64,000 nt of DNA, from NCBI RefSeq assembly GCF_003675325.1, contig NZ_CP033073.1:7006001-7070000 (forward strand), given 5' to 3'. Position 1 is the stretch's first letter. Every line of letters begins with the position of its first letter. The DNA comes from Streptomyces dangxiongensis (GTDB taxonomy: Bacteria > Actinomycetota > Actinomycetes > Streptomycetales > Streptomycetaceae). The position numbers were made by a program, and so were the translations under genes. The notes beneath the pieces were generated by a model. That model made no database searches and was not told the origin of the DNA. It saw only the letters and a list, made by a program, of their open reading frames with translations. This document shows positions 1-64,000 of this stretch, piece after piece.

Positions 1-128
1 CCCCAGGGGTGGCTTTGGGTGGCTCAAAGATGCGTTTATGCAGGTGGGGGGCGGTGTGAAAGGTGCCTATGCTCGAAGGTGCCGACCGTGCGAGGCGCCG
101 TCGGCGACCAGCGTAAGGAGCCCCCGTC

Positions 129-1253
129 GTGAGCACCACCCATCAGACCAGGACCGGCGCCACTCTCGACGTCGACCGCAGTGACGCCGCCTACCGAGGC
201 TGGCTCAAAGAAGCCGTCCGCAAGGTGCAGGCCGACGCAAACCGCTCGGCGGACACGCACCTGCTGCACTTCCCGCTGCCCGAGCGGTGGGGCATCGACC
301 TCTATCTCAAGGACGAGTCGACCCACCCGACCGGCAGTCTCAAGCACCGGCTCGCCCGGTCCCTGTTCCTCTACGGCCTCTGCAACGGCTGGATCCGCCC
401 GGACCGACCGGTGATCGAGGCCTCCAGCGGCTCGACGGCGGTCTCGGAGGCGTATTTCGCCAAGCTGATCGGGGTGCCCTTCATCGCGGTCATGCCGCGC
501 ACGACGAGCGCCGAGAAGATCCGGCTGATCGAGTTCCACGGCGGACGGTGCCACTTCGTGGACGACTCGCGGAAGATGTACGAGGAGTCCGCCCGGCTCG
601 CGGTGGAGACCGGCGGCCACTACATGGACCAGTTCACCTACGCCGAGCGGGCCACGGACTGGCGCGGCAACAACAACATCGCCGAATCCATCTTCCGTCA
701 GCTACGGCTGGAGCGGTTCCCGGAGCCGGCCTGGATCGTCGCGACGGCGGGCACCGGCGGCACCTCCGCGACGCTCGCGCGCTACGTCCACTACATGCAG
801 TACGACACCCGGATCTGCGTCGCCGACCCGGAGAACTCCTGCTTCTTCGACGGCTGGACGACCGGCGACCCGGACGTCACCTGCGACTGCGGTTCGCGCA
901 TCGAGGGGATCGGCCGGCCGCGCATGGAGCCCAGCTTCGTGCCCGGCGCGGTCGACCGGATGATGAAGGTCCCGGACGCGGCCAGTGTCGCCGCCGTCCG
1001 GGCCCTGGACCGGGCCATCAACCGCAAGGCGGGCGGTTCGACCGGCACCGGTCTGTGGAGCGCCCTGAAGATCGTCGCGGAGATGGTGGCGGAGGGCCGC
1101 CGGGGCAGTGTGGTGACGCTGCTCTGCGACCCGGGGGACCGTTATCTCGACAAGTACTACTCGGACGCGTGGCTGACCGGGCAGGGTCTGGACATCACGC
1201 CGTACGCCACGGCGATCGACTCGTTCCTGGCGACGGGTGAGTGGCCGGTCTGA
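129..1253 (+). CDS. PLP-dependent cysteine synthase/desulfhydrase-family enzyme (Cds1-like)
   Basis: A 374-residue fold-type II PLP enzyme. The PLP-lysine motif PTGSLKHR places the Schiff-base lysine at K72. A substrate loop SSGSTA is at 99-104 and a glycine-rich phosphate-binding loop GTGGTSAT at 208-215. The family holds cysteine synthases and the Cds1-type L-cysteine desulfhydrases of actinobacteria, which it resembles in length and motifs, so the likely chemistry is beta-elimination or replacement on cysteine or a related amino acid. The GTG start has an AAGGAG ribosome site at 115-120. It stands alone, 232 bp before the conservon. The exact substrate is not shown by the sequence. Confidence 0.85.
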
Positions 1254-1374
1254 GCCGGCCCCGGCCCGGGGCGACCGGCCGCCGACGGGTGGGTGACCGG
1301 GGTGTGTCGTTTTGATGACGTCTCAATTGGGGCTCTGGGTAAGCGTGTTGCCTCCGTGCGACTGATAAGATCAT

Positions 1375-1390
1375 CCCACTTTTCAGTGGG
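1375..1390 (+). promoter_or_regulatory. Short perfect hairpin in the conservon leader
   Basis: CCCACT-TTTC-AGTGGG forms a 6-bp perfect stem with a 4-nt loop about 95 nt before the cvnA ATG, inside the otherwise empty 232-bp gap. A TAAGAT hexamer at 1366-1371 just upstream could be a -10 box, but no -35 at normal spacing is visible. The hairpin could act at the 5' end of the mRNA or as a weak attenuator. Confidence 0.35.
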
Positions 1391-1485
1391 CTGACGGCGT
1401 GTCATGAACGCGTCCGGGGGGACAGTCTCGAAGGCACCATCGCGCTGCTCACGTTCCCGGCGCGCTGCGACTTGAAGAGAGTCTC

Positions 1486-2688
1486 ATGACGTCTTTGACC
1501 CGGGATCCACTGCTGTGGATCTTGCTTGTGGTGCTCCTCGCTGCGGTCGTCGCAGTGATGCGGGCCCGGAGAACCAACATGGCGCTCCGAAGAACGAGGA
1601 AGGACCTGGAGGCAGGACTCGGGCAGGCCCGCGGCGACGTCGGCCAGCTCCACAGCCACGTCGCGGCGCTGACCGCGCAGCACCGGCGCGACCTCGCCGA
1701 CGTACGGGCGGACGCGGAGGCGGCGACCAAGGCGGTGCTGAAGTCCGCGATGGGAACGCTCCAGTCGCTGGCCGAGGAACAGCAGGTGCTCCTGGACAAC
1801 CTGCTGAAGAAGTACGGCGACACCACCGACGTCCTGGCCGACCTGATGTCGGTCGACCACACCGGCAGCCAGTTCGGCCGCCGCGCCAAGGGCATCTCCG
1901 TGCTGTGCGGCGGCTGGCTCGGCAGACGGGAGGGCGCCGCCACCGTCTACGACGTCGCCCGCAGCGCGCAGGGCAGGATCAAGGACTTCGACCGGGTCGG
2001 CGTCCACTCCCAGGTCAACGTCTCCCTCGTCGGCAAGGCCGTCGAGCCGGTCGCCGTCGTCCTGGCCGAACTGCTGGACAACGCGACGACCTACAGCGCG
2101 CCCGGAACGCCGGTCGAGGTCAACATCCAGACCGTGCCCACCGGTGTGTGCTTCATCGTGGACGACGCCGGTCTCGGCATGGACCAGGAGACCAAGGACC
2201 GGGCGACGGCACTGCTCACCGTCGACGGCCCCGTCGACATCACCGGTCTCGGCGATCCGCCGCGGTTCGGCTTCGCCGTGTGCGGCATGCTCGCCGCCCG
2301 CTACGGCTTCGCCGTCTCCGTCGGTTCCGTGTCCCCCTACGGCGGAGTGCGTGCAGTGATTCGTGTACCCGAGAGCCTCCTCGCGGCCGACGCCCCTTCT
2401 CCCGCGGCCGGCGCCCAGGACAGCCCGGGCCCGCAGGCGGCCCCCCAGCGACTGGCGCCCGTCCCGGTCGTGGGCCCCTCGCACGTGGTGGGCACGACCA
2501 CCGGCGGCCTGCCCAAACGCCGTCGGCGCTCGGGTCCCGTCACGATGGTCCCGGCCCTCGACAGCACCAACCAGGACGCGACGTCCGAGCCGGCCGGCGA
2601 GGTGACCGCGTCGCGGCTCGGAGCGTTCGCACGCGGCACACACCTCGGGCGCACCACGAACACCACGGAAGGATCTGACGACCAGTGA
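1486..2688 (+). CDS. cvnA: Conservon sensor-like ATP-binding protein CvnA
   Basis: First gene of a conservon, a Streptomyces operon thought to form a membrane-associated G-protein-like signalling complex. The 400-residue product has one N-terminal membrane helix (about 8-25), a helical, probably coiled-coil stretch (35-120), and a histidine-kinase-type ATPase domain with N-box ELLDNATTYS (195-204) and G1-like DDAGLGM (226-232). No convincing phosphoacceptor histidine box is present, as usual for CvnA. The last 100 residues are Pro/Ala-rich and probably disordered. The ATG is preceded by GAAGAGAG. Its stop overlaps the cvnB start by 4 nt, indicating translational coupling. Confidence 0.93.
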   Translation: MTSLTRDPLLWILLVVLLAAVVAVMRARRTNMALRRTRKDLEAGLGQARGDVGQLHSHVAALTAQHRRDLADVRADAEAATKAVLKSAMGTLQSLAEEQQVLLDNLLKKYGDTTDVLADLMSVDHTGSQFGRRAKGISVLCGGWLGRREGAATVYDVARSAQGRIKDFDRVGVHSQVNVSLVGKAVEPVAVVLAELLDNATTYSAPGTPVEVNIQTVPTGVCFIVDDAGLGMDQETKDRATALLTVDGPVDITGLGDPPRFGFAVCGMLAARYGFAVSVGSVSPYGGVRAVIRVPESLLAADAPSPAAGAQDSPGPQAAPQRLAPVPVVGPSHVVGTTTGGLPKRRRRSGPVTMVPALDSTNQDATSEPAGEVTASRLGAFARGTHLGRTTNTTEGSDDQ

Positions 2689-3086
2689 AGACCGACCTGT
2701 CCTGGGTGCTGAACGACGTGCTCGGGGTGCGCGGAGCCCGCCACGCGATCCTCGTCTCGGGCGACGGCCTGCTGCTGCACCGCTCGGACGACATCGGACG
2801 GGACGACGCCGAGACGAACGCCGCCGCGATGAGTTCGATGCAGTCGCTGAGCCGCGCCGTCGCGGGCTTCGTCGGAGCGGGACACGGCATCTGGAAGCAG
2901 ACGCTGCTCGAGTACGACGGCGGCTGGATCTTCCTCATCGCCGCGGGCCAGGGCTCCTACCTCGCCGTCTCGGCCGCACTGGACGTCGACATGGAGGCCG
3001 TGTCCTTCCGCATGCAGAAGACGGTGGCCGCCCTGAGCAAGGCGATGAGTGTGGCGCCGCGTGCGGACAACGGTGTCGGCTCATGA
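2685..3086 (+). CDS. cvnB: Roadblock/LC7 domain protein CvnB
   Basis: A 133-residue Roadblock/LC7 protein, the second conservon member. This fold is found in regulators of small GTPases and here is expected to partner CvnD. It opens with the typical helix and a VRGARHAILVSGDGL strand-turn, followed by a central helix rich in Ala and Ser, and ends near SKAMS. It starts with GTG overlapping the cvnA stop by 4 nt and overlaps cvnC by 4 nt, so the three genes are translated as a unit. The same organisation and length are standard for Streptomyces conservons. Confidence 0.93.
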   Translation: MKTDLSWVLNDVLGVRGARHAILVSGDGLLLHRSDDIGRDDAETNAAAMSSMQSLSRAVAGFVGAGHGIWKQTLLEYDGGWIFLIAAGQGSYLAVSAALDVDMEAVSFRMQKTVAALSKAMSVAPRADNGVGS

Positions 3087-3457
3087 CGAAGCCCGTCGAG
3101 GAAGCCTCCGTCACCAGCGACTTCGTCCGCTCGTACGTCATCACCGGCGGCCGGACACTGCCGGACTCGGACGACCTGGCGTTGCACACCCTGGTCACCC
3201 TCGCCCCCGAGCGGACCCCTCCGCTGGGGGCCGGTCCCGAGGTGACGGCGATCTGGCACCTGTGCGCGGGCGGCTACCTGTCGGTCGCCGAGGTGGCCGG
3301 CCACCTGGAACTCCCCGTGGGGGTGGCCCGGCTGCTGCTGACCGACTTATTCGAGCAGGGCCACCTCCTGCGCCGCGCCGAGCCGCCCCGGGCGCAGAAC
3401 GTTGACAGAGCGACCCTCGAGAAGGTTCTGAATGGACTCCAATCCCTCATCGGCTGA
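3083..3457 (+). CDS. cvnC: DUF742 protein CvnC
   Basis: A 124-residue DUF742 protein, the third conservon component. It has the family hallmark of an N-terminal VRSYVITGGRT segment and a C-terminal winged-helix-like half with LCAGGYLSVAEVA and a LPVGVARLLLTDL helix. Its biochemical role is unknown; it always lies between the Roadblock protein and the GTPase and is assumed to join the same membrane complex. It overlaps cvnB by 4 nt and its last 26 nt lie inside cvnD in another frame. Confidence 0.93.
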   Translation: MTKPVEEASVTSDFVRSYVITGGRTLPDSDDLALHTLVTLAPERTPPLGAGPEVTAIWHLCAGGYLSVAEVAGHLELPVGVARLLLTDLFEQGHLLRRAEPPRAQNVDRATLEKVLNGLQSLIG

Positions 3458-4034
3458 GACGGCCCCTGGATCCATCTACGTCTCCAGCGCGGTGACCAAC
3501 GCGGCCAAGATCCTGGTCGTCGGGCATTTCGCCGTGGGCAAGACGACGTTCATCGGCTCGCTGTCGGAGATCACCCCGCTGCGCACCGAGGAGAGGATGA
3601 CGCAGGCGTCGCTCCACGTGGACGACCTCAGGGGTGTGACGGACAAGTCCACCACCACCGTGGCCCTGGACTTCGGCCGGCTGACGCTCAGCGACGACCT
3701 CGTGCTGTACCTCTTCGGCACCCCCGGACAGCAGCGTTTCATGCAGTTGTGGGAGGACATGGCCCGTGGCGCGCTGGGCGCGCTGCTGCTGGTCGACCCC
3801 GCCCGGCTGGAGGAGACCTTCCCTGTCATCGACCTCGTCGAACGGTACGGACTCGAGTACGCCATCGCGGTCAACAGCTTCGGCACGGACACGGCGTACG
3901 CGGAGGCGGAGGTCCGTGAGGCCCTCGACCTGCTCCCGGACACCCCCGTCGTCTACTGCGACGCCCGCGACCGGCAGTCCTCCGCCCACGCGCTGATCGC
4001 GCTCGTGCGTCACCTGCTCACCCGAGCCGCCTGA
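3432..4034 (+). CDS. cvnD: Conservon small GTPase CvnD
   Basis: A 200-residue Ras-like GTP-binding protein. The P-loop GHFAVGKT is at residues 31-38, and the switch II/G3 region reads FGTPGQQRF, in which Gly-Gln replaces the classic DxxG and follows the pattern of the MglA/CvnD branch. It is the switch of the conservon, with CvnA/B/C as likely exchange or activating partners. The ATG start lies 26 nt inside cvnC. Fifty bases separate its stop from the first P450, so the P450 pair very probably belongs to the same transcript. Confidence 0.93.
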   Translation: MDSNPSSAETAPGSIYVSSAVTNAAKILVVGHFAVGKTTFIGSLSEITPLRTEERMTQASLHVDDLRGVTDKSTTTVALDFGRLTLSDDLVLYLFGTPGQQRFMQLWEDMARGALGALLLVDPARLEETFPVIDLVERYGLEYAIAVNSFGTDTAYAEAEVREALDLLPDTPVVYCDARDRQSSAHALIALVRHLLTRAA

Positions 4035-4083
4035 CACGCCCCACCGCCCGGACCATCGGCCGCGGGCCAGCAGAAGGAACCTC

Positions 4084-5433
4084 ATGGACCGTCAGTCAGT
4101 CAGCGCCCACACCGGCGCAGGATGCCCCCTGCACGACGCCGCGTTCGCCGCCGACCCCCACCAGGTCTACGACCGGGTGCGCGCCCACGGCCCGGCCGGG
4201 CCCGTCGAACTCGCGCCCGGCGTCGACGCCACCCTGGTCGTCGGGTACGAGACGGCCCTGCGCGTACTCCAGAACACCACGCTCTTCGCCCGGGACGCCC
4301 GCCGCTGGAAGGCGCTCAACGAGGGGCACGTCGGGCTGGACCACCCGGTGCTGCCGATGATGGCGTACCGGCCCAACTGCCTGTTCACCGACGGCGCCGT
4401 GCACCTGCGGCTGCGCAAGGCCGTCACCGACAGCCTCGCCCGGCTCAACATGACCCGCATCCGCCGCGACGTCGAGCCCATCGCCGACTACCTCATCGAC
4501 CGCTTCAGCGAGCGCGGCCGGGCCGACCTCCTCAACGACTACGCCAAACTGCTGCCGTTGCTGCTGTTCAACCAGCTCTTCGGCTGCCCGGCGGACATCG
4601 GTGACACCCTCACCAGCGCCATGTCGGCGATCTTCGACGGCAGGGACGCCCTGCGGGCCAACGAGGAACTCACCGCCTGCCTCATGGAGCTGATCGCCCT
4701 CAAGCGCCGCCGCGCCGGCGACGACGTCACCTCCTGGCTCATCCAGCACCCCGCCGGCCTCACCGACGAGGAACTCAAGGACCAGTTGGTCATGCTGATG
4801 GGCGCCGGCGTCGAACCCGAGCGGAACCTGATCGGCAACGCCCTGCTCCTGCTGCTGGCACCCGGCGCGGGCGGCGACGGCTCCGGCATGCTGATCGAGG
4901 AGGCGATCGATCACGTGCTGTGGAACCAGACGCCCATCGCCAACTACGCCACCCACTACCCGGTGCAGGACGTGGACCTCGGGGGAGTGGTGGCCGAGGC
5001 CAACACACCGGTCGTCATCAGTTTCGCCGCCGCCAACAGCGACCCCGCGCTGGCCGACGCCCGCCGGACGCACAGCAAGGGCGCCCACCTGGCGTGGGGA
5101 GCCGGTCCGCACGCGTGCCCGGCCAAGGACCCGGCGCAGGTCATCGCCGTCACCGCGATCGAGAAGATCCTCAACGCCCTGCCCGACCTCACCCTGGCCG
5201 TCCACGAGAAGGACCTCCAGTGGCGGCCGGGACCGTTCCACCGGGCGCTGGTCGCACTGCCCGTGGCCTTCAGCCCGACCCCGGCGACCCGGACGGCCTC
5301 CGCCCTCCGCAGCCGTACCGCCCCCGCCGCGGCCGAGCAACCGGTCCCCACGACCGCGCCTGCCACCGTCCGCCCGGAACCGGCGAAGAAGAAGGGTTTC
5401 TGGAGCAGCTTCCTGGACACCTTCCGGGTCTGA
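4084..5433 (+). CDS. CYP157-family cytochrome P450 lacking the EXXR motif
   Basis: A 449-residue P450 directly after cvnD. The heme-thiolate loop is present as WGAGPHACPAK with C345. Where the K-helix should read E-x-x-R, the protein has H277-V-L-W280, and the I-helix threonine is also lost (AGVEP at 241-245). Absence of EXXR is the published hallmark of the Streptomyces CYP157 family, which sits in conservons beside a CYP154. The C-terminal 55 residues are an Ala/Pro/Thr-rich tail ending in a basic-aromatic segment KKKGFWSSF, which could bind membrane or a partner. Monooxygenase activity is uncertain; a structural or regulatory role in the conservon complex is possible. Confidence 0.9.
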   Translation: MDRQSVSAHTGAGCPLHDAAFAADPHQVYDRVRAHGPAGPVELAPGVDATLVVGYETALRVLQNTTLFARDARRWKALNEGHVGLDHPVLPMMAYRPNCLFTDGAVHLRLRKAVTDSLARLNMTRIRRDVEPIADYLIDRFSERGRADLLNDYAKLLPLLLFNQLFGCPADIGDTLTSAMSAIFDGRDALRANEELTACLMELIALKRRRAGDDVTSWLIQHPAGLTDEELKDQLVMLMGAGVEPERNLIGNALLLLLAPGAGGDGSGMLIEEAIDHVLWNQTPIANYATHYPVQDVDLGGVVAEANTPVVISFAAANSDPALADARRTHSKGAHLAWGAGPHACPAKDPAQVIAVTAIEKILNALPDLTLAVHEKDLQWRPGPFHRALVALPVAFSPTPATRTASALRSRTAPAAAEQPVPTTAPATVRPEPAKKKGFWSSFLDTFRV

Positions 5434-5538
5434 TGTGCCGTATGTGACAGGAGCAACACGCACAGGCGCATGACCGAGGTGAGAGGAGGGGTAGGTTCCG
5501 GCGGTAACGGTAGCGCCCAGCCATCAGAGGAGCTTCGC

Positions 5539-6801
5539 GTGACCGCCGTCGGCGTCATACGCGGTACCACCACGGACCGCCGAGCCGTCATTCCCCTCCT
5601 CCGACGCCTGCGTTCGGCCGAAGGACAGGCCGACCCCCTCCCCGTCTGGCAGGAGTTGCGCGCACTGGGCGATGTGGTGCCCGCTCCCTGGGGCGGGTAC
5701 TTCGTCACCGGGTTCGACGCCTGCAGCCAGGTCCTGCGGGGCAGGGACTGGCTCGCACCGGACTTCGCCTGGCAGGAGCGCCAAGCGGACACGGCACGCT
5801 GGCGGGACCCGTCGACGCGGGAGATGACGAGGACGCTGTCCCGGCTCAACGCCCCCGCGCACACCGTCCAGCGCCGCGCCCTGGGCAATCTCTTCGACCG
5901 CGGCACCCTGGAGGCCCTGCGGCCCCGGATCACCGCCCACGTCACCCGGCTCCTGGACCGCCTCGACGCCCGACTGCGCGCCCACGGCGAGGCCGACTTC
6001 GCCACCACGGTGAGCGACCGGCTCCCGATCCGCACCGTCGGCCAGTGGCTCGGCATCCCGGCCGGGCACTACCCACGCATCCTGGACTTCACCCACCGGC
6101 AGGTCCACGCCCAGGAACTCCTCCCCACCAAGAGCGAACTGGCGATCTCGGCGCGGGCCACCCGGGAGATGCGGGCCTACTTCACCGCCCTCCTCGCCCA
6201 CCGGCGCGCCCACCCCGGCGACGACGTCCTGAGCGGCTGGATCCGCTACTGGGACGCCCAGTACCCCGCCGACCGCACGACCGCCGACCAGACGCTGTAC
6301 GACCTGACGATGTTCATCACCATCGCCTCCCTGGAGACCACCGCGACCCTGCTGAGCAACGCGGTGTGGTTCCTCACCCAGGACCCCGCACGGGCCGACC
6401 GGCTGCGCCGGCACCCCGAACACGTCGACGACGCCATCGAGGAGTCGTTGCGCTACGACCCGCCGATCCACCTCAACTCCCGTGTCGCCGCCGCCGACAC
6501 GGTCCTCGCCGGCGTGCCCGTCGCCAAGGACGCCACCGTCCACGTCCTCTACGGCGCCGCCAACCACGACCCGCGCCGCAACGAGAACCCGCACGTGTTC
6601 GACATGCTCCGCAGGGGCGGCCACCTCACCTTCGGCGGCGGGGCCCACTACTGCCTCGGCTCGGGACTGGCCCGCCTGGAGGCCCGGATCCTGCTCACCG
6701 AGCTGCTGGAACGATTCCCCACCCTGCGGCCGGCCGCAGGACCGACCTACGCGAACCGGATGGTCTTCCGGCGCGTGACCTCCCTGAAAGTGACGACATG
6801 A
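5539..6801 (+). CDS. CYP154-family cytochrome P450
   Basis: A 420-residue P450 with all catalytic landmarks: K-helix E302-S-L-R305, I-helix region SLETTAT, and heme loop FGGGAHYCLGSG with C372. It pairs with the preceding CYP157-type gene as in S. coelicolor conservons, where CYP157 and CYP154 are neighbours. I place the start at GTG 5539 because AGAGGAG (5526-5532) lies 6 nt upstream; an in-frame ATG at 5470 would add 23 Gly-rich residues without a better site. The stop overlaps the next start (ATGA). The substrate is unknown; some CYP154 members hydroxylate steroids or macrolides. Confidence 0.9.
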   Translation: MTAVGVIRGTTTDRRAVIPLLRRLRSAEGQADPLPVWQELRALGDVVPAPWGGYFVTGFDACSQVLRGRDWLAPDFAWQERQADTARWRDPSTREMTRTLSRLNAPAHTVQRRALGNLFDRGTLEALRPRITAHVTRLLDRLDARLRAHGEADFATTVSDRLPIRTVGQWLGIPAGHYPRILDFTHRQVHAQELLPTKSELAISARATREMRAYFTALLAHRRAHPGDDVLSGWIRYWDAQYPADRTTADQTLYDLTMFITIASLETTATLLSNAVWFLTQDPARADRLRRHPEHVDDAIEESLRYDPPIHLNSRVAAADTVLAGVPVAKDATVHVLYGAANHDPRRNENPHVFDMLRRGGHLTFGGGAHYCLGSGLARLEARILLTELLERFPTLRPAAGPTYANRMVFRRVTSLKVTT

Positions 6802-7589
6802 CCGCCCTCCCCCTCACGGCCTTCCCGGCCGGCCCCGTACGGCAGACCCTGCGGACCCGCCGCGAGGGCGCCGTCCTCACCGTCGAGCTGAACACCCCGG
6901 CGGAGGGCAACACCGTCACCGACGCCCTGCTGGACGACCTTCTGGCGGTCCTCCAGGACCAGGACCCGGCGGTCCGGGTACTCGTGCTCGCCGGCAGCGG
7001 GGACGACTTCTGTCTGGGCGGGGACCGCGGCGAGTTCGGCCGGCACCTCGCCCACGACCCCACGGGCAGCGGCATCCGCCTGTCGGGGGCCAAGGCGCGG
7101 CGCGTCTGCGACGCCCTGACCGGGAACCCGGCCGTCACCATCGCCCGCGTCCAGGGCAAGGCCGTCGGAGCGGGCCTCGCCCTCGCGCTCGCCTGTGACC
7201 TGCGCGTCGGGTCCGAGGACGCGACCTTCCGGCTGCCCGAACTCGCCCTGGGGCTGCCCACCGCCTGGGGTGGTCTCCTGCCCCGCCTCATCAGCGAGGT
7301 CGGTGCCGCCCGCGTCCGCGAACTCGTCCTGACCGGCCGGGCCTTCACCGCGGCGGAAGCCCTGTCCCTGTCCGTCCTGCAGAAGGTCGTGCCCGCCCAC
7401 GAGCTGGACGCGGCCGTCGACGCGTGGGCCGGGCCCGTCGTCCGCCGCCCCCCGGCGGCACTGCGCGTCACCAAGGCCCTGCTCAACTCGCTGTCCGCCG
7501 GCTCGCGCCTGGCCGACACCTCCGCGCTGGACGCGGAACTGATGGCAGCGGTCGTGGCCGAGGTGCACCACTCCCGCGGCATCGTCTGA
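6798..7589 (+). CDS. Enoyl-CoA hydratase/isomerase (crotonase) family protein
   Basis: A 263-residue crotonase-fold protein, the usual family length. The two oxyanion-hole segments are visible as DDFCLGGD (about residues 71-78) and GKAVGAGLALALACDLRV (about 117-134). A glutamate follows in LPELALGLP, the position of a catalytic acid in hydratases. It starts with an ATGA overlap on the CYP154 stop, so it is translationally coupled to the conservon P450s and should act on an acyl-CoA in the same pathway. Hydratase, isomerase or hydrolase cannot be separated by motif alone. Confidence 0.88.
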   Translation: MTALPLTAFPAGPVRQTLRTRREGAVLTVELNTPAEGNTVTDALLDDLLAVLQDQDPAVRVLVLAGSGDDFCLGGDRGEFGRHLAHDPTGSGIRLSGAKARRVCDALTGNPAVTIARVQGKAVGAGLALALACDLRVGSEDATFRLPELALGLPTAWGGLLPRLISEVGAARVRELVLTGRAFTAAEALSLSVLQKVVPAHELDAAVDAWAGPVVRRPPAALRVTKALLNSLSAGSRLADTSALDAELMAAVVAEVHHSRGIV

Positions 7590-7642
7590 TCACCGGCCCG
7601 CCCGGTGCCTGCCCGGGGAGGTCATCACGCGGACGGCACGCC

Positions 7643-7693
7643 CCGGGCCGCCCCCGGCCCGGCGTGAGGACGCGGCGGGACAGTGCCGTCCCG
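7643..7693. terminator. Two stem-loops between convergent genes
   Basis: An 8-bp perfect GC stem with 4-nt loop (7643-7650 with 7655-7662) is followed by a 6-bp stem with 6-nt loop (7676-7681 with 7688-7693). They sit between the convergent crotonase and DeoR genes and probably end transcription from both sides. There is no T-run, which is common in Streptomyces. Confidence 0.55.
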
Positions 7694-7757
7694 TCGGCGG
7701 CGGACACCGCCTCCAGGGGGCCAGCCCAGGGCCTGTCGTGAGCGCCCCGACGGCTCC

Positions 7758-8588
7758 TCAGATGTCCCCGTCGCCTACACCGGGCTCGCCCGCCACCACC
7801 ACACGCAGGTGCTCGGAGATCTCCGCGCGCGCCTGCGCGGCCAAGCCCCCGTCGGTCACCAGCGTGTCCACCTGCGCCAGCGTGGCGAAGGAACTCAGGC
7901 CCACCGTGCCCCACTTGGTGTGGTCGGCGACCACCACGACCCGGCGCGCGGAATGCACCAGCCGCCGGTTGGTCTCGGCCTCCGCGAGGTTCGGCGTGGA
8001 CAGCCCGGCCTCCATCGATATGCCGTGCACACCGAGGAACAGCAGGTCGAAGTGGAGGGTGGCGATCGCCTGGTCGGCCACCGGCCCCACCAGCGAGTCC
8101 GACGGCGTGCGCACCCCGCCGGTCAGCACCACCGTCGCCGCCCCCTGCCGCTGCCCCGAGGTGCGCTGAGCCGCGTGGAAGACGTCCGCGACCCGCAGTG
8201 AGTTCGTCACCACGGTCAGGTCGGGCACCTCCAGCAGATGCTGGGCGAGCGCGTACGTCGTCGTGCCACCCGACAGGGCGATCGCCGCACCCGGCGCGAC
8301 CAGCCCGGCGGCGGCACGCGCGATGTCCTCCTTGGCGGTCAGCTCCAGCCCCGACTTCGCCTCGAACCCCGGCTCGTGGGTGCTCGCCTCGACCACCGGC
8401 ACGGCACCGCCGTGCACCTTCTCCAGCATCCCCTGCCGGGCGAGCGTGTCCAGGTCGCGGCGCACGGTCATGTCCGACACACCCAGCTTGCGGGTCAGTT
8501 CGTTGACCCGCACACCGCCCCGGCGGCGGACCTCGTCCAGGATCAGGGCGCGGCGCTGCTCCGCGAGGAGGTTCTGATTCTCACTCAC
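7758..8588 (-). CDS. DeoR/GlpR-family transcriptional regulator
   Basis: About 276 residues. An N-terminal DeoR helix-turn-helix (RRALILDEV ... SDMTVRRDLDTL) is followed by a sugar-phosphate-sensing domain with the family loops SGGTTTYAL, LTGGVR and ADHTKWG. Such proteins repress sugar or polyol catabolic operons and are released by a phosphorylated sugar. I place the start at GTG 8588, which has AAAGGAG about 10 nt upstream; a longer frame would add 16 Arg-rich residues. No catabolic operon is adjacent, so its target is either itself or elsewhere. Confidence 0.88.
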   Translation of the reverse strand: MSENQNLLAEQRRALILDEVRRRGGVRVNELTRKLGVSDMTVRRDLDTLARQGMLEKVHGGAVPVVEASTHEPGFEAKSGLELTAKEDIARAAAGLVAPGAAIALSGGTTTYALAQHLLEVPDLTVVTNSLRVADVFHAAQRTSGQRQGAATVVLTGGVRTPSDSLVGPVADQAIATLHFDLLFLGVHGISMEAGLSTPNLAEAETNRRLVHSARRVVVVADHTKWGTVGLSSFATLAQVDTLVTDGGLAAQARAEISEHLRVVVAGEPGVGDGDI

Positions 8589-8877
8589 GTACGCTCCGCT
8601 CCTTTCACCGCCACCCGTCCGACGCCTTCGGCACACCGGCTCCGACCTGGAAACTCCCTCGGTCCGGCAGTACGCGGGCGTTCCATCCTTTCACGGGACG
8701 GCACCGGTCGCGCCACCACCTGCCGGCCGCGACCCGCCCCCGGGGCGGGCGCACGGCCCGCCCGTCGCCCCCGGATCGGGGAGATTCCGTGAGGAGTGGG
8801 ACACGACGCCGCCGGACCGGGATCCTGGACCGTGCACGGCACAGACGTCAGGGCGTCACGGGGGAAGTGCGAGAACA

Positions 8878-11283
8878 GTGGAACGTGCGCAGGAACGCCC
8901 AGCGGAGCGGCACGCGGACCGGCCCGCCGAGCCGGGCCGGGACCTGGAACTGCTCGTGCACGGGGTCGGCGGTGCCACGCCCGAGAAGATGCTCGGCGAC
9001 CCGCGCACGGTCCGGGTCACCGGCGACGACACGGCCGCCGTCTTCCGGCGCGCCGAGGACATGGAAACCGCAGGTCAGGACGCGGAAACCGTAGGTCAGG
9101 ACGCGGAAGCCGGCGGTCGGGGCGCGCGGGCCGCCGGGCGCGGGACCCGGAGCGGTCCGGTGCGGGAGGCGTACGTCTGGTGCAACCTGACCTCCGGCGA
9201 CGGCAGCCGCGCCCTGTGGCTGTTGCTGCTGCCGTTCATGGTCGTCAACCTCGCCCACTGGATGCGCCCCGCCGCGCCCGGCCGGCAGCGCACCGTCCGG
9301 CTCTACGGCCTCCTCGTGCGCCTGGCCGCCCTCACCCTGACGGCGCTCCTGATCGGCGCCGCCTGCGAGGTCGCCCTGGACCTGGTGGCCTGGCAGTGCG
9401 CGGGCGTCCCCGGCTGCGTCCGCCGCCACTCCTGGCTGGGCTTCCTGGCCCCCGCCGCCGACGGAGCACCGGCCGGGTCCGGTGGCTGGTGGAGCGAGCC
9501 CGGCCGTCGGCTCGCCCTCGCCGCGACGCTGCCGGCCGCGCTGACCGGCCTGCTCTGGTACCTCGCACACCGCACCTGGAGCGCCTACGAGTCCCACCGC
9601 CCGCTGTCCCGCGCCCCCGAGCCGGACACCGACGGCAGCGCGCTGGCCCGGCCCGGCTTCTGGTACGGACGCCGCCTGGTGGCCCGGCTGCGCGCGGCCC
9701 ACACGGCGGTCGGCCTGCTGACGGTGGCCGCCGCCGTCGCCGTCCCGGCGGCCCGCTTCGACCACCACCCCGACGGCCCCGCCGCCCTGGACGTCCTCGG
9801 CCGGCTGCTCATCGCCGCGCTCCTCGTCTGCGCGGGCGTGGCCGTGGGCGTCGTCTGCCGCCGGGGCCGCAGCGAGAACCGCCTCGACCAGGGCCTCGAC
9901 CGGCACCTCGTGCGCCGGCTGCCGCTCGGCGCGCTGGGCCTGCTGCTGCTCACCCTGCTCTACGCCGGCTGGTCCCGGCCCGGCTGGCAGTCCACCGGAC
10001 GGCTGCCCGGGGACCCGGCCTTCGGCGCCCTCACGACCACCCAGGGCCTGCTCGTCGTCGCGCTCGGCGCCGTGGCCCGGGACCTGTACCGCCGCTGCCC
10101 CGACCCCCGTGCCGGGATGCGGGGCCTCGGCGGCCCCGCGGTCGCGCTGCTCGCCTGCGCACTGGGCGGCGTGATCTCCGGCGGGGTCGCCCAGCGCGTC
10201 GCCGACTGGCTGGACGGCACCCGCGCCCTGCTCGCCGGACCGCCCGTCCTGCTCACCTGGCAGGCGTCCGCCATCCCGCCGCTCCTCGCCGTCCTGCTGC
10301 TCCTCGCCGCCCGGCTCGCCCTGGACACCGCCCGGCTCGCCCGCGCCGAACGCGACCGGGTCCGCCGTGAGCACCCCGGCGAACCCGAGGACCCGTCCCG
10401 CACCCGCGCCGTCGCGCACGCCCGGGCCATGGCCACGCTCACCGACCGGGCGCCCCTCGTCCTCGCCGTGCTCACCGCCGCCACCCTCCTGCTGGGCAGC
10501 GCGTCCCTGGCCGGAGCCCTGGCCACCGGGAAGACGCCCGACGGCGCCGCCCGCCACACCCAGCACGTCGTCCGGGCCGTGGCCGAGACCTCGCAAGCGC
10601 TGGGCTCCTGGCTGGTGGGGTTCGGCTTCCTGCTGTTCGTCACCTGGGGCCGGCGCGCCTACAAGGACGCCTCCGCCCGGCGGACCATCGGCATCCTCTG
10701 GGACGTGGGCACCTTCTGGCCGCGCGCCGCCCACCCCTTCGCGCCGCCCTGCTACGCCGAGCGCGCGGTGCCGGACCTGACCTGGCGCATGGCGACCTGG
10801 ACGCGGCACACCGGCGGCCGGCTCGTCCTGTCCGGCCACTCCCAGGGCAGCGTCCTCGCCGCCGCCGCGGCCTGGCAACTGCCGCCGTCCGCACGCGGGC
10901 GGGTCGCCCTGCTCACCTACGGCTCCCCGCTGGAACGCCTCTACGGCCGCTGGTTCCCGGCCCACTTCGGCCCACCGGCGCTCGCCGCCCTGCACCACGA
11001 CATCGCCTGCTGGCGCAATCTCCACCGCCCCACCGACCCCATCGGCGGCCCCGTCCGCGTCTCCGACGGCACCACCCCCGAGGTCGACCACGAACCCTTA
11101 CGGGACCCCCTCGCCTACGGCCGTACCCCCGAGCACCCTCTCCCGGCCCCGATCCTCGGCCACTCCGACTACCAGGCGGACCCCGCCTTCGCCCGCGAAC
11201 GGGCCCAGCTCCTCAGCCGCCTGCGCCCGGAGCTGCCAGGACAACGCCCCCACCCGGGACCGGGCGGACGAGTCCACGGCTAG
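8878..11283 (+). CDS. Large membrane protein with alpha/beta-hydrolase (lipase-like) motif
   Basis: A protein of about 801 residues. The N-terminal 100 residues contain a GVGGATP segment and a 7-residue tandem repeat. Roughly eight to ten membrane helices follow between about residues 110 and 600, and a cytoplasmic C-terminal part carries the nucleophile-elbow GHSQG with S655. The HGVGG near the N-terminus (about residues 28-32) could be the oxyanion strand of the same hydrolase fold, split by the membrane segments. A lipase or esterase acting at the membrane is a reasonable guess, with unknown substrate. The GTG start has only a weak ribosome site, so the first residues are uncertain. Confidence 0.75.
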   Translation: MERAQERPAERHADRPAEPGRDLELLVHGVGGATPEKMLGDPRTVRVTGDDTAAVFRRAEDMETAGQDAETVGQDAEAGGRGARAAGRGTRSGPVREAYVWCNLTSGDGSRALWLLLLPFMVVNLAHWMRPAAPGRQRTVRLYGLLVRLAALTLTALLIGAACEVALDLVAWQCAGVPGCVRRHSWLGFLAPAADGAPAGSGGWWSEPGRRLALAATLPAALTGLLWYLAHRTWSAYESHRPLSRAPEPDTDGSALARPGFWYGRRLVARLRAAHTAVGLLTVAAAVAVPAARFDHHPDGPAALDVLGRLLIAALLVCAGVAVGVVCRRGRSENRLDQGLDRHLVRRLPLGALGLLLLTLLYAGWSRPGWQSTGRLPGDPAFGALTTTQGLLVVALGAVARDLYRRCPDPRAGMRGLGGPAVALLACALGGVISGGVAQRVADWLDGTRALLAGPPVLLTWQASAIPPLLAVLLLLAARLALDTARLARAERDRVRREHPGEPEDPSRTRAVAHARAMATLTDRAPLVLAVLTAATLLLGSASLAGALATGKTPDGAARHTQHVVRAVAETSQALGSWLVGFGFLLFVTWGRRAYKDASARRTIGILWDVGTFWPRAAHPFAPPCYAERAVPDLTWRMATWTRHTGGRLVLSGHSQGSVLAAAAAWQLPPSARGRVALLTYGSPLERLYGRWFPAHFGPPALAALHHDIACWRNLHRPTDPIGGPVRVSDGTTPEVDHEPLRDPLAYGRTPEHPLPAPILGHSDYQADPAFARERAQLLSRLRPELPGQRPHPGPGGRVHG
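9064..9126 (+). repeat. Three tandem 21-bp coding repeats
   Basis: Three head-to-tail 21-bp units inside the membrane hydrolase gene encode ETAGQDA, ETVGQDA and EAGGRGA. The first two differ by one base; the third is more diverged. This is a recent in-frame expansion in a surface linker. Confidence 0.8.
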
Positions 11284-11336
11284 ACCCCGCCCAGCGCCGC
11301 ACCCGCGCCCCCGGAGCAGAGACCCGGCCGAGCCGC

Positions 11337-13781
11337 TCACGGCAGGTCCGGCAGGTCCTCCCCGAACAGCAGCGTCAGATCGTCGGTGGTCGGGTCGGCG
11401 AGCTGGGCGACCCGGCTCGCATGCCGCTCCACCATCGCCTCGAACGTCTGCCGGGCGGTACGGCCGTTGCCGAACGCGGGCCCCTTCGGAATCGCGGTGA
11501 AGTACTTCAGCAGGGCCTCGCAGGCACCCGGGGCCAGCCGGTACTCGTGCTCGTCCGCCTGCTGCTCAACGATCCGCAGCAGCTCCTCGGGGCCGTAGTC
11601 GCCGAAGGTGATGGTGCGGGAGAAGCGGGAAGCCACACCGGGGTTGACGGAGAGGAAGCGCTCCATCTCCGCGGTGTACCCAGCGACGATCACCACCACC
11701 GCGTCCCGCTGGTCCTCCATCAGCTTCACCAGCGTGTCGATGGCCTCCTTGCCGAAGTCCCGCCCGGCGTCCTGCGGGGACAGCGCGTACGCCTCGTCGA
11801 TGAACAGCACCCCGCCGCGCGCCCGCTGGAACGCCTCCTGGGTGCGGATCGCCGTGGAACCGATGTGCTCCCCGACCAGGTCGACCCGGGACACCTCGAC
11901 CAGATGGCCCTTCTCCAGCACACCGAGGGAGGCGAGGATCTCGCCGTAGAGCCGGGCGACGGTCGTCTTGCCGGTACCGGGGGAGCCCGTGAAGACCAGG
12001 TGGCGCTTGACGGAAGCCGCCTTCAGACCGGCCCGCTGCCGGCGCCGGCCCACCTCGATCATGTCGGTCAGCGCGCGCACCTCGCGCTTGACGCTCTCCA
12101 GACCCACCAGCGCGTCGAGTTCCCCGAGCACGTCCTTCGACGAACGCTGCGGCGGCTCAGGCTCCGGTTGCCCGACGGCGACGGGCGGCTCCCGCTCCGC
12201 GGTCTGCTGCCCGGGGATCGCGCCCAGCAGACCGGTGCCCTGCGGCACCGTCTGCCCGGCCGCCTCACGGGGCGCGGGCGGCCGTGGGCCCCCGCTCTCG
12301 TCGCTGGTGCAGTCCTCCACCACCGGTCCCGTGCCGGGCCCCGCGTCCGGGCCGCCGTCGGCGAACTCGTACCCACCGCGGGCGCACCGTTCCGTACGGC
12401 ATCTGCGCAGCGTCGTACGGCAGCCGTCGAGCACATGGAAGCCGTACCCGCCGCTGCCGCTGACCCGGCAGTTCAGGAAGTTGCCCCGGCCGCCCGCGGA
12501 CACGTAGAAACCGGCCTCCGAGGGGGAGCCGACCGTGCAGCGCTCGATGGTCGGGTCCGCGCCCTTGGTGACGATCACACCCGTCTGGGTGCCGTCCAGG
12601 CTGCAGTTGTTGAGCGTGCCGCCGCTGCCGTGGTCGCGGAACCAGGCACCGGTGGCCGCGTCCCGGATCCGGCAGTCGTCCAGTTGCGCGGTCGCCCCGT
12701 CGCTCACCGAGACGGCCGTGTTGCGCACCTGGGACAGGTCGCTGTCCACGACGTCCGCGCGGGAACCGCGGTCCAGCACGAACAGCGCGTCCGGCACGTC
12801 GTGCACCCGGCAGGAGTCGAGGACGGCGGTGGCGCCGTCGCTCACCCACACCGCCGGGTAGTCACCGGTGCTGTCGAAGATCTCGCACTGGTTGGCGTCC
12901 ACCCGGGTCCCGGGATCCCACACCGACAGGCCGTTGCGCCCGAACTGACGGACCGTCGTCCTGGTCAGGGTGAGCACCGAGCGGGAGCGCAGGTCGACCG
13001 CGTTCTCCGGGATGTCGTGGATGCGGCAGTCGGCGAGCGTGAGCACCGCGTCCGTGTCCAGGGTGATGCCGTCGCCGGTGGTGCGGTGCACATCGCAGTC
13101 GGTCAGGTGCGCGGTGGCCCGCTCGGTGACCTGCACCCCGGAGCCGCGCACCTCGTAGACCTCGCAACCCACCGCCTCCAGCGCGGAGTTCTCGCCGGTC
13201 ACGGTCAGACCGGTGCCGGAGGCGTGGTGCACGCGGCAGCGCTCCAGCCGCGGATGCGCTCCGCCGCGGACCGCCACGCCCGCCTGTCCTGCCGCGACGA
13301 CCTCGCACTCCTCGAACACGCCGCTGCCGCCGTCGAGCACGGTGATACCGATGCCGGCCGGGTTGTCGACGGTGCAGCGGCGCACGGTCGGGCGGGCACC
13401 GCCGCGCACCTCGATGCCGGCGGCCGACCGGGTGACGACGCGCACGTCCATCAGCTCGGGCGTGCCCTCCTCGACCAGCACCGCGGGCGCCGCCGCGTCC
13501 TGGCCCTCCACGTGCAGGTCCTGCACCACGGCCGAGGCCCGCACGGTGAGCGGCACCCCGTCCACCGGCGCGAGCCGCACCGAACCGGAGGACCCCTCGG
13601 GCCCACGGAGCGTCACCGCCCGCTCGATGACGAGGTTCTCCCGGTACGTGCCGGGAGCGACGGTGAGGACGTCGCCGTCGGCGGCGGCCTCCAGGGCGGC
13701 GGCGAGCGACGCGTACTCACCCGTGCGGCGCCGCCACCGCGAAGTACCGGTGTGCGTCACCTGGACCGTGCCCTGTGCCAT
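11337..13781 (-). CDS. Right-handed beta-helix / AAA+ (CbxX/CfqX-type) fusion protein
   Basis: About 814 residues. Residues 25-490 are a run of about 20 imperfect 20-25-residue beta-helix (PbH1) repeats, each with a C-x-V/I-H/R turn. A Pro/Glu-rich linker (490-550) joins an AAA+ ATPase with Walker A GSPGTGKTT (about 599-607) and Walker B/acidic VLFIDEA (about 658-664). The ATPase half belongs to the CbxX/CfqX group that includes EccA of type VII secretion and rubisco-activase CbbX, so it likely remodels a protein partner selected by the helix. I choose the ATG at 13781; an upstream in-frame start would add 13 residues. It is single-gene. Confidence 0.85.
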   Translation of the reverse strand: MAQGTVQVTHTGTSRWRRRTGEYASLAAALEAAADGDVLTVAPGTYRENLVIERAVTLRGPEGSSGSVRLAPVDGVPLTVRASAVVQDLHVEGQDAAAPAVLVEEGTPELMDVRVVTRSAAGIEVRGGARPTVRRCTVDNPAGIGITVLDGGSGVFEECEVVAAGQAGVAVRGGAHPRLERCRVHHASGTGLTVTGENSALEAVGCEVYEVRGSGVQVTERATAHLTDCDVHRTTGDGITLDTDAVLTLADCRIHDIPENAVDLRSRSVLTLTRTTVRQFGRNGLSVWDPGTRVDANQCEIFDSTGDYPAVWVSDGATAVLDSCRVHDVPDALFVLDRGSRADVVDSDLSQVRNTAVSVSDGATAQLDDCRIRDAATGAWFRDHGSGGTLNNCSLDGTQTGVIVTKGADPTIERCTVGSPSEAGFYVSAGGRGNFLNCRVSGSGGYGFHVLDGCRTTLRRCRTERCARGGYEFADGGPDAGPGTGPVVEDCTSDESGGPRPPAPREAAGQTVPQGTGLLGAIPGQQTAEREPPVAVGQPEPEPPQRSSKDVLGELDALVGLESVKREVRALTDMIEVGRRRQRAGLKAASVKRHLVFTGSPGTGKTTVARLYGEILASLGVLEKGHLVEVSRVDLVGEHIGSTAIRTQEAFQRARGGVLFIDEAYALSPQDAGRDFGKEAIDTLVKLMEDQRDAVVVIVAGYTAEMERFLSVNPGVASRFSRTITFGDYGPEELLRIVEQQADEHEYRLAPGACEALLKYFTAIPKGPAFGNGRTARQTFEAMVERHASRVAQLADPTTDDLTLLFGEDLPDLP

Positions 13782-14009
13782 GGCGTTGCCGTGCCCCCAC
13801 CTCGTCGTACTGATGCTCACCGCCCGCCGGGGCGCTGCCGCGGACGCCGGGACCGCGACCCCGCCCGGCCCTCGGGCCGGAGTGCGGTCGACTCCCGGGA
13901 ACCTGCGCGCCCCGGGGGTTCACGCATCCGCGGGTCGTCGCCGAAAGTGCTTCGGCCGGTCCACCGTAGCGTGTGCGTGCACGCCGGGTTGACCAGAGCC
14001 GGAAGGCCG

Positions 14010-14615
14010 TCAGCTACCCGTGCCCGCCTTGCCCCAGTCCGGACCCGCCCGGTCCCAGGCCTGGTCCCAGAGTGCGTACCGCCGGCGGACCATGCGCCAG
14101 ACGGTCAGGCGCCGGCCGGTCTCGACCAGGACCGCGATCACCAGGGCCGCGCCGAACCCGGCGAGTGCGGCGTGCGCCGTCGCCGTGGCGGCATCCAGCG
14201 GGCGGGTCGTTATTCGGCCGTGCGGGTCGGACCAGAGCCTGAAGCGGTCGCCGCGGCCGGGTGACTCCAGGTCCACGAGGACCTGCCCCCGCCGCCGGGT
14301 GCCGTCCGGCGCGCGCCAGTACGCGAGGACGCGGCTGCGGGCGTCGCGCGCGGTGGTGGTGTCGGGATCGGCCTCCGGCGGAGCCCCGCCCAGGTCCCGT
14401 ACCACCGTGGCGGTGACGAGATGACGCGCGTGCCGCTGCTGCCGCACGGACCGCTGGAGCGAGTCCTGGGCGGCGGCGCCGACCAGACAGCCGGTCAGGG
14501 GAGCGGCCACGGCGATCAGCAGCAGTGCCACGAGGGCCACCCACGCCTCGGCCAGATCCGTCGCCCGGCGCAGCGGATTGCGCCGCCAGCGCCACAGCCC
14601 GCTGAGTGCCCGCAT
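14010..14615 (-). CDS. Rv1733c-family membrane protein
   Basis: A 201-residue protein with two membrane helices (about 24-48 and 145-168) flanking a soluble region of about 95 residues, the architecture of the actinobacterial Rv1733c family. The N-terminus begins with a basic WRWRRNPLRRATD segment typical for the group. The function is unknown; the mycobacterial member is a dormancy-associated antigen. In this window it stands alone, facing the same way as the beta-helix ATPase, with 228 bp between them. Confidence 0.8.
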   Translation of the reverse strand: MRALSGLWRWRRNPLRRATDLAEAWVALVALLLIAVAAPLTGCLVGAAAQDSLQRSVRQQRHARHLVTATVVRDLGGAPPEADPDTTTARDARSRVLAYWRAPDGTRRRGQVLVDLESPGRGDRFRLWSDPHGRITTRPLDAATATAHAALAGFGAALVIAVLVETGRRLTVWRMVRRRYALWDQAWDRAGPDWGKAGTGS

Positions 14616-14843
14616 GCCCCACCCCCTTCCGGTCCGTCACGACCCCGGCTTCCGCGCTCACCCCCGGCCCCGGCCGGGGGAGGACCGCCTCACATCCGCC
14701 GCCGTAGCTCTCGCCCGCGGCCTCTCATGAATTTCTCACGTCCCCTCAACGACCGGGGACCGGGCCGGGGTTCCCGGCCCCCGGGCCACGGCCGCGCGCT
14801 GCCCGCGTGCCGGCGGCGTCCGCGTGCCCGTGGTGTGCGGGGG

Positions 14844-15668
14844 CTACGACAGCACCCGCACCGGGTCACCGATCCTGATCGTGCCGGGCGAGAGGGGCAC
14901 CAGGTGCACGCCGAACAGCAGCTCCCCGTCGATCCTGCGGTGCCGCGCCAGGGTGTGGAGCGGCTCCCGGCCGCGTACGGCGGAGTCCTGGTCGTTGGTC
15001 GTCACCACACAGCGTGCGCAGGCCTTCGGGACGCGGAGGTCCACCTCGCCGATGGAGACCCGCGTCCAGTGGTCCTCGGCCCAGGCGCCGGTGCCGGTGA
15101 CGACGATGTTGGGCCGGAAGCGGGTCATGGGCAGCGGGCCCTCGTCAGCGTGGCCGCCCCGCGCTATGAGCGCGTTCAGGGCGTCCAGCGAGGCCGTCGT
15201 GGTGACCAGCAGGGGGAAGCCGTCGGCGAGGTTCACCGTCTCGCCGGGCAGGGCGTACTTGGGCACGATCGGGCGGCGGGTGGCCGGATCGTCCAGGTGG
15301 ACCAGGCGGACGTCGGCCTCGAGATAGGCGCTGCACCAGGCGTGCGCGTCGGCGGCGGCCGGGACGACCTCCACCTTCGTACCGAACACGTTCACCGGCA
15401 CGGTCACGGCCGGCTGCGGCACCTCGACCGTCAGCGGCTCCCGGCCGGGCGCGGACAGACGGACGCCGCCGCCGGCCAGAGGCTCGGCGGCGGCCAGTGC
15501 GAGGCGCGGATGCTCACGTTGTGTGACGACCTTTCCCCCGTCGTCGATCAGTGACCAGCGCCGGTCCCCGGCCAGACCCCACGGCTCCACGACGGCCTCC
15601 CCGGGCGACAGCGCCCGGAACGCCTTGACCGGATGGATGTGGAGCGACCGCACTTCGACGTTTCCCAT
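14844..15668 (-). CDS. MOSC-domain protein, mARC-like
   Basis: A 274-residue protein with the N-terminal MOSC beta-barrel (opening with LHIHPVKAFR, residues about 9-18) followed by the MOSC domain. The motif C217-A-R-C220-V-V-T-T and a downstream REPLHTL resemble the molybdenum-cofactor cysteine region of mARC amidoxime reductases, and FRPNIVV matches the family core. It probably binds molybdenum cofactor and reduces N-hydroxylated compounds with an external electron donor, or acts in sulfur transfer. The ATG start at 15668 matches the family N-terminus. Confidence 0.85.
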   Translation of the reverse strand: MGNVEVRSLHIHPVKAFRALSPGEAVVEPWGLAGDRRWSLIDDGGKVVTQREHPRLALAAAEPLAGGGVRLSAPGREPLTVEVPQPAVTVPVNVFGTKVEVVPAAADAHAWCSAYLEADVRLVHLDDPATRRPIVPKYALPGETVNLADGFPLLVTTTASLDALNALIARGGHADEGPLPMTRFRPNIVVTGTGAWAEDHWTRVSIGEVDLRVPKACARCVVTTNDQDSAVRGREPLHTLARHRRIDGELLFGVHLVPLSPGTIRIGDPVRVLS

Positions 15669-15710
15669 GCCGCCATCGTGCCAAACGACACCGACGGCCG
15701 GGTGTGCCGG

Positions 15711-16157
15711 TCAGTAACCGCGGTACTGCTGCTGCTGGTTGTTGTACGGGTCCTGGTAGGGAGCCGGCGCCGGCCGCGGGGCGGCCGGACGCATGGCCTC
15801 GTACCCGTTGCTTGCCGCCATCGGCCGCTGCTGCTGCTGCGGAGCCTGCGGACCGGGATAGCCACGCGGGGCGCTCGCCTGCTGCGGGATGTACGCCGTG
15901 GGCGCGTACTGCAGCGGTGCGGGCTGCTGCGCCTGCGGGTAGCCGTAGGAGGGAGCCTGCGGGGACGGGGCCGCCGGGAGGGCGGGCAGCGCCGACGGCA
16001 GGGCGGGCAGGCCGCTGCCCGTGTCGTAGGCGGCGGGGACCCGGATCGGGGCGATCTGCGGGGTGCCCCGCTCGGCGACGAGCGAGTCGTAGATCGGGGT
16101 GTCCGGGAAGGAGGCGGAGTAATAGCCGCCGCCATAAGTGGAGCGGGGGGAGGTCAT
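15711..16157 (-). CDS. DUF6643-family Pro/Gln/Tyr-rich protein
   Basis: A 148-residue low-complexity protein starting MTSPRSTYGGGYYS. After a conserved N-terminal 40 residues (PDTPIYDSLVAERGTPQI) it is dominated by Pro, Ala, Gln and Tyr, ending in an NNQQQQYRGY tail. It matches the Streptomyces DUF6643 family as I recall it; no function is known. I choose the ATG at 16157 because a TAACTT -10 box lies exactly 7 nt upstream, giving a leaderless mRNA. The open frame runs 41 residues further but without family character. Confidence 0.75.
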   Translation of the reverse strand: MTSPRSTYGGGYYSASFPDTPIYDSLVAERGTPQIAPIRVPAAYDTGSGLPALPSALPALPAAPSPQAPSYGYPQAQQPAPLQYAPTAYIPQQASAPRGYPGPQAPQQQQRPMAASNGYEAMRPAAPRPAPAPYQDPYNNQQQQYRGY

Positions 16158-16164
16158 GGCACAT

Positions 16165-16170
16165 AAGTTA
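16165..16170 (-). promoter_or_regulatory. Leaderless -10 box of the DUF6643 gene
   Basis: TAACTT on the minus strand, 7 nt before the ATG at 16157, fits the TANNNT -10 rule of leaderless actinobacterial transcripts. The divergent gap to the TerD gene (16158-16448) is unusually AT-rich for the window and must hold both promoters. Confidence 0.5.
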
Positions 16171-16448
16171 AGCCCACGATGTGCCGGTTGGGGAGACCGA
16201 TAAGAGGGTTGTTTTCCGTGTCGGCGCCAGGCTGAGACCCCCAATCCGAGCGAACTCGGCAAAAAGGGACACCGATCCACGTTTGGATCGTGTAACGGCC
16301 GGGTTCTTACCGGGTTACCGGCGGTTGACCGGCGATCTTCCTGTGCCGTTCGGGGGCGTTCGCCGTACGCGGGAATAAGTTGTGCGGGTAGGGACGACCC
16401 GGACCGCCGGGGCGAAAACCGTGGACCGAATACCCGATGGGGGCGGAC

Positions 16449-17753
16449 ATGTCAATGCCGAAAGGCGCCAACGTAGCTGTGGCGACCGCGGCCCTGCGCG
16501 TCGAACTGGGCTGGCGCACCGAGCCCGGGACGCCGGACGCGGACGCCTCGGCACTGCTGCTCGCCGCCGGGAAGGTCCGCTCCGACGGGGACTTCGTCTT
16601 CTACAACCAGCCCGCGCACCCCTCCGGCGCGGTCCGCCACGAGGGCAAGCGGACGACCGGCGGACGCGTCACCGACGCCCTTGTCGCCGACCTCGCGCGC
16701 GTGGAGGGCGCCGTCGAGCGCATCGTCGTCGCCGCCTCCGCGGACGGCGGGACGTTCGGGCAGGTCCCCGGCCTCTACATCGAGGTCACCGACGCCGCTT
16801 CCGGCCAGGTCGTCGCCCGCTTCGACAGCCCCGGAGCGACCGTGGAGACGGCCTTCGTACTCGGCGAGTTCTACCGCCGCCAGGGTGGCTGGAAGTTCCG
16901 CGCCGTCGGCCAGGGCTACGACAGCGGACTCGAGGGCCTGGCAACGGACTTCGGCATCACCGTGGACGAGCCGCAGCGTGCCGCACCACCGGCGACCCCG
17001 GCTCCGGCCCCTGTGTCCCCGCCGGCCGCCCCCACCCCCGCCCCGCCTCCGGCAGCCGCGACCGTGCCGCCACCTCCCGCTGCTCCGCCCGCGTCCACCG
17101 CTCGCCCCGCGCCCGCCGCCCAGCCGGTCCGCCTGTCCAAGGTCACCCTCACCAAGGCGGCCCCCTCCGTCTCGCTGGCCAAACAGGGCGGCAGCTCCGG
17201 AATCATGCGGGTGAACCTCAACTGGCAGGTGCGCAAACAGTTCCCGAGCCGTATCGGCCGGTGGGGCGGCGGCCCGAACCTCGACCTCGATCTGGGTGCC
17301 CTCTACGAACTCGCCGACGGCCGCAAGGGAGTCGTCCAGGCCCTCGGCAACGCCTTCGGCTCGCTCCACCGGCCGCCGTACATCCACCTCGACGGCGACG
17401 ACCGCACCGGAGCCACGGCGAGCGGCGAGAACCTCTCTGTCAACCTCGACCACACGCGGGACTTCCGTCGCGTGCTCGTCTTCGTCACCATCTACGAAGG
17501 CGCCCGTTCCTTCGCCGACCTGCACGCCACCGTCACCCTCCAGCCGCAGTACGGCGCCCCCGTCGAGTTCTCGCTGGACGAGTGCACCGTCCCGTCCCCC
17601 GTGTGCGCGCTCGCGCTGATCACCAACACCGGCGGCGACCTCGTCGTCCAGCGCGAGGCGCGGTACCTGGTGCCGGAGCGCGGCGTGAGCCCGCAGCGGA
17701 CCATGGACCAGGCCTACGGCTGGGGCATGAACTGGACGCCCGGCCGCAAGTGA
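16449..17753 (+). CDS. Double TerD-domain (tellurium resistance-type) protein
   Basis: About 434 residues. An N-terminal TerD domain opens [11 protein letters not shown] and has the calcium-binding-like core FVFYNQP. It is joined by a Pro/Ala linker of about 60 residues to a second TerD-like domain that starts [17 protein letters not shown] and contains [11 protein letters not shown]. TerD proteins occur in tellurite, phage and stress-resistance islands and are thought to act at the membrane in Ca2+-dependent complexes. The start at ATG 16449 gives the usual N-terminus; ATG 16437 is four codons upstream. No other ter gene is near. Confidence 0.85.
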
Positions 17754-17759
17754 GCGGGC

Positions 17760-18935
17760 TCAGCCCTCATCGGGCACGGCGTCCGCGCGGGCGTAGGTGC
17801 GGCCCTTCCAGGCGGCTCCGCGCCCGCGGTAGTGACGCACCGCGGAGTCGACCGTCATCAGCAGGTACAGGAACGCGGTGAACGGCAGCAGCGGAGCGAG
17901 CCACAGCGGCTGCCGGTGGTAGCGCAGCATCGGCGCGTACGTGCCCGCCATCACCGCCCACGCCAGCCCACCCATGACCGCCGTCGCCGTACTGCCGCCC
18001 GCCACGCCCGCCACGACCGCGGCGGGCGGCACCAGGTACACCAGAGCGAGCCCGGCGACCGTACCGAGGAGCAGCAGCGGGTGGTGCCGTAGCTGGGCGT
18101 AGGCACTGCGCGCGACCATCCGCCACAGGTCGTGCAGCCGCGGATAGGGGCGCACGCTGTCCACCCGGTCGGCCAGCCCCAGCCACACACGGCCACCGGC
18201 GCGCTTGACCGCGCGCGCGAGCGCGACATCGTCGATGACGGCGTGCCGGATCGCGTCCGGGACGCGCGCCTCGTCCGCCATGCCCGCCCGCAGCAGGACG
18301 CAGCCGCCCGCCGCCGCGGCCGTGCGCGAACCCTCCCGGCCGATCCGGCGGAAGGGGTAGAGCTGGGCGAAGAAATAGACGAACGCCGGGACCACGAGCC
18401 GCTCCCACGCACTCTCCACCCGCAGCCGCGCCATCTGCGACACCACGTCGAAGCCGCCGGTGAGGGCCGCCGCGACCAGCTCGCGCAGGCTGTCGGGGGC
18501 GTGCGCGATGTCCGCGTCCGTCAGCAGCAGATACACGGGCTCACGCGCGCGTGCCAGCCCGATGCCGTACCGCACCGCCCACAGCTTGCCCGTCCAGCCC
18601 GCCGGCGGCTCACCGGGCGACCCGACGGTCAGCGGCAGCCCGCCGTGCCGCCGGGACAGCTCCCGGGCCAGGTCCCCGGTGCCGTCCGTGCTCCCGTCGT
18701 CCACCAGGAAGACCTCGGCCCGCCCCGGATAGTCCTGCGCCAGCAACGACGGCAGGGCGGCGGGCAGCACCTCGGCCTCGTCTCGGGCCGGTACGACCAC
18801 ACAGACCGGCGGCCACACGTCCGGTTCCCGGCGCCGCGGCAGCCGGACGTCCGTGCGCCAGAAGAAACCCTGGCCCAGCAGCAGCCAGCACCAGGCGGCC
18901 AGCGACACGACGGTGATCCACAGGAAGGCGCTCAC
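17760..18935 (-). CDS. Family 2 glycosyltransferase (HpnB-like membrane enzyme)
   Basis: A 391-residue protein with an N-terminal membrane helix (2-22), a GT-A domain and three or four C-terminal helices (about 290-370). The nucleotide-sugar motifs are visible: VVPARDEA, FLVDDGSTDGT and the metal-binding LTDADI, plus IDDVALARAVKRAG before the membrane part. Length and layout resemble hopanoid-associated HpnB, but no hopanoid genes are near, so lipid glycosylation is the safe statement. The true start is GTG 18935 (SAFLWITVV); the frame stays open far upstream without glycosyltransferase character. It is divergent from the racemase, 57 bp away. Confidence 0.85.
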   Translation of the reverse strand: MSAFLWITVVSLAAWCWLLLGQGFFWRTDVRLPRRREPDVWPPVCVVVPARDEAEVLPAALPSLLAQDYPGRAEVFLVDDGSTDGTGDLARELSRRHGGLPLTVGSPGEPPAGWTGKLWAVRYGIGLARAREPVYLLLTDADIAHAPDSLRELVAAALTGGFDVVSQMARLRVESAWERLVVPAFVYFFAQLYPFRRIGREGSRTAAAAGGCVLLRAGMADEARVPDAIRHAVIDDVALARAVKRAGGRVWLGLADRVDSVRPYPRLHDLWRMVARSAYAQLRHHPLLLLGTVAGLALVYLVPPAAVVAGVAGGSTATAVMGGLAWAVMAGTYAPMLRYHRQPLWLAPLLPFTAFLYLLMTVDSAVRHYRGRGAAWKGRTYARADAVPDEG

Positions 18936-18980
18936 GGCCGCAGTCTGCCCCACCGGACAGGCGCACAAGGCCGCATCGTC

Positions 18981-18986
18981 TATCGT
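18981..18986 (+). promoter_or_regulatory. Leaderless -10 box of the racemase gene
   Basis: TATCGT ends 6 nt before the GTG at 18993, fitting a leaderless promoter; no Shine-Dalgarno sequence is present. Confidence 0.5.
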
Positions 18987-18992
18987 GGCCGG

Positions 18993-19790
18993 GTGAAGAT
19001 CGCGCTCATGGACTCCGGAATCGGCCTGCTGGCGGCCACTGCCGCGGTACGGCGCCTGCGGCCCGACGCGGATCTCGTACTCTCCCTGGACCCCGACGGC
19101 ATGCCCTGGGGACCGCGCACCTCCGAGGACCTCACCCGGCGCGCACTGGCCGTCGCCGAGGCCGCCGCGGCCCACCGGCCCGACGCGCTGATCATCGGCT
19201 GCAACACCGCCACCGTGCACGCGCTGCCCACGCTGCGCGCCCGTCTGGAGCCCGGCATACCGGTCATCGGCACGGTCCCGGCCATCAAGCCGGCCGCGGC
19301 CGGTGGCGGCCCCGTCGCGATCTGGGCGACCCCCGCCACCACGGGCAGCGCCTACCAGCGCGGACTCATCGAGGCCTTCGCCGGCGACGTCCGGGTGACC
19401 GAGGTGCCCTGCTGGGGTCTCGCCGAGGCCGTCGAACACGCGGACGAGACGGCCATCGACGCCGCGGTCGCGGCGGCGGCCCGGCTGACACCCGACGATG
19501 TGACGACCGTCGTCCTGGGCTGCACCCATTACGAACTGGTGGCGGAACGTATCCGCACCTCCCTCCGGCGGCCCGTCGCCGCCCCGCTCGTCCTGCACGG
19601 CTCCGCCGGCGCGGTGGCCGCCCAGGCCCTGCGCCGTCTCGGCGAGCAGCCCGCGCCCGAGGCGCCGGCCGAGGGCACCCTCACGGTCCTGCTGAGCGGC
19701 CGGGAGAGCGGCCGGCTGCCCGAGGCCGCGCTGCACTACGCCGAAGGGCGGCTGCTGCCGCTCGTCGGTTCGGTCGCCGACCACAGGTGA
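18993..19790 (+). CDS. Aspartate/glutamate racemase-family protein
   Basis: A 265-residue MurI-like protein. The N-terminal MDSGIG loop and both catalytic cysteines are present: C70 in GCNTAT and C177 in GCTHYE. These two cysteines act as the acid/base pair in cofactor-independent amino-acid racemases. The typical MurI DSGxGG motif is degenerate here (DSGIGLL), so this is probably a paralogue rather than the housekeeping glutamate racemase. It supplies a D-amino acid or isomerises a related acid. The GTG start has a -10 box immediately upstream and no ribosome site. Confidence 0.85.
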   Translation: MKIALMDSGIGLLAATAAVRRLRPDADLVLSLDPDGMPWGPRTSEDLTRRALAVAEAAAAHRPDALIIGCNTATVHALPTLRARLEPGIPVIGTVPAIKPAAAGGGPVAIWATPATTGSAYQRGLIEAFAGDVRVTEVPCWGLAEAVEHADETAIDAAVAAAARLTPDDVTTVVLGCTHYELVAERIRTSLRRPVAAPLVLHGSAGAVAAQALRRLGEQPAPEAPAEGTLTVLLSGRESGRLPEAALHYAEGRLLPLVGSVADHR

Positions 19791-19954
19791 CACGCCCCGG
19801 CGGCGGGCGCACGCATCCGTGTCCGGCCGCGTGCGCCACCGCCGCCCCGCCGCCTCAGGGCCAGGCCGAGACTTGTGCCGTCGCGTCGAGACCTGTGCGA
19901 GCCGCGACGAGCGGTCACCCTCCGCGAGCGGGTACCACCGCAGCGAAACCTGAG

Positions 19955-19960
19955 TAACCT
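19955..19960 (+). promoter_or_regulatory. Leaderless -10 box of the PH-like protein gene
   Basis: TAACCT ends 7 nt before the ATG at 19968. There is no Shine-Dalgarno sequence, supporting a leaderless mRNA and this start over the upstream in-frame ATG at 19875. Confidence 0.5.
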
Positions 19961-19967
19961 CGTGAAC

Positions 19968-20513
19968 ATGAGGGACCACCCCCACGCCGACGAGGGCCCC
20001 CAGCCCGACGTCTGGACCGGGCGCGCCACCAACCGCGTCCAGTGGCTGCTGGCGCTGGTCGGCGCCGCCTGCCTGGCGCTCGGCATCGAGCTGGCCGTCG
20101 ACTCGGCCTGGACCTCCGGCGTCGCCGCACTCGCGATGTCCGTCGTGGGCTGCATCGCCGCCGGCCTGCTGGTCATCTTCGGCACGCTCGCCTTCGTGCA
20201 CGTCGACCTCAAGCTCGACCGGGAATGCCTGGAAGTGCGCTGCGGTCACATAGGGCTGCCGCGCCGCCGCATCCCGCTCTCCGCCGTGGCCGGCGCCGAC
20301 TTCACCGCCCTCGTCACTCCCCGGCAGTGGGGCGGCTGGGGCTACCGCTGGCGTCCCGAGATGGGCACCGCGGTCGTCGTACGCCGCGGCGAGGGCATCG
20401 TGCTGCGGCTGTGGGACGGCCACATGTTCACGATCACCGTGGACAACGCGGAATCGGCGGTGCGGGTCATCAGGGACCGACTGCGAACGATCACACCGGG
20501 ACCGAATCTCTGA
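19968..20513 (+). CDS. Two-helix membrane protein with PH-like domain
   Basis: A 181-residue protein with two membrane helices (about 24-45 and 50-75) and a C-terminal beta-rich half (80-180) that looks like the bacterial PH-like domains found in many actinobacterial membrane proteins (DRECLEVRCG; IPLSAVAGAD; TAVVVRRGEGIVLRLWDG). The function is unknown. Single gene; its start is set by the leaderless -10 box. The 300-bp gap after it holds a degenerate tandem repeat. Confidence 0.78.
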   Translation: MRDHPHADEGPQPDVWTGRATNRVQWLLALVGAACLALGIELAVDSAWTSGVAALAMSVVGCIAAGLLVIFGTLAFVHVDLKLDRECLEVRCGHIGLPRRRIPLSAVAGADFTALVTPRQWGGWGYRWRPEMGTAVVVRRGEGIVLRLWDGHMFTITVDNAESAVRVIRDRLRTITPGPNL

Positions 20514-20613
20514 CCGTCCGGGGCGGGGCCGCTGACCCCGCCGGGCCGTACCACGCCATGTCCGGGCCGTACGCACGCCACGTCCGGCCGTGGGCGACCG
20601 CGACGGTCCCCTC

Positions 20614-20757
20614 TCTCACCCAGCCGAACGGTCACCGCGCGGACTCACACGGATGGACGTCGCCACGCGGACCCACAAGGGTGAGCGATCGCCATCCGGA
20701 TTCACACAGACGCACGGTCGGCACGCTGACTCGCACAGACACACGGTCGGTACGCGG
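20614..20757. repeat. Five degenerate tandem repeats of about 29 bp
   Basis: Five head-to-tail units of 28-29 bp fill most of the gap between the PH-like gene and the O-antigen-ligase-like gene (starts about 20614, 20643, 20671, 20700, 20729). The shared pattern is a CTCACAC-like head, ACGGTCG in the middle and CACGCGG at the end. The third unit is most diverged. There are no spacers, so it is not a CRISPR array. Confidence 0.7.
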
Positions 20758-20812
20758 AGGAAGCGGTGGTGGGAGCGGAGGCGCGGACGGCCCGCCCCCG
20801 CCCGCAGGCCCT

Positions 20813-21811
20813 TCAGGGCGGTGGCGTCGCACCGTCGCCCGACCACGGCCGGGCCGTCGCCCATCCCGCCAGCAGCCCCCCGCCCGCCGTCACCGTCGTG
20901 AAGCTGAGGGCGTTGCCCACCGAGGCGAGGACGGCCAGCACCGTCAGGGTCACGGCCGCGGTCAGCGCGACCGGAGCGGAGCGAGGAGTGCGCCACAACG
21001 CGTACAGCAGCCAGCAGAACACCGCGGCCAGCAGGAACAAGCCGATCAGGCCCTGCTCCGCCGCCAGCTCGAGCGGGGCCGAGTGCGGTGTGCCGTCGCC
21101 CGGCGGCAACGGTGTCGCCCGCACCGATGCGCCGAACCGTCCGGGACCGGCACCCAGGACGCCGTACCGGCCCGCCAGGTGCAGCGCGCCCCGCCACAGC
21201 CACACCCGGTGCGGCGTCAACCGGTCCTCCAGCGCCCCGACGAGGCCATCGGGCAGCGCGTCCGCGGCGACCGCCCACACCGTGCCCGCCACCAGGGCCG
21301 CCGCCATGGCGGCGCCCACCAGCCACGCGCCCCGGCGGTGCGCCGAACCCGCGGCCAGCGAACACGCCAGGATCACCGTGCCGGCCGCACATCCGGCCAC
21401 CGACCCCAGCACGGCCCCGGCCGGCACGACCGCGCAGGCCAGCACCCGCAGCCCCAGCCGCCACACCGGTACGGCCGTCGCCCAGGCGGCACAGCACGCG
21501 GCCCCGGCGGTCAGCGCCAGGAGGGCGGCCGTGGCACTGGCGTGCCCGAGGGGCGCGGCGTACCAGGGTCCGGAGGACAGCCCGGGCAGCGTCACGGCCA
21601 GCACGAGCCCGGCCACCGCACCGGCGCAGGGCGCGGCCACCGGCAGCAGCGCCCCGGAGACCCGGCCCACGGCGTAACCGGCGGCCACGGCGAGCACCGC
21701 GAGCAGCGTGCCCTCGGGCCGCCCGTCGTGGGCCGCCGCGGTGATCAGCGACCACCCGGCGCAGGCCCCCAACAGGACCATCCCCGTCCCGTCGGAAAAG
21801 TTCCTCCGCAT
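20813..21811 (-). CDS. O-antigen ligase/Wzy-like membrane protein
   Basis: About 332 residues, almost wholly hydrophobic, with about nine membrane helices. The diagnostic segment is the large loop with LTPHRVWLWRGAL, GAGPGRFG and HSAPLELAAEQG, which matches the conserved His/Glu loop of O-antigen ligases and polymerases. It should transfer or polymerise a glycan on a lipid carrier at the outer face of the membrane; in Streptomyces this may concern teichoic-acid-like or other wall polymers. I choose ATG 21811; no ribosome site is visible, and the frame continues upstream as Arg/Gly-rich non-coding sequence. Confidence 0.78.
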   Translation of the reverse strand: MRRNFSDGTGMVLLGACAGWSLITAAAHDGRPEGTLLAVLAVAAGYAVGRVSGALLPVAAPCAGAVAGLVLAVTLPGLSSGPWYAAPLGHASATAALLALTAGAACCAAWATAVPVWRLGLRVLACAVVPAGAVLGSVAGCAAGTVILACSLAAGSAHRRGAWLVGAAMAAALVAGTVWAVAADALPDGLVGALEDRLTPHRVWLWRGALHLAGRYGVLGAGPGRFGASVRATPLPPGDGTPHSAPLELAAEQGLIGLFLLAAVFCWLLYALWRTPRSAPVALTAAVTLTVLAVLASVGNALSFTTVTAGGGLLAGWATARPWSGDGATPPP

Positions 21812-22231
21812 GTCGTGGACATCCGCGCCGTACGCACCGGCCGCGAATCCCGTCCCCCTCGACCCCACCCGTCGCCCCTCGTACCCGGTCCCCCGACCTG
21901 TGGCAGGCCACGGCCGCGTGCCGGTCCGGCCGCGCCGCCGAGGCTGGGCACACCGTAGCGGCTGAGAGGTGATGCGGGGACGAGTCCCCACAGAAACGCA
22001 GTACAGCCCGCCGGCTCCGACGCCGTTACCGGCCCTGAGGACGGGCGTCATCGCCCCCGGCCACCCGGGCGGGTGCCGTCTACCCCCAGCCACACGGGCA
22101 GGCGTCACCGCGCCCGGCCGGCGCTGCGGTCGAGGCGGGGCGGTGCCCCGGGGGTTGTCGCTGGTCGGCGACCGTTCCCGCGCACCGGTGGCCGGGCCGA
22201 ACCGTGCTGTCGACGGTGATGTCCACCGCCG
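21812..22231. other. Divergent intergenic region, no gene seen
   Basis: About 420 bp between the divergent O-antigen-ligase-like and lnt genes. Open frames here have no protein character. It contains two imperfect copies of a GGGCGTCAC/TCGC-CCCGGCC-type segment near 22043-22120 and presumably both promoters. Confidence 0.5.
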
Positions 22232-22237
22232 TACACT
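22232..22237 (+). promoter_or_regulatory. Leaderless -10 box of lnt
   Basis: TACACT ends 7 nt before the GTG at 22245, consistent with leaderless transcription and with the chosen start. Confidence 0.5.
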
Positions 22238-22244
22238 CACCCGG

Positions 22245-23855
22245 GTGACCGTCACCGCAACTTCCGTGGACCAGTCGGACCAGCTCCAGCCGCAGCCCGC
22301 CCCCGGCGCGCGCGGCGGCCGGCTGCTGCGCCTGGTCCCGGCCGCCGCCTCCGCGCTCTGCGGGGTGCTGCTCTACGTCAGCTTCCCGCCGCGCACCCTG
22401 TGGTGGCTGGCCCTGCCCGCCTTCGCCGGCCTCGGCTGGGTGCTGCGCGGCCGGAGCTGGAAGGCCGCCCTCGGCCTCGGCTACCTCTTCGGGCTGGGCT
22501 TCCTGCTGCCGCTGCTGGTGTGGACCGGTGTGGAGGTCGGCCCGGTGCCCTGGCTGGCCCTGGCCGCCGTGGAGGCGGTCTTCGTCGCCCTGGTCGCCGT
22601 GGGGGTGGCCGCCGTCAACAGGCTGCCGGTCTGGCCGGTGTGGGCCGCCGCCATGTGGGTCGCCGGCGAAGCGGTACGCGCGCGCGTGCCCTTCCGCGGC
22701 TTCCCCTGGGGCAAGATCGCTTTCGGCCAGGCGGACGGCGTCTTCCTGCCGCTCGCCGCGGTGGGCGGCAGCCCGGTGCTCGGGTTCGCGGTCGTACTGT
22801 GCGGATTCGGCCTGTACGAGGCGGGGCGCCTGATCGCCGAGCAGCGCCGGACCCGCATCGTGCGGCGCGCCGCCGCGACCGCCGCGCTGCTGAGCATCGC
22901 CGTACCGGTGGCCGGCGCGGTCGCCGCCCGCGCGCTGGTGAGTGACAGCGCGGAGAACGGCACGGCCACCGTGGCGGTCATCCAGGGCAACGTGCCGCGC
23001 TCCGGGCTGGAGTTCAACGCCCAGCGCCGGGCCGTGCTCGACTACCACGCGCGCGAGACGCACGAGCTCGCAGCCGACGTCAGGGCCGGCAAGGCCGCCA
23101 AGCCCGACTTCGTCCTGTGGCCGGAGAACTCCTCCGACATCGACCCCTTCGAATATCCCGACGCCGCCCTCGTCATCGAGCAGGCGGCCAAGGACATCGG
23201 CGTGCCCATCTCCGTCGGCGGTGTGGTGGAGCGGGGCGGCAAGCTGCTCAACGAGCAGATCCTGTGGGACCCGGTCAAGGGCCCCACACAGACCTACGAC
23301 AAGCGGCAGATCCAGCCTTTCGGCGAGTACCTTCCGCTGCGCTCGTTCATCGGCGCGATCAACCCGCACTGGACCAGCATGGTCCGCCAGGACATCAGCC
23401 CGGGCATCGAACCGGGCGTGTTCGACTTCCACGGCGTCAAGGTCGGCCTGGCCACCTGCTACGAGGCCGCCTTCGACCGGGCCGTACGGGACACGGTGAC
23501 ACACGGCGCGCAGATGATCTCCGTGCCGAGCAACAACGCCACCTTCGACCGCAGCGAGATGACCTACCAGCAGCTCGCCATGTCCCGGATCCGCGCCGTC
23601 GAGCACAGCCGCACGGTGACCGTGCCGGTGACCAGCGGGGTGAGTGCGATCATCATGCCGGATGGGCGGATCACCCAGAAGACCGGCATGTTCGTGCCCG
23701 CCTACCTCGTCCAGAAGGTACCGCTGCGCACCTCCACGACCCCCGCGACGAAGCTGGGCATCCTTCCGGAGATGGCGCTGGTGCTCGTCGCCGCGGGCGG
23801 GATCGGCTGGGCCGTCGGGTCGGGCCTGCGTGCCCGGCGCACCGACGCCGCGTAG
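22245..23855 (+). CDS. lnt: Apolipoprotein N-acyltransferase
   Basis: A 536-residue integral membrane enzyme that adds the third acyl chain to the N-terminal cysteine of lipoproteins. An N-terminal block of about six membrane helices (25-230) precedes a nitrilase-type domain with the catalytic triad E294 (LWPENSS), K353 (YDKRQ) and C405 (ATCYE), and a final helix is at about 505-525. The GTG at 22245 has a leaderless -10 box; the frame is open for 92 codons upstream but reads as Pro/Arg-rich noise. Streptomyces usually carry two Lnt genes; whether this is Lnt1 or Lnt2 is not decided here. Confidence 0.93.
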   Translation: MTVTATSVDQSDQLQPQPAPGARGGRLLRLVPAAASALCGVLLYVSFPPRTLWWLALPAFAGLGWVLRGRSWKAALGLGYLFGLGFLLPLLVWTGVEVGPVPWLALAAVEAVFVALVAVGVAAVNRLPVWPVWAAAMWVAGEAVRARVPFRGFPWGKIAFGQADGVFLPLAAVGGSPVLGFAVVLCGFGLYEAGRLIAEQRRTRIVRRAAATAALLSIAVPVAGAVAARALVSDSAENGTATVAVIQGNVPRSGLEFNAQRRAVLDYHARETHELAADVRAGKAAKPDFVLWPENSSDIDPFEYPDAALVIEQAAKDIGVPISVGGVVERGGKLLNEQILWDPVKGPTQTYDKRQIQPFGEYLPLRSFIGAINPHWTSMVRQDISPGIEPGVFDFHGVKVGLATCYEAAFDRAVRDTVTHGAQMISVPSNNATFDRSEMTYQQLAMSRIRAVEHSRTVTVPVTSGVSAIIMPDGRITQKTGMFVPAYLVQKVPLRTSTTPATKLGILPEMALVLVAAGGIGWAVGSGLRARRTDAA

Positions 23856-23989
23856 CCGTACGAGCGTCGGACGACCGCCGCAGACTCGCGGAACGGCTGC
23901 CCTAGGACCGCCGTACGCCTGCGGGAGTGGCCGGGAGTGGCCGGGAACGGTCGGGGACGGGGCGCCGGTTCCCCCGGGGCCCGCCCCGC

Positions 23990-23995
23990 TAGGGT
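23990..23995 (+). promoter_or_regulatory. Leaderless -10 box of the Nudix gene
   Basis: TAGGGT ends 6 nt before the ATG at 24002. The same TAGGGTCGG string precedes the next gene, suggesting the two neighbours share promoter type. Confidence 0.5.
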
Positions 23996-24001
23996 CGGAT
24001 C

Positions 24002-24481
24002 ATGGCTACTCCTGAATTCATCCGCACGCTCCGGGCCTCCGCCGGCCGGCAGTTGCTCTGGCTGCCCGGGGTCAGCGCGATCGTCTTCGACGACGAGGGC
24101 CGCGTGCTGCTCGGCCGGCGGACCGACACGCGCAAGTGGGCGGTGATCGGCGGCATCCCGGAACCGGGCGAGCAGCCCGCCGCCTGTGCCGTGCGCGAGG
24201 TCTTCGAGGAGACGGCGGTGCACTGCGTCGCCGAACGGATCGTGCTGGTCCAGGCCCTGGAACCGGTCACCTACCCCAACGGCGACACCTGCCAGTACAT
24301 GGACATCACCATCCGCTGCCGGGCGGTGGGCGGCGAGGCCCGCGTCAACGACGACGAGTCGCTGGACGTCGGCTGGTTCGCTGTGGACGCGCTGCCCCCG
24401 CTCAACGAGTTCGGGCTCTTTCGGATCAAGCAGGCCATGTCCGACGCACCCACATGGTTCGACCCCACGACTGTCGGCTGA
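24002..24481 (+). CDS. Nudix hydrolase
   Basis: A 159-residue Nudix protein. The box reads G-x5-E-x7-REVFEET-A-V (about residues 51-73), with the metal-binding glutamates intact and the usual second-last Gly replaced by Ala. It should hydrolyse a nucleoside diphosphate linked to another group (NDP-sugar, ADP-ribose or oxidised nucleotide). It is leaderless, 146 bp after lnt and 54 bp before the hydroxybutyrate dehydrogenase, which has its own -10 box. Confidence 0.9.
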   Translation: MATPEFIRTLRASAGRQLLWLPGVSAIVFDDEGRVLLGRRTDTRKWAVIGGIPEPGEQPAACAVREVFEETAVHCVAERIVLVQALEPVTYPNGDTCQYMDITIRCRAVGGEARVNDDESLDVGWFAVDALPPLNEFGLFRIKQAMSDAPTWFDPTTVG

Positions 24482-24523
24482 AGTGTGGGGCGTCGCCACA
24501 TGTGGTGACCGTCGGGTTCCGCT

Positions 24524-24529
24524 TAGGGT
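24524..24529 (+). promoter_or_regulatory. Leaderless -10 box of the 3-hydroxybutyrate dehydrogenase gene
   Basis: TAGGGT ends 6 nt before the ATG at 24536. A weak TGTGGT at 24501-24506 lies 17 bp upstream and could serve as -35. Confidence 0.5.
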
Positions 24530-24535
24530 CGGCAC

Positions 24536-25372
24536 ATGACCTCGCCCACCCCCCTGCCCGGCCCCGGCCCCCATGTCCAGCCTCTCGCCCTCGACCTCGG
24601 CGGCCGTACCGCCCTGGTCACCGGTGCGGCCAGTGGCATCGGCCGCGCCTGCGCCCTGCGGCTCGCCGCCGCCGGGGCCGAGGTGCGCGCCGTCGACCGG
24701 GACGCCGCCGGCCTGGCCGAGTTGGCCGCCCAGGCGGAACGGGCCGCCGGGCAGCGGGCCGGCGGCCTCGCGGGAACCGTCGTACCGCGGGTCGTGGACC
24801 TCACCGACCTGGACGCGGCCGAACGCGTCGCCGCCGGTACCGATGTGCTGGTCAACAACGCCGGGCTGCAACTCGTGCGCCCCATCGAGGAGTTCCCGCC
24901 CGAGGTGTTCCACACGGTGCTGACCGTGATGCTGGAGGCACCGTTCCGCCTCATCCGGGGCGCCCTCCCGCACATGTACGCGCAGGACTGGGGCCGGATC
25001 GTCAATGTGTCCTCCGTCCATGGTCTGCGGGCCTCGGCCTTCAAGTCCGCTTATGTGGCCGCCAAACACGGTCTCGAAGGCCTGTCCAAGACGGCCGCGC
25101 TGGAAGGCGCCGCCCATGGAGTGACCTCCAACTGTGTGAACCCGGCCTATGTGCGCACCCCACTGGTCGAGAAGCAGATCGCCGACCAGGCCGAGGCACA
25201 CGGCATCCCCGAGGAGCGCGTACTGTCCGAGGTCCTGCTGAAGGACAGCGCGGTGCAGCGGCTCATCGAACCCGAGGAGGTCGCGGAGGCGGTGGCCTAC
25301 CTGTGCAGCCCCCAGGCGTCCTTCGTCACCGGTACCTCCCTCGTCCTGGACGGCGGGTGGACGGCCCACTGA
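24536..25372 (+). CDS. 3-hydroxybutyrate dehydrogenase (short-chain dehydrogenase)
   Basis: A 278-residue classical SDR. The NAD-binding loop TGAASGIG is at 29-36, NNAG follows, and the catalytic Ser (159/160), Y173 and K177 are present in the order S...Y-x-x-x-K. The segment NPAYVRTPLVEKQI is typical of bacterial D-3-hydroxybutyrate dehydrogenases, which interconvert 3-hydroxybutyrate and acetoacetate. The neighbouring GAF-PucR regulator and MHS-type transporter make a plausible hydroxy-acid utilisation locus (uptake, oxidation, control). It is leaderless. Confidence 0.85.
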   Translation: MTSPTPLPGPGPHVQPLALDLGGRTALVTGAASGIGRACALRLAAAGAEVRAVDRDAAGLAELAAQAERAAGQRAGGLAGTVVPRVVDLTDLDAAERVAAGTDVLVNNAGLQLVRPIEEFPPEVFHTVLTVMLEAPFRLIRGALPHMYAQDWGRIVNVSSVHGLRASAFKSAYVAAKHGLEGLSKTAALEGAAHGVTSNCVNPAYVRTPLVEKQIADQAEAHGIPEERVLSEVLLKDSAVQRLIEPEEVAEAVAYLCSPQASFVTGTSLVLDGGWTAH

Positions 25373-25442
25373 CCAGCCCGCCGGCACCGGCTCCGGCAGT
25401 TGTCCACAGGGCTGCCGGGCCGGGCGGCCGATACGGAATCCT

Positions 25443-27368
25443 GTGACCATGTCCCGCGATCACCTCCAGTCGGCACCCAGCGGCAGCGCCGAGGCCCCGT
25501 ACCTCGACCTGCTGGCCCGCGACGCCTCCGCGGAGGCCTACGAGCAGCCCGTGCTGCTCGCCCGAGCCGAGGGCGAGCCGGCCGGCCGGATCGCCGCGCT
25601 CGAAGAGGCCAGACTGCTCGCCCTGCGCGTGCGCGCCGAACTGGAGGGGCGCCGCCGCCGCGAGGCCGAGCTGTCCGCGCTGTTCGAGACCGCCCACGAC
25701 CTCGCCGGCCTCCGCGACCTGGACGCCGTCCTCCAGGCGATCGTGCAGCGCGCCCGCTCCCTGCTCGGCACGGACGTCGCCTACCTCAGCCTCAACGACC
25801 CGGTACGCGGCGACACCTACATGCGGGTCACGGAGGGCTCCGTCTCCGCCCGCTTCCAGCAGCTGCGCCTGGGCATGGGGGAGGGGCTCGGCGGGCTCGT
25901 CGCCCAGACCGCGCGGCCGTACGTCACGGACGACTACTTCCAGGACAGCCGGTTCCAGCACACCCTCACCATCGACGGGGGCGTCCGCGACGAGGGACTG
26001 GTCGCCATCCTCGGCGTACCCCTGATGCTGGGCCCGCACGTGATCGGCGTCCTCTTCGCGGCGGACCGGCGGGCCCGCGTCTTCGAACGCGAGCAGATCG
26101 CCCTGCTCGGCTCCTTCGCCGCGCTCGCGGCAGCGGCCATCGACACCGCCAACCTGCTCACCGAGACCCGAGCGGCCCTGGCCGGACTGGAGCGCGCCAA
26201 CGAGATCATCCGGGACCGCAGCGCCGTCATCGAACGCGCCTCCGACGTGCACGACCGGCTCGCCGAACTCGTCCTGCGCGGTGGCGGGGTCCACGACGTG
26301 GCCGCGGCCGTCTCCCAGGTCCTCGACGGCACCGTGGAGTTCACCGAGGCGCAGGCGGCACCGGCCGCGGCCCTGGAGGCATCCCGCGCCGACGGCCACG
26401 CCGTACGGCACGGCAGCGACTGGATCGCCGCGGTGGCCGCCGGCGGCGAACTCCTCGGCGCGCTGGTCCTGCGCGGCCACCCCGGACTGGACCCGGTCGA
26501 CCAACGCACCCTGGAACGGGCCGCGATGGTCACCTCGCTGCTCCTGCTCGCCCGCCGCTCCGCCGCCGAGGCCGAACAACGCGTGCGCGGCGAACTGCTC
26601 GACGATCTGCTGGACGCCCGCGACCGGGACCCGCGCCTGCTGCGCGAACGCGCCAGCCGTCTGCACGCCGACCTCGACGCCACCCACGTCGTCCTCGCAG
26701 CCCGCCTCGACGGCCCGGCGGCCGACGCCGACGAGGAGGCCGCGGCCCGCCGCCGGCTGTGGTCCGCCGCGTCCCACCTCGCCGCCACCCGGCACGGACT
26801 GGCCGCCGCCCGTGACGGCGGCACCGTCCTGCTGCTGCCGCTCGGCACCGGCGACACCGCCACCGAGGTGGCCCGCCGCGCCGCCCGCCAGCTAGGCACG
26901 GCCGTCCACCAGCCCGTCACGGTCGGCGCCTCCGCACCCGTCACCGCCCTCACCGCGCACCCCGAGACCGTGGCCACCGCCTACGCCGAGGGCCGCCGCT
27001 GCCTGGACGCGCTGCACCTGCTGGGCCGGGCCGGGGACGGGGCGGCGGCCGAGGACTTCGGCTTCCTCGGCCTGCTGCTCGCGGGCGGACGGGACATCGC
27101 CGGTTTCGTCGACCGCACCATCGGCGCCGTGGTCTCGTACGACAGACAGCGCGGCACGGAACTGCTGCGCACCCTGGAGGCGTACTTCGCCGGCGGGATG
27201 AGCCCGGCCCGCACCAAGGACGCGCTGCACGTCCATGTGAACACGGTGGCGCAGCGGCTGGAACGCGTGGGCCGCCTGCTCGGCGCGGACTGGCAGACAC
27301 CCGCCCGCGTCCTGGAGATCCAACTCGCCCTCAGACTCCACCGACTGGCCACACCGGGACGGCTCTGA
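25443..27368 (+). CDS. GAF-domain PucR-type transcriptional regulator
   Basis: A 641-residue regulator. A GAF sensor domain spans about 75-245, a GGDEF-like central PucR segment follows, and a C-terminal PucR helix-turn-helix (HVHVNTVAQRLERVGRLLG, about 595-615) binds DNA. The layout resembles regulators that sense small organic acids and activate adjacent catabolic genes. It lies 70 bp after the 3-hydroxybutyrate dehydrogenase gene and converges on the transporter, making these its probable targets. The GTG at 25443 starts MTMSRDH; an in-frame ATG two codons later is equally possible. Confidence 0.85.
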   Translation: MTMSRDHLQSAPSGSAEAPYLDLLARDASAEAYEQPVLLARAEGEPAGRIAALEEARLLALRVRAELEGRRRREAELSALFETAHDLAGLRDLDAVLQAIVQRARSLLGTDVAYLSLNDPVRGDTYMRVTEGSVSARFQQLRLGMGEGLGGLVAQTARPYVTDDYFQDSRFQHTLTIDGGVRDEGLVAILGVPLMLGPHVIGVLFAADRRARVFEREQIALLGSFAALAAAAIDTANLLTETRAALAGLERANEIIRDRSAVIERASDVHDRLAELVLRGGGVHDVAAAVSQVLDGTVEFTEAQAAPAAALEASRADGHAVRHGSDWIAAVAAGGELLGALVLRGHPGLDPVDQRTLERAAMVTSLLLLARRSAAEAEQRVRGELLDDLLDARDRDPRLLRERASRLHADLDATHVVLAARLDGPAADADEEAAARRRLWSAASHLAATRHGLAAARDGGTVLLLPLGTGDTATEVARRAARQLGTAVHQPVTVGASAPVTALTAHPETVATAYAEGRRCLDALHLLGRAGDGAAAEDFGFLGLLLAGGRDIAGFVDRTIGAVVSYDRQRGTELLRTLEAYFAGGMSPARTKDALHVHVNTVAQRLERVGRLLGADWQTPARVLEIQLALRLHRLATPGRL

Positions 27369-27419
27369 CCGGCCTCCTCGCGGGAGCCGGCCGGAGCCGT
27401 CCCAGGACGACCGCCCCGG

Positions 27420-28808
27420 TCAGACGAGAGGCGCCTGCGCGGCCGAAGCCGCCGCGGAAGGCTCCCCGCCCTTGCCCTCGCCCTCCCCCTCGGCCTCGGT
27501 GAGATCCCGGTGTCGTGTCTCCCGGGACAGGGTCACCGCGACCAGGGTCAGTACGGCGGCGGCGATCACGTACAGAGCGATCGGAGTGGAGCTGTCGTAG
27601 TCGGAGAGGAGCGCGGTCGCGATGAGGGGGGCCGGCGCACCGGCGGCGACCGAGGCGAACTGGGCGCCGATGGACGCACCCGAGTAGCGCATCCGGGTGG
27701 CGAACATCTCCGCGAAGAACGCTGCCTGCGGTGCGTACATGGCACCGTGCAGTACCAGTCCGACGGTCACGGCCAGCACCAGGTACCCGAACGACCCGGT
27801 GTCCACGAGCGCGAAGAACGGGAACGCCCACAGGCCGACACCGGCCGCCCCGAACAGGTAGACGGGCCGTCGTCCGACCCGGTCCGACAGCGCGCCCCAG
27901 GCCGGGATGACGGCGAAGTGCACGGCGGAGCCGACGAGTACGGCGTTGAGCGCGGTCTGCTTCGAGACGCCGGCCGAGGTGGTGGCGTAGACGAGGATGA
28001 AAGCGGTGATGACGTAGTAGCTGATGTTCTCCGCCATCCGCGCGCCCATCGCCACGAGCACGTCACGCCAGTGGTGCCGCAGCACGGAGACGAGCGGCAG
28101 CGGCTCCGTCTCGCCGTCCTTGCGGGACTCGGCCCGCTCCAACGCCTGCTTGAAGACGGGGGATTCGTCGACAGACAGCCGGATCCACAGACCGACGACG
28201 ACGAGCACGCCGGAGAGCAGGAACGGGATGCGCCAGCCCCATGCGCCGAAGGCGTCGTCGGACAGTACGGCGGTCAGCAGTGACAGCACACCGGTGGCCA
28301 GTAGCTGCCCGGCCGGCGCACCCGTCTGCGGCCACGAGGCCCAGAAACCGCGCCGCCGCGCGTCCCCGTGCTCCGACACCAGCAGCACGGCGCCGCCCCA
28401 CTCACCACCGAGCGCGAACCCCTGCACCAGCCGCAGCACCGTGAGCAGCACGGGCGCGGCACTGCCGACGGTCGCGTGGGTCGGCAGCAGCCCGATGGCG
28501 AACGTCGCCCCGCCCATCAGCACCAGACTCAGCACCAGCAGCTTCTTCCGCCCCAGCCGGTCGCCGTAGTGCCCGAACACGAGCGCCCCCAGCGGACGCG
28601 CCGCGAACCCCACGGCATACGTCAGGAACGACAACAACGTCCCGACCAGCGGATCGGAGTCCGGGAAGAACACCTTGTTGAACACCAGCGCGGCAGCGGA
28701 ACCGTAGAGAAAGAAGTCGTACCACTCGATGGTGGTCCCGATGAGGCTGGCGGCGACGATCCGGGGGAGGCTTGCGGGGGGTGGGGGAGCGGTGGTCGGG
28801 GATGCCAT
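27420..28808 (-). CDS. MHS-type MFS metabolite:H+ symporter
   Basis: About 462 residues with 12 predicted helices. The family marks are IEWYDFFLYG near the N-terminus, GHYGDRLGRKK in loop 2-3, RLVQGFALGGEWGGA in helix 4, and SDRVGRRP in loop 8-9. This is the ShiA/ProP/KgtP group, which imports organic acids or osmolytes with protons. I choose ATG 28808, with GAGGAAG upstream. Next to 3-hydroxybutyrate dehydrogenase and its regulator it may import a hydroxy-acid. The C-terminal tail is a Glu/Gly/Ala-rich soluble segment. Confidence 0.88.
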   Translation of the reverse strand: MASPTTAPPPPASLPRIVAASLIGTTIEWYDFFLYGSAAALVFNKVFFPDSDPLVGTLLSFLTYAVGFAARPLGALVFGHYGDRLGRKKLLVLSLVLMGGATFAIGLLPTHATVGSAAPVLLTVLRLVQGFALGGEWGGAVLLVSEHGDARRRGFWASWPQTGAPAGQLLATGVLSLLTAVLSDDAFGAWGWRIPFLLSGVLVVVGLWIRLSVDESPVFKQALERAESRKDGETEPLPLVSVLRHHWRDVLVAMGARMAENISYYVITAFILVYATTSAGVSKQTALNAVLVGSAVHFAVIPAWGALSDRVGRRPVYLFGAAGVGLWAFPFFALVDTGSFGYLVLAVTVGLVLHGAMYAPQAAFFAEMFATRMRYSGASIGAQFASVAAGAPAPLIATALLSDYDSSTPIALYVIAAAVLTLVAVTLSRETRHRDLTEAEGEGEGKGGEPSAAASAAQAPLV

Positions 28809-29022
28809 GTGCGCCACTTCCTCGTGTGCGGTGGGGACGGGTACGTGTCGGCACACGGTAGAAACACGCAGGTCAGGCGCACATGTGGCGGGGCAACATA
28901 GTTCGAGGCTTGGCTATGCGTGCGGCCACCATGCCGTCTCGCGGACGGGCGGTTCAGGGCCTCGAAGGTGGTCTGAACGAGCACCGTCCGGGACGCGTAG
29001 TTCGCGGTGATTCGATAGTGCG
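28809..29022. other. Non-coding border of the accessory region
   Basis: No gene is seen. It holds the promoter region of the minus-strand transporter and then passes into scrambled sequence. From here to about 32.3 kb coding character is weak apart from two small minus-strand genes and remnants. Confidence 0.4.
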
Positions 29023-29099
29023 GTGCTGACTCCCGTGCTGGTTCGGTGCTGACTGAAAGCCCGCGTCATCACCCCTCCCGTGCTGACTTGGTGCTGACT
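29023..29099. repeat. Four copies of GTGCTGACT plus one partial
   Basis: The 9-mer GTGCTGACT occurs at 29023, 29046, 29080 and 29091, with a partial copy (GTGCTGGTT) at 29035. All are in the same orientation within 77 bp at the border of the decayed region. Their role is unknown; binding sites of a recombinase or leftover element ends are possible. Confidence 0.55.
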
Positions 29100-29159
29100 A
29101 CGCTCCGTTGTACTCGGACTCGGGTGCGGGTTCGTCCGTTCCGCAGCGCGAGAGAAGTG

Positions 29160-29890
29160 TCAGTTACCGCGCCTATCGGGTGAGCCCTGTCGAGTGGCGC
29201 GGCGTGTTGAGAGCGGTTGGGGAGTGGTGACTCGTGGAGTGGCCGTGCAAGCCGTAGAGACGAGCAGTTCCAGGCTGAGCGCGTAGCCGCCTTCGGGTGC
29301 TGGCCCGGAGCTGATGGTGCCGCCGAGTGGTTCGGCGCGTTGGCGCAGGCCGATGAGGCCGTGATGGGCGCCGGGCAGGGGGAGGGCGGGCCGGGTGGGG
29401 GCGTGTTTGCGGACGTTGGCCAGGGCCTCCTGGACGGTGCGGTAGACGGCGCGCTGGACGGTGGGAGGGAGGTCGTCAGGCAGGTCCGTCTTCAGTCCCG
29501 CGTCGATGCCGCTCGTTGCGACCAGGCGCTCCAGGTCGGCGAGGGACGGTTGGGGGGAGTTCCGTCTCGTGGCTGCCTGAGGCGCGCAGCACGCTGACCA
29601 TGTGCCGCAGCTCCTCGAGGGTTTGCACGCTGAGCTGCCGGATCGTGGCTGCTCATGTCTCTGGCCTCGGCGTCCTGGCTGCCCACCTGAAGTGCTCCGG
29701 CCTGTACGGCGATGAGGCTGACCTGGTGGGAGACCACGCCGTGCATCTCCCGGGCAAGCTGGGCGCGCTCCTTCGCCAGGACGCTCTGGGCCGTCAGCAG
29801 CCGTTCGTGCTCGCGGGCTTCCGAGATTTCGACGAGTCGCTGACAGAGGTCGCGGCGGGCCTGTACGAGCTGGCCCAGAAGGACGGGAGC
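29160..29890 (-). pseudogene. Broken NarL-type sensor histidine kinase
   Basis: A decayed HisKA_3-type kinase. Read on the minus strand, the dimerisation box (KERAQLAREMHGVVSHQVS) is in one frame. At about 29650 the homology moves to a second frame (IRQLSVQTLEELRHMV). At the G6 run 29552-29557 it moves to a third (LADLERLVATSG ... QEALANVRKHA). Near 29400 about 25 residues of the ATPase lid are missing before HGLIGLRQRAEPLGG. The N-terminal membrane part is absent. Several independent lesions make it a true pseudogene, not a sequencing artefact. Confidence 0.82.
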
Positions 29891-29894
29891 GTGT

Positions 29895-30026
29895 GTCAAA
29901 CAGCGCGTCCGCCAGCTCAACACCGACAACCGCACCCTCGCCGAACGACTCGACGCCGCCCGCTCCCACCTCCGTTTCCAGGACCGGCGCATCGCCGAAC
30001 TCGAGGGCCGCCTCACCGACGACTGA
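29895..30026 (+). pseudogene. C-terminal coiled-coil scrap of a transposon-associated protein
   Basis: Forty-three codons ending in TGA encode a heptad-rich helix (KQRVRQLNTDNRTLAERL, then RIAELEGRLTDD). It resembles the C-terminal end of the DUF6262-type helper proteins of Tn554-like transposons, but the match is from memory and short. There is no start codon or upstream domain, and it abuts the broken kinase, so the junction near 29890 is probably a deletion or insertion scar. Confidence 0.4.
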
Positions 30027-30186
30027 CCACGACGTGTTTTTGTCCGCCTGGCTGACTCCGCAGTCCGGCCACCGCCCCACGGGCGGGCCATGACATGGGC
30101 CCGCCCGGATGGGCTGGAAGCCGCAGAGCGCCAGACACGTGACTTCGCCGGAGGAAGGGAGGTGTCGGCTGCGTGAGCGGGATGGG

Positions 30187-30528
30187 TCAGGTGAGTCGCC
30201 GCCCCATCTTTGCTGACTGCCGGTTGTGTCCCTTCGTGTCCCACCACTCTTCCAGATGGGCGTGGACGAGGTGCACGAGCTGCAGCAGTCGGTCGGGAGG
30301 GGGTGCGGGCGAGGTGAGCACATCCGCCCAGGACTTGTCGTCCCAGGAGAGGGCGACGACCCAACGTTCGTCCGGGTGGTCTTGGCGGCCTACAGTCAGC
30401 CAGTACCTCAACGTCGCGCTACGGTCCGGATGGTGCTCGACCGTCATTTTGATGACGTCGAACCGGAGTCCGTCAGCGGTGCCGTACGAGCGGCTGAGGG
30501 CCTGCTCGGCTGGTGTCTGTTCCGCCAC
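30187..30528 (-). CDS. Small acidic hypothetical protein, possible partner of the secreted protein
   Basis: About 113 residues, soluble, with a beta-rich first half (YWLTVGRQDH; RWVVALSWDD) and an amphipathic helix (LLQLVHLVHAHLEEWW). I do not recognise the family. I choose GTG 30528 (MAEQTP...), which has AAAGGGTGG 9 nt upstream; GTG 30549 would add seven residues. It lies 45 bp downstream of the secreted four-cysteine protein on the same strand, so the two are probably cotranscribed. A cytoplasmic immunity protein is one option, with no direct evidence. Confidence 0.6.
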   Translation of the reverse strand: MAEQTPAEQALSRSYGTADGLRFDVIKMTVEHHPDRSATLRYWLTVGRQDHPDERWVVALSWDDKSWADVLTSPAPPPDRLLQLVHLVHAHLEEWWDTKGHNRQSAKMGRRLT

Positions 30529-30573
30529 AGGGGTCAACCACCCTTTCACCTAGCCCGCACCCCAACATCGTGT

Positions 30574-31056
30574 TCAGCAGGGAGCAGCGCCGGCGACGGC
30601 CGGCTGGTCGACCTTGTAGGCCGTCAGGAGGTCGTTGCTCCCGGCCGGGGTACCGATGATGGTGCGGAACTTCTCCACGTTCGGGCACTGATGGGTGTAG
30701 GTAGAGTAACCGCCGCGGCCATTGGGGTCCCCGGACCCGATGGCCGCGTCTATCTTCCGGTCCATCGTGCTGTCCCAGCCGTGCCCCGCCTTGATGTGCT
30801 TCCAGCCCCATGTGCTTGTGCCGCAGCGCAGGGTGTAAAAGGTGGGAGGGCCAACGGGCACACGGCGGTAGTACTTCTTCAGGACGTAGGTGCGGCTGTG
30901 GCTCCTGCACTTGGCGTCGAAGCTGTCGGCCGCCGCGGTGCCGGTCTTCCCTGAGGCGGCGGGCGCGGCGGACGCGGAACCGGCTGCCGGAATCAGCAGG
31001 GCCGATATGACGGCAGCAGCGGACAGCGCTGTCTTGACGGAAGTGTTGTGAAGCAT
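30574..31056 (-). CDS. Secreted small protein with four cysteines
   Basis: About 160 residues with a classical signal peptide (basic start, hydrophobic core, cleavage near ASA-AP at about 31-33). The mature part has four cysteines, able to form two disulfides, and a striking TSTWGWKHIKAGHGW segment with two histidines, followed by DPNGRGG and a basic surface. I do not recognise the family; the His pair in a small basic secreted domain is reminiscent of secreted nuclease-type toxins, which is inference only. I choose ATG 31056, with AGAGGGGA upstream; a longer in-frame start would bury the signal peptide. Confidence 0.7.
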   Translation of the reverse strand: MLHNTSVKTALSAAAVISALLIPAAGSASAAPAASGKTGTAAADSFDAKCRSHSRTYVLKKYYRRVPVGPPTFYTLRCGTSTWGWKHIKAGHGWDSTMDRKIDAAIGSGDPNGRGGYSTYTHQCPNVEKFRTIIGTPAGSNDLLTAYKVDQPAVAGAAPC

Positions 31057-32356
31057 GCGTTCCCCTCTGTTCTCCCCGTGGTCAGCGGGGAGTTGGTGGA
31101 CGAAGCGCCTCATTGGTGACGCCGTTTCACCGTGTCATCGCTGACTGCACGCTGTCAATTGAATACATGTCAGGCCATCCAGGCGCAGGCTTCACGGCAC
31201 CGACCGGGCCCATCACAACAACCGGCATCTGCGACTTCGGCTTCGCCGCCGCCGACGTACCCACGGCCCGCCCCTCCGCGGTCAGTGCTACCCGATCGTC
31301 CTGAGCGTGACCCTGCCCGGCCTCGTCCGCCGCGGGGCGGTCAGCACCTCAACGACCAGCGAAGAAGCGTGCTCGGCTCCGCAAAGACATCAGTCGCTAC
31401 GTAGCTGAACCCGGGGGGAGTGACCGACCGGCTGTCCTACCTTGTGGCCGACTCCGGCATGAGATCAGCCAGACGAGTGGCGGTAACGGCCCCAACTCCA
31501 CGTCACGGACATATGGCCTACGAGTCGTCGCAGTTCGGAGTCAGTATCCGAGCTCTTGCGGTCGGTGATGTGGAGTACAAGCGCGGCGTCGATGCCGGCG
31601 TCGCTTGGCGACGGCGGGCAGGCTGCGGACGGCGGCGACCCGGGCGCGCCCAGGACGTGCCGCTGCCAGCCGCTATGGATGAGGTCGAAGTCGGGCCGGG
31701 CCCCGCGCGCGGCGCCCGGCCCGCATCAGCTCCAGGGGGGTGAGCAGGCCCTGCCCGCGGGCGGGGAGCCCAGGATTGCGTCGAAGGTGCGTATCTCCTC
31801 CTCCGCCCCGTCGTGGACCGGCGTCACCGGTCCCTCCCCGCTGCTTGTCCTATATGCCTTCCGCCACGGCACGGCTTCCCGCCCCGTGAAGCCGGATCTC
31901 CGAGGCGCCCTTCGGAGTCGCGGCCGTCTTCCTCCGCCTGCCCGACCCGGCGCGCGGGGCGGGCGGGGCGGTGTCAGCGTGAAGAGACGGCGCGTGGCGT
32001 CTGCGCGGCCTGACACCGACCGCAGCAGCAGGAGGGGTCATGACTCGGACGACGGGACCGGGAGGCACGGCCTGCCACCGGACGCGGCGGCGACCTCCGC
32101 ACGTTCGCGCGCGGGCAGCGCCCGGACGCCCCGACGCCGTCCGGCATCCTCCACCCGGGGCGGACCGCCGCAGGGCTCACCCGCCGGTTCCGTCGGCTCG
32201 GCCGGTCGGGTCGACTCTGTTCCCTCCGGCGGAATGCGTCGGCCCGGTGCCGTGCGCAGGTCGGGGAGGGTGGGTCCCACGCGGGCGACGGGGCCGCCGG
32301 CGCTCCATGCCCCGGTTCCGGCGATGAGCCGGGACGCCGCCGGCAGGGACCCGGCC
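31057..32356. other. 1.3-kb stretch without a convincing gene
   Basis: Codon usage and protein character are poor in all frames. Short open frames exist but none has a ribosome site plus a believable product. The left 100 bp are AT-richer and hold a TTGACA on the minus strand (31153-31158), a possible -35 for the secreted protein gene, though a good -10 is missing. The region looks like decayed sequence between two accessory blocks. Confidence 0.45.
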
Positions 32357-34174
32357 ATGGCAGTCCGGGACCGCGTTTCCCGGCCGGGTGACGGAACGGT
32401 CCGTATTCGCGCGCTCGACGGGCTGCGAGGACTGGCCGTCGCTGCGGTGCTCGCCCATCACGGCGGCATCCCCTGGGCCCGCGGCGGCTTCCTGGGCGTC
32501 GATGCGTTTTTCGTTCTCAGCGGTTACCTCATCACCACCTTGCTGCTGGGGGAGTGGACCCGCACGGGAGGGGTCCGGCTCGCCGCCTTCTGGGCGCGCC
32601 GCGGCCGTCGCCTCCTCCCCGCCCTGCTGCTGATGCTCCTGGCGGTGTGCCTGGTCGGCCCCCATCTTCAGATGCCGTCGACGGACCTCGGGGCTCTGCG
32701 CGGTGATGTGCTCGCCGCCCTGATGTACGTGGCGAACTGGCGGATGATCTTCCGGGGCACGGACTACTTCACGCAGACGGCCACCCCCTCGCTGGTGCAG
32801 CACACCTGGTCGCTGGGGATCGAGGAGCAGTTCTACATCATCTGGCCGCTGCTCGTCATCGCGGTGATGCGGGTGTCCCGCGCACGCCGGTGCCGCACTC
32901 CCGCGATGCTCCTGCTGATCAGCGTGTCCGGTGTCGCGGCGTCGTCGGTTCTGTGCTGGGCCCTGTTCACGGGCCCAGCCGACGTCGGGAGGGTCTACTT
33001 CGGCAGCGACACACGGGCTCTCGCGCTTCTGATCGGCTGCGCCGTGGCGGTGGTACTGGCACGTTCCACCGGGTACGGGCTTCGGCACCGGTCTCTCCTT
33101 GCCGGCGCGGCGGCGTCCGGTGCGATCATTCTCGTCTGCCTGTGGTCGCACTTCGACGGCACGGAGGCCCTGCTGTACCCGGGCGGTCTGCTGGCGGGTT
33201 CTCTGGCGACGGCAGCGGTGTTGGTTCACGTGGTCACGGTGACCGGCTCGATCACCGCGCGGATCTTGTCGCTGGGCCCGCTGGTGCTGCTCGGCCGCAC
33301 CTCGTACGGGGTGTACCTGTGGCATTGGCCGCTGTTCGTGTGGCTCGACGCCGAGCGAACGGGAACGCTCAGCGCTCTTCCGTCGGGGCCACGGCTCGGT
33401 CCGTCCACGGTCGCGGTGCCGGACGGCACCGCCACCGCGCCGCCGCGGGACGACCACTCAACCGGCCCTGTCACGTCCCGCCCCACCGGCCGTCATCACC
33501 GGCCGGGCACGCCCGTCTCGACTGTGGTCATGGGTGACTCCATCGCGTGGACCCTGCTCCACTACCTGCCGCCGACCCCGGGTGTTGCCGTCCATGACGT
33601 CACCCGGCAGGGATGCGGCCTCGCCCTGGGCAGCCCGTACCGCTACTTCGGCACCCTCCACTCGGTGTCCCGGCGGTGCGAGCGATGGCCGGCCGACCTG
33701 CGCCAGGCGGTCGACCACTACGACCCGGACATCGTGGTGCTCTTCTTCGGGCGCTGGGAGACCATGGACCGCGAGCAGGACGGACGCTGGAGGCACATCG
33801 GTGACAAGGTGTTCGACGCGTATCTGCGGGCGCAGCTTGATCGGGCCGTCGGCACGGCGGCGGCACACGGCGCCCTCGTACGGCTGGCTACGGAGCCCTA
33901 TAACCGTCGAGGGGAACGGCCGGACGGCGGTGTGTGGCCCGAAGACCGTCCCGAGCGCGTCGACCGGTGGAACCGGATGCTCCGCCAGGTCGCCGCACAG
34001 AGGGGCCCCGGCGTCAGGATCCTGGATCTGGGCCGTCGCCTCTGTCCCGACGGCGTCTTCACCTGGCAGGTCGACGGCATTCGAGTGCGCAGCGACGGCG
34101 TCCATCTGACACCGGAAGGAGTGCGCTGGCTGCAACCGTGGCTGACTTCGCAGCTAAGAAACGCGGCCCGCTGA
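32357..34174 (+). CDS. Acyltransferase 3 / SGNH-hydrolase fusion, OafA-like, with shortened membrane domain
   Basis: About 605 residues. The N-terminal acyltransferase-3 domain has the catalytic AHHGG histidines (H34/H35), LDGLRGL and GVDAFFVLSGYLI, and runs to LLGRTSYGVYLWHWPLFVW (about 310-328). Normally two more helices and a VEQPIR-like motif follow; here the chain passes straight into a Pro/Thr linker. The C-terminal SGNH domain has GDS and a DGVHLTPEG catalytic Asp-His block. Such proteins O-acetylate surface glycans. The start at ATG 32357 has GGCAGGGA upstream; ATG 32324 is possible. The missing segment may impair activity. Confidence 0.8.
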   Translation: MAVRDRVSRPGDGTVRIRALDGLRGLAVAAVLAHHGGIPWARGGFLGVDAFFVLSGYLITTLLLGEWTRTGGVRLAAFWARRGRRLLPALLLMLLAVCLVGPHLQMPSTDLGALRGDVLAALMYVANWRMIFRGTDYFTQTATPSLVQHTWSLGIEEQFYIIWPLLVIAVMRVSRARRCRTPAMLLLISVSGVAASSVLCWALFTGPADVGRVYFGSDTRALALLIGCAVAVVLARSTGYGLRHRSLLAGAAASGAIILVCLWSHFDGTEALLYPGGLLAGSLATAAVLVHVVTVTGSITARILSLGPLVLLGRTSYGVYLWHWPLFVWLDAERTGTLSALPSGPRLGPSTVAVPDGTATAPPRDDHSTGPVTSRPTGRHHRPGTPVSTVVMGDSIAWTLLHYLPPTPGVAVHDVTRQGCGLALGSPYRYFGTLHSVSRRCERWPADLRQAVDHYDPDIVVLFFGRWETMDREQDGRWRHIGDKVFDAYLRAQLDRAVGTAAAHGALVRLATEPYNRRGERPDGGVWPEDRPERVDRWNRMLRQVAAQRGPGVRILDLGRRLCPDGVFTWQVDGIRVRSDGVHLTPEGVRWLQPWLTSQLRNAAR

Positions 34175-34555
34175 AGCCGGACCGCGGCGCTGGTTACCGG
34201 CGGCTGCCGCTCGGCGACCGACGCCTCGACGCGGCCCAGAGCGCACTGTCGAGTACCTGCTGGCGACGCGGCTGGAGCGCCTGCGTCGCATTACGTTCGG
34301 CGTGCAATCTCCTTGAACGGGTCGTCGTGGCTGACGCGCGGCTGTCCACGCCGGTGGTGAACCGGACATGGTCTCGGCCCAGGGGGTGGCCTCGCCGCTC
34401 AGCAGAGGATCTTCGGCTCACACCGATGCCCGGGGGGTGGCTTACGCTGACTGACGCCTGCCAGCATGATGCGGGCAGGTCACCGGCGTGGGGGGAAGAG
34501 CACTCAGCGCGCGGAATCGTGAAGATGCGAATGCGGCAGCGGGAGGATGGTCGGT
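34175..34555. other. 380-bp gap without a recognisable gene
   Basis: No frame looks coding. The last bases hold GGGAGG (34541-34546), the probable ribosome site of the following MarR gene. Confidence 0.4.
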
Positions 34556-34978
34556 TTGAGCAGGTCCGAGGGGGGCACCGCCGAGGTAGCGGAGGGGCTT
34601 GTCCGGCTGTGGGAGTGCATCGACCGCCGTGTCGCGCCTGCTGTTCCGCCCGCTCAGTTCCGCGTGCTGAGGGTGGTGGGCACCGCGGGTGTCGTGACGT
34701 CCACGAAGATCGCTGAGGCGACCGGCGCGATGCCGTCGTCGATCAGCCGGCTGATCGGCCGGCTGCAGGGTGCTGGCCTGCTGGTGAAAGAGGAGAACTG
34801 CAGCAACCGTCGGGAAACCTTGATCAGGCTGACCGCTGACGGGCAGGAGCTGTTGCGTGAGGTGGAGGAGCAGCGTCTGGATGAGCTTCGCCTGTTGCTG
34901 AAGCCGCTGAGTCTGCGCGGTCGGCAGGCTTTGCTGCGGGGCCTGATCTCGTTCAACCAGTCGCCCCTCTGGGACTGA
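34556..34978 (+). CDS. MarR-family transcriptional regulator (plus strand)
   Basis: About 140 residues with the MarR winged helix: recognition region AEATGAMPSSISRLIGRLQGAG (about 59-80) and a wing SNRRETLIRLTADGQ. It probably represses a nearby gene and is released by a small phenolic or other ligand. I choose TTG 34556 because GGGAGG (34541-34546) is 9 nt upstream; the in-frame ATG at 34547 directly abuts that site and would leave no spacing. It converges on a second MarR gene across a 220-bp gap. Confidence 0.78.
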   Translation: MSRSEGGTAEVAEGLVRLWECIDRRVAPAVPPAQFRVLRVVGTAGVVTSTKIAEATGAMPSSISRLIGRLQGAGLLVKEENCSNRRETLIRLTADGQELLREVEEQRLDELRLLLKPLSLRGRQALLRGLISFNQSPLWD

Positions 34979-35036
34979 GCAGGCGGGGGCGCGGTTCGGC
35001 GGATGAGGGCTGCTTCCGCGTGGCGATCGTTAAGAT

Positions 35037-35064
35037 TTGACAATCGTTGTTCCGGGGTCAGAAT
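35037..35064 (+). promoter_or_regulatory. Consensus-like promoter without an obvious gene
   Basis: TTGACA (35037-35042), a 16-bp spacer and CAGAAT (35059-35064) form a near-consensus vegetative promoter in an AT-rich patch. No convincing gene follows on the plus strand before 35790; the transcript would run antisense into the minus-strand MarR gene. Confidence 0.4.
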
Positions 35065-35198
35065 GGCATCGGAAAACGGGGCGGACACTTGCGTCCTCGT
35101 GATCAAGCAAGGCGTGGCCGTGGCCCGCCTTCGAGACGAGGAGCAGGAGATGGCTGAGATGGCCTCAGGCCCCGCGCGCGGTGCGCGCGGGAGGGGGG

Positions 35199-35645
35199 TC
35201 ATCGGGCGACGGTGGTGGCAGCCGCGAGAGCGGTCAGGCCGTCGAGCAGTGCAGCGCGGTCGTGGCTGGGCAGGGCTTCGATGATCGGTGTCAGGGCTTG
35301 GCGGCGCTCGCTTCGCAGTCTCTCCAGGTAGGTGCGTCCGGAGCCGGTGAGCTGCACCTGGACCTCCCGCCTGTTGTGCGGGTTGGGGACGCGCTCGAGG
35401 AAGCCGGCCGCCTCGATGCGGTCGCAGAGCTGGCTGACGGCCGCAGAGGTGATCGACAGTGTCCGCGCGAGAGTGCGTAGGTTCGTGCCGTCGTGGTCTT
35501 CGAGCGTGTACAGCACGCGCAACTGCGAGGGCGACAGGGGCGCGATGTTCACCTCGGGCGTGTTCGCCCACCTCTCCTCCATCAGGTCAAGAGCATGGCC
35601 GGCAGCCTCGGCGGCTTGCGTGGGCAGGGCGGAATGGCGGGTCAC
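35199..35645 (-). CDS. MarR-family transcriptional regulator (minus strand)
   Basis: A 148-residue MarR protein with winged helix LARTLSITSAAVSQLCDRIEAAG (about 60-82) and wing NPHNRREVQVQLTGSG. It starts with GTG at 35645 and is divergent from the first PP2C phosphatase gene, with which it shares a gap of about 145 bp. It is therefore the best candidate to control the signalling cluster to its right. In Streptomyces, MarR genes divergent from a SpoIIE-type phosphatase are common. Confidence 0.85.
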   Translation of the reverse strand: MTRHSALPTQAAEAAGHALDLMEERWANTPEVNIAPLSPSQLRVLYTLEDHDGTNLRTLARTLSITSAAVSQLCDRIEAAGFLERVPNPHNRREVQVQLTGSGRTYLERLRSERRQALTPIIEALPSHDRAALLDGLTALAAATTVAR

Positions 35646-35789
35646 GTGCTCACTGTGTCATCCCGCGGTCGGCCTGTCTGCCATGGACCGCCCTGACGCT
35701 GGGGTCCTGCACGAGTCATCCGCGTGTTCATGTGCGTTTCCTCCAGCCGTACCGTGCGGCTGGCGATCTCTGAAGGCGGTCCACCGAAG

Positions 35790-36950
35790 GTGAAAACTCT
35801 CCTCGCCCTGGAGCGGGCTCTGCAAAGAGCGGCCCCGCACCAGTTGCTGGACACAGTGCGTGACCTGCTGGCCCGGCACTGGGACGCGACGCTGGTGGAG
35901 CTGTTGCTGGCGGACTACGGGATGACCGTGTTGCAGCCGGTGACGATCCCGCCCTACACCGGGAAGCCGATCTCCGCGTTCACCGGGGAGCTGGGGCGCC
36001 TGTTCGGCTCGCAGGACTCCACGGTCCGCGAAGTCGCGCCGGGGCGGGTGGAGGCGCTGGTGCCGGTGACGGTGCGCGGTGACCGGCTGGGCGTTCTGCG
36101 CGTGACGCTGCCGGCCGAGGCGTGCGATGTGGAGCAGTTGGAGGTGGTCGCGGGCGTCCTGGGGCGGGAGCTGGTGCTGTCCGAGCGGGATACCGACCTG
36201 TATTTGCAGGCGCGCCGTACCCGGCGGCTGACGCTGGCGGCCGAATTGCAGTGGCAACTGCTGCCGGCCCGGGCCTATGCGCGTCCCGAGTACGAGCTGG
36301 GCGCCCAGCTTGAACCGGCCTACAACATCCACGGGGACAACTTCGACTGGTGTGCCGAGGCCGACTACCTGACGCTCACGGTGACCAACGGCATGGGTGA
36401 GGGCATCGATGCCGCTCTGCTGACGAATCTGGCGGTCAACGCCCTGCGCAACGCGCGCCGGGGCGGCACCGCGCTGGCAGGGCAGGCCGCGCTCACGGAC
36501 CAGGCCATCTACGCCCACTATCGAGGGCGTATGCACGTCTCCACGCTGCTGCTGCGCTTTGAGCTCTCCACCGGGCGGGTGGAGGTGGTGGACGCCGGTT
36601 CCCCCCAGGCCTGGCTGCTGCGCGACGGCACGGTCTCGCTGGTGCCCTTCGATGCCCAGTTGCCCTTGGGCATGGTGGACGAGACGCCCTACGACGTCCA
36701 GCACATGGACGTGGTGCGCGGGGACCGGCTGCTGTTCGTCAGCGACGGCATCTACGACGCCGCTTCGGCGGAGGGTGAGAAGTACGGCGAACGCGCCCTG
36801 GCGAGAGCCCTGACCGACACCCGGCTGCTGCCCGCAGCCCAGGTCCCCGCCGCGGTGCTGCGCGCGCTCGAGGACTGGAGAGGCACTCCGGCGCCGGCCG
36901 ATGACGCGATGGTGGTGTGCCTGGACTGGCAGGGCGCGGAAGCGGAGTGA
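35790..36950 (+). CDS. SpoIIE/RsbU-type PP2C protein phosphatase (first of three)
   Basis: About 386 residues. The first 170 residues form a GAF-like sensor half (LLALERALQRAAPHQLLDTV opening). A SpoIIE-type PP2C phosphatase follows, with LAAELQWQLLPARAYARP linker helix, YNIHGDNFDW in the place of the G-G-D-F/W-Y-D metal motif, and a C-terminal DDAMVVCLD. In the metal motif the usual GGD is altered to HGDNFDW but the aspartates remain. The GTG at 35790 gives the family-like start; an in-frame ATG lies at 35724. These enzymes usually dephosphorylate anti-anti-sigma factors. Confidence 0.83.
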   Translation: MKTLLALERALQRAAPHQLLDTVRDLLARHWDATLVELLLADYGMTVLQPVTIPPYTGKPISAFTGELGRLFGSQDSTVREVAPGRVEALVPVTVRGDRLGVLRVTLPAEACDVEQLEVVAGVLGRELVLSERDTDLYLQARRTRRLTLAAELQWQLLPARAYARPEYELGAQLEPAYNIHGDNFDWCAEADYLTLTVTNGMGEGIDAALLTNLAVNALRNARRGGTALAGQAALTDQAIYAHYRGRMHVSTLLLRFELSTGRVEVVDAGSPQAWLLRDGTVSLVPFDAQLPLGMVDETPYDVQHMDVVRGDRLLFVSDGIYDAASAEGEKYGERALARALTDTRLLPAAQVPAAVLRALEDWRGTPAPADDAMVVCLDWQGAEAE

Positions 36951-37037
36951 GGGCGGACCCCCGTTGCAACCATTAAGGTGCGACAAGTATTCTCGGCGCG
37001 GAGCCGCCAGCAGGGTGGCGAAGTGGAGGGGATCGTG

Positions 37038-38279
37038 GTGGGGCCCATCAACGCCGTCGGCCGGGCGGCCGACGGCGTGCAGGACCACATCCCGCCTCCC
37101 CCCGCGCCCCGTGAAGAGGCCTTGGCGCACATTCTGCTGGTCGAGGACGATGACGGGGACGCCCTGCTGGTGGAGGAGCTGCTCCACGACGCCTACCCGG
37201 CTACCGAGCTGCGAAGGGCACGCACCCTGGCGGGGGTTAAAGCCATGCTGGACGACGCGCAGTCCCCGCAGTGCGTCCTGCTGGATCTGCATCTTCCCGA
37301 TGCGCGGGGTCTGGATCTGCTGCGCGAGGTCCTTCGTGCGTCACCGCGCGCGGCCGTGGTGGTGCTCACCGGGCTCGCCGAAGAGGGCATGGGCCTGTCC
37401 GCGGTAGCGGCCGGCGCCCAGGACTACCTCGTCAAGGGACTCATCGAGCCCTCCGCTCTGGGCCGGGCGATCCGCTATGCCGTCCTGCGCCGCCAGAGCG
37501 AGCAGGCCGCGGTCGCCATACAGGCCAGCCGACTGCGCGCCGAGGAGAACGCCCGCCTGGAACGCGGGCTGCTGCCCTCCCCTCTGCTGCGATCCGACAC
37601 GGTCCGCATCGTCACCCGTTACGAGTCCGAACGCGCCGACGCCCTCCTGGGCGGTGACTTCTTCGACGCCGTCGAATCGGCGGACGGCAGCGTGCACGCG
37701 CTGATCGGCGATGTCTCGGGGCACGGGCCCGACGAGGCCGCGCTCGGCGTCTGCCTGCGGGTGGCCTGGCGCTCCTTCACCATGGCCGGCGCACGGGGCG
37801 ACGACCTCATGCACCTGATGGAGGAGATCCTGTGCGCCGAGCGCTCCTCGGCCGAGATCTTCGCCACCCTCACGACGCTGACGTTCAGCCCGGACCGGGA
37901 CACGGCGGTCATGGTGCGGGCGGGCCACCCGCCCGCTCTCCTCATCACCGGCGCGGACCGGGTGCAATTGCTGCAGACTCCCGTAGGCCCGGCCCTGGGC
38001 CTGCTGCCCCCGGGGTTGTCCCGCTGGCCGCAGACCGGCATTTCCCTGCCTGACGCCGGAGCCCTCCTTCTGTTCACCGACGGGCTGTTCGAGGGCCGCA
38101 CAGGACCGGCGGGACAGCGCCTGGGCGAGGAAGGCCTGCTTGAGATCGCCCAGCACCACGCGCACCTGCCGGCCGAGCGACTTCTGGACACCCTGATCAC
38201 CCGCACGCAGGCACTGTCGGCCGCCTACGGCGGGCACTTCGACGACCGCGCCGTCGTACACCTGGAATGGAACACGTAA
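37038..38279 (+). CDS. Response regulator-PP2C phosphatase fusion (second of three)
   Basis: About 413 residues. A CheY-like receiver (about 32-150) has acidic pocket VEDDDGD and phospho-acceptor D83 in LLDLHLPD. A helical linker with LERGLLPSPLL joins a SpoIIE/PP2C domain with metal motifs LGGDFFDA and IGDVSGHGPDEAALG, and a terminal DDRAVVHLE. It should be a phosphatase switched by a histidine kinase, most simply the one encoded immediately downstream. GTG 37038 has GGAGGGG 6 nt upstream; GTG 37035 is adjacent. The stop is followed directly by the kinase GTG. Confidence 0.88.
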   Translation: MGPINAVGRAADGVQDHIPPPPAPREEALAHILLVEDDDGDALLVEELLHDAYPATELRRARTLAGVKAMLDDAQSPQCVLLDLHLPDARGLDLLREVLRASPRAAVVVLTGLAEEGMGLSAVAAGAQDYLVKGLIEPSALGRAIRYAVLRRQSEQAAVAIQASRLRAEENARLERGLLPSPLLRSDTVRIVTRYESERADALLGGDFFDAVESADGSVHALIGDVSGHGPDEAALGVCLRVAWRSFTMAGARGDDLMHLMEEILCAERSSAEIFATLTTLTFSPDRDTAVMVRAGHPPALLITGADRVQLLQTPVGPALGLLPPGLSRWPQTGISLPDAGALLLFTDGLFEGRTGPAGQRLGEEGLLEIAQHHAHLPAERLLDTLITRTQALSAAYGGHFDDRAVVHLEWNT

Positions 38280-40007
38280 GTGAGTACCACCGGCCCGCCT
38301 GTCGCCCCGCCGGCCAACGCCTCTGCCGGCACGCCCGAGGGCGTGACGCCGGCCGGCCGCCTGACGGTTCAGGGCTGGGTCCACCTGGCCCTGGCACTGA
38401 TGGGAGCGATTCTGCTCTTGGCCGCGGTCGTCGGCTCGCGTCAGCTTTCACGGACCGCCGAGGTCGCCGACCGGCTCATCAGCCAAGTCCAGCCCGCCCG
38501 AGCAGAGGCCTTCCGCATCCAGACGGCGCTGGTGGACCAGGAATCCGGAGTGCGCGGCTACACGATCACCGGCGACCGGCGATTCCTCAAGCCGTACACC
38601 GACGGCCTCGCGTCCGAGAAGGCACACGCCCGCACCATGAGCGGCCTGCTCGCGCATGACGGGCGGCTGGAGAAGGATCTGCGCACCCTGCGTCGGGCGG
38701 CGGACGACTGGCGTCGCCGTTACGCGACACCGCTGATCACCGGGGCGAACGCGGGACCCGCACGCGCCGGCGAACGGGCGGACATGGAGCAGGGACGCCG
38801 GGCTTTCGACCACCTGCGCACCCTGTTCACCCAGCAGAACGCGCACCTCGAACAGGCCGGAGAGCGGACCGAAGCACAGTTGCAGCAAACCCGTTCTGTC
38901 CGCAACTGGTCATTTGTCGCCATGCTCACCGCCCTGCTGCTCACCGGAGCAGCTCTGGCGGTCATGCTCCACTTCTTCGTCGTCCGGCCACTGCGCCACC
39001 TGCGCGCCGACGCCCGGCGGGTCGCTGACGGTGACTTCGGCCACCGCATCTCCGCCCGCGGCCCCAGCGACCTGCGCTCCGTGGCCTGGGACGTGGAGGA
39101 CATGCGCCTGCGCATCGTGAACGAACTCGCAGCCTCCCGCTCCCAGCAGCAACGCCTGACCCAGCAGGCACAAGACCTGGACACCCAGGCGACCGAGCTG
39201 CGGCGCTCCAACGCCGAACTCGAGCAGTTCGCCTACGTCGCCTCCCACGACCTGCAAGAGCCCCTGCGTAAGGTGGCCTCCTTCTGCCAGCTCCTGGACA
39301 AACGCTACGGCGAGCAGCTCGACGGCCGCGGCAAGCAGTACATCGACTTCGCCGTCGACGGCGCCAAGCGCATGCAGGTACTGATCAATGATCTGCTGAC
39401 CTTCTCGCGGGTCGGCCGGCTCAACGACGCCCGTGAACCCGTCGACCTCGACACCGTCCTGGACAAGGCCCTGGCCAACCTCACCGCGGCCGTGGACGAA
39501 GCGGACGCGCTCATCGAGCGCCCCGAGCGGCTGCCGCACGTCACCGGTGATCCCACCCTGCTGACCATGCTGTGGCAAAACCTGATCGGCAACGCCGTCA
39601 AATTCCGCACCCCCGACCGCGCCGTCGCCGTACACATCACCGTCGCCCGCGACGCCGAAGACAACGCATGGCGTTTCTGCGTCACTGACAACGGCATCGG
39701 CATTCCCGAGGAATTCGCCGACAAAGTCTTCGTCATCTTCCAGCGCCTGCACGGACGCGACGCCTACACCGGTACCGGCATAGGCCTCGCCCTGTGCAAA
39801 AAGATCATCGAGCACCACGGTGGCCGCATCTGGATCGACACCGCCCACAGCGACGGGGCCCGGCTCTGCTTCACGCTGCCCGGACAACCCCAACCCCCCC
39901 CCCGCCCCACGACGAACAGCCGGCAGACCGTGAAGGAGTCCCAGCGTGAGCACCCCGCCCGTCCAGCCCATCGAGGTCCTCCTGGTCGAAGACGACCCCG
40001 GCGATGA
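38280..40007 (+). CDS. CHASE3-HAMP sensor histidine kinase
   Basis: A 575-residue membrane kinase: helix 1 (about 28-50), a periplasmic CHASE3-type helical sensor (55-205, with DQESGVRGYTITGD), helix 2 (about 210-235), HAMP (to about 285), a HisKA box with phospho-acceptor H323 (ASHDLQEPLRKV), then HATPase with N-box at about 434-442 and DNGIGIPEEF. The phytochrome-like DLQEPLRK box typically pairs with small CheY-type receivers, as found next door. It starts at the first base after the preceding stop. A C10 run near its end makes the last 35 residues frame-uncertain. Confidence 0.88.
   Translation: MSTTGPPVAPPANASAGTPEGVTPAGRLTVQGWVHLALALMGAILLLAAVVGSRQLSRTAEVADRLISQVQPARAEAFRIQTALVDQESGVRGYTITGDRRFLKPYTDGLASEKAHARTMSGLLAHDGRLEKDLRTLRRAADDWRRRYATPLITGANAGPARAGERADMEQGRRAFDHLRTLFTQQNAHLEQAGERTEAQLQQTRSVRNWSFVAMLTALLLTGAALAVMLHFFVVRPLRHLRADARRVADGDFGHRISARGPSDLRSVAWDVEDMRLRIVNELAASRSQQQRLTQQAQDLDTQATELRRSNAELEQFAYVASHDLQEPLRKVASFCQLLDKRYGEQLDGRGKQYIDFAVDGAKRMQVLINDLLTFSRVGRLNDAREPVDLDTVLDKALANLTAAVDEADALIERPERLPHVTGDPTLLTMLWQNLIGNAVKFRTPDRAVAVHITVARDAEDNAWRFCVTDNGIGIPEEFADKVFVIFQRLHGRDAYTGTGIGLALCKKIIEHHGGRIWIDTAHSDGARLCFTLPGQPQPPPRPTTNSRQTVKESQREHPARPAHRGPPGRRRPRR
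39894..39903 (+). repeat. C10 homopolymer at the 3' end of the kinase gene
   Basis: Ten consecutive C inside the kinase coding sequence. With the given length the kinase ends at 40007, 62 nt inside the next gene. One C less would stop it near 39934, just before the receiver gene, giving a normal operon junction. Confidence 0.8.
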
Positions 40008-40389
40008 GCTCATGACCCGTGAGGCCTTCGAAGACAACAGGATCGGCAACACCCTGCACGTCGCCCGCGACGGCCAGGAAGCCCTCGACTTCCTCTACCG
40101 CCAGGGCGAGCACACCAGCGCCCCGCGCCCCGACCTGATCCTGCTGGACCTCAACCTGCCCAGATACGACGGCCGGCAAGTCCTCGAACGCATCAAGTCC
40201 GATCCCGACCTCGCCCACATCCCCGTCGTCGTCCTGACCACATCCTCAGCCGAGGAGGACATTCTGCGCAGCTACCGCCTCCACGCCAACGCCTACGTCA
40301 CCAAGCCCGTCGACCTCGACCAGTTCGTCTCCGCCATCCGGCAGATCGACGAATTCTTCGTGACCGTCGTCCGCCTCCCCCGCACCTGA
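39946..40389 (+). CDS. CheY/Rcp1-like single-domain response regulator
   Basis: A 147-residue stand-alone receiver. The acidic pocket is VEDDPGD, the phospho-acceptor is D68 in LLDLNLP, the switch Thr lies in LTTSS, and the conserved Lys is in YVTKPVDLDQF. The long loop YRQGEHTSAPRPDLILLD is typical of cyanobacterial Rcp1-type partners of phytochrome-like kinases, agreeing with the kinase just upstream. With no output domain it must act by protein contact or as a phosphorelay sink. GTG start with AAGGAG upstream. Confidence 0.9.
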   Translation: MSTPPVQPIEVLLVEDDPGDELMTREAFEDNRIGNTLHVARDGQEALDFLYRQGEHTSAPRPDLILLDLNLPRYDGRQVLERIKSDPDLAHIPVVVLTTSSAEEDILRSYRLHANAYVTKPVDLDQFVSAIRQIDEFFVTVVRLPRT

Positions 40390-40535
40390 CCGAGACATCT
40401 CGCGCCTGCGTGTGAGAGCAGCGACGCAGCCTCAGCGGACGGCCACGACGCCGAGATGAAGCTCCCGTCCCATCCCGCCCCACCAGCCAGTCAGTCCGAA
40501 TCAACCCCCCACACACCCACAAGGGGAACGTAAGA

Positions 40536-41090
40536 ATGAGCCACCCGGTCGACGTGGAAATTGACCTGAACCGTGATGTGTTCCTGCGGACGCTGGTGCG
40601 CGAGCTGGCGACGTCGCTGGAATCGGTGATCGGTCTGGAGGAGGCGTCCGGCTACATCAGTCTGGTGGGCCAGGCGGTGGGCAGCCAGATCGACGATATG
40701 TACCTCAAGGCGCTCGGTACCGACACGCTGTCCCGGGAGCAGGTCGCGGAGGCGCTGGTGGACCTCAAGCGGCGCATCAAGGGTGACTTCTACGTCATCG
40801 AACAGGATGACACGAAGATCGTTCTGGGCAACCGTGCCTGTCCGTTCGCGGAGAAGGTCCTGGGCCGTGAGTCGATGTGCATGATGACCTCGAACGTCTT
40901 CGGGACCATCGCCGCCCGCAATCTCGGCTACGCCAGCGTCGAACTGCACGAGACCATCGCCCGCGGCGACGCCGGCTGCCGCGTCGTCGTGAACCTGGTG
41001 CCCGGCGCCGGACCGGCCACCCGACGTGAGTACTTCGGCGACGCAGAGCTACCCTCCGGCGGCCCGGCCAACGGTACGGTACCTGCGTGA
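40536..41090 (+). CDS. Methanogen output domain 1 (MetOD1)-containing protein
   Basis: A 184-residue soluble protein. The C-terminal two thirds carry cysteines in [19 protein letters not shown] and GDAGCRVVV, the pattern of the methanogen output domain 1, which is thought to bind a ligand or metal through these cysteines. The N-terminal helices probably dimerise. Here it stands as a separate protein and overlaps the third phosphatase gene by 4 nt (GTGA), so the two should act together, the MetOD1 protein perhaps as a sensor of redox or metal state. Ribosome site AAGGGGA precedes the ATG. Confidence 0.78.
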
Positions 41091-42664
41091 ACACCGGCCT
41101 GTTCGAGGCCATCACCCATACCCTGCCCCACCCCGTCATCCTGTGCGCGGGGGACGGCACGATCCTGGCAGCCAACCCCGCCGCCACCGCCTCGATTCCT
41201 CAACTGTGCGCGGGCGCGAGCCTGTACGCCCTGATCCAGGATGACGCCGGCGTCCTGCGCACGCACCTGGGCAACTGGCTGCGCAGCGGCAGCCCGCTGC
41301 CGGGAGCGCTCGTCCTCAAGGACAGCGACGGCAGCCCGGTGCGTTTTCGCTGCCGCGGTGTGCGTGCCACCTGGTGGCAGGGTCCCGGGACGGTGGTGCA
41401 ACTGAGCCTGCGCCGTCTCGACCAGTCCGACCGGTTCGCTGTCCTCAGCCAGCAGGTCAGCGCGCTCAACCGGGAAATCGCCATCCGGCGCACCGCGGAA
41501 ACACAGCGTGAGGAACTGCTGCTCGCCGAGCAGGCCGCCCGCGCCCGTCTGCAACGCCTGTATCGGCTGACCGCGGCGCTGGCATCAGCCGCGACGCTCG
41601 CCCAGGTCGCCGAGGCCGTGGCGACCACCGCCGCACGGGTCCTCGACGTCGACCATGTGACCTTGCATCTGCACTCCCAGCGCCTGGTGCCCCCGCTGGA
41701 ACCCGGTGAGGAACTGCGAGCCCTCACCGACATCACCTGGAACGACCTCGACCAGCCTGAAGACAGCACCGCCCCTGCCGCCACGGGGACGGCACTGATC
41801 ACGCTGGAAGCCGACAGCGTCGTCCTGGGCGCCCTGGCCGTGCGTCCGGGAGCGGCCGGAATGCCCGAAGCCGAGCATCTGGCCGCGGTGGCCATGCAGA
41901 TCGCCCAGGCAGTGCACCGCGCCGGGCTGTACGAGCACGAACACCGTGTCGCCGAACGCCTCCAGCTCAGCCTCCTGCCCCGACTGCCGGACATCGCCGG
42001 TCTGGAGGTGGCCACCTGCTATGCGCCCGGCAGCGACATGGTCATGGTCGGCGGCGACTGGTACGACCTCTACGACCTCGACGAGGACCACATCGGTCTG
42101 TCGATCGGTGACGTCGCCGGCCACGGCCTGCCCCAGGCAGCCGTCATGGCCCAGATCATCGCCGCCCTGCGCGGGATCGTCCTGCGCTGCGGCACCCACC
42201 CGGAAGCGGTACTCCGCGAGCTCAACGAGTACCTGCACCTCTACCACCGCAGCCAGATGGCGACCGCCGCCTACCTGCTCTACCACCGGCCCACCCGCAC
42301 CCTGACCTACGTCAAGGCCGGACATCCCCCGCCGCTCGTGGTACACCCCGACGGCTCCAGCCGCTACCTCGACGGCCCCATCTCCCCGCCCGTGGGACCC
42401 GTCCCCGGCGCCCGCTACCGCCAGAGCGAAACCAGCCTGGCCGAGGGCGAGGCCGTCCTGCTCTACACCGACGGCCTGATCGAACGCCGCAGGGAACCCC
42501 TGGACACCGGTCTTGAGCGCCTTACCGAGACAGCCCGCCGGGGCGCCGGCCTGAACGTGCACCGCCTGTGCGAGCTGTTCCTCGACCACCAGCCAGGCGC
42601 CGACTACACGGACGACCGCGCCCTGCTCCTCATCCGACCGGACTCGCCTCCGCCCATCCCGTGA
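41087..42664 (+). CDS. PAS-GAF-PP2C (SpoIIE-type) phosphatase (third of three)
   Basis: A 525-residue cytoplasmic phosphatase. A PAS-like domain (1-110, starting [19 protein letters not shown]), a coiled coil (115-160), a GAF domain (about 160-285) and a SpoIIE/PP2C domain (300-518) are visible, the last with [10 protein letters not shown] and [13 protein letters not shown] metal motifs, KAGHPPP, and a terminal DDRALLLI. All metal-binding aspartates are present, so it should be active. It is translationally coupled to the MetOD1 gene. No anti-sigma kinase or STAS protein is in the cluster. Confidence 0.88.
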
Positions 42665-42735
42665 AATACGCAGCGGCCTCCGACACATCTCACGGGTCGC
42701 TCAGGCCCCTGTTTTTCGGGCGCGGGCCGTCCGCG

Positions 42736-42771
42736 CGCGCAGGGCGCGATCGGGCGTGCGCGCCCTGCGCG
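42736..42771. terminator. Strong bidirectional stem-loop
   Basis: A 13-bp perfect GC-rich inverted repeat (42736-42748 with 42759-42771) around a 10-nt loop lies between the convergent phosphatase and L,D-transpeptidase genes. It is the strongest terminator-like structure I found in the window. Confidence 0.75.
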
Positions 42772-42803
42772 GGGGCCGCCTGCGGGGAGGGTGCCTGTTG
42801 AGT

Positions 42804-42853
42804 CGGCACGGAGTGTGATGCCGGTGTTGCCACCGGTCCGTTGCTCCGTGCCG
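42804..42853. terminator. Nested stem-loop downstream of the L,D-transpeptidase gene
   Basis: An outer 10-bp stem (42804-42813 with 42844-42853) encloses an inner 6-bp stem with 4-nt loop (42821-42826 with 42831-42836). It probably ends the minus-strand transcript. Confidence 0.6.
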
Positions 42854-42921
42854 CTCGCCGAACCCGGCGTGCCCGTTCCCCGCGTACCGGGTGGGGGGCC
42901 GCAGGCCGGGGTGGGCTGGTG

Positions 42922-44175
42922 TCAGGTGGTCGGGCTGCCCGCGACCCACTCGCTCCACGACATGTTCCAGTCGCTGAGGCCGTTGTCCGGGGCCAACGTG
43001 GTCTTGTCCTCGGAGTTCTTGAGGATCACGAGGTCACCGATCATCGAGTGGTCGAAGAACCACGCGGCGGGCTGCCTGCCGTCGCCGCCGCCCCTGACGT
43101 CCTTCAGGCCTACGCAGCCGTGGCTGGTGTTGACCTTGCCGAAGACCGAGTCGGTACCCCAGTAGTTGCCGTGGATGAACGTGCCCGAGTCGGTAAGGCG
43201 CATGGCGTGCGGTACGGCCTTGATGTCGTACGAGGGCTTGCCGTCCTTCTCCGTGAGGCCGACGCTCGCACCGTTCATATGGATCTGCCTGAACTTCTCG
43301 GAGATCACCATCTGACCGTTGTACGTCGGGTGTTCGGGGCTGCCTGACGAGATCGGGATGGTCTTGATCGTCTTGCCGTCCCGGACGACGGTCATCTGCT
43401 TCGTCTTCGCGTCCACGGTGCTGATCTGGCTCCGGCCGATCCTGAACGTGACCGTCTTCCGGATGCCGTGGCGGTTGAGCGTGACGGTGACGGTGGAGCC
43501 GGGCTTCCAGTAGCTCTCGGGGCGGAAGTCCAAGCGGTGGTCGTTGAACCAGTGACCGACGACCCGCTGGCCGCTGCTGGACCTGACCTGGATCTCCGCC
43601 TCCACGGCGGCCTTGTCGCTGATCGCCTTGCCGAAGTCGACCGTCACCGGCATGCCCACGCCGACGGTCGAGCCGTCCTCGGGGGAGACGTGCCCTATGA
43701 AGTCGTTGGCCGGGGAGACCGTGGTGATCGTGGCGTTACCGGTGGCGGAGCGGCCCTTGGCGTCCTCGGCCTCTGCGGCGATCTGATACTTGGTGGCACG
43801 CCCCAGCCGGCCGTGCGGCTTCCAGGAGGTGCCGTCCGCGGACAGAGTGCCCGGGATCTCGGCACCGGTCGCGACGGCGGTCATGGTCACCTTGGTGAGG
43901 TTGCCGTTGCTGACGGTGACACCGACCGGGCCGTTGATCCCGACGTTGTGGGCACCTTGCCCGGGCGTGATCTCTATGCGGGCGTCCGAGGCTTCCTGGG
44001 CGCCCGCCTGATTCACCCGCGCCTGCGTCTTCGGGGGGGTCCCGGCATCGTTGCCGCTGGTGGCAGCGTTGCTTGTACCGCCGAGGGCCGTGACCGCGAG
44101 TACGCCGCCGAGTACGCCGGCCGTGGCCACCAGCCCGGTGCGTCGTTTGTAGAGCGTGATCAAAGGCTTCTCCAT
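42922..44175 (-). CDS. L,D-transpeptidase (YkuD) with Ig-like domains
   Basis: About 417 residues. An N-terminal membrane anchor or signal segment (about 12-35) is followed by two Ig-like domains (75-270) and a YkuD catalytic domain. The catalytic motif is present: HGNYWG, then S-H-G-C354-V-G-L. The enzyme makes 3-3 cross-links in peptidoglycan outside the cell and resembles LdtMt2 in layout. I choose ATG 44175 (MEKPLITLYKRR); no strong ribosome site is visible, and a TATAAG on the minus strand (44235-44240) could be its -10 box. An IS3 scrap lies just upstream. Confidence 0.9.
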   Translation of the reverse strand: MEKPLITLYKRRTGLVATAGVLGGVLAVTALGGTSNAATSGNDAGTPPKTQARVNQAGAQEASDARIEITPGQGAHNVGINGPVGVTVSNGNLTKVTMTAVATGAEIPGTLSADGTSWKPHGRLGRATKYQIAAEAEDAKGRSATGNATITTVSPANDFIGHVSPEDGSTVGVGMPVTVDFGKAISDKAAVEAEIQVRSSSGQRVVGHWFNDHRLDFRPESYWKPGSTVTVTLNRHGIRKTVTFRIGRSQISTVDAKTKQMTVVRDGKTIKTIPISSGSPEHPTYNGQMVISEKFRQIHMNGASVGLTEKDGKPSYDIKAVPHAMRLTDSGTFIHGNYWGTDSVFGKVNTSHGCVGLKDVRGGGDGRQPAAWFFDHSMIGDLVILKNSEDKTTLAPDNGLSDWNMSWSEWVAGSPTT

Positions 44176-44429
44176 GCCACTGGTCTTTGCATCGCTGCGC
44201 TGATCGCCGAAGGAGTGCAACCAGCATGAAACCACTTATAGGCACGCCTCTGTCCAGATTTGAGCAAATTGTGGTGAAGGCCACGCATTGTCGAGCGCGT
44301 CGCCGAGGTCGCGGATCTGGAGCTGGGCCTGGGAGCCGATGGGGAGGGCGCTGCCAGGGCAGGGGGCGGCTTCCCGACAGTTGACATACCGGACAGCGAG
44401 CCCGACGGGTCTGCGCCGGCGACACCGCG

Positions 44430-44577
44430 GCTTCCGCGCTCCCGCGGCACCGACTCACGCAGCGTGGCCCGGTTGATGCCCAGGTCGGCGGCGATGCTCT
44501 TGTACGTCGCCCCGGGCGCGGACTCGTACAGAGCCACGGCATCGGCCTTCCTGCGGTACCGGCGGGGGTGAGTGGTC
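44430..44577 (-). pseudogene. IS3-family transposase OrfA fragment
   Basis: On the minus strand about 50 codons encode RRKADAVALYESAPGATYK followed by SIAADLGINRATLR, the N-terminal helix-turn-helix of IS3-type OrfA proteins. It breaks off where the family continues with a Trp-containing helix, and no OrfB is present. It is an insertion-sequence remnant between the L,D-transpeptidase and the DUF347 pair. Confidence 0.65.
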
Positions 44578-44628
44578 CACGGCGGCAGTCAGGATGTGTT
44601 CAGGTGCCCGGTGGCACCCTCGGGCCCC

Positions 44629-45465
44629 ATGACCTATGAAACGTCTGCGAACCAGGTGGTACCCGAGGCCGGCCAGGCGGCCCCTTCGCGGCACCGGCTG
44701 CGCTGGAACAAGGTGCCCGAGGTCACCGTCTACTTCTGGTTGATCAAGGTGCTGTGCACGACGGTCGGCGAGACCGCGGCAGACCTGCTGAACGAGAAGG
44801 CCGGTCTGGGACTGACCGGTGTGTCGGTGCTGATGAGCGCGTTGCTGGCCGTGGTGCTGGTGGTGCAGTTCCGCACGCTCGCCTACCGGGCGGGCGTGTA
44901 CTGGCTCGCCGTGGCGCTGATCAGCGTAGTGGGCACGCTGATCAGCGACAACCTCACCGACAACATGGGTGTGCCGCTGGAGACCAGTACGACCGTCTTC
45001 GCGATCCTCCTCGCGGTCGTCTTCGTGATCTGGTACCGGCGCGAGCGGACGCTGTCCATCCATCACATCGACACCCGCAGCCGCGAGTCCTTCTACTGGC
45101 TGGCGGTCCTGTTCACGTTCGCCCTGGGCACCGCCGCCGGTGACCTGGTCTCCGAGCGTATGAACCTCGGATACTGGTTGTCCGCCGTCCTGTTCGTGGC
45201 GGCCATCGCCGCGGTCGCCATCGCGCACTCCGCGCTGGGCCTGGACGCGGTGTGGAGTTTCTGGATCGCCTACATCCTCACCCGGCCTCTCGGCGCCTCG
45301 ATCGGTGACTACCTCTCCCAGCCCACCGGTGACGGCGGCATCGGCCTGGGCACCGTCGTGACCAGCGTCCTGTTCCTTGCGGTCATCCTCGGCCTGGTCG
45401 TCTACCTCTCCGTCACCCGAAAGGATGTCAACGAACCGGAGCAAGCAAGCGTGCACACAGCCTGA
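44629..45465 (+). CDS. DUF347/COG4705 membrane protein, first of a tandem pair
   Basis: About 278 residues with eight predicted helices in four DUF347 repeats. Each repeat holds a T/S-x-G-x3-D core: CTTVGETAADLL, SVVGTLISDNL, FALGTAAGDLV and TRPLGASIGDYL. The family (COG4705) is often annotated as membrane-anchored protein of unknown function and has been linked to manganese efflux in some bacteria, which I cannot test here. I choose ATG 44629 for a soluble 40-residue N-terminus as in the paralogue downstream. Confidence 0.82.
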   Translation: MTYETSANQVVPEAGQAAPSRHRLRWNKVPEVTVYFWLIKVLCTTVGETAADLLNEKAGLGLTGVSVLMSALLAVVLVVQFRTLAYRAGVYWLAVALISVVGTLISDNLTDNMGVPLETSTTVFAILLAVVFVIWYRRERTLSIHHIDTRSRESFYWLAVLFTFALGTAAGDLVSERMNLGYWLSAVLFVAAIAAVAIAHSALGLDAVWSFWIAYILTRPLGASIGDYLSQPTGDGGIGLGTVVTSVLFLAVILGLVVYLSVTRKDVNEPEQASVHTA

Positions 45466-45482
45466 GCTTCGGGAACAGTGAC

Positions 45483-45504
45483 GTTCAGGAACCGTTCAGG
45501 CCAT
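45483..45504 (+). promoter_or_regulatory. PHO-box-like direct repeat
   Basis: Two adjacent 11-nt units, GTTCAGGAACC and GTTCAGGCCAT, match the spacing and GTTCA core of Streptomyces PhoP boxes, which usually read GTTCACC. They sit 114 bp before the second DUF347 gene. Confidence 0.35.
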
Positions 45505-45617
45505 CTCTGTCAGGGTGGACGGTCCCGGCCGCACCTGACGGCCGGCTCATTCCACAGGGCGCTCGTCACCGTTTCGGGGCGAGCGCTCCGCCGTTCAACC
45601 GGATAGGAGCAGTTCCT

Positions 45618-46484
45618 TTGGAGAAGCAGGAGGTCCTCACCGACCTCGACGTGGCGAGCACGTCGAGTACGACCAAGTCGGTGATGAAGAAGCTGCCCGA
45701 GGTCACCCTGGCATTCTGGATCATGAAGGTCGCCGCGACGACCCTGGGCGAGACGGCGGGCGACCTCTTCGCGCAGACACTGAAGCTCGGCTACTTCCTC
45801 ACCACGATCGCGTTGTTCCTGATCTTCGTGGTGACACTGGTGGTCCAACTGCGGTCGAGCCGCTACAACCCGTTCTTCTACTGGACGGTCATCCTCTCGA
45901 CCAGCATGGCCGGCACCACGATGTCCGACTTCATGAACCGCGACGCCAGCGCCAAGTTCCTCTCGAACGGGGCCAAGTCGCTCGGCTGGGGTCCGCAGGG
46001 GCTCGGCCTGGGCTATCCGACCGGCGCGGCGATCCTGATCTCGATCCTCCTGGCGATCTTCCTGGCCTGGAAGCTGAGCGGGATGACGTTCCAGATCCGC
46101 GACATCGTCACCTTCAGGGGCGAAGCCCTGTTCTGGTCGGCGATCCTGGTCTCCAACACCCTCGGCACGTCGATGGGCGACTTTCTGTCCGACAGCTCCG
46201 GCCTCGGCTACCTGGGCGGCGCCCTCCTCGTGACCGGGGTGCTCGCCGTGCTCGTGGCGCTGATGAAGGTGCCCGCGGTGCCGAACGTGCTGCTGTTCTG
46301 GATCGCCTTCGTCCTCACCCGCCCGCTCGGCGCCACCGCTGGTGACTTTCTCACCAAGCCGGCCGCGAAGGGCGGCCTGGATCTCGGTACGGCGGGCTCG
46401 TCCGCCGTCCTGCTCGCCGTCCTGTTCGGCCTGATGGCCTACGCGCAGGTACAGGAGCGCCGGACCGCAGTGCCCACGTCGTAA
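45618..46484 (+). CDS. DUF347/COG4705 membrane protein, second of a tandem pair
   Basis: A 288-residue paralogue of the preceding gene with the same four-repeat plan: KLPEVTLAFWIMKVAATTLGETAGDLF first, then SMAGTTMSDF, NTLGTSMGDFL and TRPLGATAGDFL. It uses a TTG start at 45618 with AGGAG (45605-45609) at good spacing. The 152-bp gap with a PHO-box-like repeat suggests its own promoter. Two diverged copies side by side may form a heteromeric membrane complex or transporter. Confidence 0.82.
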   Translation: MEKQEVLTDLDVASTSSTTKSVMKKLPEVTLAFWIMKVAATTLGETAGDLFAQTLKLGYFLTTIALFLIFVVTLVVQLRSSRYNPFFYWTVILSTSMAGTTMSDFMNRDASAKFLSNGAKSLGWGPQGLGLGYPTGAAILISILLAIFLAWKLSGMTFQIRDIVTFRGEALFWSAILVSNTLGTSMGDFLSDSSGLGYLGGALLVTGVLAVLVALMKVPAVPNVLLFWIAFVLTRPLGATAGDFLTKPAAKGGLDLGTAGSSAVLLAVLFGLMAYAQVQERRTAVPTS

Positions 46485-46664
46485 GGAGCGGTACTCCTAC
46501 GGGCGTGCTCGTCGGTGTCCTGCGACGGCGCGGGCCGGATGTCGCGCGAGCGGCAACCCGTGGCCCGCGCCGTCGTGCCGTTCCCCGATGCGTCAAAGAG
46601 GTTCGTGTACGCCGGGTCGGACGGCTTGACGGACCGGCGACACCGCGGGCCGCGCTCGCTGCGC

Positions 46665-47012
46665 TCACCTGACGTAGGCGATCCGGCTCACCCACTGGGA
46701 CAGCGTGAGCGAGGCGGCCACGGCTCCGCGGGCAGAACCCCGCCCCCGGTGCTGGTGGCGTGGGCAGTGGCGGGACCCGGCCATGCCGGGCACGTACGAC
46801 GGCCGCTGCCGGCCGGTGTCGCGCGCCAGGGCGTCGCGGAGAGAGGTCAGGTGCGCGGCCACGGCCGCCAGACAGTCGTGCTCGTCGCGGCAGGTGGAAC
46901 AGGTCGCCAGATGGGCGCCGACGGCGCTCGCGTCGGCGGGCTCCAGGACATTGAGTGCGTGTCCCGCCAGCAGGTCGCAGATCGTGCGGCATTTCTGGGA
47001 GGGAGCGAGCAT
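46665..47012 (-). CDS. Small zinc-finger (anti-sigma-like) protein
   Basis: About 115 residues. Cysteines C8 and C12 and the H34-x3-C38-x2-C41 motif match the zinc-binding anti-sigma (zf-HC2) fold, which inhibits ECF sigma factors. The second half is basic and low-complexity and has no membrane helix, so a soluble RsrA-like redox type is possible. No ECF sigma gene is adjacent, which is unusual. ATG 47012 starts MLAPSQKCRTICDLLAGHAL. Confidence 0.65.
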   Translation of the reverse strand: MLAPSQKCRTICDLLAGHALNVLEPADASAVGAHLATCSTCRDEHDCLAAVAAHLTSLRDALARDTGRQRPSYVPGMAGSRHCPRHQHRGRGSARGAVAASLTLSQWVSRIAYVR

Positions 47013-47304
47013 GGCGGGGTTTCCCTTCGTGCAGGGTGTGAATCGCGCGGTCGGCGCCACGAGACTCAGGAGTGAGCGTGGACCGAGGACGCCGAGAATG
47101 TTCGACGGCCGAGCGCGGCCAACGGCAACGGAGCCGGTGTACGGCTGGTGCACTCGTACGGAAGCTCCATTCATGACCTCACCATCGCCCAGGGACGGCC
47201 GTTCGCGCGTCGTCCCCGTGCAGCGATTCCCGGGTACCACGGCCGCGGTACGCGGCAGGCCGGGCTACGTCCGGGCCGGAGCATGCTCCCAGCCGTGCCG
47301 ACGG

Positions 47305-48000
47305 TCACCCGGACGCTGACGGGCGAGTCACTGCCGCCCCCAGGCTGACCAGCCCGGATTGGTAGGCGATGACCACAAGCTGGGCCCGGTCCCGGGCGGC
47401 CAGCTTGGTCATCGCCCTGTTGACGTGAGTCTTGGCGGTCAGTGGGCTGACGAACAGGCGGGTGGCGATCTCGTCGTTCGACAGTCCCAGCGCGACAAGC
47501 CCCACGACGTCGCGTTCCCGTCGCGTCAGGCATTCCAGCCGCTCGTGCACCGCTGCCGAGCACGGTTCCGGCTGCGACAGAAACCGCCTGATCAGCCCTT
47601 GGGTCGCAGCGGGGGACAGCAGCGCGTCCCCTGCGGCGACGGTGCGGACAGCGTTGAGCAGCTCCTCGGGCAGGGCCCCTTTGCCGAGGAAGCCGCTCGC
47701 GCCCGACCGCAGTGCTTCTGCGACGTATTCGTCGTCCTCGAAGGTGGTCAGGATGAGGACCTTCACCTCCGTGAGGTCCTCGGCCTCGCCGATCAGCCGC
47801 GTGGCGACGAGGCCGTCCATCTCGGGCATGCGGATGTCCATCAGGATCACGTCAGGGTGCTGTGTCCTCGCCAGCTCCACTGCCTCGCGGCCGTTGGACG
47901 CCTCGCCCACGGTCTTCATGTCGTCGGCGGAATCGAACAGCATCCGGAAGGTGCCCCGCAGCAGGGCCTGGTCGTCGGCGAGCAGTACGCGGATCGTCAT
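47305..48000 (-). CDS. NarL/LuxR-family response regulator
   Basis: A 231-residue two-component regulator. The receiver has DD at 9-10, phospho-acceptor D55 in ILMDIRMPEMDG and switch Thr in LILTTFED. The C-terminal LuxR helix-turn-helix reads LTRRERDVVGLVALG ... SPLTAKTHVNRAMTKL (about 160-205). The ATG at 48000 overlaps the kinase stop (ATGA), so it is translated together with the kinase. Its targets may include the broken exporter or the PKS cluster to the right; this is only neighbourhood. Confidence 0.9.
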   Translation of the reverse strand: MTIRVLLADDQALLRGTFRMLFDSADDMKTVGEASNGREAVELARTQHPDVILMDIRMPEMDGLVATRLIGEAEDLTEVKVLILTTFEDDEYVAEALRSGASGFLGKGALPEELLNAVRTVAAGDALLSPAATQGLIRRFLSQPEPCSAAVHERLECLTRRERDVVGLVALGLSNDEIATRLFVSPLTAKTHVNRAMTKLAARDRAQLVVIAYQSGLVSLGAAVTRPSASG

Positions 48001-49176
48001 GCCGGTCTCTCCTCGGCGGTCCGCCCGAGCGGTACTCCCGTTGCCGGACTCGGCCGCAGCGGCAGTTCGGCGGTGACGGTGAAGCCCCCGTCGGGGCGCG
48101 CCGCCGCCTCCAGGTTCCCCCCGACGCTCGCCGCACGCTCGCGCATCCCGATCAGCCCGTGTCCGGTCCCGGGGCGGGGCTCGGGCGGCCGTCGTGCGCG
48201 CCCGTCGTCCTCGACGGTGATCGTCAGCCATTGAGGCCGGTAGTGCAGGTAGAGGCGGGCGTGATCGGCCCCGGCGTGCTTGCGCACATTCGTCAGGGCC
48301 TCCTGCACGATGCGGTACGCGGTCACGTCCACCGCCGGTGCCAGCGGCTCGGCCATGCCATGCCGCGTGTGCCTGACCGACAGGCCGGCACGCTCGAAGG
48401 ACGCCAGCAGCGCCGGCACCTGCGCCAGGCCCGGCATCGGATCCCGCGGCGCCTCCATGTCACCGGACTGCCGCAGGAGGCTCACGGTCACCCGCAGTTC
48501 GTCCAGCGCGGACCGGCTGGTGTCCCGGATACCCTCCAGAGCGGTGACAAGCTGCTCCGGCCGCCGCTCCACCAGATGGACGGCGACACCTGCCTGCGCG
48601 TTGATCAAGGCGATGTGGTGTGCGACGACGTCGTGCAGCTCGCGTGCGATCCGGACCCGCTCGGCCGCCACTCGCTGCCGTGCCTCTTGTTCACGGGTCC
48701 GCTCCGCGTGCTCCGCCCGTTCCTCCACGGCCGCCACGTACGCGCGGCGCGAGCGCACCCCGTCCCCCACGGCGGCGGGCAGAGCCGTCCAGGCCAGCAT
48801 CGCCGCATTGTCCGGGGCCAGCCACGAGCCAGGGGTGAACACGATGGCCGCCCCCACCAGCAGGGCAGCCGAGGCGGAAGCAACGGTCCAGGTGGTTCGC
48901 CGGTCGGTCCGGGCGGCCACGGTGTAGACGGACACCATGACCGGGCTCGTGACCAGCGGGGCTCTCCCGAACCCCCAGTACCTGGAAAGCGGCCCCGCAG
49001 GCGACCGCGGTGACCAGTACGCCGAACGGGTGGCGACGACGCCACAGCAACGCGGAGCAGCCGACCGCCGCCAGCACCACGGCAGGCCAACGGAACGAGA
49101 TCCGGAGCTCGTGCGGGATGACGGAGGCGGCCACGACCGACATCACGAAGAGCACAACCGGCCCCAGCACGTCCAT
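47997..49176 (-). pseudogene. NarL-type sensor histidine kinase, split by a one-base frameshift
   Basis: The gene begins [15 protein letters not shown] at 49176 with membrane helices, changes frame at a five-base run (48972-48976), and continues in another frame through [20 protein letters not shown] to a full HisKA_3 box (RIARELHDVVAHHIAL) and HATPase ending at 47997. Removing one base of the run restores a single frame of about 392 codons. Both halves look well conserved, so this is either a very recent mutation or a sequence error. A shorter kinase could start at 48938 but would lack most membrane helices. Confidence 0.82.
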
Positions 49177-49389
49177 CGTGCCGCCCCCCGGCTCCCGCTC
49201 CCCGCCGCCGACCGTCGATCACTGCCATGCCACCACCGTAGGGGCGATGTCCGAGTGCTGCCGGATGGTCATTGCCGGCCATCGCCCGACCACCACCTTG
49301 GCCGAGGAGCCCGGTGGACCATGGGAAGTGGGCCCCGAACGCCGGGACCGTCCTGGCGCCCTGCTGACGGCGCCCACCGTGGCTCCCGG

Positions 49390-49533
49390 CAGGCGCCGCT
49401 CGCGTTGCCGACCGGGCACCGGTGGGACCGGGTGCCGGGGGTGACCCTGCTCGGTGATGCCGCCCATCTTTCGGCTCCGAACGGCGAAGGCGCCAACCTG
49501 GCCACGCTCGACGGCGCTGAACTGGGCAAGGCC
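49390..49533 (+). pseudogene. FAD-dependent monooxygenase fragment
   Basis: About 48 codons encode the C-terminal FAD-binding signature of TetX/PHBH-type monooxygenases: [21 protein letters not shown] followed by [17 protein letters not shown]. No N-terminal domain is upstream and the homology stops at the edge of the IS5 remnant. It is a leftover of a larger gene. Confidence 0.75.
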
Positions 49534-49569
49534 CGCGCCGTGCAAGCAGCAGCGGGGCGCCGCCTCGCT

Positions 49570-49820
49570 CAAACCCTTTCCGGTCTTCTTGAGGCGTCTC
49601 CAGCGGATCAGGCTGCAAGCCGACGAGAGGAATGGGGTCGCGGAGTTCGATACGTCGTTCCCAGCGGAGCGCGAGGTGTTCGAACTCGTGGAGCAGGGCG
49701 AAGGCAGTCGTACGCCTTGTCGCCCGGGAGGCACTCCGGCCGCCCTCGGGGCCGGCCGGGTCGTCCGGCGACGGGCGGGATGCCGTCGAAGACCTCGAAC
49801 CGAACTTCTGTGCCGTCTTC
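49570..49820 (-). pseudogene. IS5-family transposase remnant
   Basis: On the minus strand three frames carry pieces in the right order: [13 protein letters not shown]...[12 protein letters not shown], then [20 protein letters not shown], then [12 protein letters not shown] near 49575. These are the catalytic-core and C-terminal segments of IS5-type transposases, with the piece between them deleted and two frameshifts. Confidence 0.72.
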
Positions 49821-49831
49821 GACCTCGTTCG

Positions 49832-50985
49832 CTACCGGGAGTGACCATCCGGAAGGTGCCTGGGGTCGTCCGTGCGCCGCGACGGCGCCGACGGCATCCC
49901 GCGCAGCAGCGGAAGGCACCCCAGGAGCAGCAGGCCCGCCGCGGCCCAGGCTGCTCCGGGACCGACGTGTCCGGCCAGGACGCCTCCCAGCGCGGCGCCG
50001 ACGGGCATGGTCCCCCAGGCGGCGAGGCGGTATCCGCTGGTGACACGGCCCAGCATGTCCGGTGGGGCGAGCCGTTGCCGGAGCGAGACCGTGCAGACGT
50101 TCCACAGCACCACGGCGGCACTGTTCCCGGCCAGCATCAGCGCGACAAGCGGCCACCAGGGCACCACCGCGACGACCAGGTAGGTGAGCGCGGACACGGT
50201 CACCGACACCACCAGGCTCCGAGGGGTGCCCAGCCGGTGCGCCGTCCGAGCCGCCGTCCTGGCGCCGGCCAGGCTGCCGAGGGCCGCCGCCACCAGCGGC
50301 GCAGGACCCGGTCGCCGCCGAGCAGCCGCAGGCCGGCCCAGGTGCCGCGCAGCAGAGCCGCGACGCCATGCTCCGTCCGCTCACCGGGAGCGCCCAGAGG
50401 CAAGCCCCTGAGCAGGAGCGCCGATCCGAGGAACGTCACCGCGTCCACCGCGAACGGCCACGGCTGTCCGACCGCCCACAGTGCCGCCCCGAGCGGAGGG
50501 CCGATGAAGCCGGTCCCCGTGATCTGCGCCCCGATGATCCGGGCGTTCGTCCGCTCCAGTTGCCGGTCCGCGGCCAGCCGCGGTACGACCGCCTGGGCCG
50601 CGCTGTCGAAGAACACCTCGGCGATGCCACAGAGGAAGGCCAGCAGCACCAGCAATGTGACAGGCACCCACCCGACGGCCGTGGCCGCGGCCAGCACCGC
50701 CAGCAGGGCGCAGCGTGCCAGCTCCGCGCCCACCATGGACCGGCGCGCCGCCATGCGGTCGACGAGGGTGCCGATGAGCGGTGCCGGCAGCCAGGCCGCC
50801 CGCCCTGCGGCGGCGACCACGGACACCCAGAACACGTCGTGTGTGACGGCCGCCGCCAGCAGGGGCAGCGCCGCCAACCGTGCGCCGTCCCCGACCGAAC
50901 CGAGCGCGTTGGCGGTGACCAATCGGCTGAGTGGCGCCGCACGAAGAGGACCCGGACGGAAGGCAGGTCGCGAGCCGAATGTCAT
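49832..50985 (-). pseudogene. MFS exporter (MFS_3/EntS type) with internal deletion and frameshift
   Basis: The N-terminal six helices are intact from ATG 50985 (ALPLLAAAVTHD; GTLVDRMAARRS; ALAFLCGIAEVFFD-like region) to GGDRVLRR near 50300. There the expected helix 7 and its loop, about 40-45 residues, are missing and the frame changes; the rest resumes as VAAALGSLAGARTAARTAHRLGTPRS and runs to 49832. The protein would be a non-functional half-transporter. It could once have exported the product of the neighbouring PKS cluster. Confidence 0.8.
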
Positions 50986-51600
50986 GAAGCCGGTGTCTTC
51001 CTTGTCGGCGGACCAGGGAAGGCGCGGCGGTTGCCGGTCCTTCCCCGCGCCGCGCCGCGCCAGGCCTCGGTACCCGGCACCGAACCAACTGCGCCTGCTC
51101 CAGGGCGACTTTGCGAACTCTTTCCCGACTCGTCGATCCGTCGTCCGTGGTAGCCCGCAAAGTGGTTGGCACGTGTACGTGGTCCTCCCCGATCCGGCGA
51201 TCCTGGAGACCGCCCGCGCCGACGAGTCCGGTGCCTCTGCCGCGATGCGGGAGTGCCGGCGGTGGGAGTGCGCGCTGACCTGAGGGCCGCCCCGCGGTGC
51301 CGGCGGGAACGGTCCGGCGCGCCGGAGTCTTGACCTTCGTGACGGATGCCGTACGCGGACTTCCGCGCGGAATGCCGTCGACGACCGTCGCGCGGGAGTG
51401 CCGTACGAAGATCATCGCGCGCGATGCCCCAGGAGAGGGACCCCTTAACCGCCGTGGGGGCCCCTGGGGGCCGTAGGGGTGTCCTGGGTCATCGCCGGCT
51501 GCCTAGCCTCCGACAGCGGAGGGGAAGCGGACCGGAAACCGTCCGGAGGCGATCCGCACGGCCCAGGCCCTCACTTCGATCTCGATCGGATGGCGCGCTG
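50986..51600. other. Upstream region of the PKS cluster, no gene seen
   Basis: About 615 bp between the broken exporter and the first PKS gene. Frames are open but without recognisable product; a short in-frame tail ending at 51283 (YVVLPDPAILETARADE) may be a gene remnant. The promoter for the PKS operon must lie here, but no consensus box stands out. Confidence 0.45.
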
Positions 51601-57155
<5,555 letters not shown>

Positions 57156-57156
<1 letters not shown>

Positions 57157-60100
57157 TGGAAGACTCGGCCACGGCCGACAAGCTCCGCGACTACCTCAAG
57201 CGGGCCACGACCGAGCTGGAGCGCAGCCGCCGCCGCGTACGCGAGCTGGAGGAGCAGGACCGCGAGCCCGTCGCCGTCATCGGCATGGGCTGCCGCTACC
57301 CGGGCGGGGTGCGCACCCCCGAGGACCTGTGGCGGATCGTCGACGAGGGCACCGACGTCGTCACCGAGTTCCCCACCGACCGCGGCTGGGACGTCGAGGC
57401 GATCTACGACCCCGAGCCCGGCGCCCCCGGCAAGTCCTACGTCCGCCACGGCGGGTTCCTGCACGACGCCGCCGAGTGCGACCCCGCCTTCTTCGGCATC
57501 AGCCCCAAGGACGCGCCCGGGACCGACCCGCAGCAGCGGCTGCTGCTGGAGGTCGCCTGGGAGGCCTTCGAACGGGCCGGCATCGACCCCACCACGGTGA
57601 AGGGCACCCCGACCGGCGTCTTCGTCGGCCTGATGCACCACGACTACATCGGCGGCACCATCTCCGGCAGCATCGTCTCCGGCCGCATCGCCTACACCCT
57701 CGGCCTGGAGGGCCCCGCGGTCACCATGGACACCGCCTGCTCCTCCTCGCTGGTGGCGCTGCACTCGGCGATCCAGTCGCTGCGCAGGGGAGAGTGCTCC
57801 CTGGCGCTGGCGGGCGGCGCCGCCGTCATGGCCAGCCCGGAGATGTTCATCGAGTTCAGCGAGCGCCGCGCGCTGTCCCCCGACGGCCGCTGCCACTCCT
57901 TCTCCGACGACGCGGCGGGCGCCGCCTGGGCCGAGGGCGCCGGCATGCTGCTGGTGGAGCGGCTGTCCGACGCCCTGCGCAACGGGCACGAGGTGCTCGC
58001 CGTCGTCCGCGGCTCGGCCGTCAACCAGGACGGCGCCTCCAACGGCCTGACCGCACCGAGCGGCCCGGCCCAGATCCGGGTCATCCGGCAGGCCCTCGCC
58101 GACGCCCGGCTCGCCCCGCACCACATCGACGCGGTCGAGGCGCACGGCACCGGCACCACCCTCGGCGACCCCATCGAGGCACAGGCCGTCATCGCCGCCT
58201 ACGGGCAGGACCGGCCGGAGAACCGGCCGGTGTGGCTCGGCTCCATCAAGTCCAACATGGGCCACCCGCAGGCCGCGGCCGGCGTCGGCGCCGTCATCAA
58301 GATGGTCATGGCGATGCGCCATGGCACCCTGCCCCGCACCCTGCACGCGGAGAAGCCCTCCACCGCCGTCGACTGGAGCACCGGCGACGTCCGGCTGCTC
58401 ACCGAGTCCCGCCCCTGGGACACCCCCGACGGACGCCCGCGCCGCGCCGGCGTGTCCTCCTTCGGCATCTCCGGCACCAACGCCCACACCATCCTGGAGG
58501 AGGCACCGCCCGTCGAGACGGCACAGCCCGCCCCGGAGCGGGCCGCGCTGCCCGTCGTCCCCTGGGTGCTGTCCGGCAAGGGCGCCGACGCCGTCCAGCG
58601 GCAGGCGGAGCGGCTGCTCGCGGTGGCCGGCGACCTCGACCCGTACGACGTCGGATACTCGCTGGCCACCACCCGCACCGTGTTCACCCACCGGGCCGCC
58701 GTCACCGGCCGCGACCGGGACGAGCTGCTGGCCGGGCTGCGCGCCGTCGCCGACGGCAGCAGGCCCGCCGTGGTGCCTCCCGAACCCGGCCGCCTCGGCG
58801 TGCTGTTCTCCGGGCAGGGCTCCCAGCGCCCGGGCATGGGCCGCACCCTGCACGCCGCGTTCCCGGTGTTCGCCGCCGCCTTCGACGAGACCTGCGCCGC
58901 GTTCGACACCCATCTGGACCGGCCGCTGCGTGAGGTCATGTTCGAGGACACCGACCCCGCCACCGCCCGCCTGAACCAGACCGCGTACACGCAGGCCGCC
59001 CTGTTCACCTTCGAGACCGCCCTGTACCGGCTGCTGGAACACTGGGGCATCCGCCCGGACCTGCTCGCCGGGCACTCCATCGGCGAGGTCGTCGCCGCGC
59101 ACGTCGCCGGCGTCCTAAACCTGAAGGACGCCGTCGCCCTGGTCGCCGCCCGCGGCCGGCTCATGCAGGACCTGCCCGCGGGCGGTGCGATGGTGTCCCT
59201 GCTCGCCGGCGAGGCCGAGGTCACCCCGCTGCTCATCGACGGCGTCGGCATCGCGGCCGTCAACGGCCCGCGCGCGGTGGTGATCTCCGGCGACGAGGAG
59301 GCCGTGCTCGCCGTCGCCGCGCGGGTGGAGAAGTCCACCCGGCTGAAGGTGTCGCACGCCTTTCACTCCCACCGCATGGACCCCATGCTCGACGCGTTCC
59401 GCGAGGTGCTGGCCGGCCTCACCTTCCACGAGCCCGCCCTGCCGGTCGTCTCCGACGTCACCGGCCGCATGGCCGGTGACCTCACCTCGCCCGACTACTG
59501 GGTGCGCCACGTCCGCGAGGCCGTCCGCTTCCACGACGGGGTCACCACCCTGGTCGCCGAGGGCGCCACCCGCCTCCTGGAGGTCGGCCCGGACTCGGTG
59601 CTCACCAACCTGGCCCAGGACACGGTGCCCGAGGTCATCGGCACCCAGCGCCGCGACCGCGCCGAGGACGCCGCCCTCCTCGACGCCGTCTGCCGCCTGC
59701 ACCTGACCGGCACCGGCCCCGACTGGCCGGTGGTGTTCGCCGGCGGCCGCAAGGTCGGCCTGCCCACGTACCCGTTCCGCCGCGACCGGCACTGGGAGGA
59801 CGCTCCCATCCTCCAGGCCGAGCGCTCCGCGGCGGCCCGCGCGGGCGGTGACGCCGCCGACCCGTTCTGGGAACTGGTCCGGGAGCAGGACGTGACCGCC
59901 GTCGCCGCCACCCTCGGCGTCACCGACGAGACGTCCGTCGCCGCCGTCGTACCGGCCCTGGCCGCCTGGCACGAGCAGCGGCAGGCCAACGCCGCGGCCG
60001 ACGGCTGGCGGTACCGCGTCACCTGGGAGCCGCTCGCGCCCGCCGCCACCCCGGCGCGCGGCGGCCACTGGCTGGCCGTCGTCCCCGCCACCGACGACCC

Positions 60101-61909
60101 CTGGACGACCGCCGTCCTGACCGGGCTCACCGAACGGGGCCTCGCCGTCGACACCCTCGCGGTGCCGGACCCGGCCGACCGCACGGAACTCGCCGGACTG
60201 CTCGCCGGCCGGGACGGCGCCGACGGTGTCCTGTCCCTGCTGGCGCCCGCCACCGAACCGGCCGCCACCGCCACCCTCGTCCAAGCCCTCGGGGGACGCC
60301 GGAATCACGGCCCCGCTGTGGTGCGTCACCCGTGACGCCGTCGCCCACGGCACCGCCGCCGCCGTCACCGGGTTCGCCCAGGCCCGGGTGTGGGGCCTCG
60401 GCCGGGTCGCCGCCCTGGAGCACCCAGAACGCTGGGGCGGGCTGGTCGACCTGCCCGCCGCGCCCGGTCCGCAGACCCTCGCCCGGCTGGCCGCCCTGCT
60501 CGGCGACGCAGGCGGCGAGGACCAGGTCGTACTGCGCGAGTCGGGTGCCTACGGCCGGCGCCTGGAGCACGCCCCGGCCCGCGCCGGAACCCCCTGGAAG
60601 CCGTCCGGCACGGTGCTGGTCACCGGGGCCACCGGCGCCGTCGGCACGGCCGTCGCCCGGTGGCTCGCCGCCGAGGGGCGCCGACCACCTGCTGCTGACC
60701 TCCCGGCGGGGCATGGACGCGCCCGGCGCCACCGACCTCGTCCGCGAACTCACCGGGGCCGGCACCCGGGTGACCCTCGCCGCCTGCGACGTCGCCGACC
60801 GCCGGGCGCTGGCCGCGCTGCTGGACTCCGTACCGGCCGAACACCCCCTCACCGCCGTGCTGCACCTGGCCGGCGTCCTCGACGACGGCGTCCTGGACGC
60901 CCTCACCCCCGAGCGGTTCGCCGGTGTCCTCGCACCCAAGGCCGACGCCGCCCGCCACCTGCACGAACTGACCGCGGACCGGGACCTGTCGGCGTTCGTG
61001 CTGTTCTCCTCCCTGACCGCAACCGTCGGCGGCGCGGGACAGGCCGACTACGCCGCCGCCAACGCCTACCTCGACGCCCTCGCCGAACACCGGCGTGCGG
61101 CCGGACTGCCCGCCACCTCGGTGGCCTGGGGACCGTGGGGCGGCGACGGCATGGCCGCCCACGGCACCGTCCGCTCGGCCGCCCGCGCGATGGGCATGTC
61201 GCTCCTCGACCCCGACCGCGCGCTCACCGCACTGCGCCGCGCCCTGGACGGCGGCGACACCACCGTCACCGTCGCCGACGTCGACTGGTCGGTGTTCGCG
61301 CCCGCCTTCACCGCCACCCGGCCCAGCCCCCTGCTGTCCACGCTGCCCGGGGCACGGCCCGGCACGGGCGGCCCCGCCGGGGCGGGCGCGGCCGACGGGT
61401 TCGCCGAGAAGCTCGCCGGCCTCACCGGCGGCGAACGCGACCGCGCCCTCCAGGAGCTGGTGTGCGACCAGGCCGCCGCCGTCCTCGGCTACGGCGGCGC
61501 CGACGCGGTCGAGCCGACCACCGCCTTCCGCGACCTCGGCTTCGACTCCCTCACCTCCGTCGACCTGCGCAACCGGATCAGCGGCGCCGCCGGGGTGCCG
61601 CTGCCGGCCACGCTCATCTTCGACTACGCCACCCCCGCCGCCCTCGCCAAGCACCTGGGCACCGAACTCGCGGGCGCCGGCACCTCCGTGGACTCGGTCC
61701 TCGCCGAACTCGACCGGGTCGCGGCCCGGCTCGGCGACCTCACCGCCGAGGACATCGAACAGGGACGGATCACCACCCGCCTCCAGTCGCTGCTGGGCGA
61801 CCTCGACAAGATCCTCGGCCAGGACGCCGCCGCCGTCGCCGGACGGCTGGAGGAGGCCTCCGCCGACGACGTCTTCGCCTTCATCGACAACGAACTCGGC
61901 TCGGCGTGA
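57156..61909 (+). CDS. Type I polyketide synthase, one module KS-AT-KR-ACP, with two single-base frameshifts
   Basis: About 1583 residues if both shifts are corrected. Docking helix (1-35), KS with C195, AT with S641 (GHSIGE) and malonyl-type HAFH (734-737), KR, ACP (GFDSL near 61537-61551) and docking tail [12 protein letters not shown] are visible. There is no DH or ER, so the product keeps a beta-hydroxyl; the KR has the LDD motif of B-type enzymes. The reading frame moves at a G5 run (60291-60295) and a G4 run (60675-60678); dropping one G at each restores perfect KR sequence. As given, translation stops at 60335 before the KR core. Confidence 0.88.
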
Positions 61910-61976
61910 GGCGACCCTCCCACGACACCCCGGCCGCACCGCAGTCCACCTCTTCGCACAGGAGTGGCGACACCCG

Positions 61977-64000
61977 ATGACCAACGACGAAAAGCTGCTC
62001 TCCTACCTCAAGCGGGTCTCCGCCGACCTGGCCCAGACCCGCCAGCGGCTGCGCGAGGTGGAGACCCAGGACCGGGAACCCATCGCCATCGTCGGGATGA
62101 GCTGCCGCTTCCCCGGCGGCGTGACCACTCCGGAGCAGTTCTGGCGGCTCGTCCACGACGGCACCGACGCCATCGGTGACTTCCCCGACGACCGGGGCTG
62201 GGACATCGACGCGCTCTACGACCCCGACCCGGACGCCACCGGCAAGAGCTACGTCACCCGCGGTGGCTTCCTCACCGACGCGGCCGGGTTCGACCCGGAC
62301 TTCTTCGGCATCAGCCCCCGCGAGGCGGTCGCGATGGACCCCCAGCAGCGGCTGCTGCTGGAGGTGTCGTGGGAGGCTCTGGAACGGGCCCGGATCGCCC
62401 CCGACTCGGTGCACGGCGCCCGGATCGGGGTGTTCGCCGGCACCAACGGCCAGGACTACAAGGACCTGCTGGCCAGAACACCCGAGGACAGCGAGGCCGC
62501 GCTCGGCACCGGCGTGCTGGCCGCCGTGATCTCCGGCCGCATCTCCTACACCCTCGGGCTGGAGGGCCCGGCCGTCACCATCGACACCGCCTGCTCCTCG
62601 GCGCTCGTCGCGGTGCACCTGGCCGTACAGGCGCTGCGCAACAAGGAGTGCGGTCTCGCGCTGGCGGGCGGCGCGACCGTGATGTCCACGCCGGGCAACT
62701 TCATCGCCTTCAGCCGGCAGCGCGGCCTCGCCCCGGACGGCCGCTGCAAGTCCTTCGCGGACGCCGCGGACGGCACCGGCTGGAGCGAGGGCGCCGGCAT
62801 GCTGGTGCTGGAACGGCTCAGCGACGCCCGCCGCAACGGCCACGAGGTGCTGGCCGTCGTCCGCGGCTCCGCCGTCAACCAGGACGGTGCCTCCAACGGC
62901 CTCACCGCCCCCAACGGGCCGTCCCAGCGGCGCGTCATCCGAGCCGCGCTGGCCTCCGCGCGACTCGGGCCCGCCGACGTGGACCTGCTGGAGGCGCACG
63001 GCACCGGCACCACGCTCGGCGACCCGATCGAGGCCCAGGCGTTGCTCGCCACCTACGGCCAGGACCGGCCCGCGGACGCCCCGCTGTGGCTCGGGTCGGT
63101 GAAGTCCAACATCGGGCACACCCAGGCCGCGGCCGGCGTCGCCGGCATCATCAAGGCGGTCATGGCGATGCGGCACCGCGTCCTGCCGCGCACGCTGCAC
63201 GCCGACGAGCCGTCCGGCAAGGTCGACTGGGGGCAGGGCGACGTCCGGCTGCTGACCGGGAACCGGCCCTGGACCGACCCCGGCCGTCCGCGCCGGGCCG
63301 CCGTCTCCTCCTTCGGCGCCAGCGGCACCAACGCGCACACCATCCTGGAGGAGGCCCCCGCCGAGGAACCGGCGGAATCAGAGCCGCGTACGGCGCCTCC
63401 GCTGGTGCCCTGGGTGGTCTCCGGCCGGACCGAGCGCGCCCTGCGGGAGCAGGCCGCCCGGCTGGTCGCCGCCGTCGGCGAGCTGGACCCGGTCGACGTG
63501 GCGCACTCCCTGGCCGCCACCCGCACCGCCCACCCGTACCGGGCCGTGGTCCTCGGCGCCGGCCGCGACGCGCTCCGCACGGCCCTGGCCGGTGTCGCCG
63601 AGGGCGGCCGGGGCGCGGCCTCGGGCCGGGTCCGCAAGGGGCAGACCGCCTTCCTGTTCACCGGGCAGGGCTCGCAGCGCGCCGGCATGGGCCGGGAACT
63701 GCACACCCGCTTCCCGGTCTTCGCCCGCGCCTTCGACGAGATCTGCGCGCTGACCGGTGACCCCGGGCTGCGCGACCTCGTCCTGGGCGACGACCCCGAG
63801 CCGCTCGACCGCACCGCCCGCACCCAGACCGCCCTGTTCGCCTTCGAGGTCGCGCTGTACCGGCTGGTGGAGTCCTGGGGGCTCACGCCCGACTACCTGG
63901 CCGGGCACTCCATCGGCGAGATCGCCGCCGCGCATGTGGCGGGCGTGCTGGACCTGGAGGACGCGACCACGCTGGTGGCCGCGCGCGGCCGGCTCATGCA
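61977..64000 (+). CDS. Type I polyketide synthase, KS-AT..., truncated by the window end
   Basis: The first 674 codons of a third PKS. An N-terminal docking helix ([20 protein letters not shown]) precedes a KS with C206 in DTACSSA and intact EAHGTGT and NIGHTQAA histidines, and the start of an AT with S645 (GHSIGE), suggesting malonyl-CoA. The rest lies outside. It begins 67 bp after the previous PKS with AGGAG about 12 nt before the ATG, so it is probably in the same operon. Confidence 0.92.

Follow-up and report, generated by a model that had tools for sequence, protein, structure and literature searches.

Comparison of the genes at positions 35199–42664 of the window (the whole 64,000-nucleotide stretch of Streptomyces dangxiongensis DNA that was analysed) with their relatives in other genomes suggests, with a probability of roughly 0.7, that the cluster is a chance head-to-tail juxtaposition of two partner-switch input modules independent of each other: module 1, which resembles RsfSR of mycobacteria, and module 2, a two-protein sensing module formed by a MetOD1 protein and the phosphatase PP2Cc. 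The MetOD1-PP2Cc pair is the new part of the cluster, and we propose by analogy that it works like RsbQ-RsbP, perhaps on the basis of an iron-sulphur or other metal centre. Computation directly established which genes are present, that both modules are conserved, that MetOD1 is specifically associated with one PAS class, and the cysteines of MetOD1. SpoIIE domains number 54 in this genome, so that three consecutive ones alone mean little; it is recurrence in other genomes that provides evidence that the two units are real.

Six genes share the plus strand between 35724 and 42664: PP2Ca, a SpoIIE-type PP2C (35724–36950; Pfam SpoIIE, 128.4 bits); RRPP2C, an RsfR-like receiver plus PP2C phosphatase (36978–38279; Pfam Response_reg and SpoIIE), whose actual start may lie downstream of 36978; HK, an RsfS-like CHASE3-HAMP-HisKA-HATPase histidine kinase (38280–40007; Pfam, with CHASE3 PF05227 at 89.4 bits); RR, a single-domain receiver (39946–40389; Response_reg, 74.9 bits); the MetOD1 protein (184 residues, 40536–41090), a proposed stand-alone sensor; and PP2Cc, which combines a PAS domain, a long helix, a GAF-like region and a SpoIIE PP2C (41087–42664; SpoIIE, 155 bits). 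Pfam confirmed the inventory given by an earlier sequence-only reading, that is, three SpoIIE-type phosphatases (PF07228, 128–155 bits), one CHASE3 kinase, a PP2C-fused and a lone receiver, and a MetOD1 protein. The tight co-directional run which it described stands for these six genes, but not for the MarR gene it had included: MarR-family regulator 2 (148 residues, 35199–35645; Pfam MarR, 53.4 bits) is on the minus strand, hence divergent from PP2Ca, and was rejected as a member. MarR-family regulator 1 (143 residues, 34547–34978, plus strand; Pfam MarR_2, 35.5 bits) flanks the run, and a homologue 68% identical to it adjoins module 1 in locus L142. PP2Ca and RRPP2C are 27 bp apart and RRPP2C and HK 0 bp, while HK and RR overlap by 62 bp and MetOD1 and PP2Cc by 4 bp; the largest intergenic gap among the six genes, 146 bp between RR and MetOD1 (40390–40535, plus strand), forms the module boundary and can be read to contain AAGGGG 5' of the MetOD1 start. 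A consensus scan for promoters and terminators yielded one promoter-like site, at 35037, and one terminator-like site, at 42694, fewer than the shuffle mean of 2.1, and nothing of either kind in this gap.

RRPP2C, HK and RR (36978–40389) constitute a conserved Streptomyces module. In 29 other HK loci, taken as the best of a longer match list, RRPP2C neighbours HK in all 29, and in 27 of them no more than 1.5 kb separates RR from HK; relatives of HK at E<1e-100 occur in 32 of 101 congeners, the own genome counted in. Where wider flanks were taken (20 loci), genes like MarR-family regulator 2 and PP2Ca co-occur in the same 10 stretches, half of the module-1 relatives examined. The assertion of the sequence-only reading that no such system has been described fails for module 1, since the CHASE3 kinase RsfS and the receiver-PP2C RsfR of Mycobacterium smegmatis are described, encoded beside STAS and RsbW genes (PMC10950880). 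In both systems a CHASE3 histidine kinase adjoins a receiver-PP2C, and the STAS/RsbW genes adjacent in M. smegmatis have a parallel in Streptomyces, where 14 of 20 loci, which are related and not independent, encode RsbW and/or STAS domains no further than 2 kb from RRPP2C-HK-RR. However, the third gene encodes a receiver-HTH protein in M. smegmatis and a lone receiver in module 1, the present locus itself lacks STAS/RsbW, and the resemblance is one of gene content. A literature search for CHASE3 with PP2C in Streptomyces returned a single paper, on Bacillus cereus. By analogy with RsfSR, we propose that the membrane kinase HK phosphorylates the receiver of RRPP2C, which would then set PP2C activity on a phosphorylated STAS protein, and that RR may compete for phosphate.

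The sequence-only reading proposed that the three phosphatases, the kinase, both receivers and MetOD1 may form one integrated hub converging on one distant sigma-factor switch. The common strand and tight junctions of the six genes speak for such a hub, and the presence of RsbW/STAS in relatives of both modules makes convergence on one unlinked switch in the own genome possible. Several observations nevertheless render it improbable: (i) the best HK match in 25 Streptomycetaceae MetOD1 loci scores 70.5 bits versus 479–638 in module-1 loci, and the best RR match 54.7 bits versus mostly 239–263; (ii) none of 20 module-1 stretches contains a match to MetOD1, nor do the 1.5 kb around HK in any of 29 loci; (iii) five MetOD1 genomes are among the 101 searched for HK, and a close HK relative was found in the own genome only; and (iv) the broadest gap of the run coincides with the module boundary. 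The gene-neighbourhood survey, which the sequence-only reading had named as its own test, recovered the complete order in no other locus among those examined, and we reject the single hub on this ground in favour of two modules.

Module 2 recurs on its own: PP2Cc comes after MetOD1 in all 25 Streptomycetaceae loci, and module 1 is near none of these. These include one locus with a broken PP2Cc (L017), one in which PP2Cc is split over two frames (L016), and L012 and L019, which share 97% identity across 5.4 kb and were both counted; L009, L010, L013, L014 and L015 coincide with L016, L027, L030, L054 and L024 and were counted once, and the flanks of L025, L030, L031 and L114 are shorter than the others. 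A MetOD1-PP2C pair is also present in a Nitriliruptorales MAG (L044). Outside Streptomycetaceae, a domain scan of 18 of the 19 loci found, plus plasmid records (8 of 16 matching MetOD1 were examined), identified the neighbour or fusion partner of MetOD1 as a histidine kinase in 16 of 18 cases (one being the MetOD1-kinase fusion L041), a GGDEF-EAL protein in one and a PP2C in one; L055, with genes split over frames, was left out of the 18 and seen by tblastn and PAS-profile scoring. MetOD1 is fused with histidine-kinase domains in L041 and L097, and lies behind RsbW-type kinases in five actinobacterial proteins (L088–L092). For the Priestia MetOD1 (35.5% identity), neither of the immediate neighbours is listed as a kinase or phosphatase. 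One search gave at least 8000 scoring MetOD1 relatives with a length close to that of a stand-alone protein, and within the limited literature collection searched no published description of the MetOD1-PAS pairing was found.

PP2Cc comprises a PAS domain (residues ∼3–110), a long helix (115–167), a GAF-like region and a SpoIIE PP2C (333–517); the PAS-GAF assignment of the sequence-only reading fits the AF2 model of residues 1–319 and its Foldseek matches, although Pfam gives PAS_4 only below threshold (E 0.016). A profile built from the N-termini of 16 MetOD1-partner kinases, with neither a PP2C nor a Streptomyces protein among them, retrieved PP2Cc from the whole own genome at 98.6 bits (E 1.4e-27), the runner-up scoring 24.6 bits. 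Left-out MetOD1 partners score 77–147 bits, and their other PAS-like stretches at most 14.6 bits with one exception at 32.4; the hybrid kinase of L120, likewise a MetOD1 partner, reaches 12.6 bits, and the fusions L041 and L097 do not match the profile. MetOD1 occurs in 8 of 150 congeners, and with the best 26 first-look candidates scored per genome the same 8 have matches to this profile above 60 bits and the others at most 38 bits. The N-terminal domain is common to PP2Cc and the MetOD1-partner kinases and specific to MetOD1 partners.

As the sequence-only reading had noted, neither STAS nor RsbW is encoded at 35199–42664; with home-made profiles applied to 20–60 kb of the window, the sole match is at 48000–49142 (E 1e-7). 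Its view of the phosphatases as partner-switch inputs with unlinked RsbW/STAS agrees with the relatives: in addition to the 14 of 20 module-1 loci, 14 of 25 MetOD1-PP2Cc loci (L027 by a weak match; the loci are related, not independent) carry RsbW/STAS within 2 kb, and on a plasmid of Streptomyces sp. Caat 7-52 annotated ATP-binding, STAS, RsbA-family and sigma-70 genes flank the MetOD1-PP2C pair. RsbW/STAS is absent within 2 kb in 11 of 25 MetOD1-PP2Cc loci, the close MetOD1 relatives L018 and L046 among them, and in 6 of 20 module-1 loci, among them five (L142–L145, L147) of the six whose HK is most similar. For the RsbW that adjoins module 1 in L160, the closest own-genome counterpart lies at C2:7354448 (58% identity; next 39%); as neither STAS nor a module gene was found in the surrounding 18 kb, it is a lead only, and we name no distant RsbW partner.

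MetOD1 (PF18546, 66.7 bits versus a cut-off of 23.8) is a stand-alone reading frame with no receiver linked, and its C102, C115 and C148 are invariant in 26 of 26 aligned sequences. They conform to the CX12C-Xn-C pattern of SufR-type [4Fe-4S] sensor domains, with the third cysteine 32 residues on, and align with those of HTH-SufR-like regulators in one profile comparison (hhalign 95%, E 9.8e-9). Ten of the weaker MetOD1-like matches were scanned: these HTH_20-MetOD1-like regulators match TIGR02702 at 25–39 bits, far under its cut-off of 178.8, and show CX12C in 10 of 10, the third cysteine following 32 residues on in seven and 34 in three. In the Fe-S regulator Rv1460, C203, C216 and C244 likewise begin with CX12C, the third being 27 on (PMC6034842). 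MetOD1 resembles the Fe-S regulators SufR and ArnR in its three cysteines, the CX12C of Rv1460 and the related C-terminal domain of HTH-SufR-like proteins, but it is devoid of a DNA-binding domain (PMC6034842, PMC12343034). MetOD1 itself gave no NCBIfam match at E 0.001, SufR model included, and its profile none that convinced among PDB sequences. Judging from the conserved residues, the three cysteines probably bind a metal or Fe-S centre. In methanogens, MetOD1 occurs alone or linked to receivers (Galperin et al. 2018, PMC5847659); PF18546 and three conserved cysteines are common to both, whereas the present protein comes from a bacterium, stands alone and has a PAS protein as its partner.

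It is tempting to speculate that MetOD1 is a stand-alone Fe-S sensor of oxygen, NO or redox state with a PAS-helix domain as its dedicated target in trans, that different phyla have coupled this pair to PP2C phosphatases, to histidine kinases and to a cyclic-di-GMP enzyme, and that MetOD1 was fused onto RsbW kinases in other actinobacteria; we hold this reading tentatively, at somewhat under even odds. Contact, cofactor, signal, direction of control and STAS target are what we infer here. MetOD1, with its probable metal or Fe-S centre, would dock onto the special PAS-helix N-terminus of PP2Cc, the signal would pass along the long helix into the PP2C domain, and PP2Cc would dephosphorylate a STAS protein whose gene lies outside the cluster. 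A sigma factor or other target would thereby be released from an RsbW-type kinase. Histidine kinases or a GGDEF-EAL protein would be what the MetOD1-PAS pair drives in other bacteria. The bipartite RsbQ/RsbP module provides the precedent, with a small partner, the α/β hydrolase RsbQ, beside a PAS-coil protein with PP2C, histidine kinase or diguanylate cyclase output (Nadezhdin 2011, PMC3183031). PP2Cc-type partners similarly show a PAS domain, a helical linker and an exchangeable output beside a small protein, but MetOD1 is a V4R/TRAPP-like PF18546 protein with three cysteines, and the likeness is one of architecture.

Alternatively, MetOD1 could sense small molecules (phenol-like or hydrophobic) or heme/NO and hold structural zinc on its cysteines, which we consider possible if doubtful. 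V4R phenol sensors hold zinc, and a fold search with the AF2 model (pLDDT 82) yielded V4R/TRAPP-like matches, phenol sensors equalling TRAPP subunits in match quality; H-NOX is a distant match, its Z below that of V4R sensors. Since MetOD1 fits phenol sensors and TRAPP equally and H-NOX less, the ligand is not settled by the fold. H-NOX proteins, whose ligand is heme, are stand-alone sensors encoded beside kinases or cyclases, a setting shared by MetOD1. Against this alternative stands the cysteine spacing, equal to that of the SufR-model-matched HTH_20-MetOD1-like regulators and, for C203/C216, of Rv1460 (PMC6034842). The available text of a paper on PYP/V4R (PMC12826048) makes no mention of MetOD1.

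An enzyme, either hydrolase or reductase, that makes or removes the PAS ligand would bring MetOD1 closer to RsbQ, the hydrolase of the analogous module (PMC3183031), and Galperin et al. (PMC5847659) suggested a related enzymatic activity; the fusions to RsbW and histidine-kinase domains suit a sensor better, and we regard an enzyme as unlikely. Some database entries bear labels like 'predicted ArsR family transcriptional regulator', which would instead make MetOD1 a transcription regulator incidentally placed beside signalling enzymes. Pfam, however, found neither a DNA-binding domain nor an N-terminal HTH, and MetOD1 keeps company with a single PAS class in several phyla and with several kinds of output, which leaves this reading hardly credible.

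The name MetOD1 refers to methanogens and to an output function, whereas the genetic behaviour seen here is that of an input. Should it prove to be a sensor in trans, a single assay would account for what feeds many kinases and phosphatases of actinobacteria, cyanobacteria and proteobacteria; and if it is an Fe-S sensor with a dock, a widespread and undescribed input system with thousands of members would emerge. The MetOD1-PAS pair would also allow a direct test of the idea of one docking domain serving different outputs (PMC12143880).

Finally, the three phosphatases differ in their metal ligands, which makes it doubtful that all of them are active. In PP2Ca, in which Pfam detects no GAF domain despite the GAF-like sensor that had been ascribed to it, Asn replaces a metal-ligand Asp (NGMG for DGMG, the column being fixed by alignment to SpoIIE 5mqh), as in 10 of 11 aligned homologues, and PP2Ca is probably catalytically impaired. 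The Asp set is intact in RRPP2C and PP2Cc by alignment, for PP2Cc also against 3ke6.

The six genes at 35724-42664, all on the plus strand, run in the order PP2Ca (a first SpoIIE-type PP2C, 35724-36950), RRPP2C (receiver and PP2C), HK (with the Pfam domain order CHASE3-HAMP-HisKA-HATPase), RR (a lone receiver), MetOD1 (PF18546) and PP2Cc according to gene calls and Pfam, and the widest gap in this run is the 146 bp between RR and MetOD1. The MarR gene at 35199-35645 (MarR2), which the sequence-only reading had described as co-directional, is divergent from these six genes, and a GAF-like sensor claimed for one phosphatase was not recovered, as Pfam finds no GAF domain in PP2Ca. The PAS-GAF assignment of the third phosphatase, PP2Cc, fares better: the AF2 model of residues 1-319 (pLDDT 80.8; pTM 0.49) predicts strands and helices that follow one another as in a PAS domain up to residue 110, a helix comprising residues 115-167 and then a second mixed domain, and Foldseek matches this model to PAS domains and PAS-GAF structures. 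Likewise, a profile scan found neither a STAS nor an RsbW gene among the six cluster genes, as had been stated. Genome-wide, Pfam matches in the 8.16-Mb genome, of which the window covers C2:7006001-7070000, number 54 for SpoIIE, 96 for HATPase_c_2 and 24 for STAS (PF01740), but only one for MetOD1. Downstream of the cluster (42922-46484) follow a minus-strand gene for an L,D-transpeptidase (YkuD), a DUF347 gene (44572-45465; Pfam) and, next to the latter, a gene (45618-46484) which resembles it by eye.

It had been proposed that the cluster represents a single hub. The neighbourhood survey shows instead that the MetOD1 pair and the HK module recur apart, that is, that there are two modules. 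Close relatives of HK (E < 1e-100) occur in 32 of 101 congeners, own genome included (one, in G017, in fragments), and in the 29 best other HK loci (i) RRPP2C adjoins HK without exception, (ii) RR lies within 1.5 kb of HK in 27, and (iii) the order is RRPP2C-HK-RR in 22, HK-RRPP2C with divergent RR in five, with no RR in reach in two. MetOD1 was found neither in any of these 29 loci nor in the 20 of them scanned over 14.6-20 kb. MetOD1 itself is present in 8 of 150 congeners; in all seven other than the own genome a PP2Cc relative follows it directly, and no close relative of HK, RR or RRPP2C was found in the surrounding 15-20 kb. All 25 Streptomycetaceae loci examined, among them loci from the genome-contig scan and one plasmid, contain the MetOD1-PP2Cc pair (PP2Cc being broken in L017), and the best matches there to HK and RR are 70.5 and 54.7 bits, versus 479-638 and 239-263 bits in the loci of module 1 (RRPP2C, HK and RR); L159, a module-1 locus without RR, has an RR match of 46 bits. 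In L016, the closest relative found (MetOD1 89%), PP2Cc occupies two overlapping frames (10552-12133), so that the gene is either broken or was misread in sequencing.

The Asp of the ISDGMG motif is a metal ligand in PP2C enzymes. In PP2Ca, Asn (TNGMG) aligns with this Asp of SpoIIE (5mqh), and the alignment shows Asn at that position in 10 of 11 PP2Ca homologues, the eleventh keeping Asp but departing at two other motifs; the homologues furthermore exhibit DAGSP in place of xAGHP. PP2Ca is thus probably a pseudophosphatase. Relatives of PP2Ca and MarR2 occur together, in varying orientation, in 10 of 20 module-1 stretches, and the PP2Ca homologues may be considered a candidate family of conserved pseudophosphatases near MarR2.

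The claim that no such system had been described does not hold for module 1, since the RsfSR type is already known (PMC10950880). According to that study, RsfS of Mycobacterium smegmatis is a CHASE3 kinase, RsfR is a receiver-PP2C protein which dephosphorylates the STAS protein RsfB, rsfB-rsbW2 adjoins the rsfS/rsfR genes, and RsbK/RsbY of Bacillus cereus are similar. Module 1 shares the architecture of RsfSR and, in most relatives taken, its neighbourhood, but differs in the lone receiver; judged by sequence, it appears to be a known kind of system.

The genome-contig scan for MetOD1 yielded 41 loci, 22 from Streptomyces/Streptantibioticus and 19 from other taxa (cyanobacteria, a planctomycete, acidobacteria, proteobacteria, a myxobacterium and other actinobacteria). 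Among the 18 scanned of these 19, the protein following or fused to MetOD1 is a histidine kinase (HisKA, HWE or HisKA_2; L041 being a fusion without a Pfam PAS domain) in 16, a GGDEF-EAL protein in one and a PP2C in one. Five Rhodobacterales plasmids carry MetOD1, kinase and receiver in this order, and on one of them the annotation calls the kinase a PAS protein; on plasmid pDE of the laboratory strain Rhodobacter sphaeroides 2.4.1 (L115:4950-6999), heme oxygenase and EAL genes lie near these three. At their N-termini, the partners have a domain of ∼145 residues in common. A profile of this PAS region, built from 16 partners, all kinases and none from Streptomyces, detects PP2Cc in the whole own genome with 98.6 bits over nearly its full length, while the next protein scores 24.6 bits over a third of it. 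In leave-one-out scoring, the 16 partners reach 77-147 bits; other PAS-like stretches in the same proteins reach at most 14.6 bits, except for one of 32.4 (L052). Partners outside the profile score 43-129 bits, except for L120 (12.6); neither of the fusions L041 and L097 matches. Among the 150 congeners (26 best candidates scored per genome), matches above 60 bits fall in the same eight genomes as MetOD1 and beside it; 15 other congeners have matches at E ≤ 1e-6, yet of at most 38 bits. An extra match in G013 (65.7 bits) is a decayed second PP2Cc (L181:7548-8684); the 16-kb stretch that holds it has no MetOD1, and the copy lies ∼108 kb into a 9.17-Mb contig.

When profiles were made from the RsbW-like and STAS domains of this genome, they placed RsbW or STAS no more than 2 kb away in 14 of the 25 MetOD1-PP2Cc loci (L027 through a weak match only) and in 14 of 20 module-1 loci. 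Such domains number 28 in 98 kb near versus 9 in 331 kb far for the former and 18 in 80 kb versus 7 in 249 kb for the latter, although binomial p-values for these comparisons are not independent evidence because the loci are related. Linked STAS/RsbW pairs are present in relatives such as L024. On a Streptomyces plasmid, the MetOD1-PP2Cc pair lies amid genes annotated as ATP-binding protein (which matches the RsbW profile), STAS protein, RsbA-family protein and sigma factor. For module 1, no RsbW/STAS genes were found near five of its six closest relatives, nor were any found near the MetOD1 relatives L018 and L046, and the same holds for the window. A MetOD1 gene on a Priestia megaterium plasmid (L121:5004-5621; 35.5% identity) is preceded by a gene for a STAS-domain protein and followed by one for a sigma factor, and no kinase or phosphatase is listed directly beside it.

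In a phylum sample, MetOD1 occurs in 36 of 396 genomes (32 above cut-off). Five of the seven best non-Streptomyces matches by the A2 profile are single actinobacterial proteins in which an RsbW-type kinase domain (HATPase_c_2) precedes MetOD1 (L088:982-1965, L089:601-1974, L090:1438-2520, L091:1426-2445, L092:1411-2580); the others are a MetOD1-PAS-GAF-HisKA fusion (L097) and a MetOD1 followed by a histidine kinase (L087). CX12C and a third Cys are kept in all seven. The fusions link MetOD1 with partner switching in a way that does not depend on Streptomyces.

RsbQ-RsbP offers the closest working model; there, as PMC3183031 and PMC12143880 describe, a partner protein contacts PAS and the signal passes down a coiled coil to a PP2C, kinase or cyclase. 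The hydrolase, a defining feature of that family, is however missing, and the MetOD1 module would therefore, by analogy, work like RsbQ-RsbP without being a member. Pairing of MetOD1 with a PAS protein is not described in the available portions of the literature found on MetOD1/PF18546, and we consider the MetOD1-PAS module a new form among bipartite sensing modules. Among the matches listed, members of the large MetOD1 family are often named transcriptional regulator or ‘methanogen output domain’ protein in databases. Two SufR-like regulators, combining HTH_20 with a MetOD1-like region (L093:1069-1791 and L101:1075-1848), lie directly upstream of class V aminotransferase genes.
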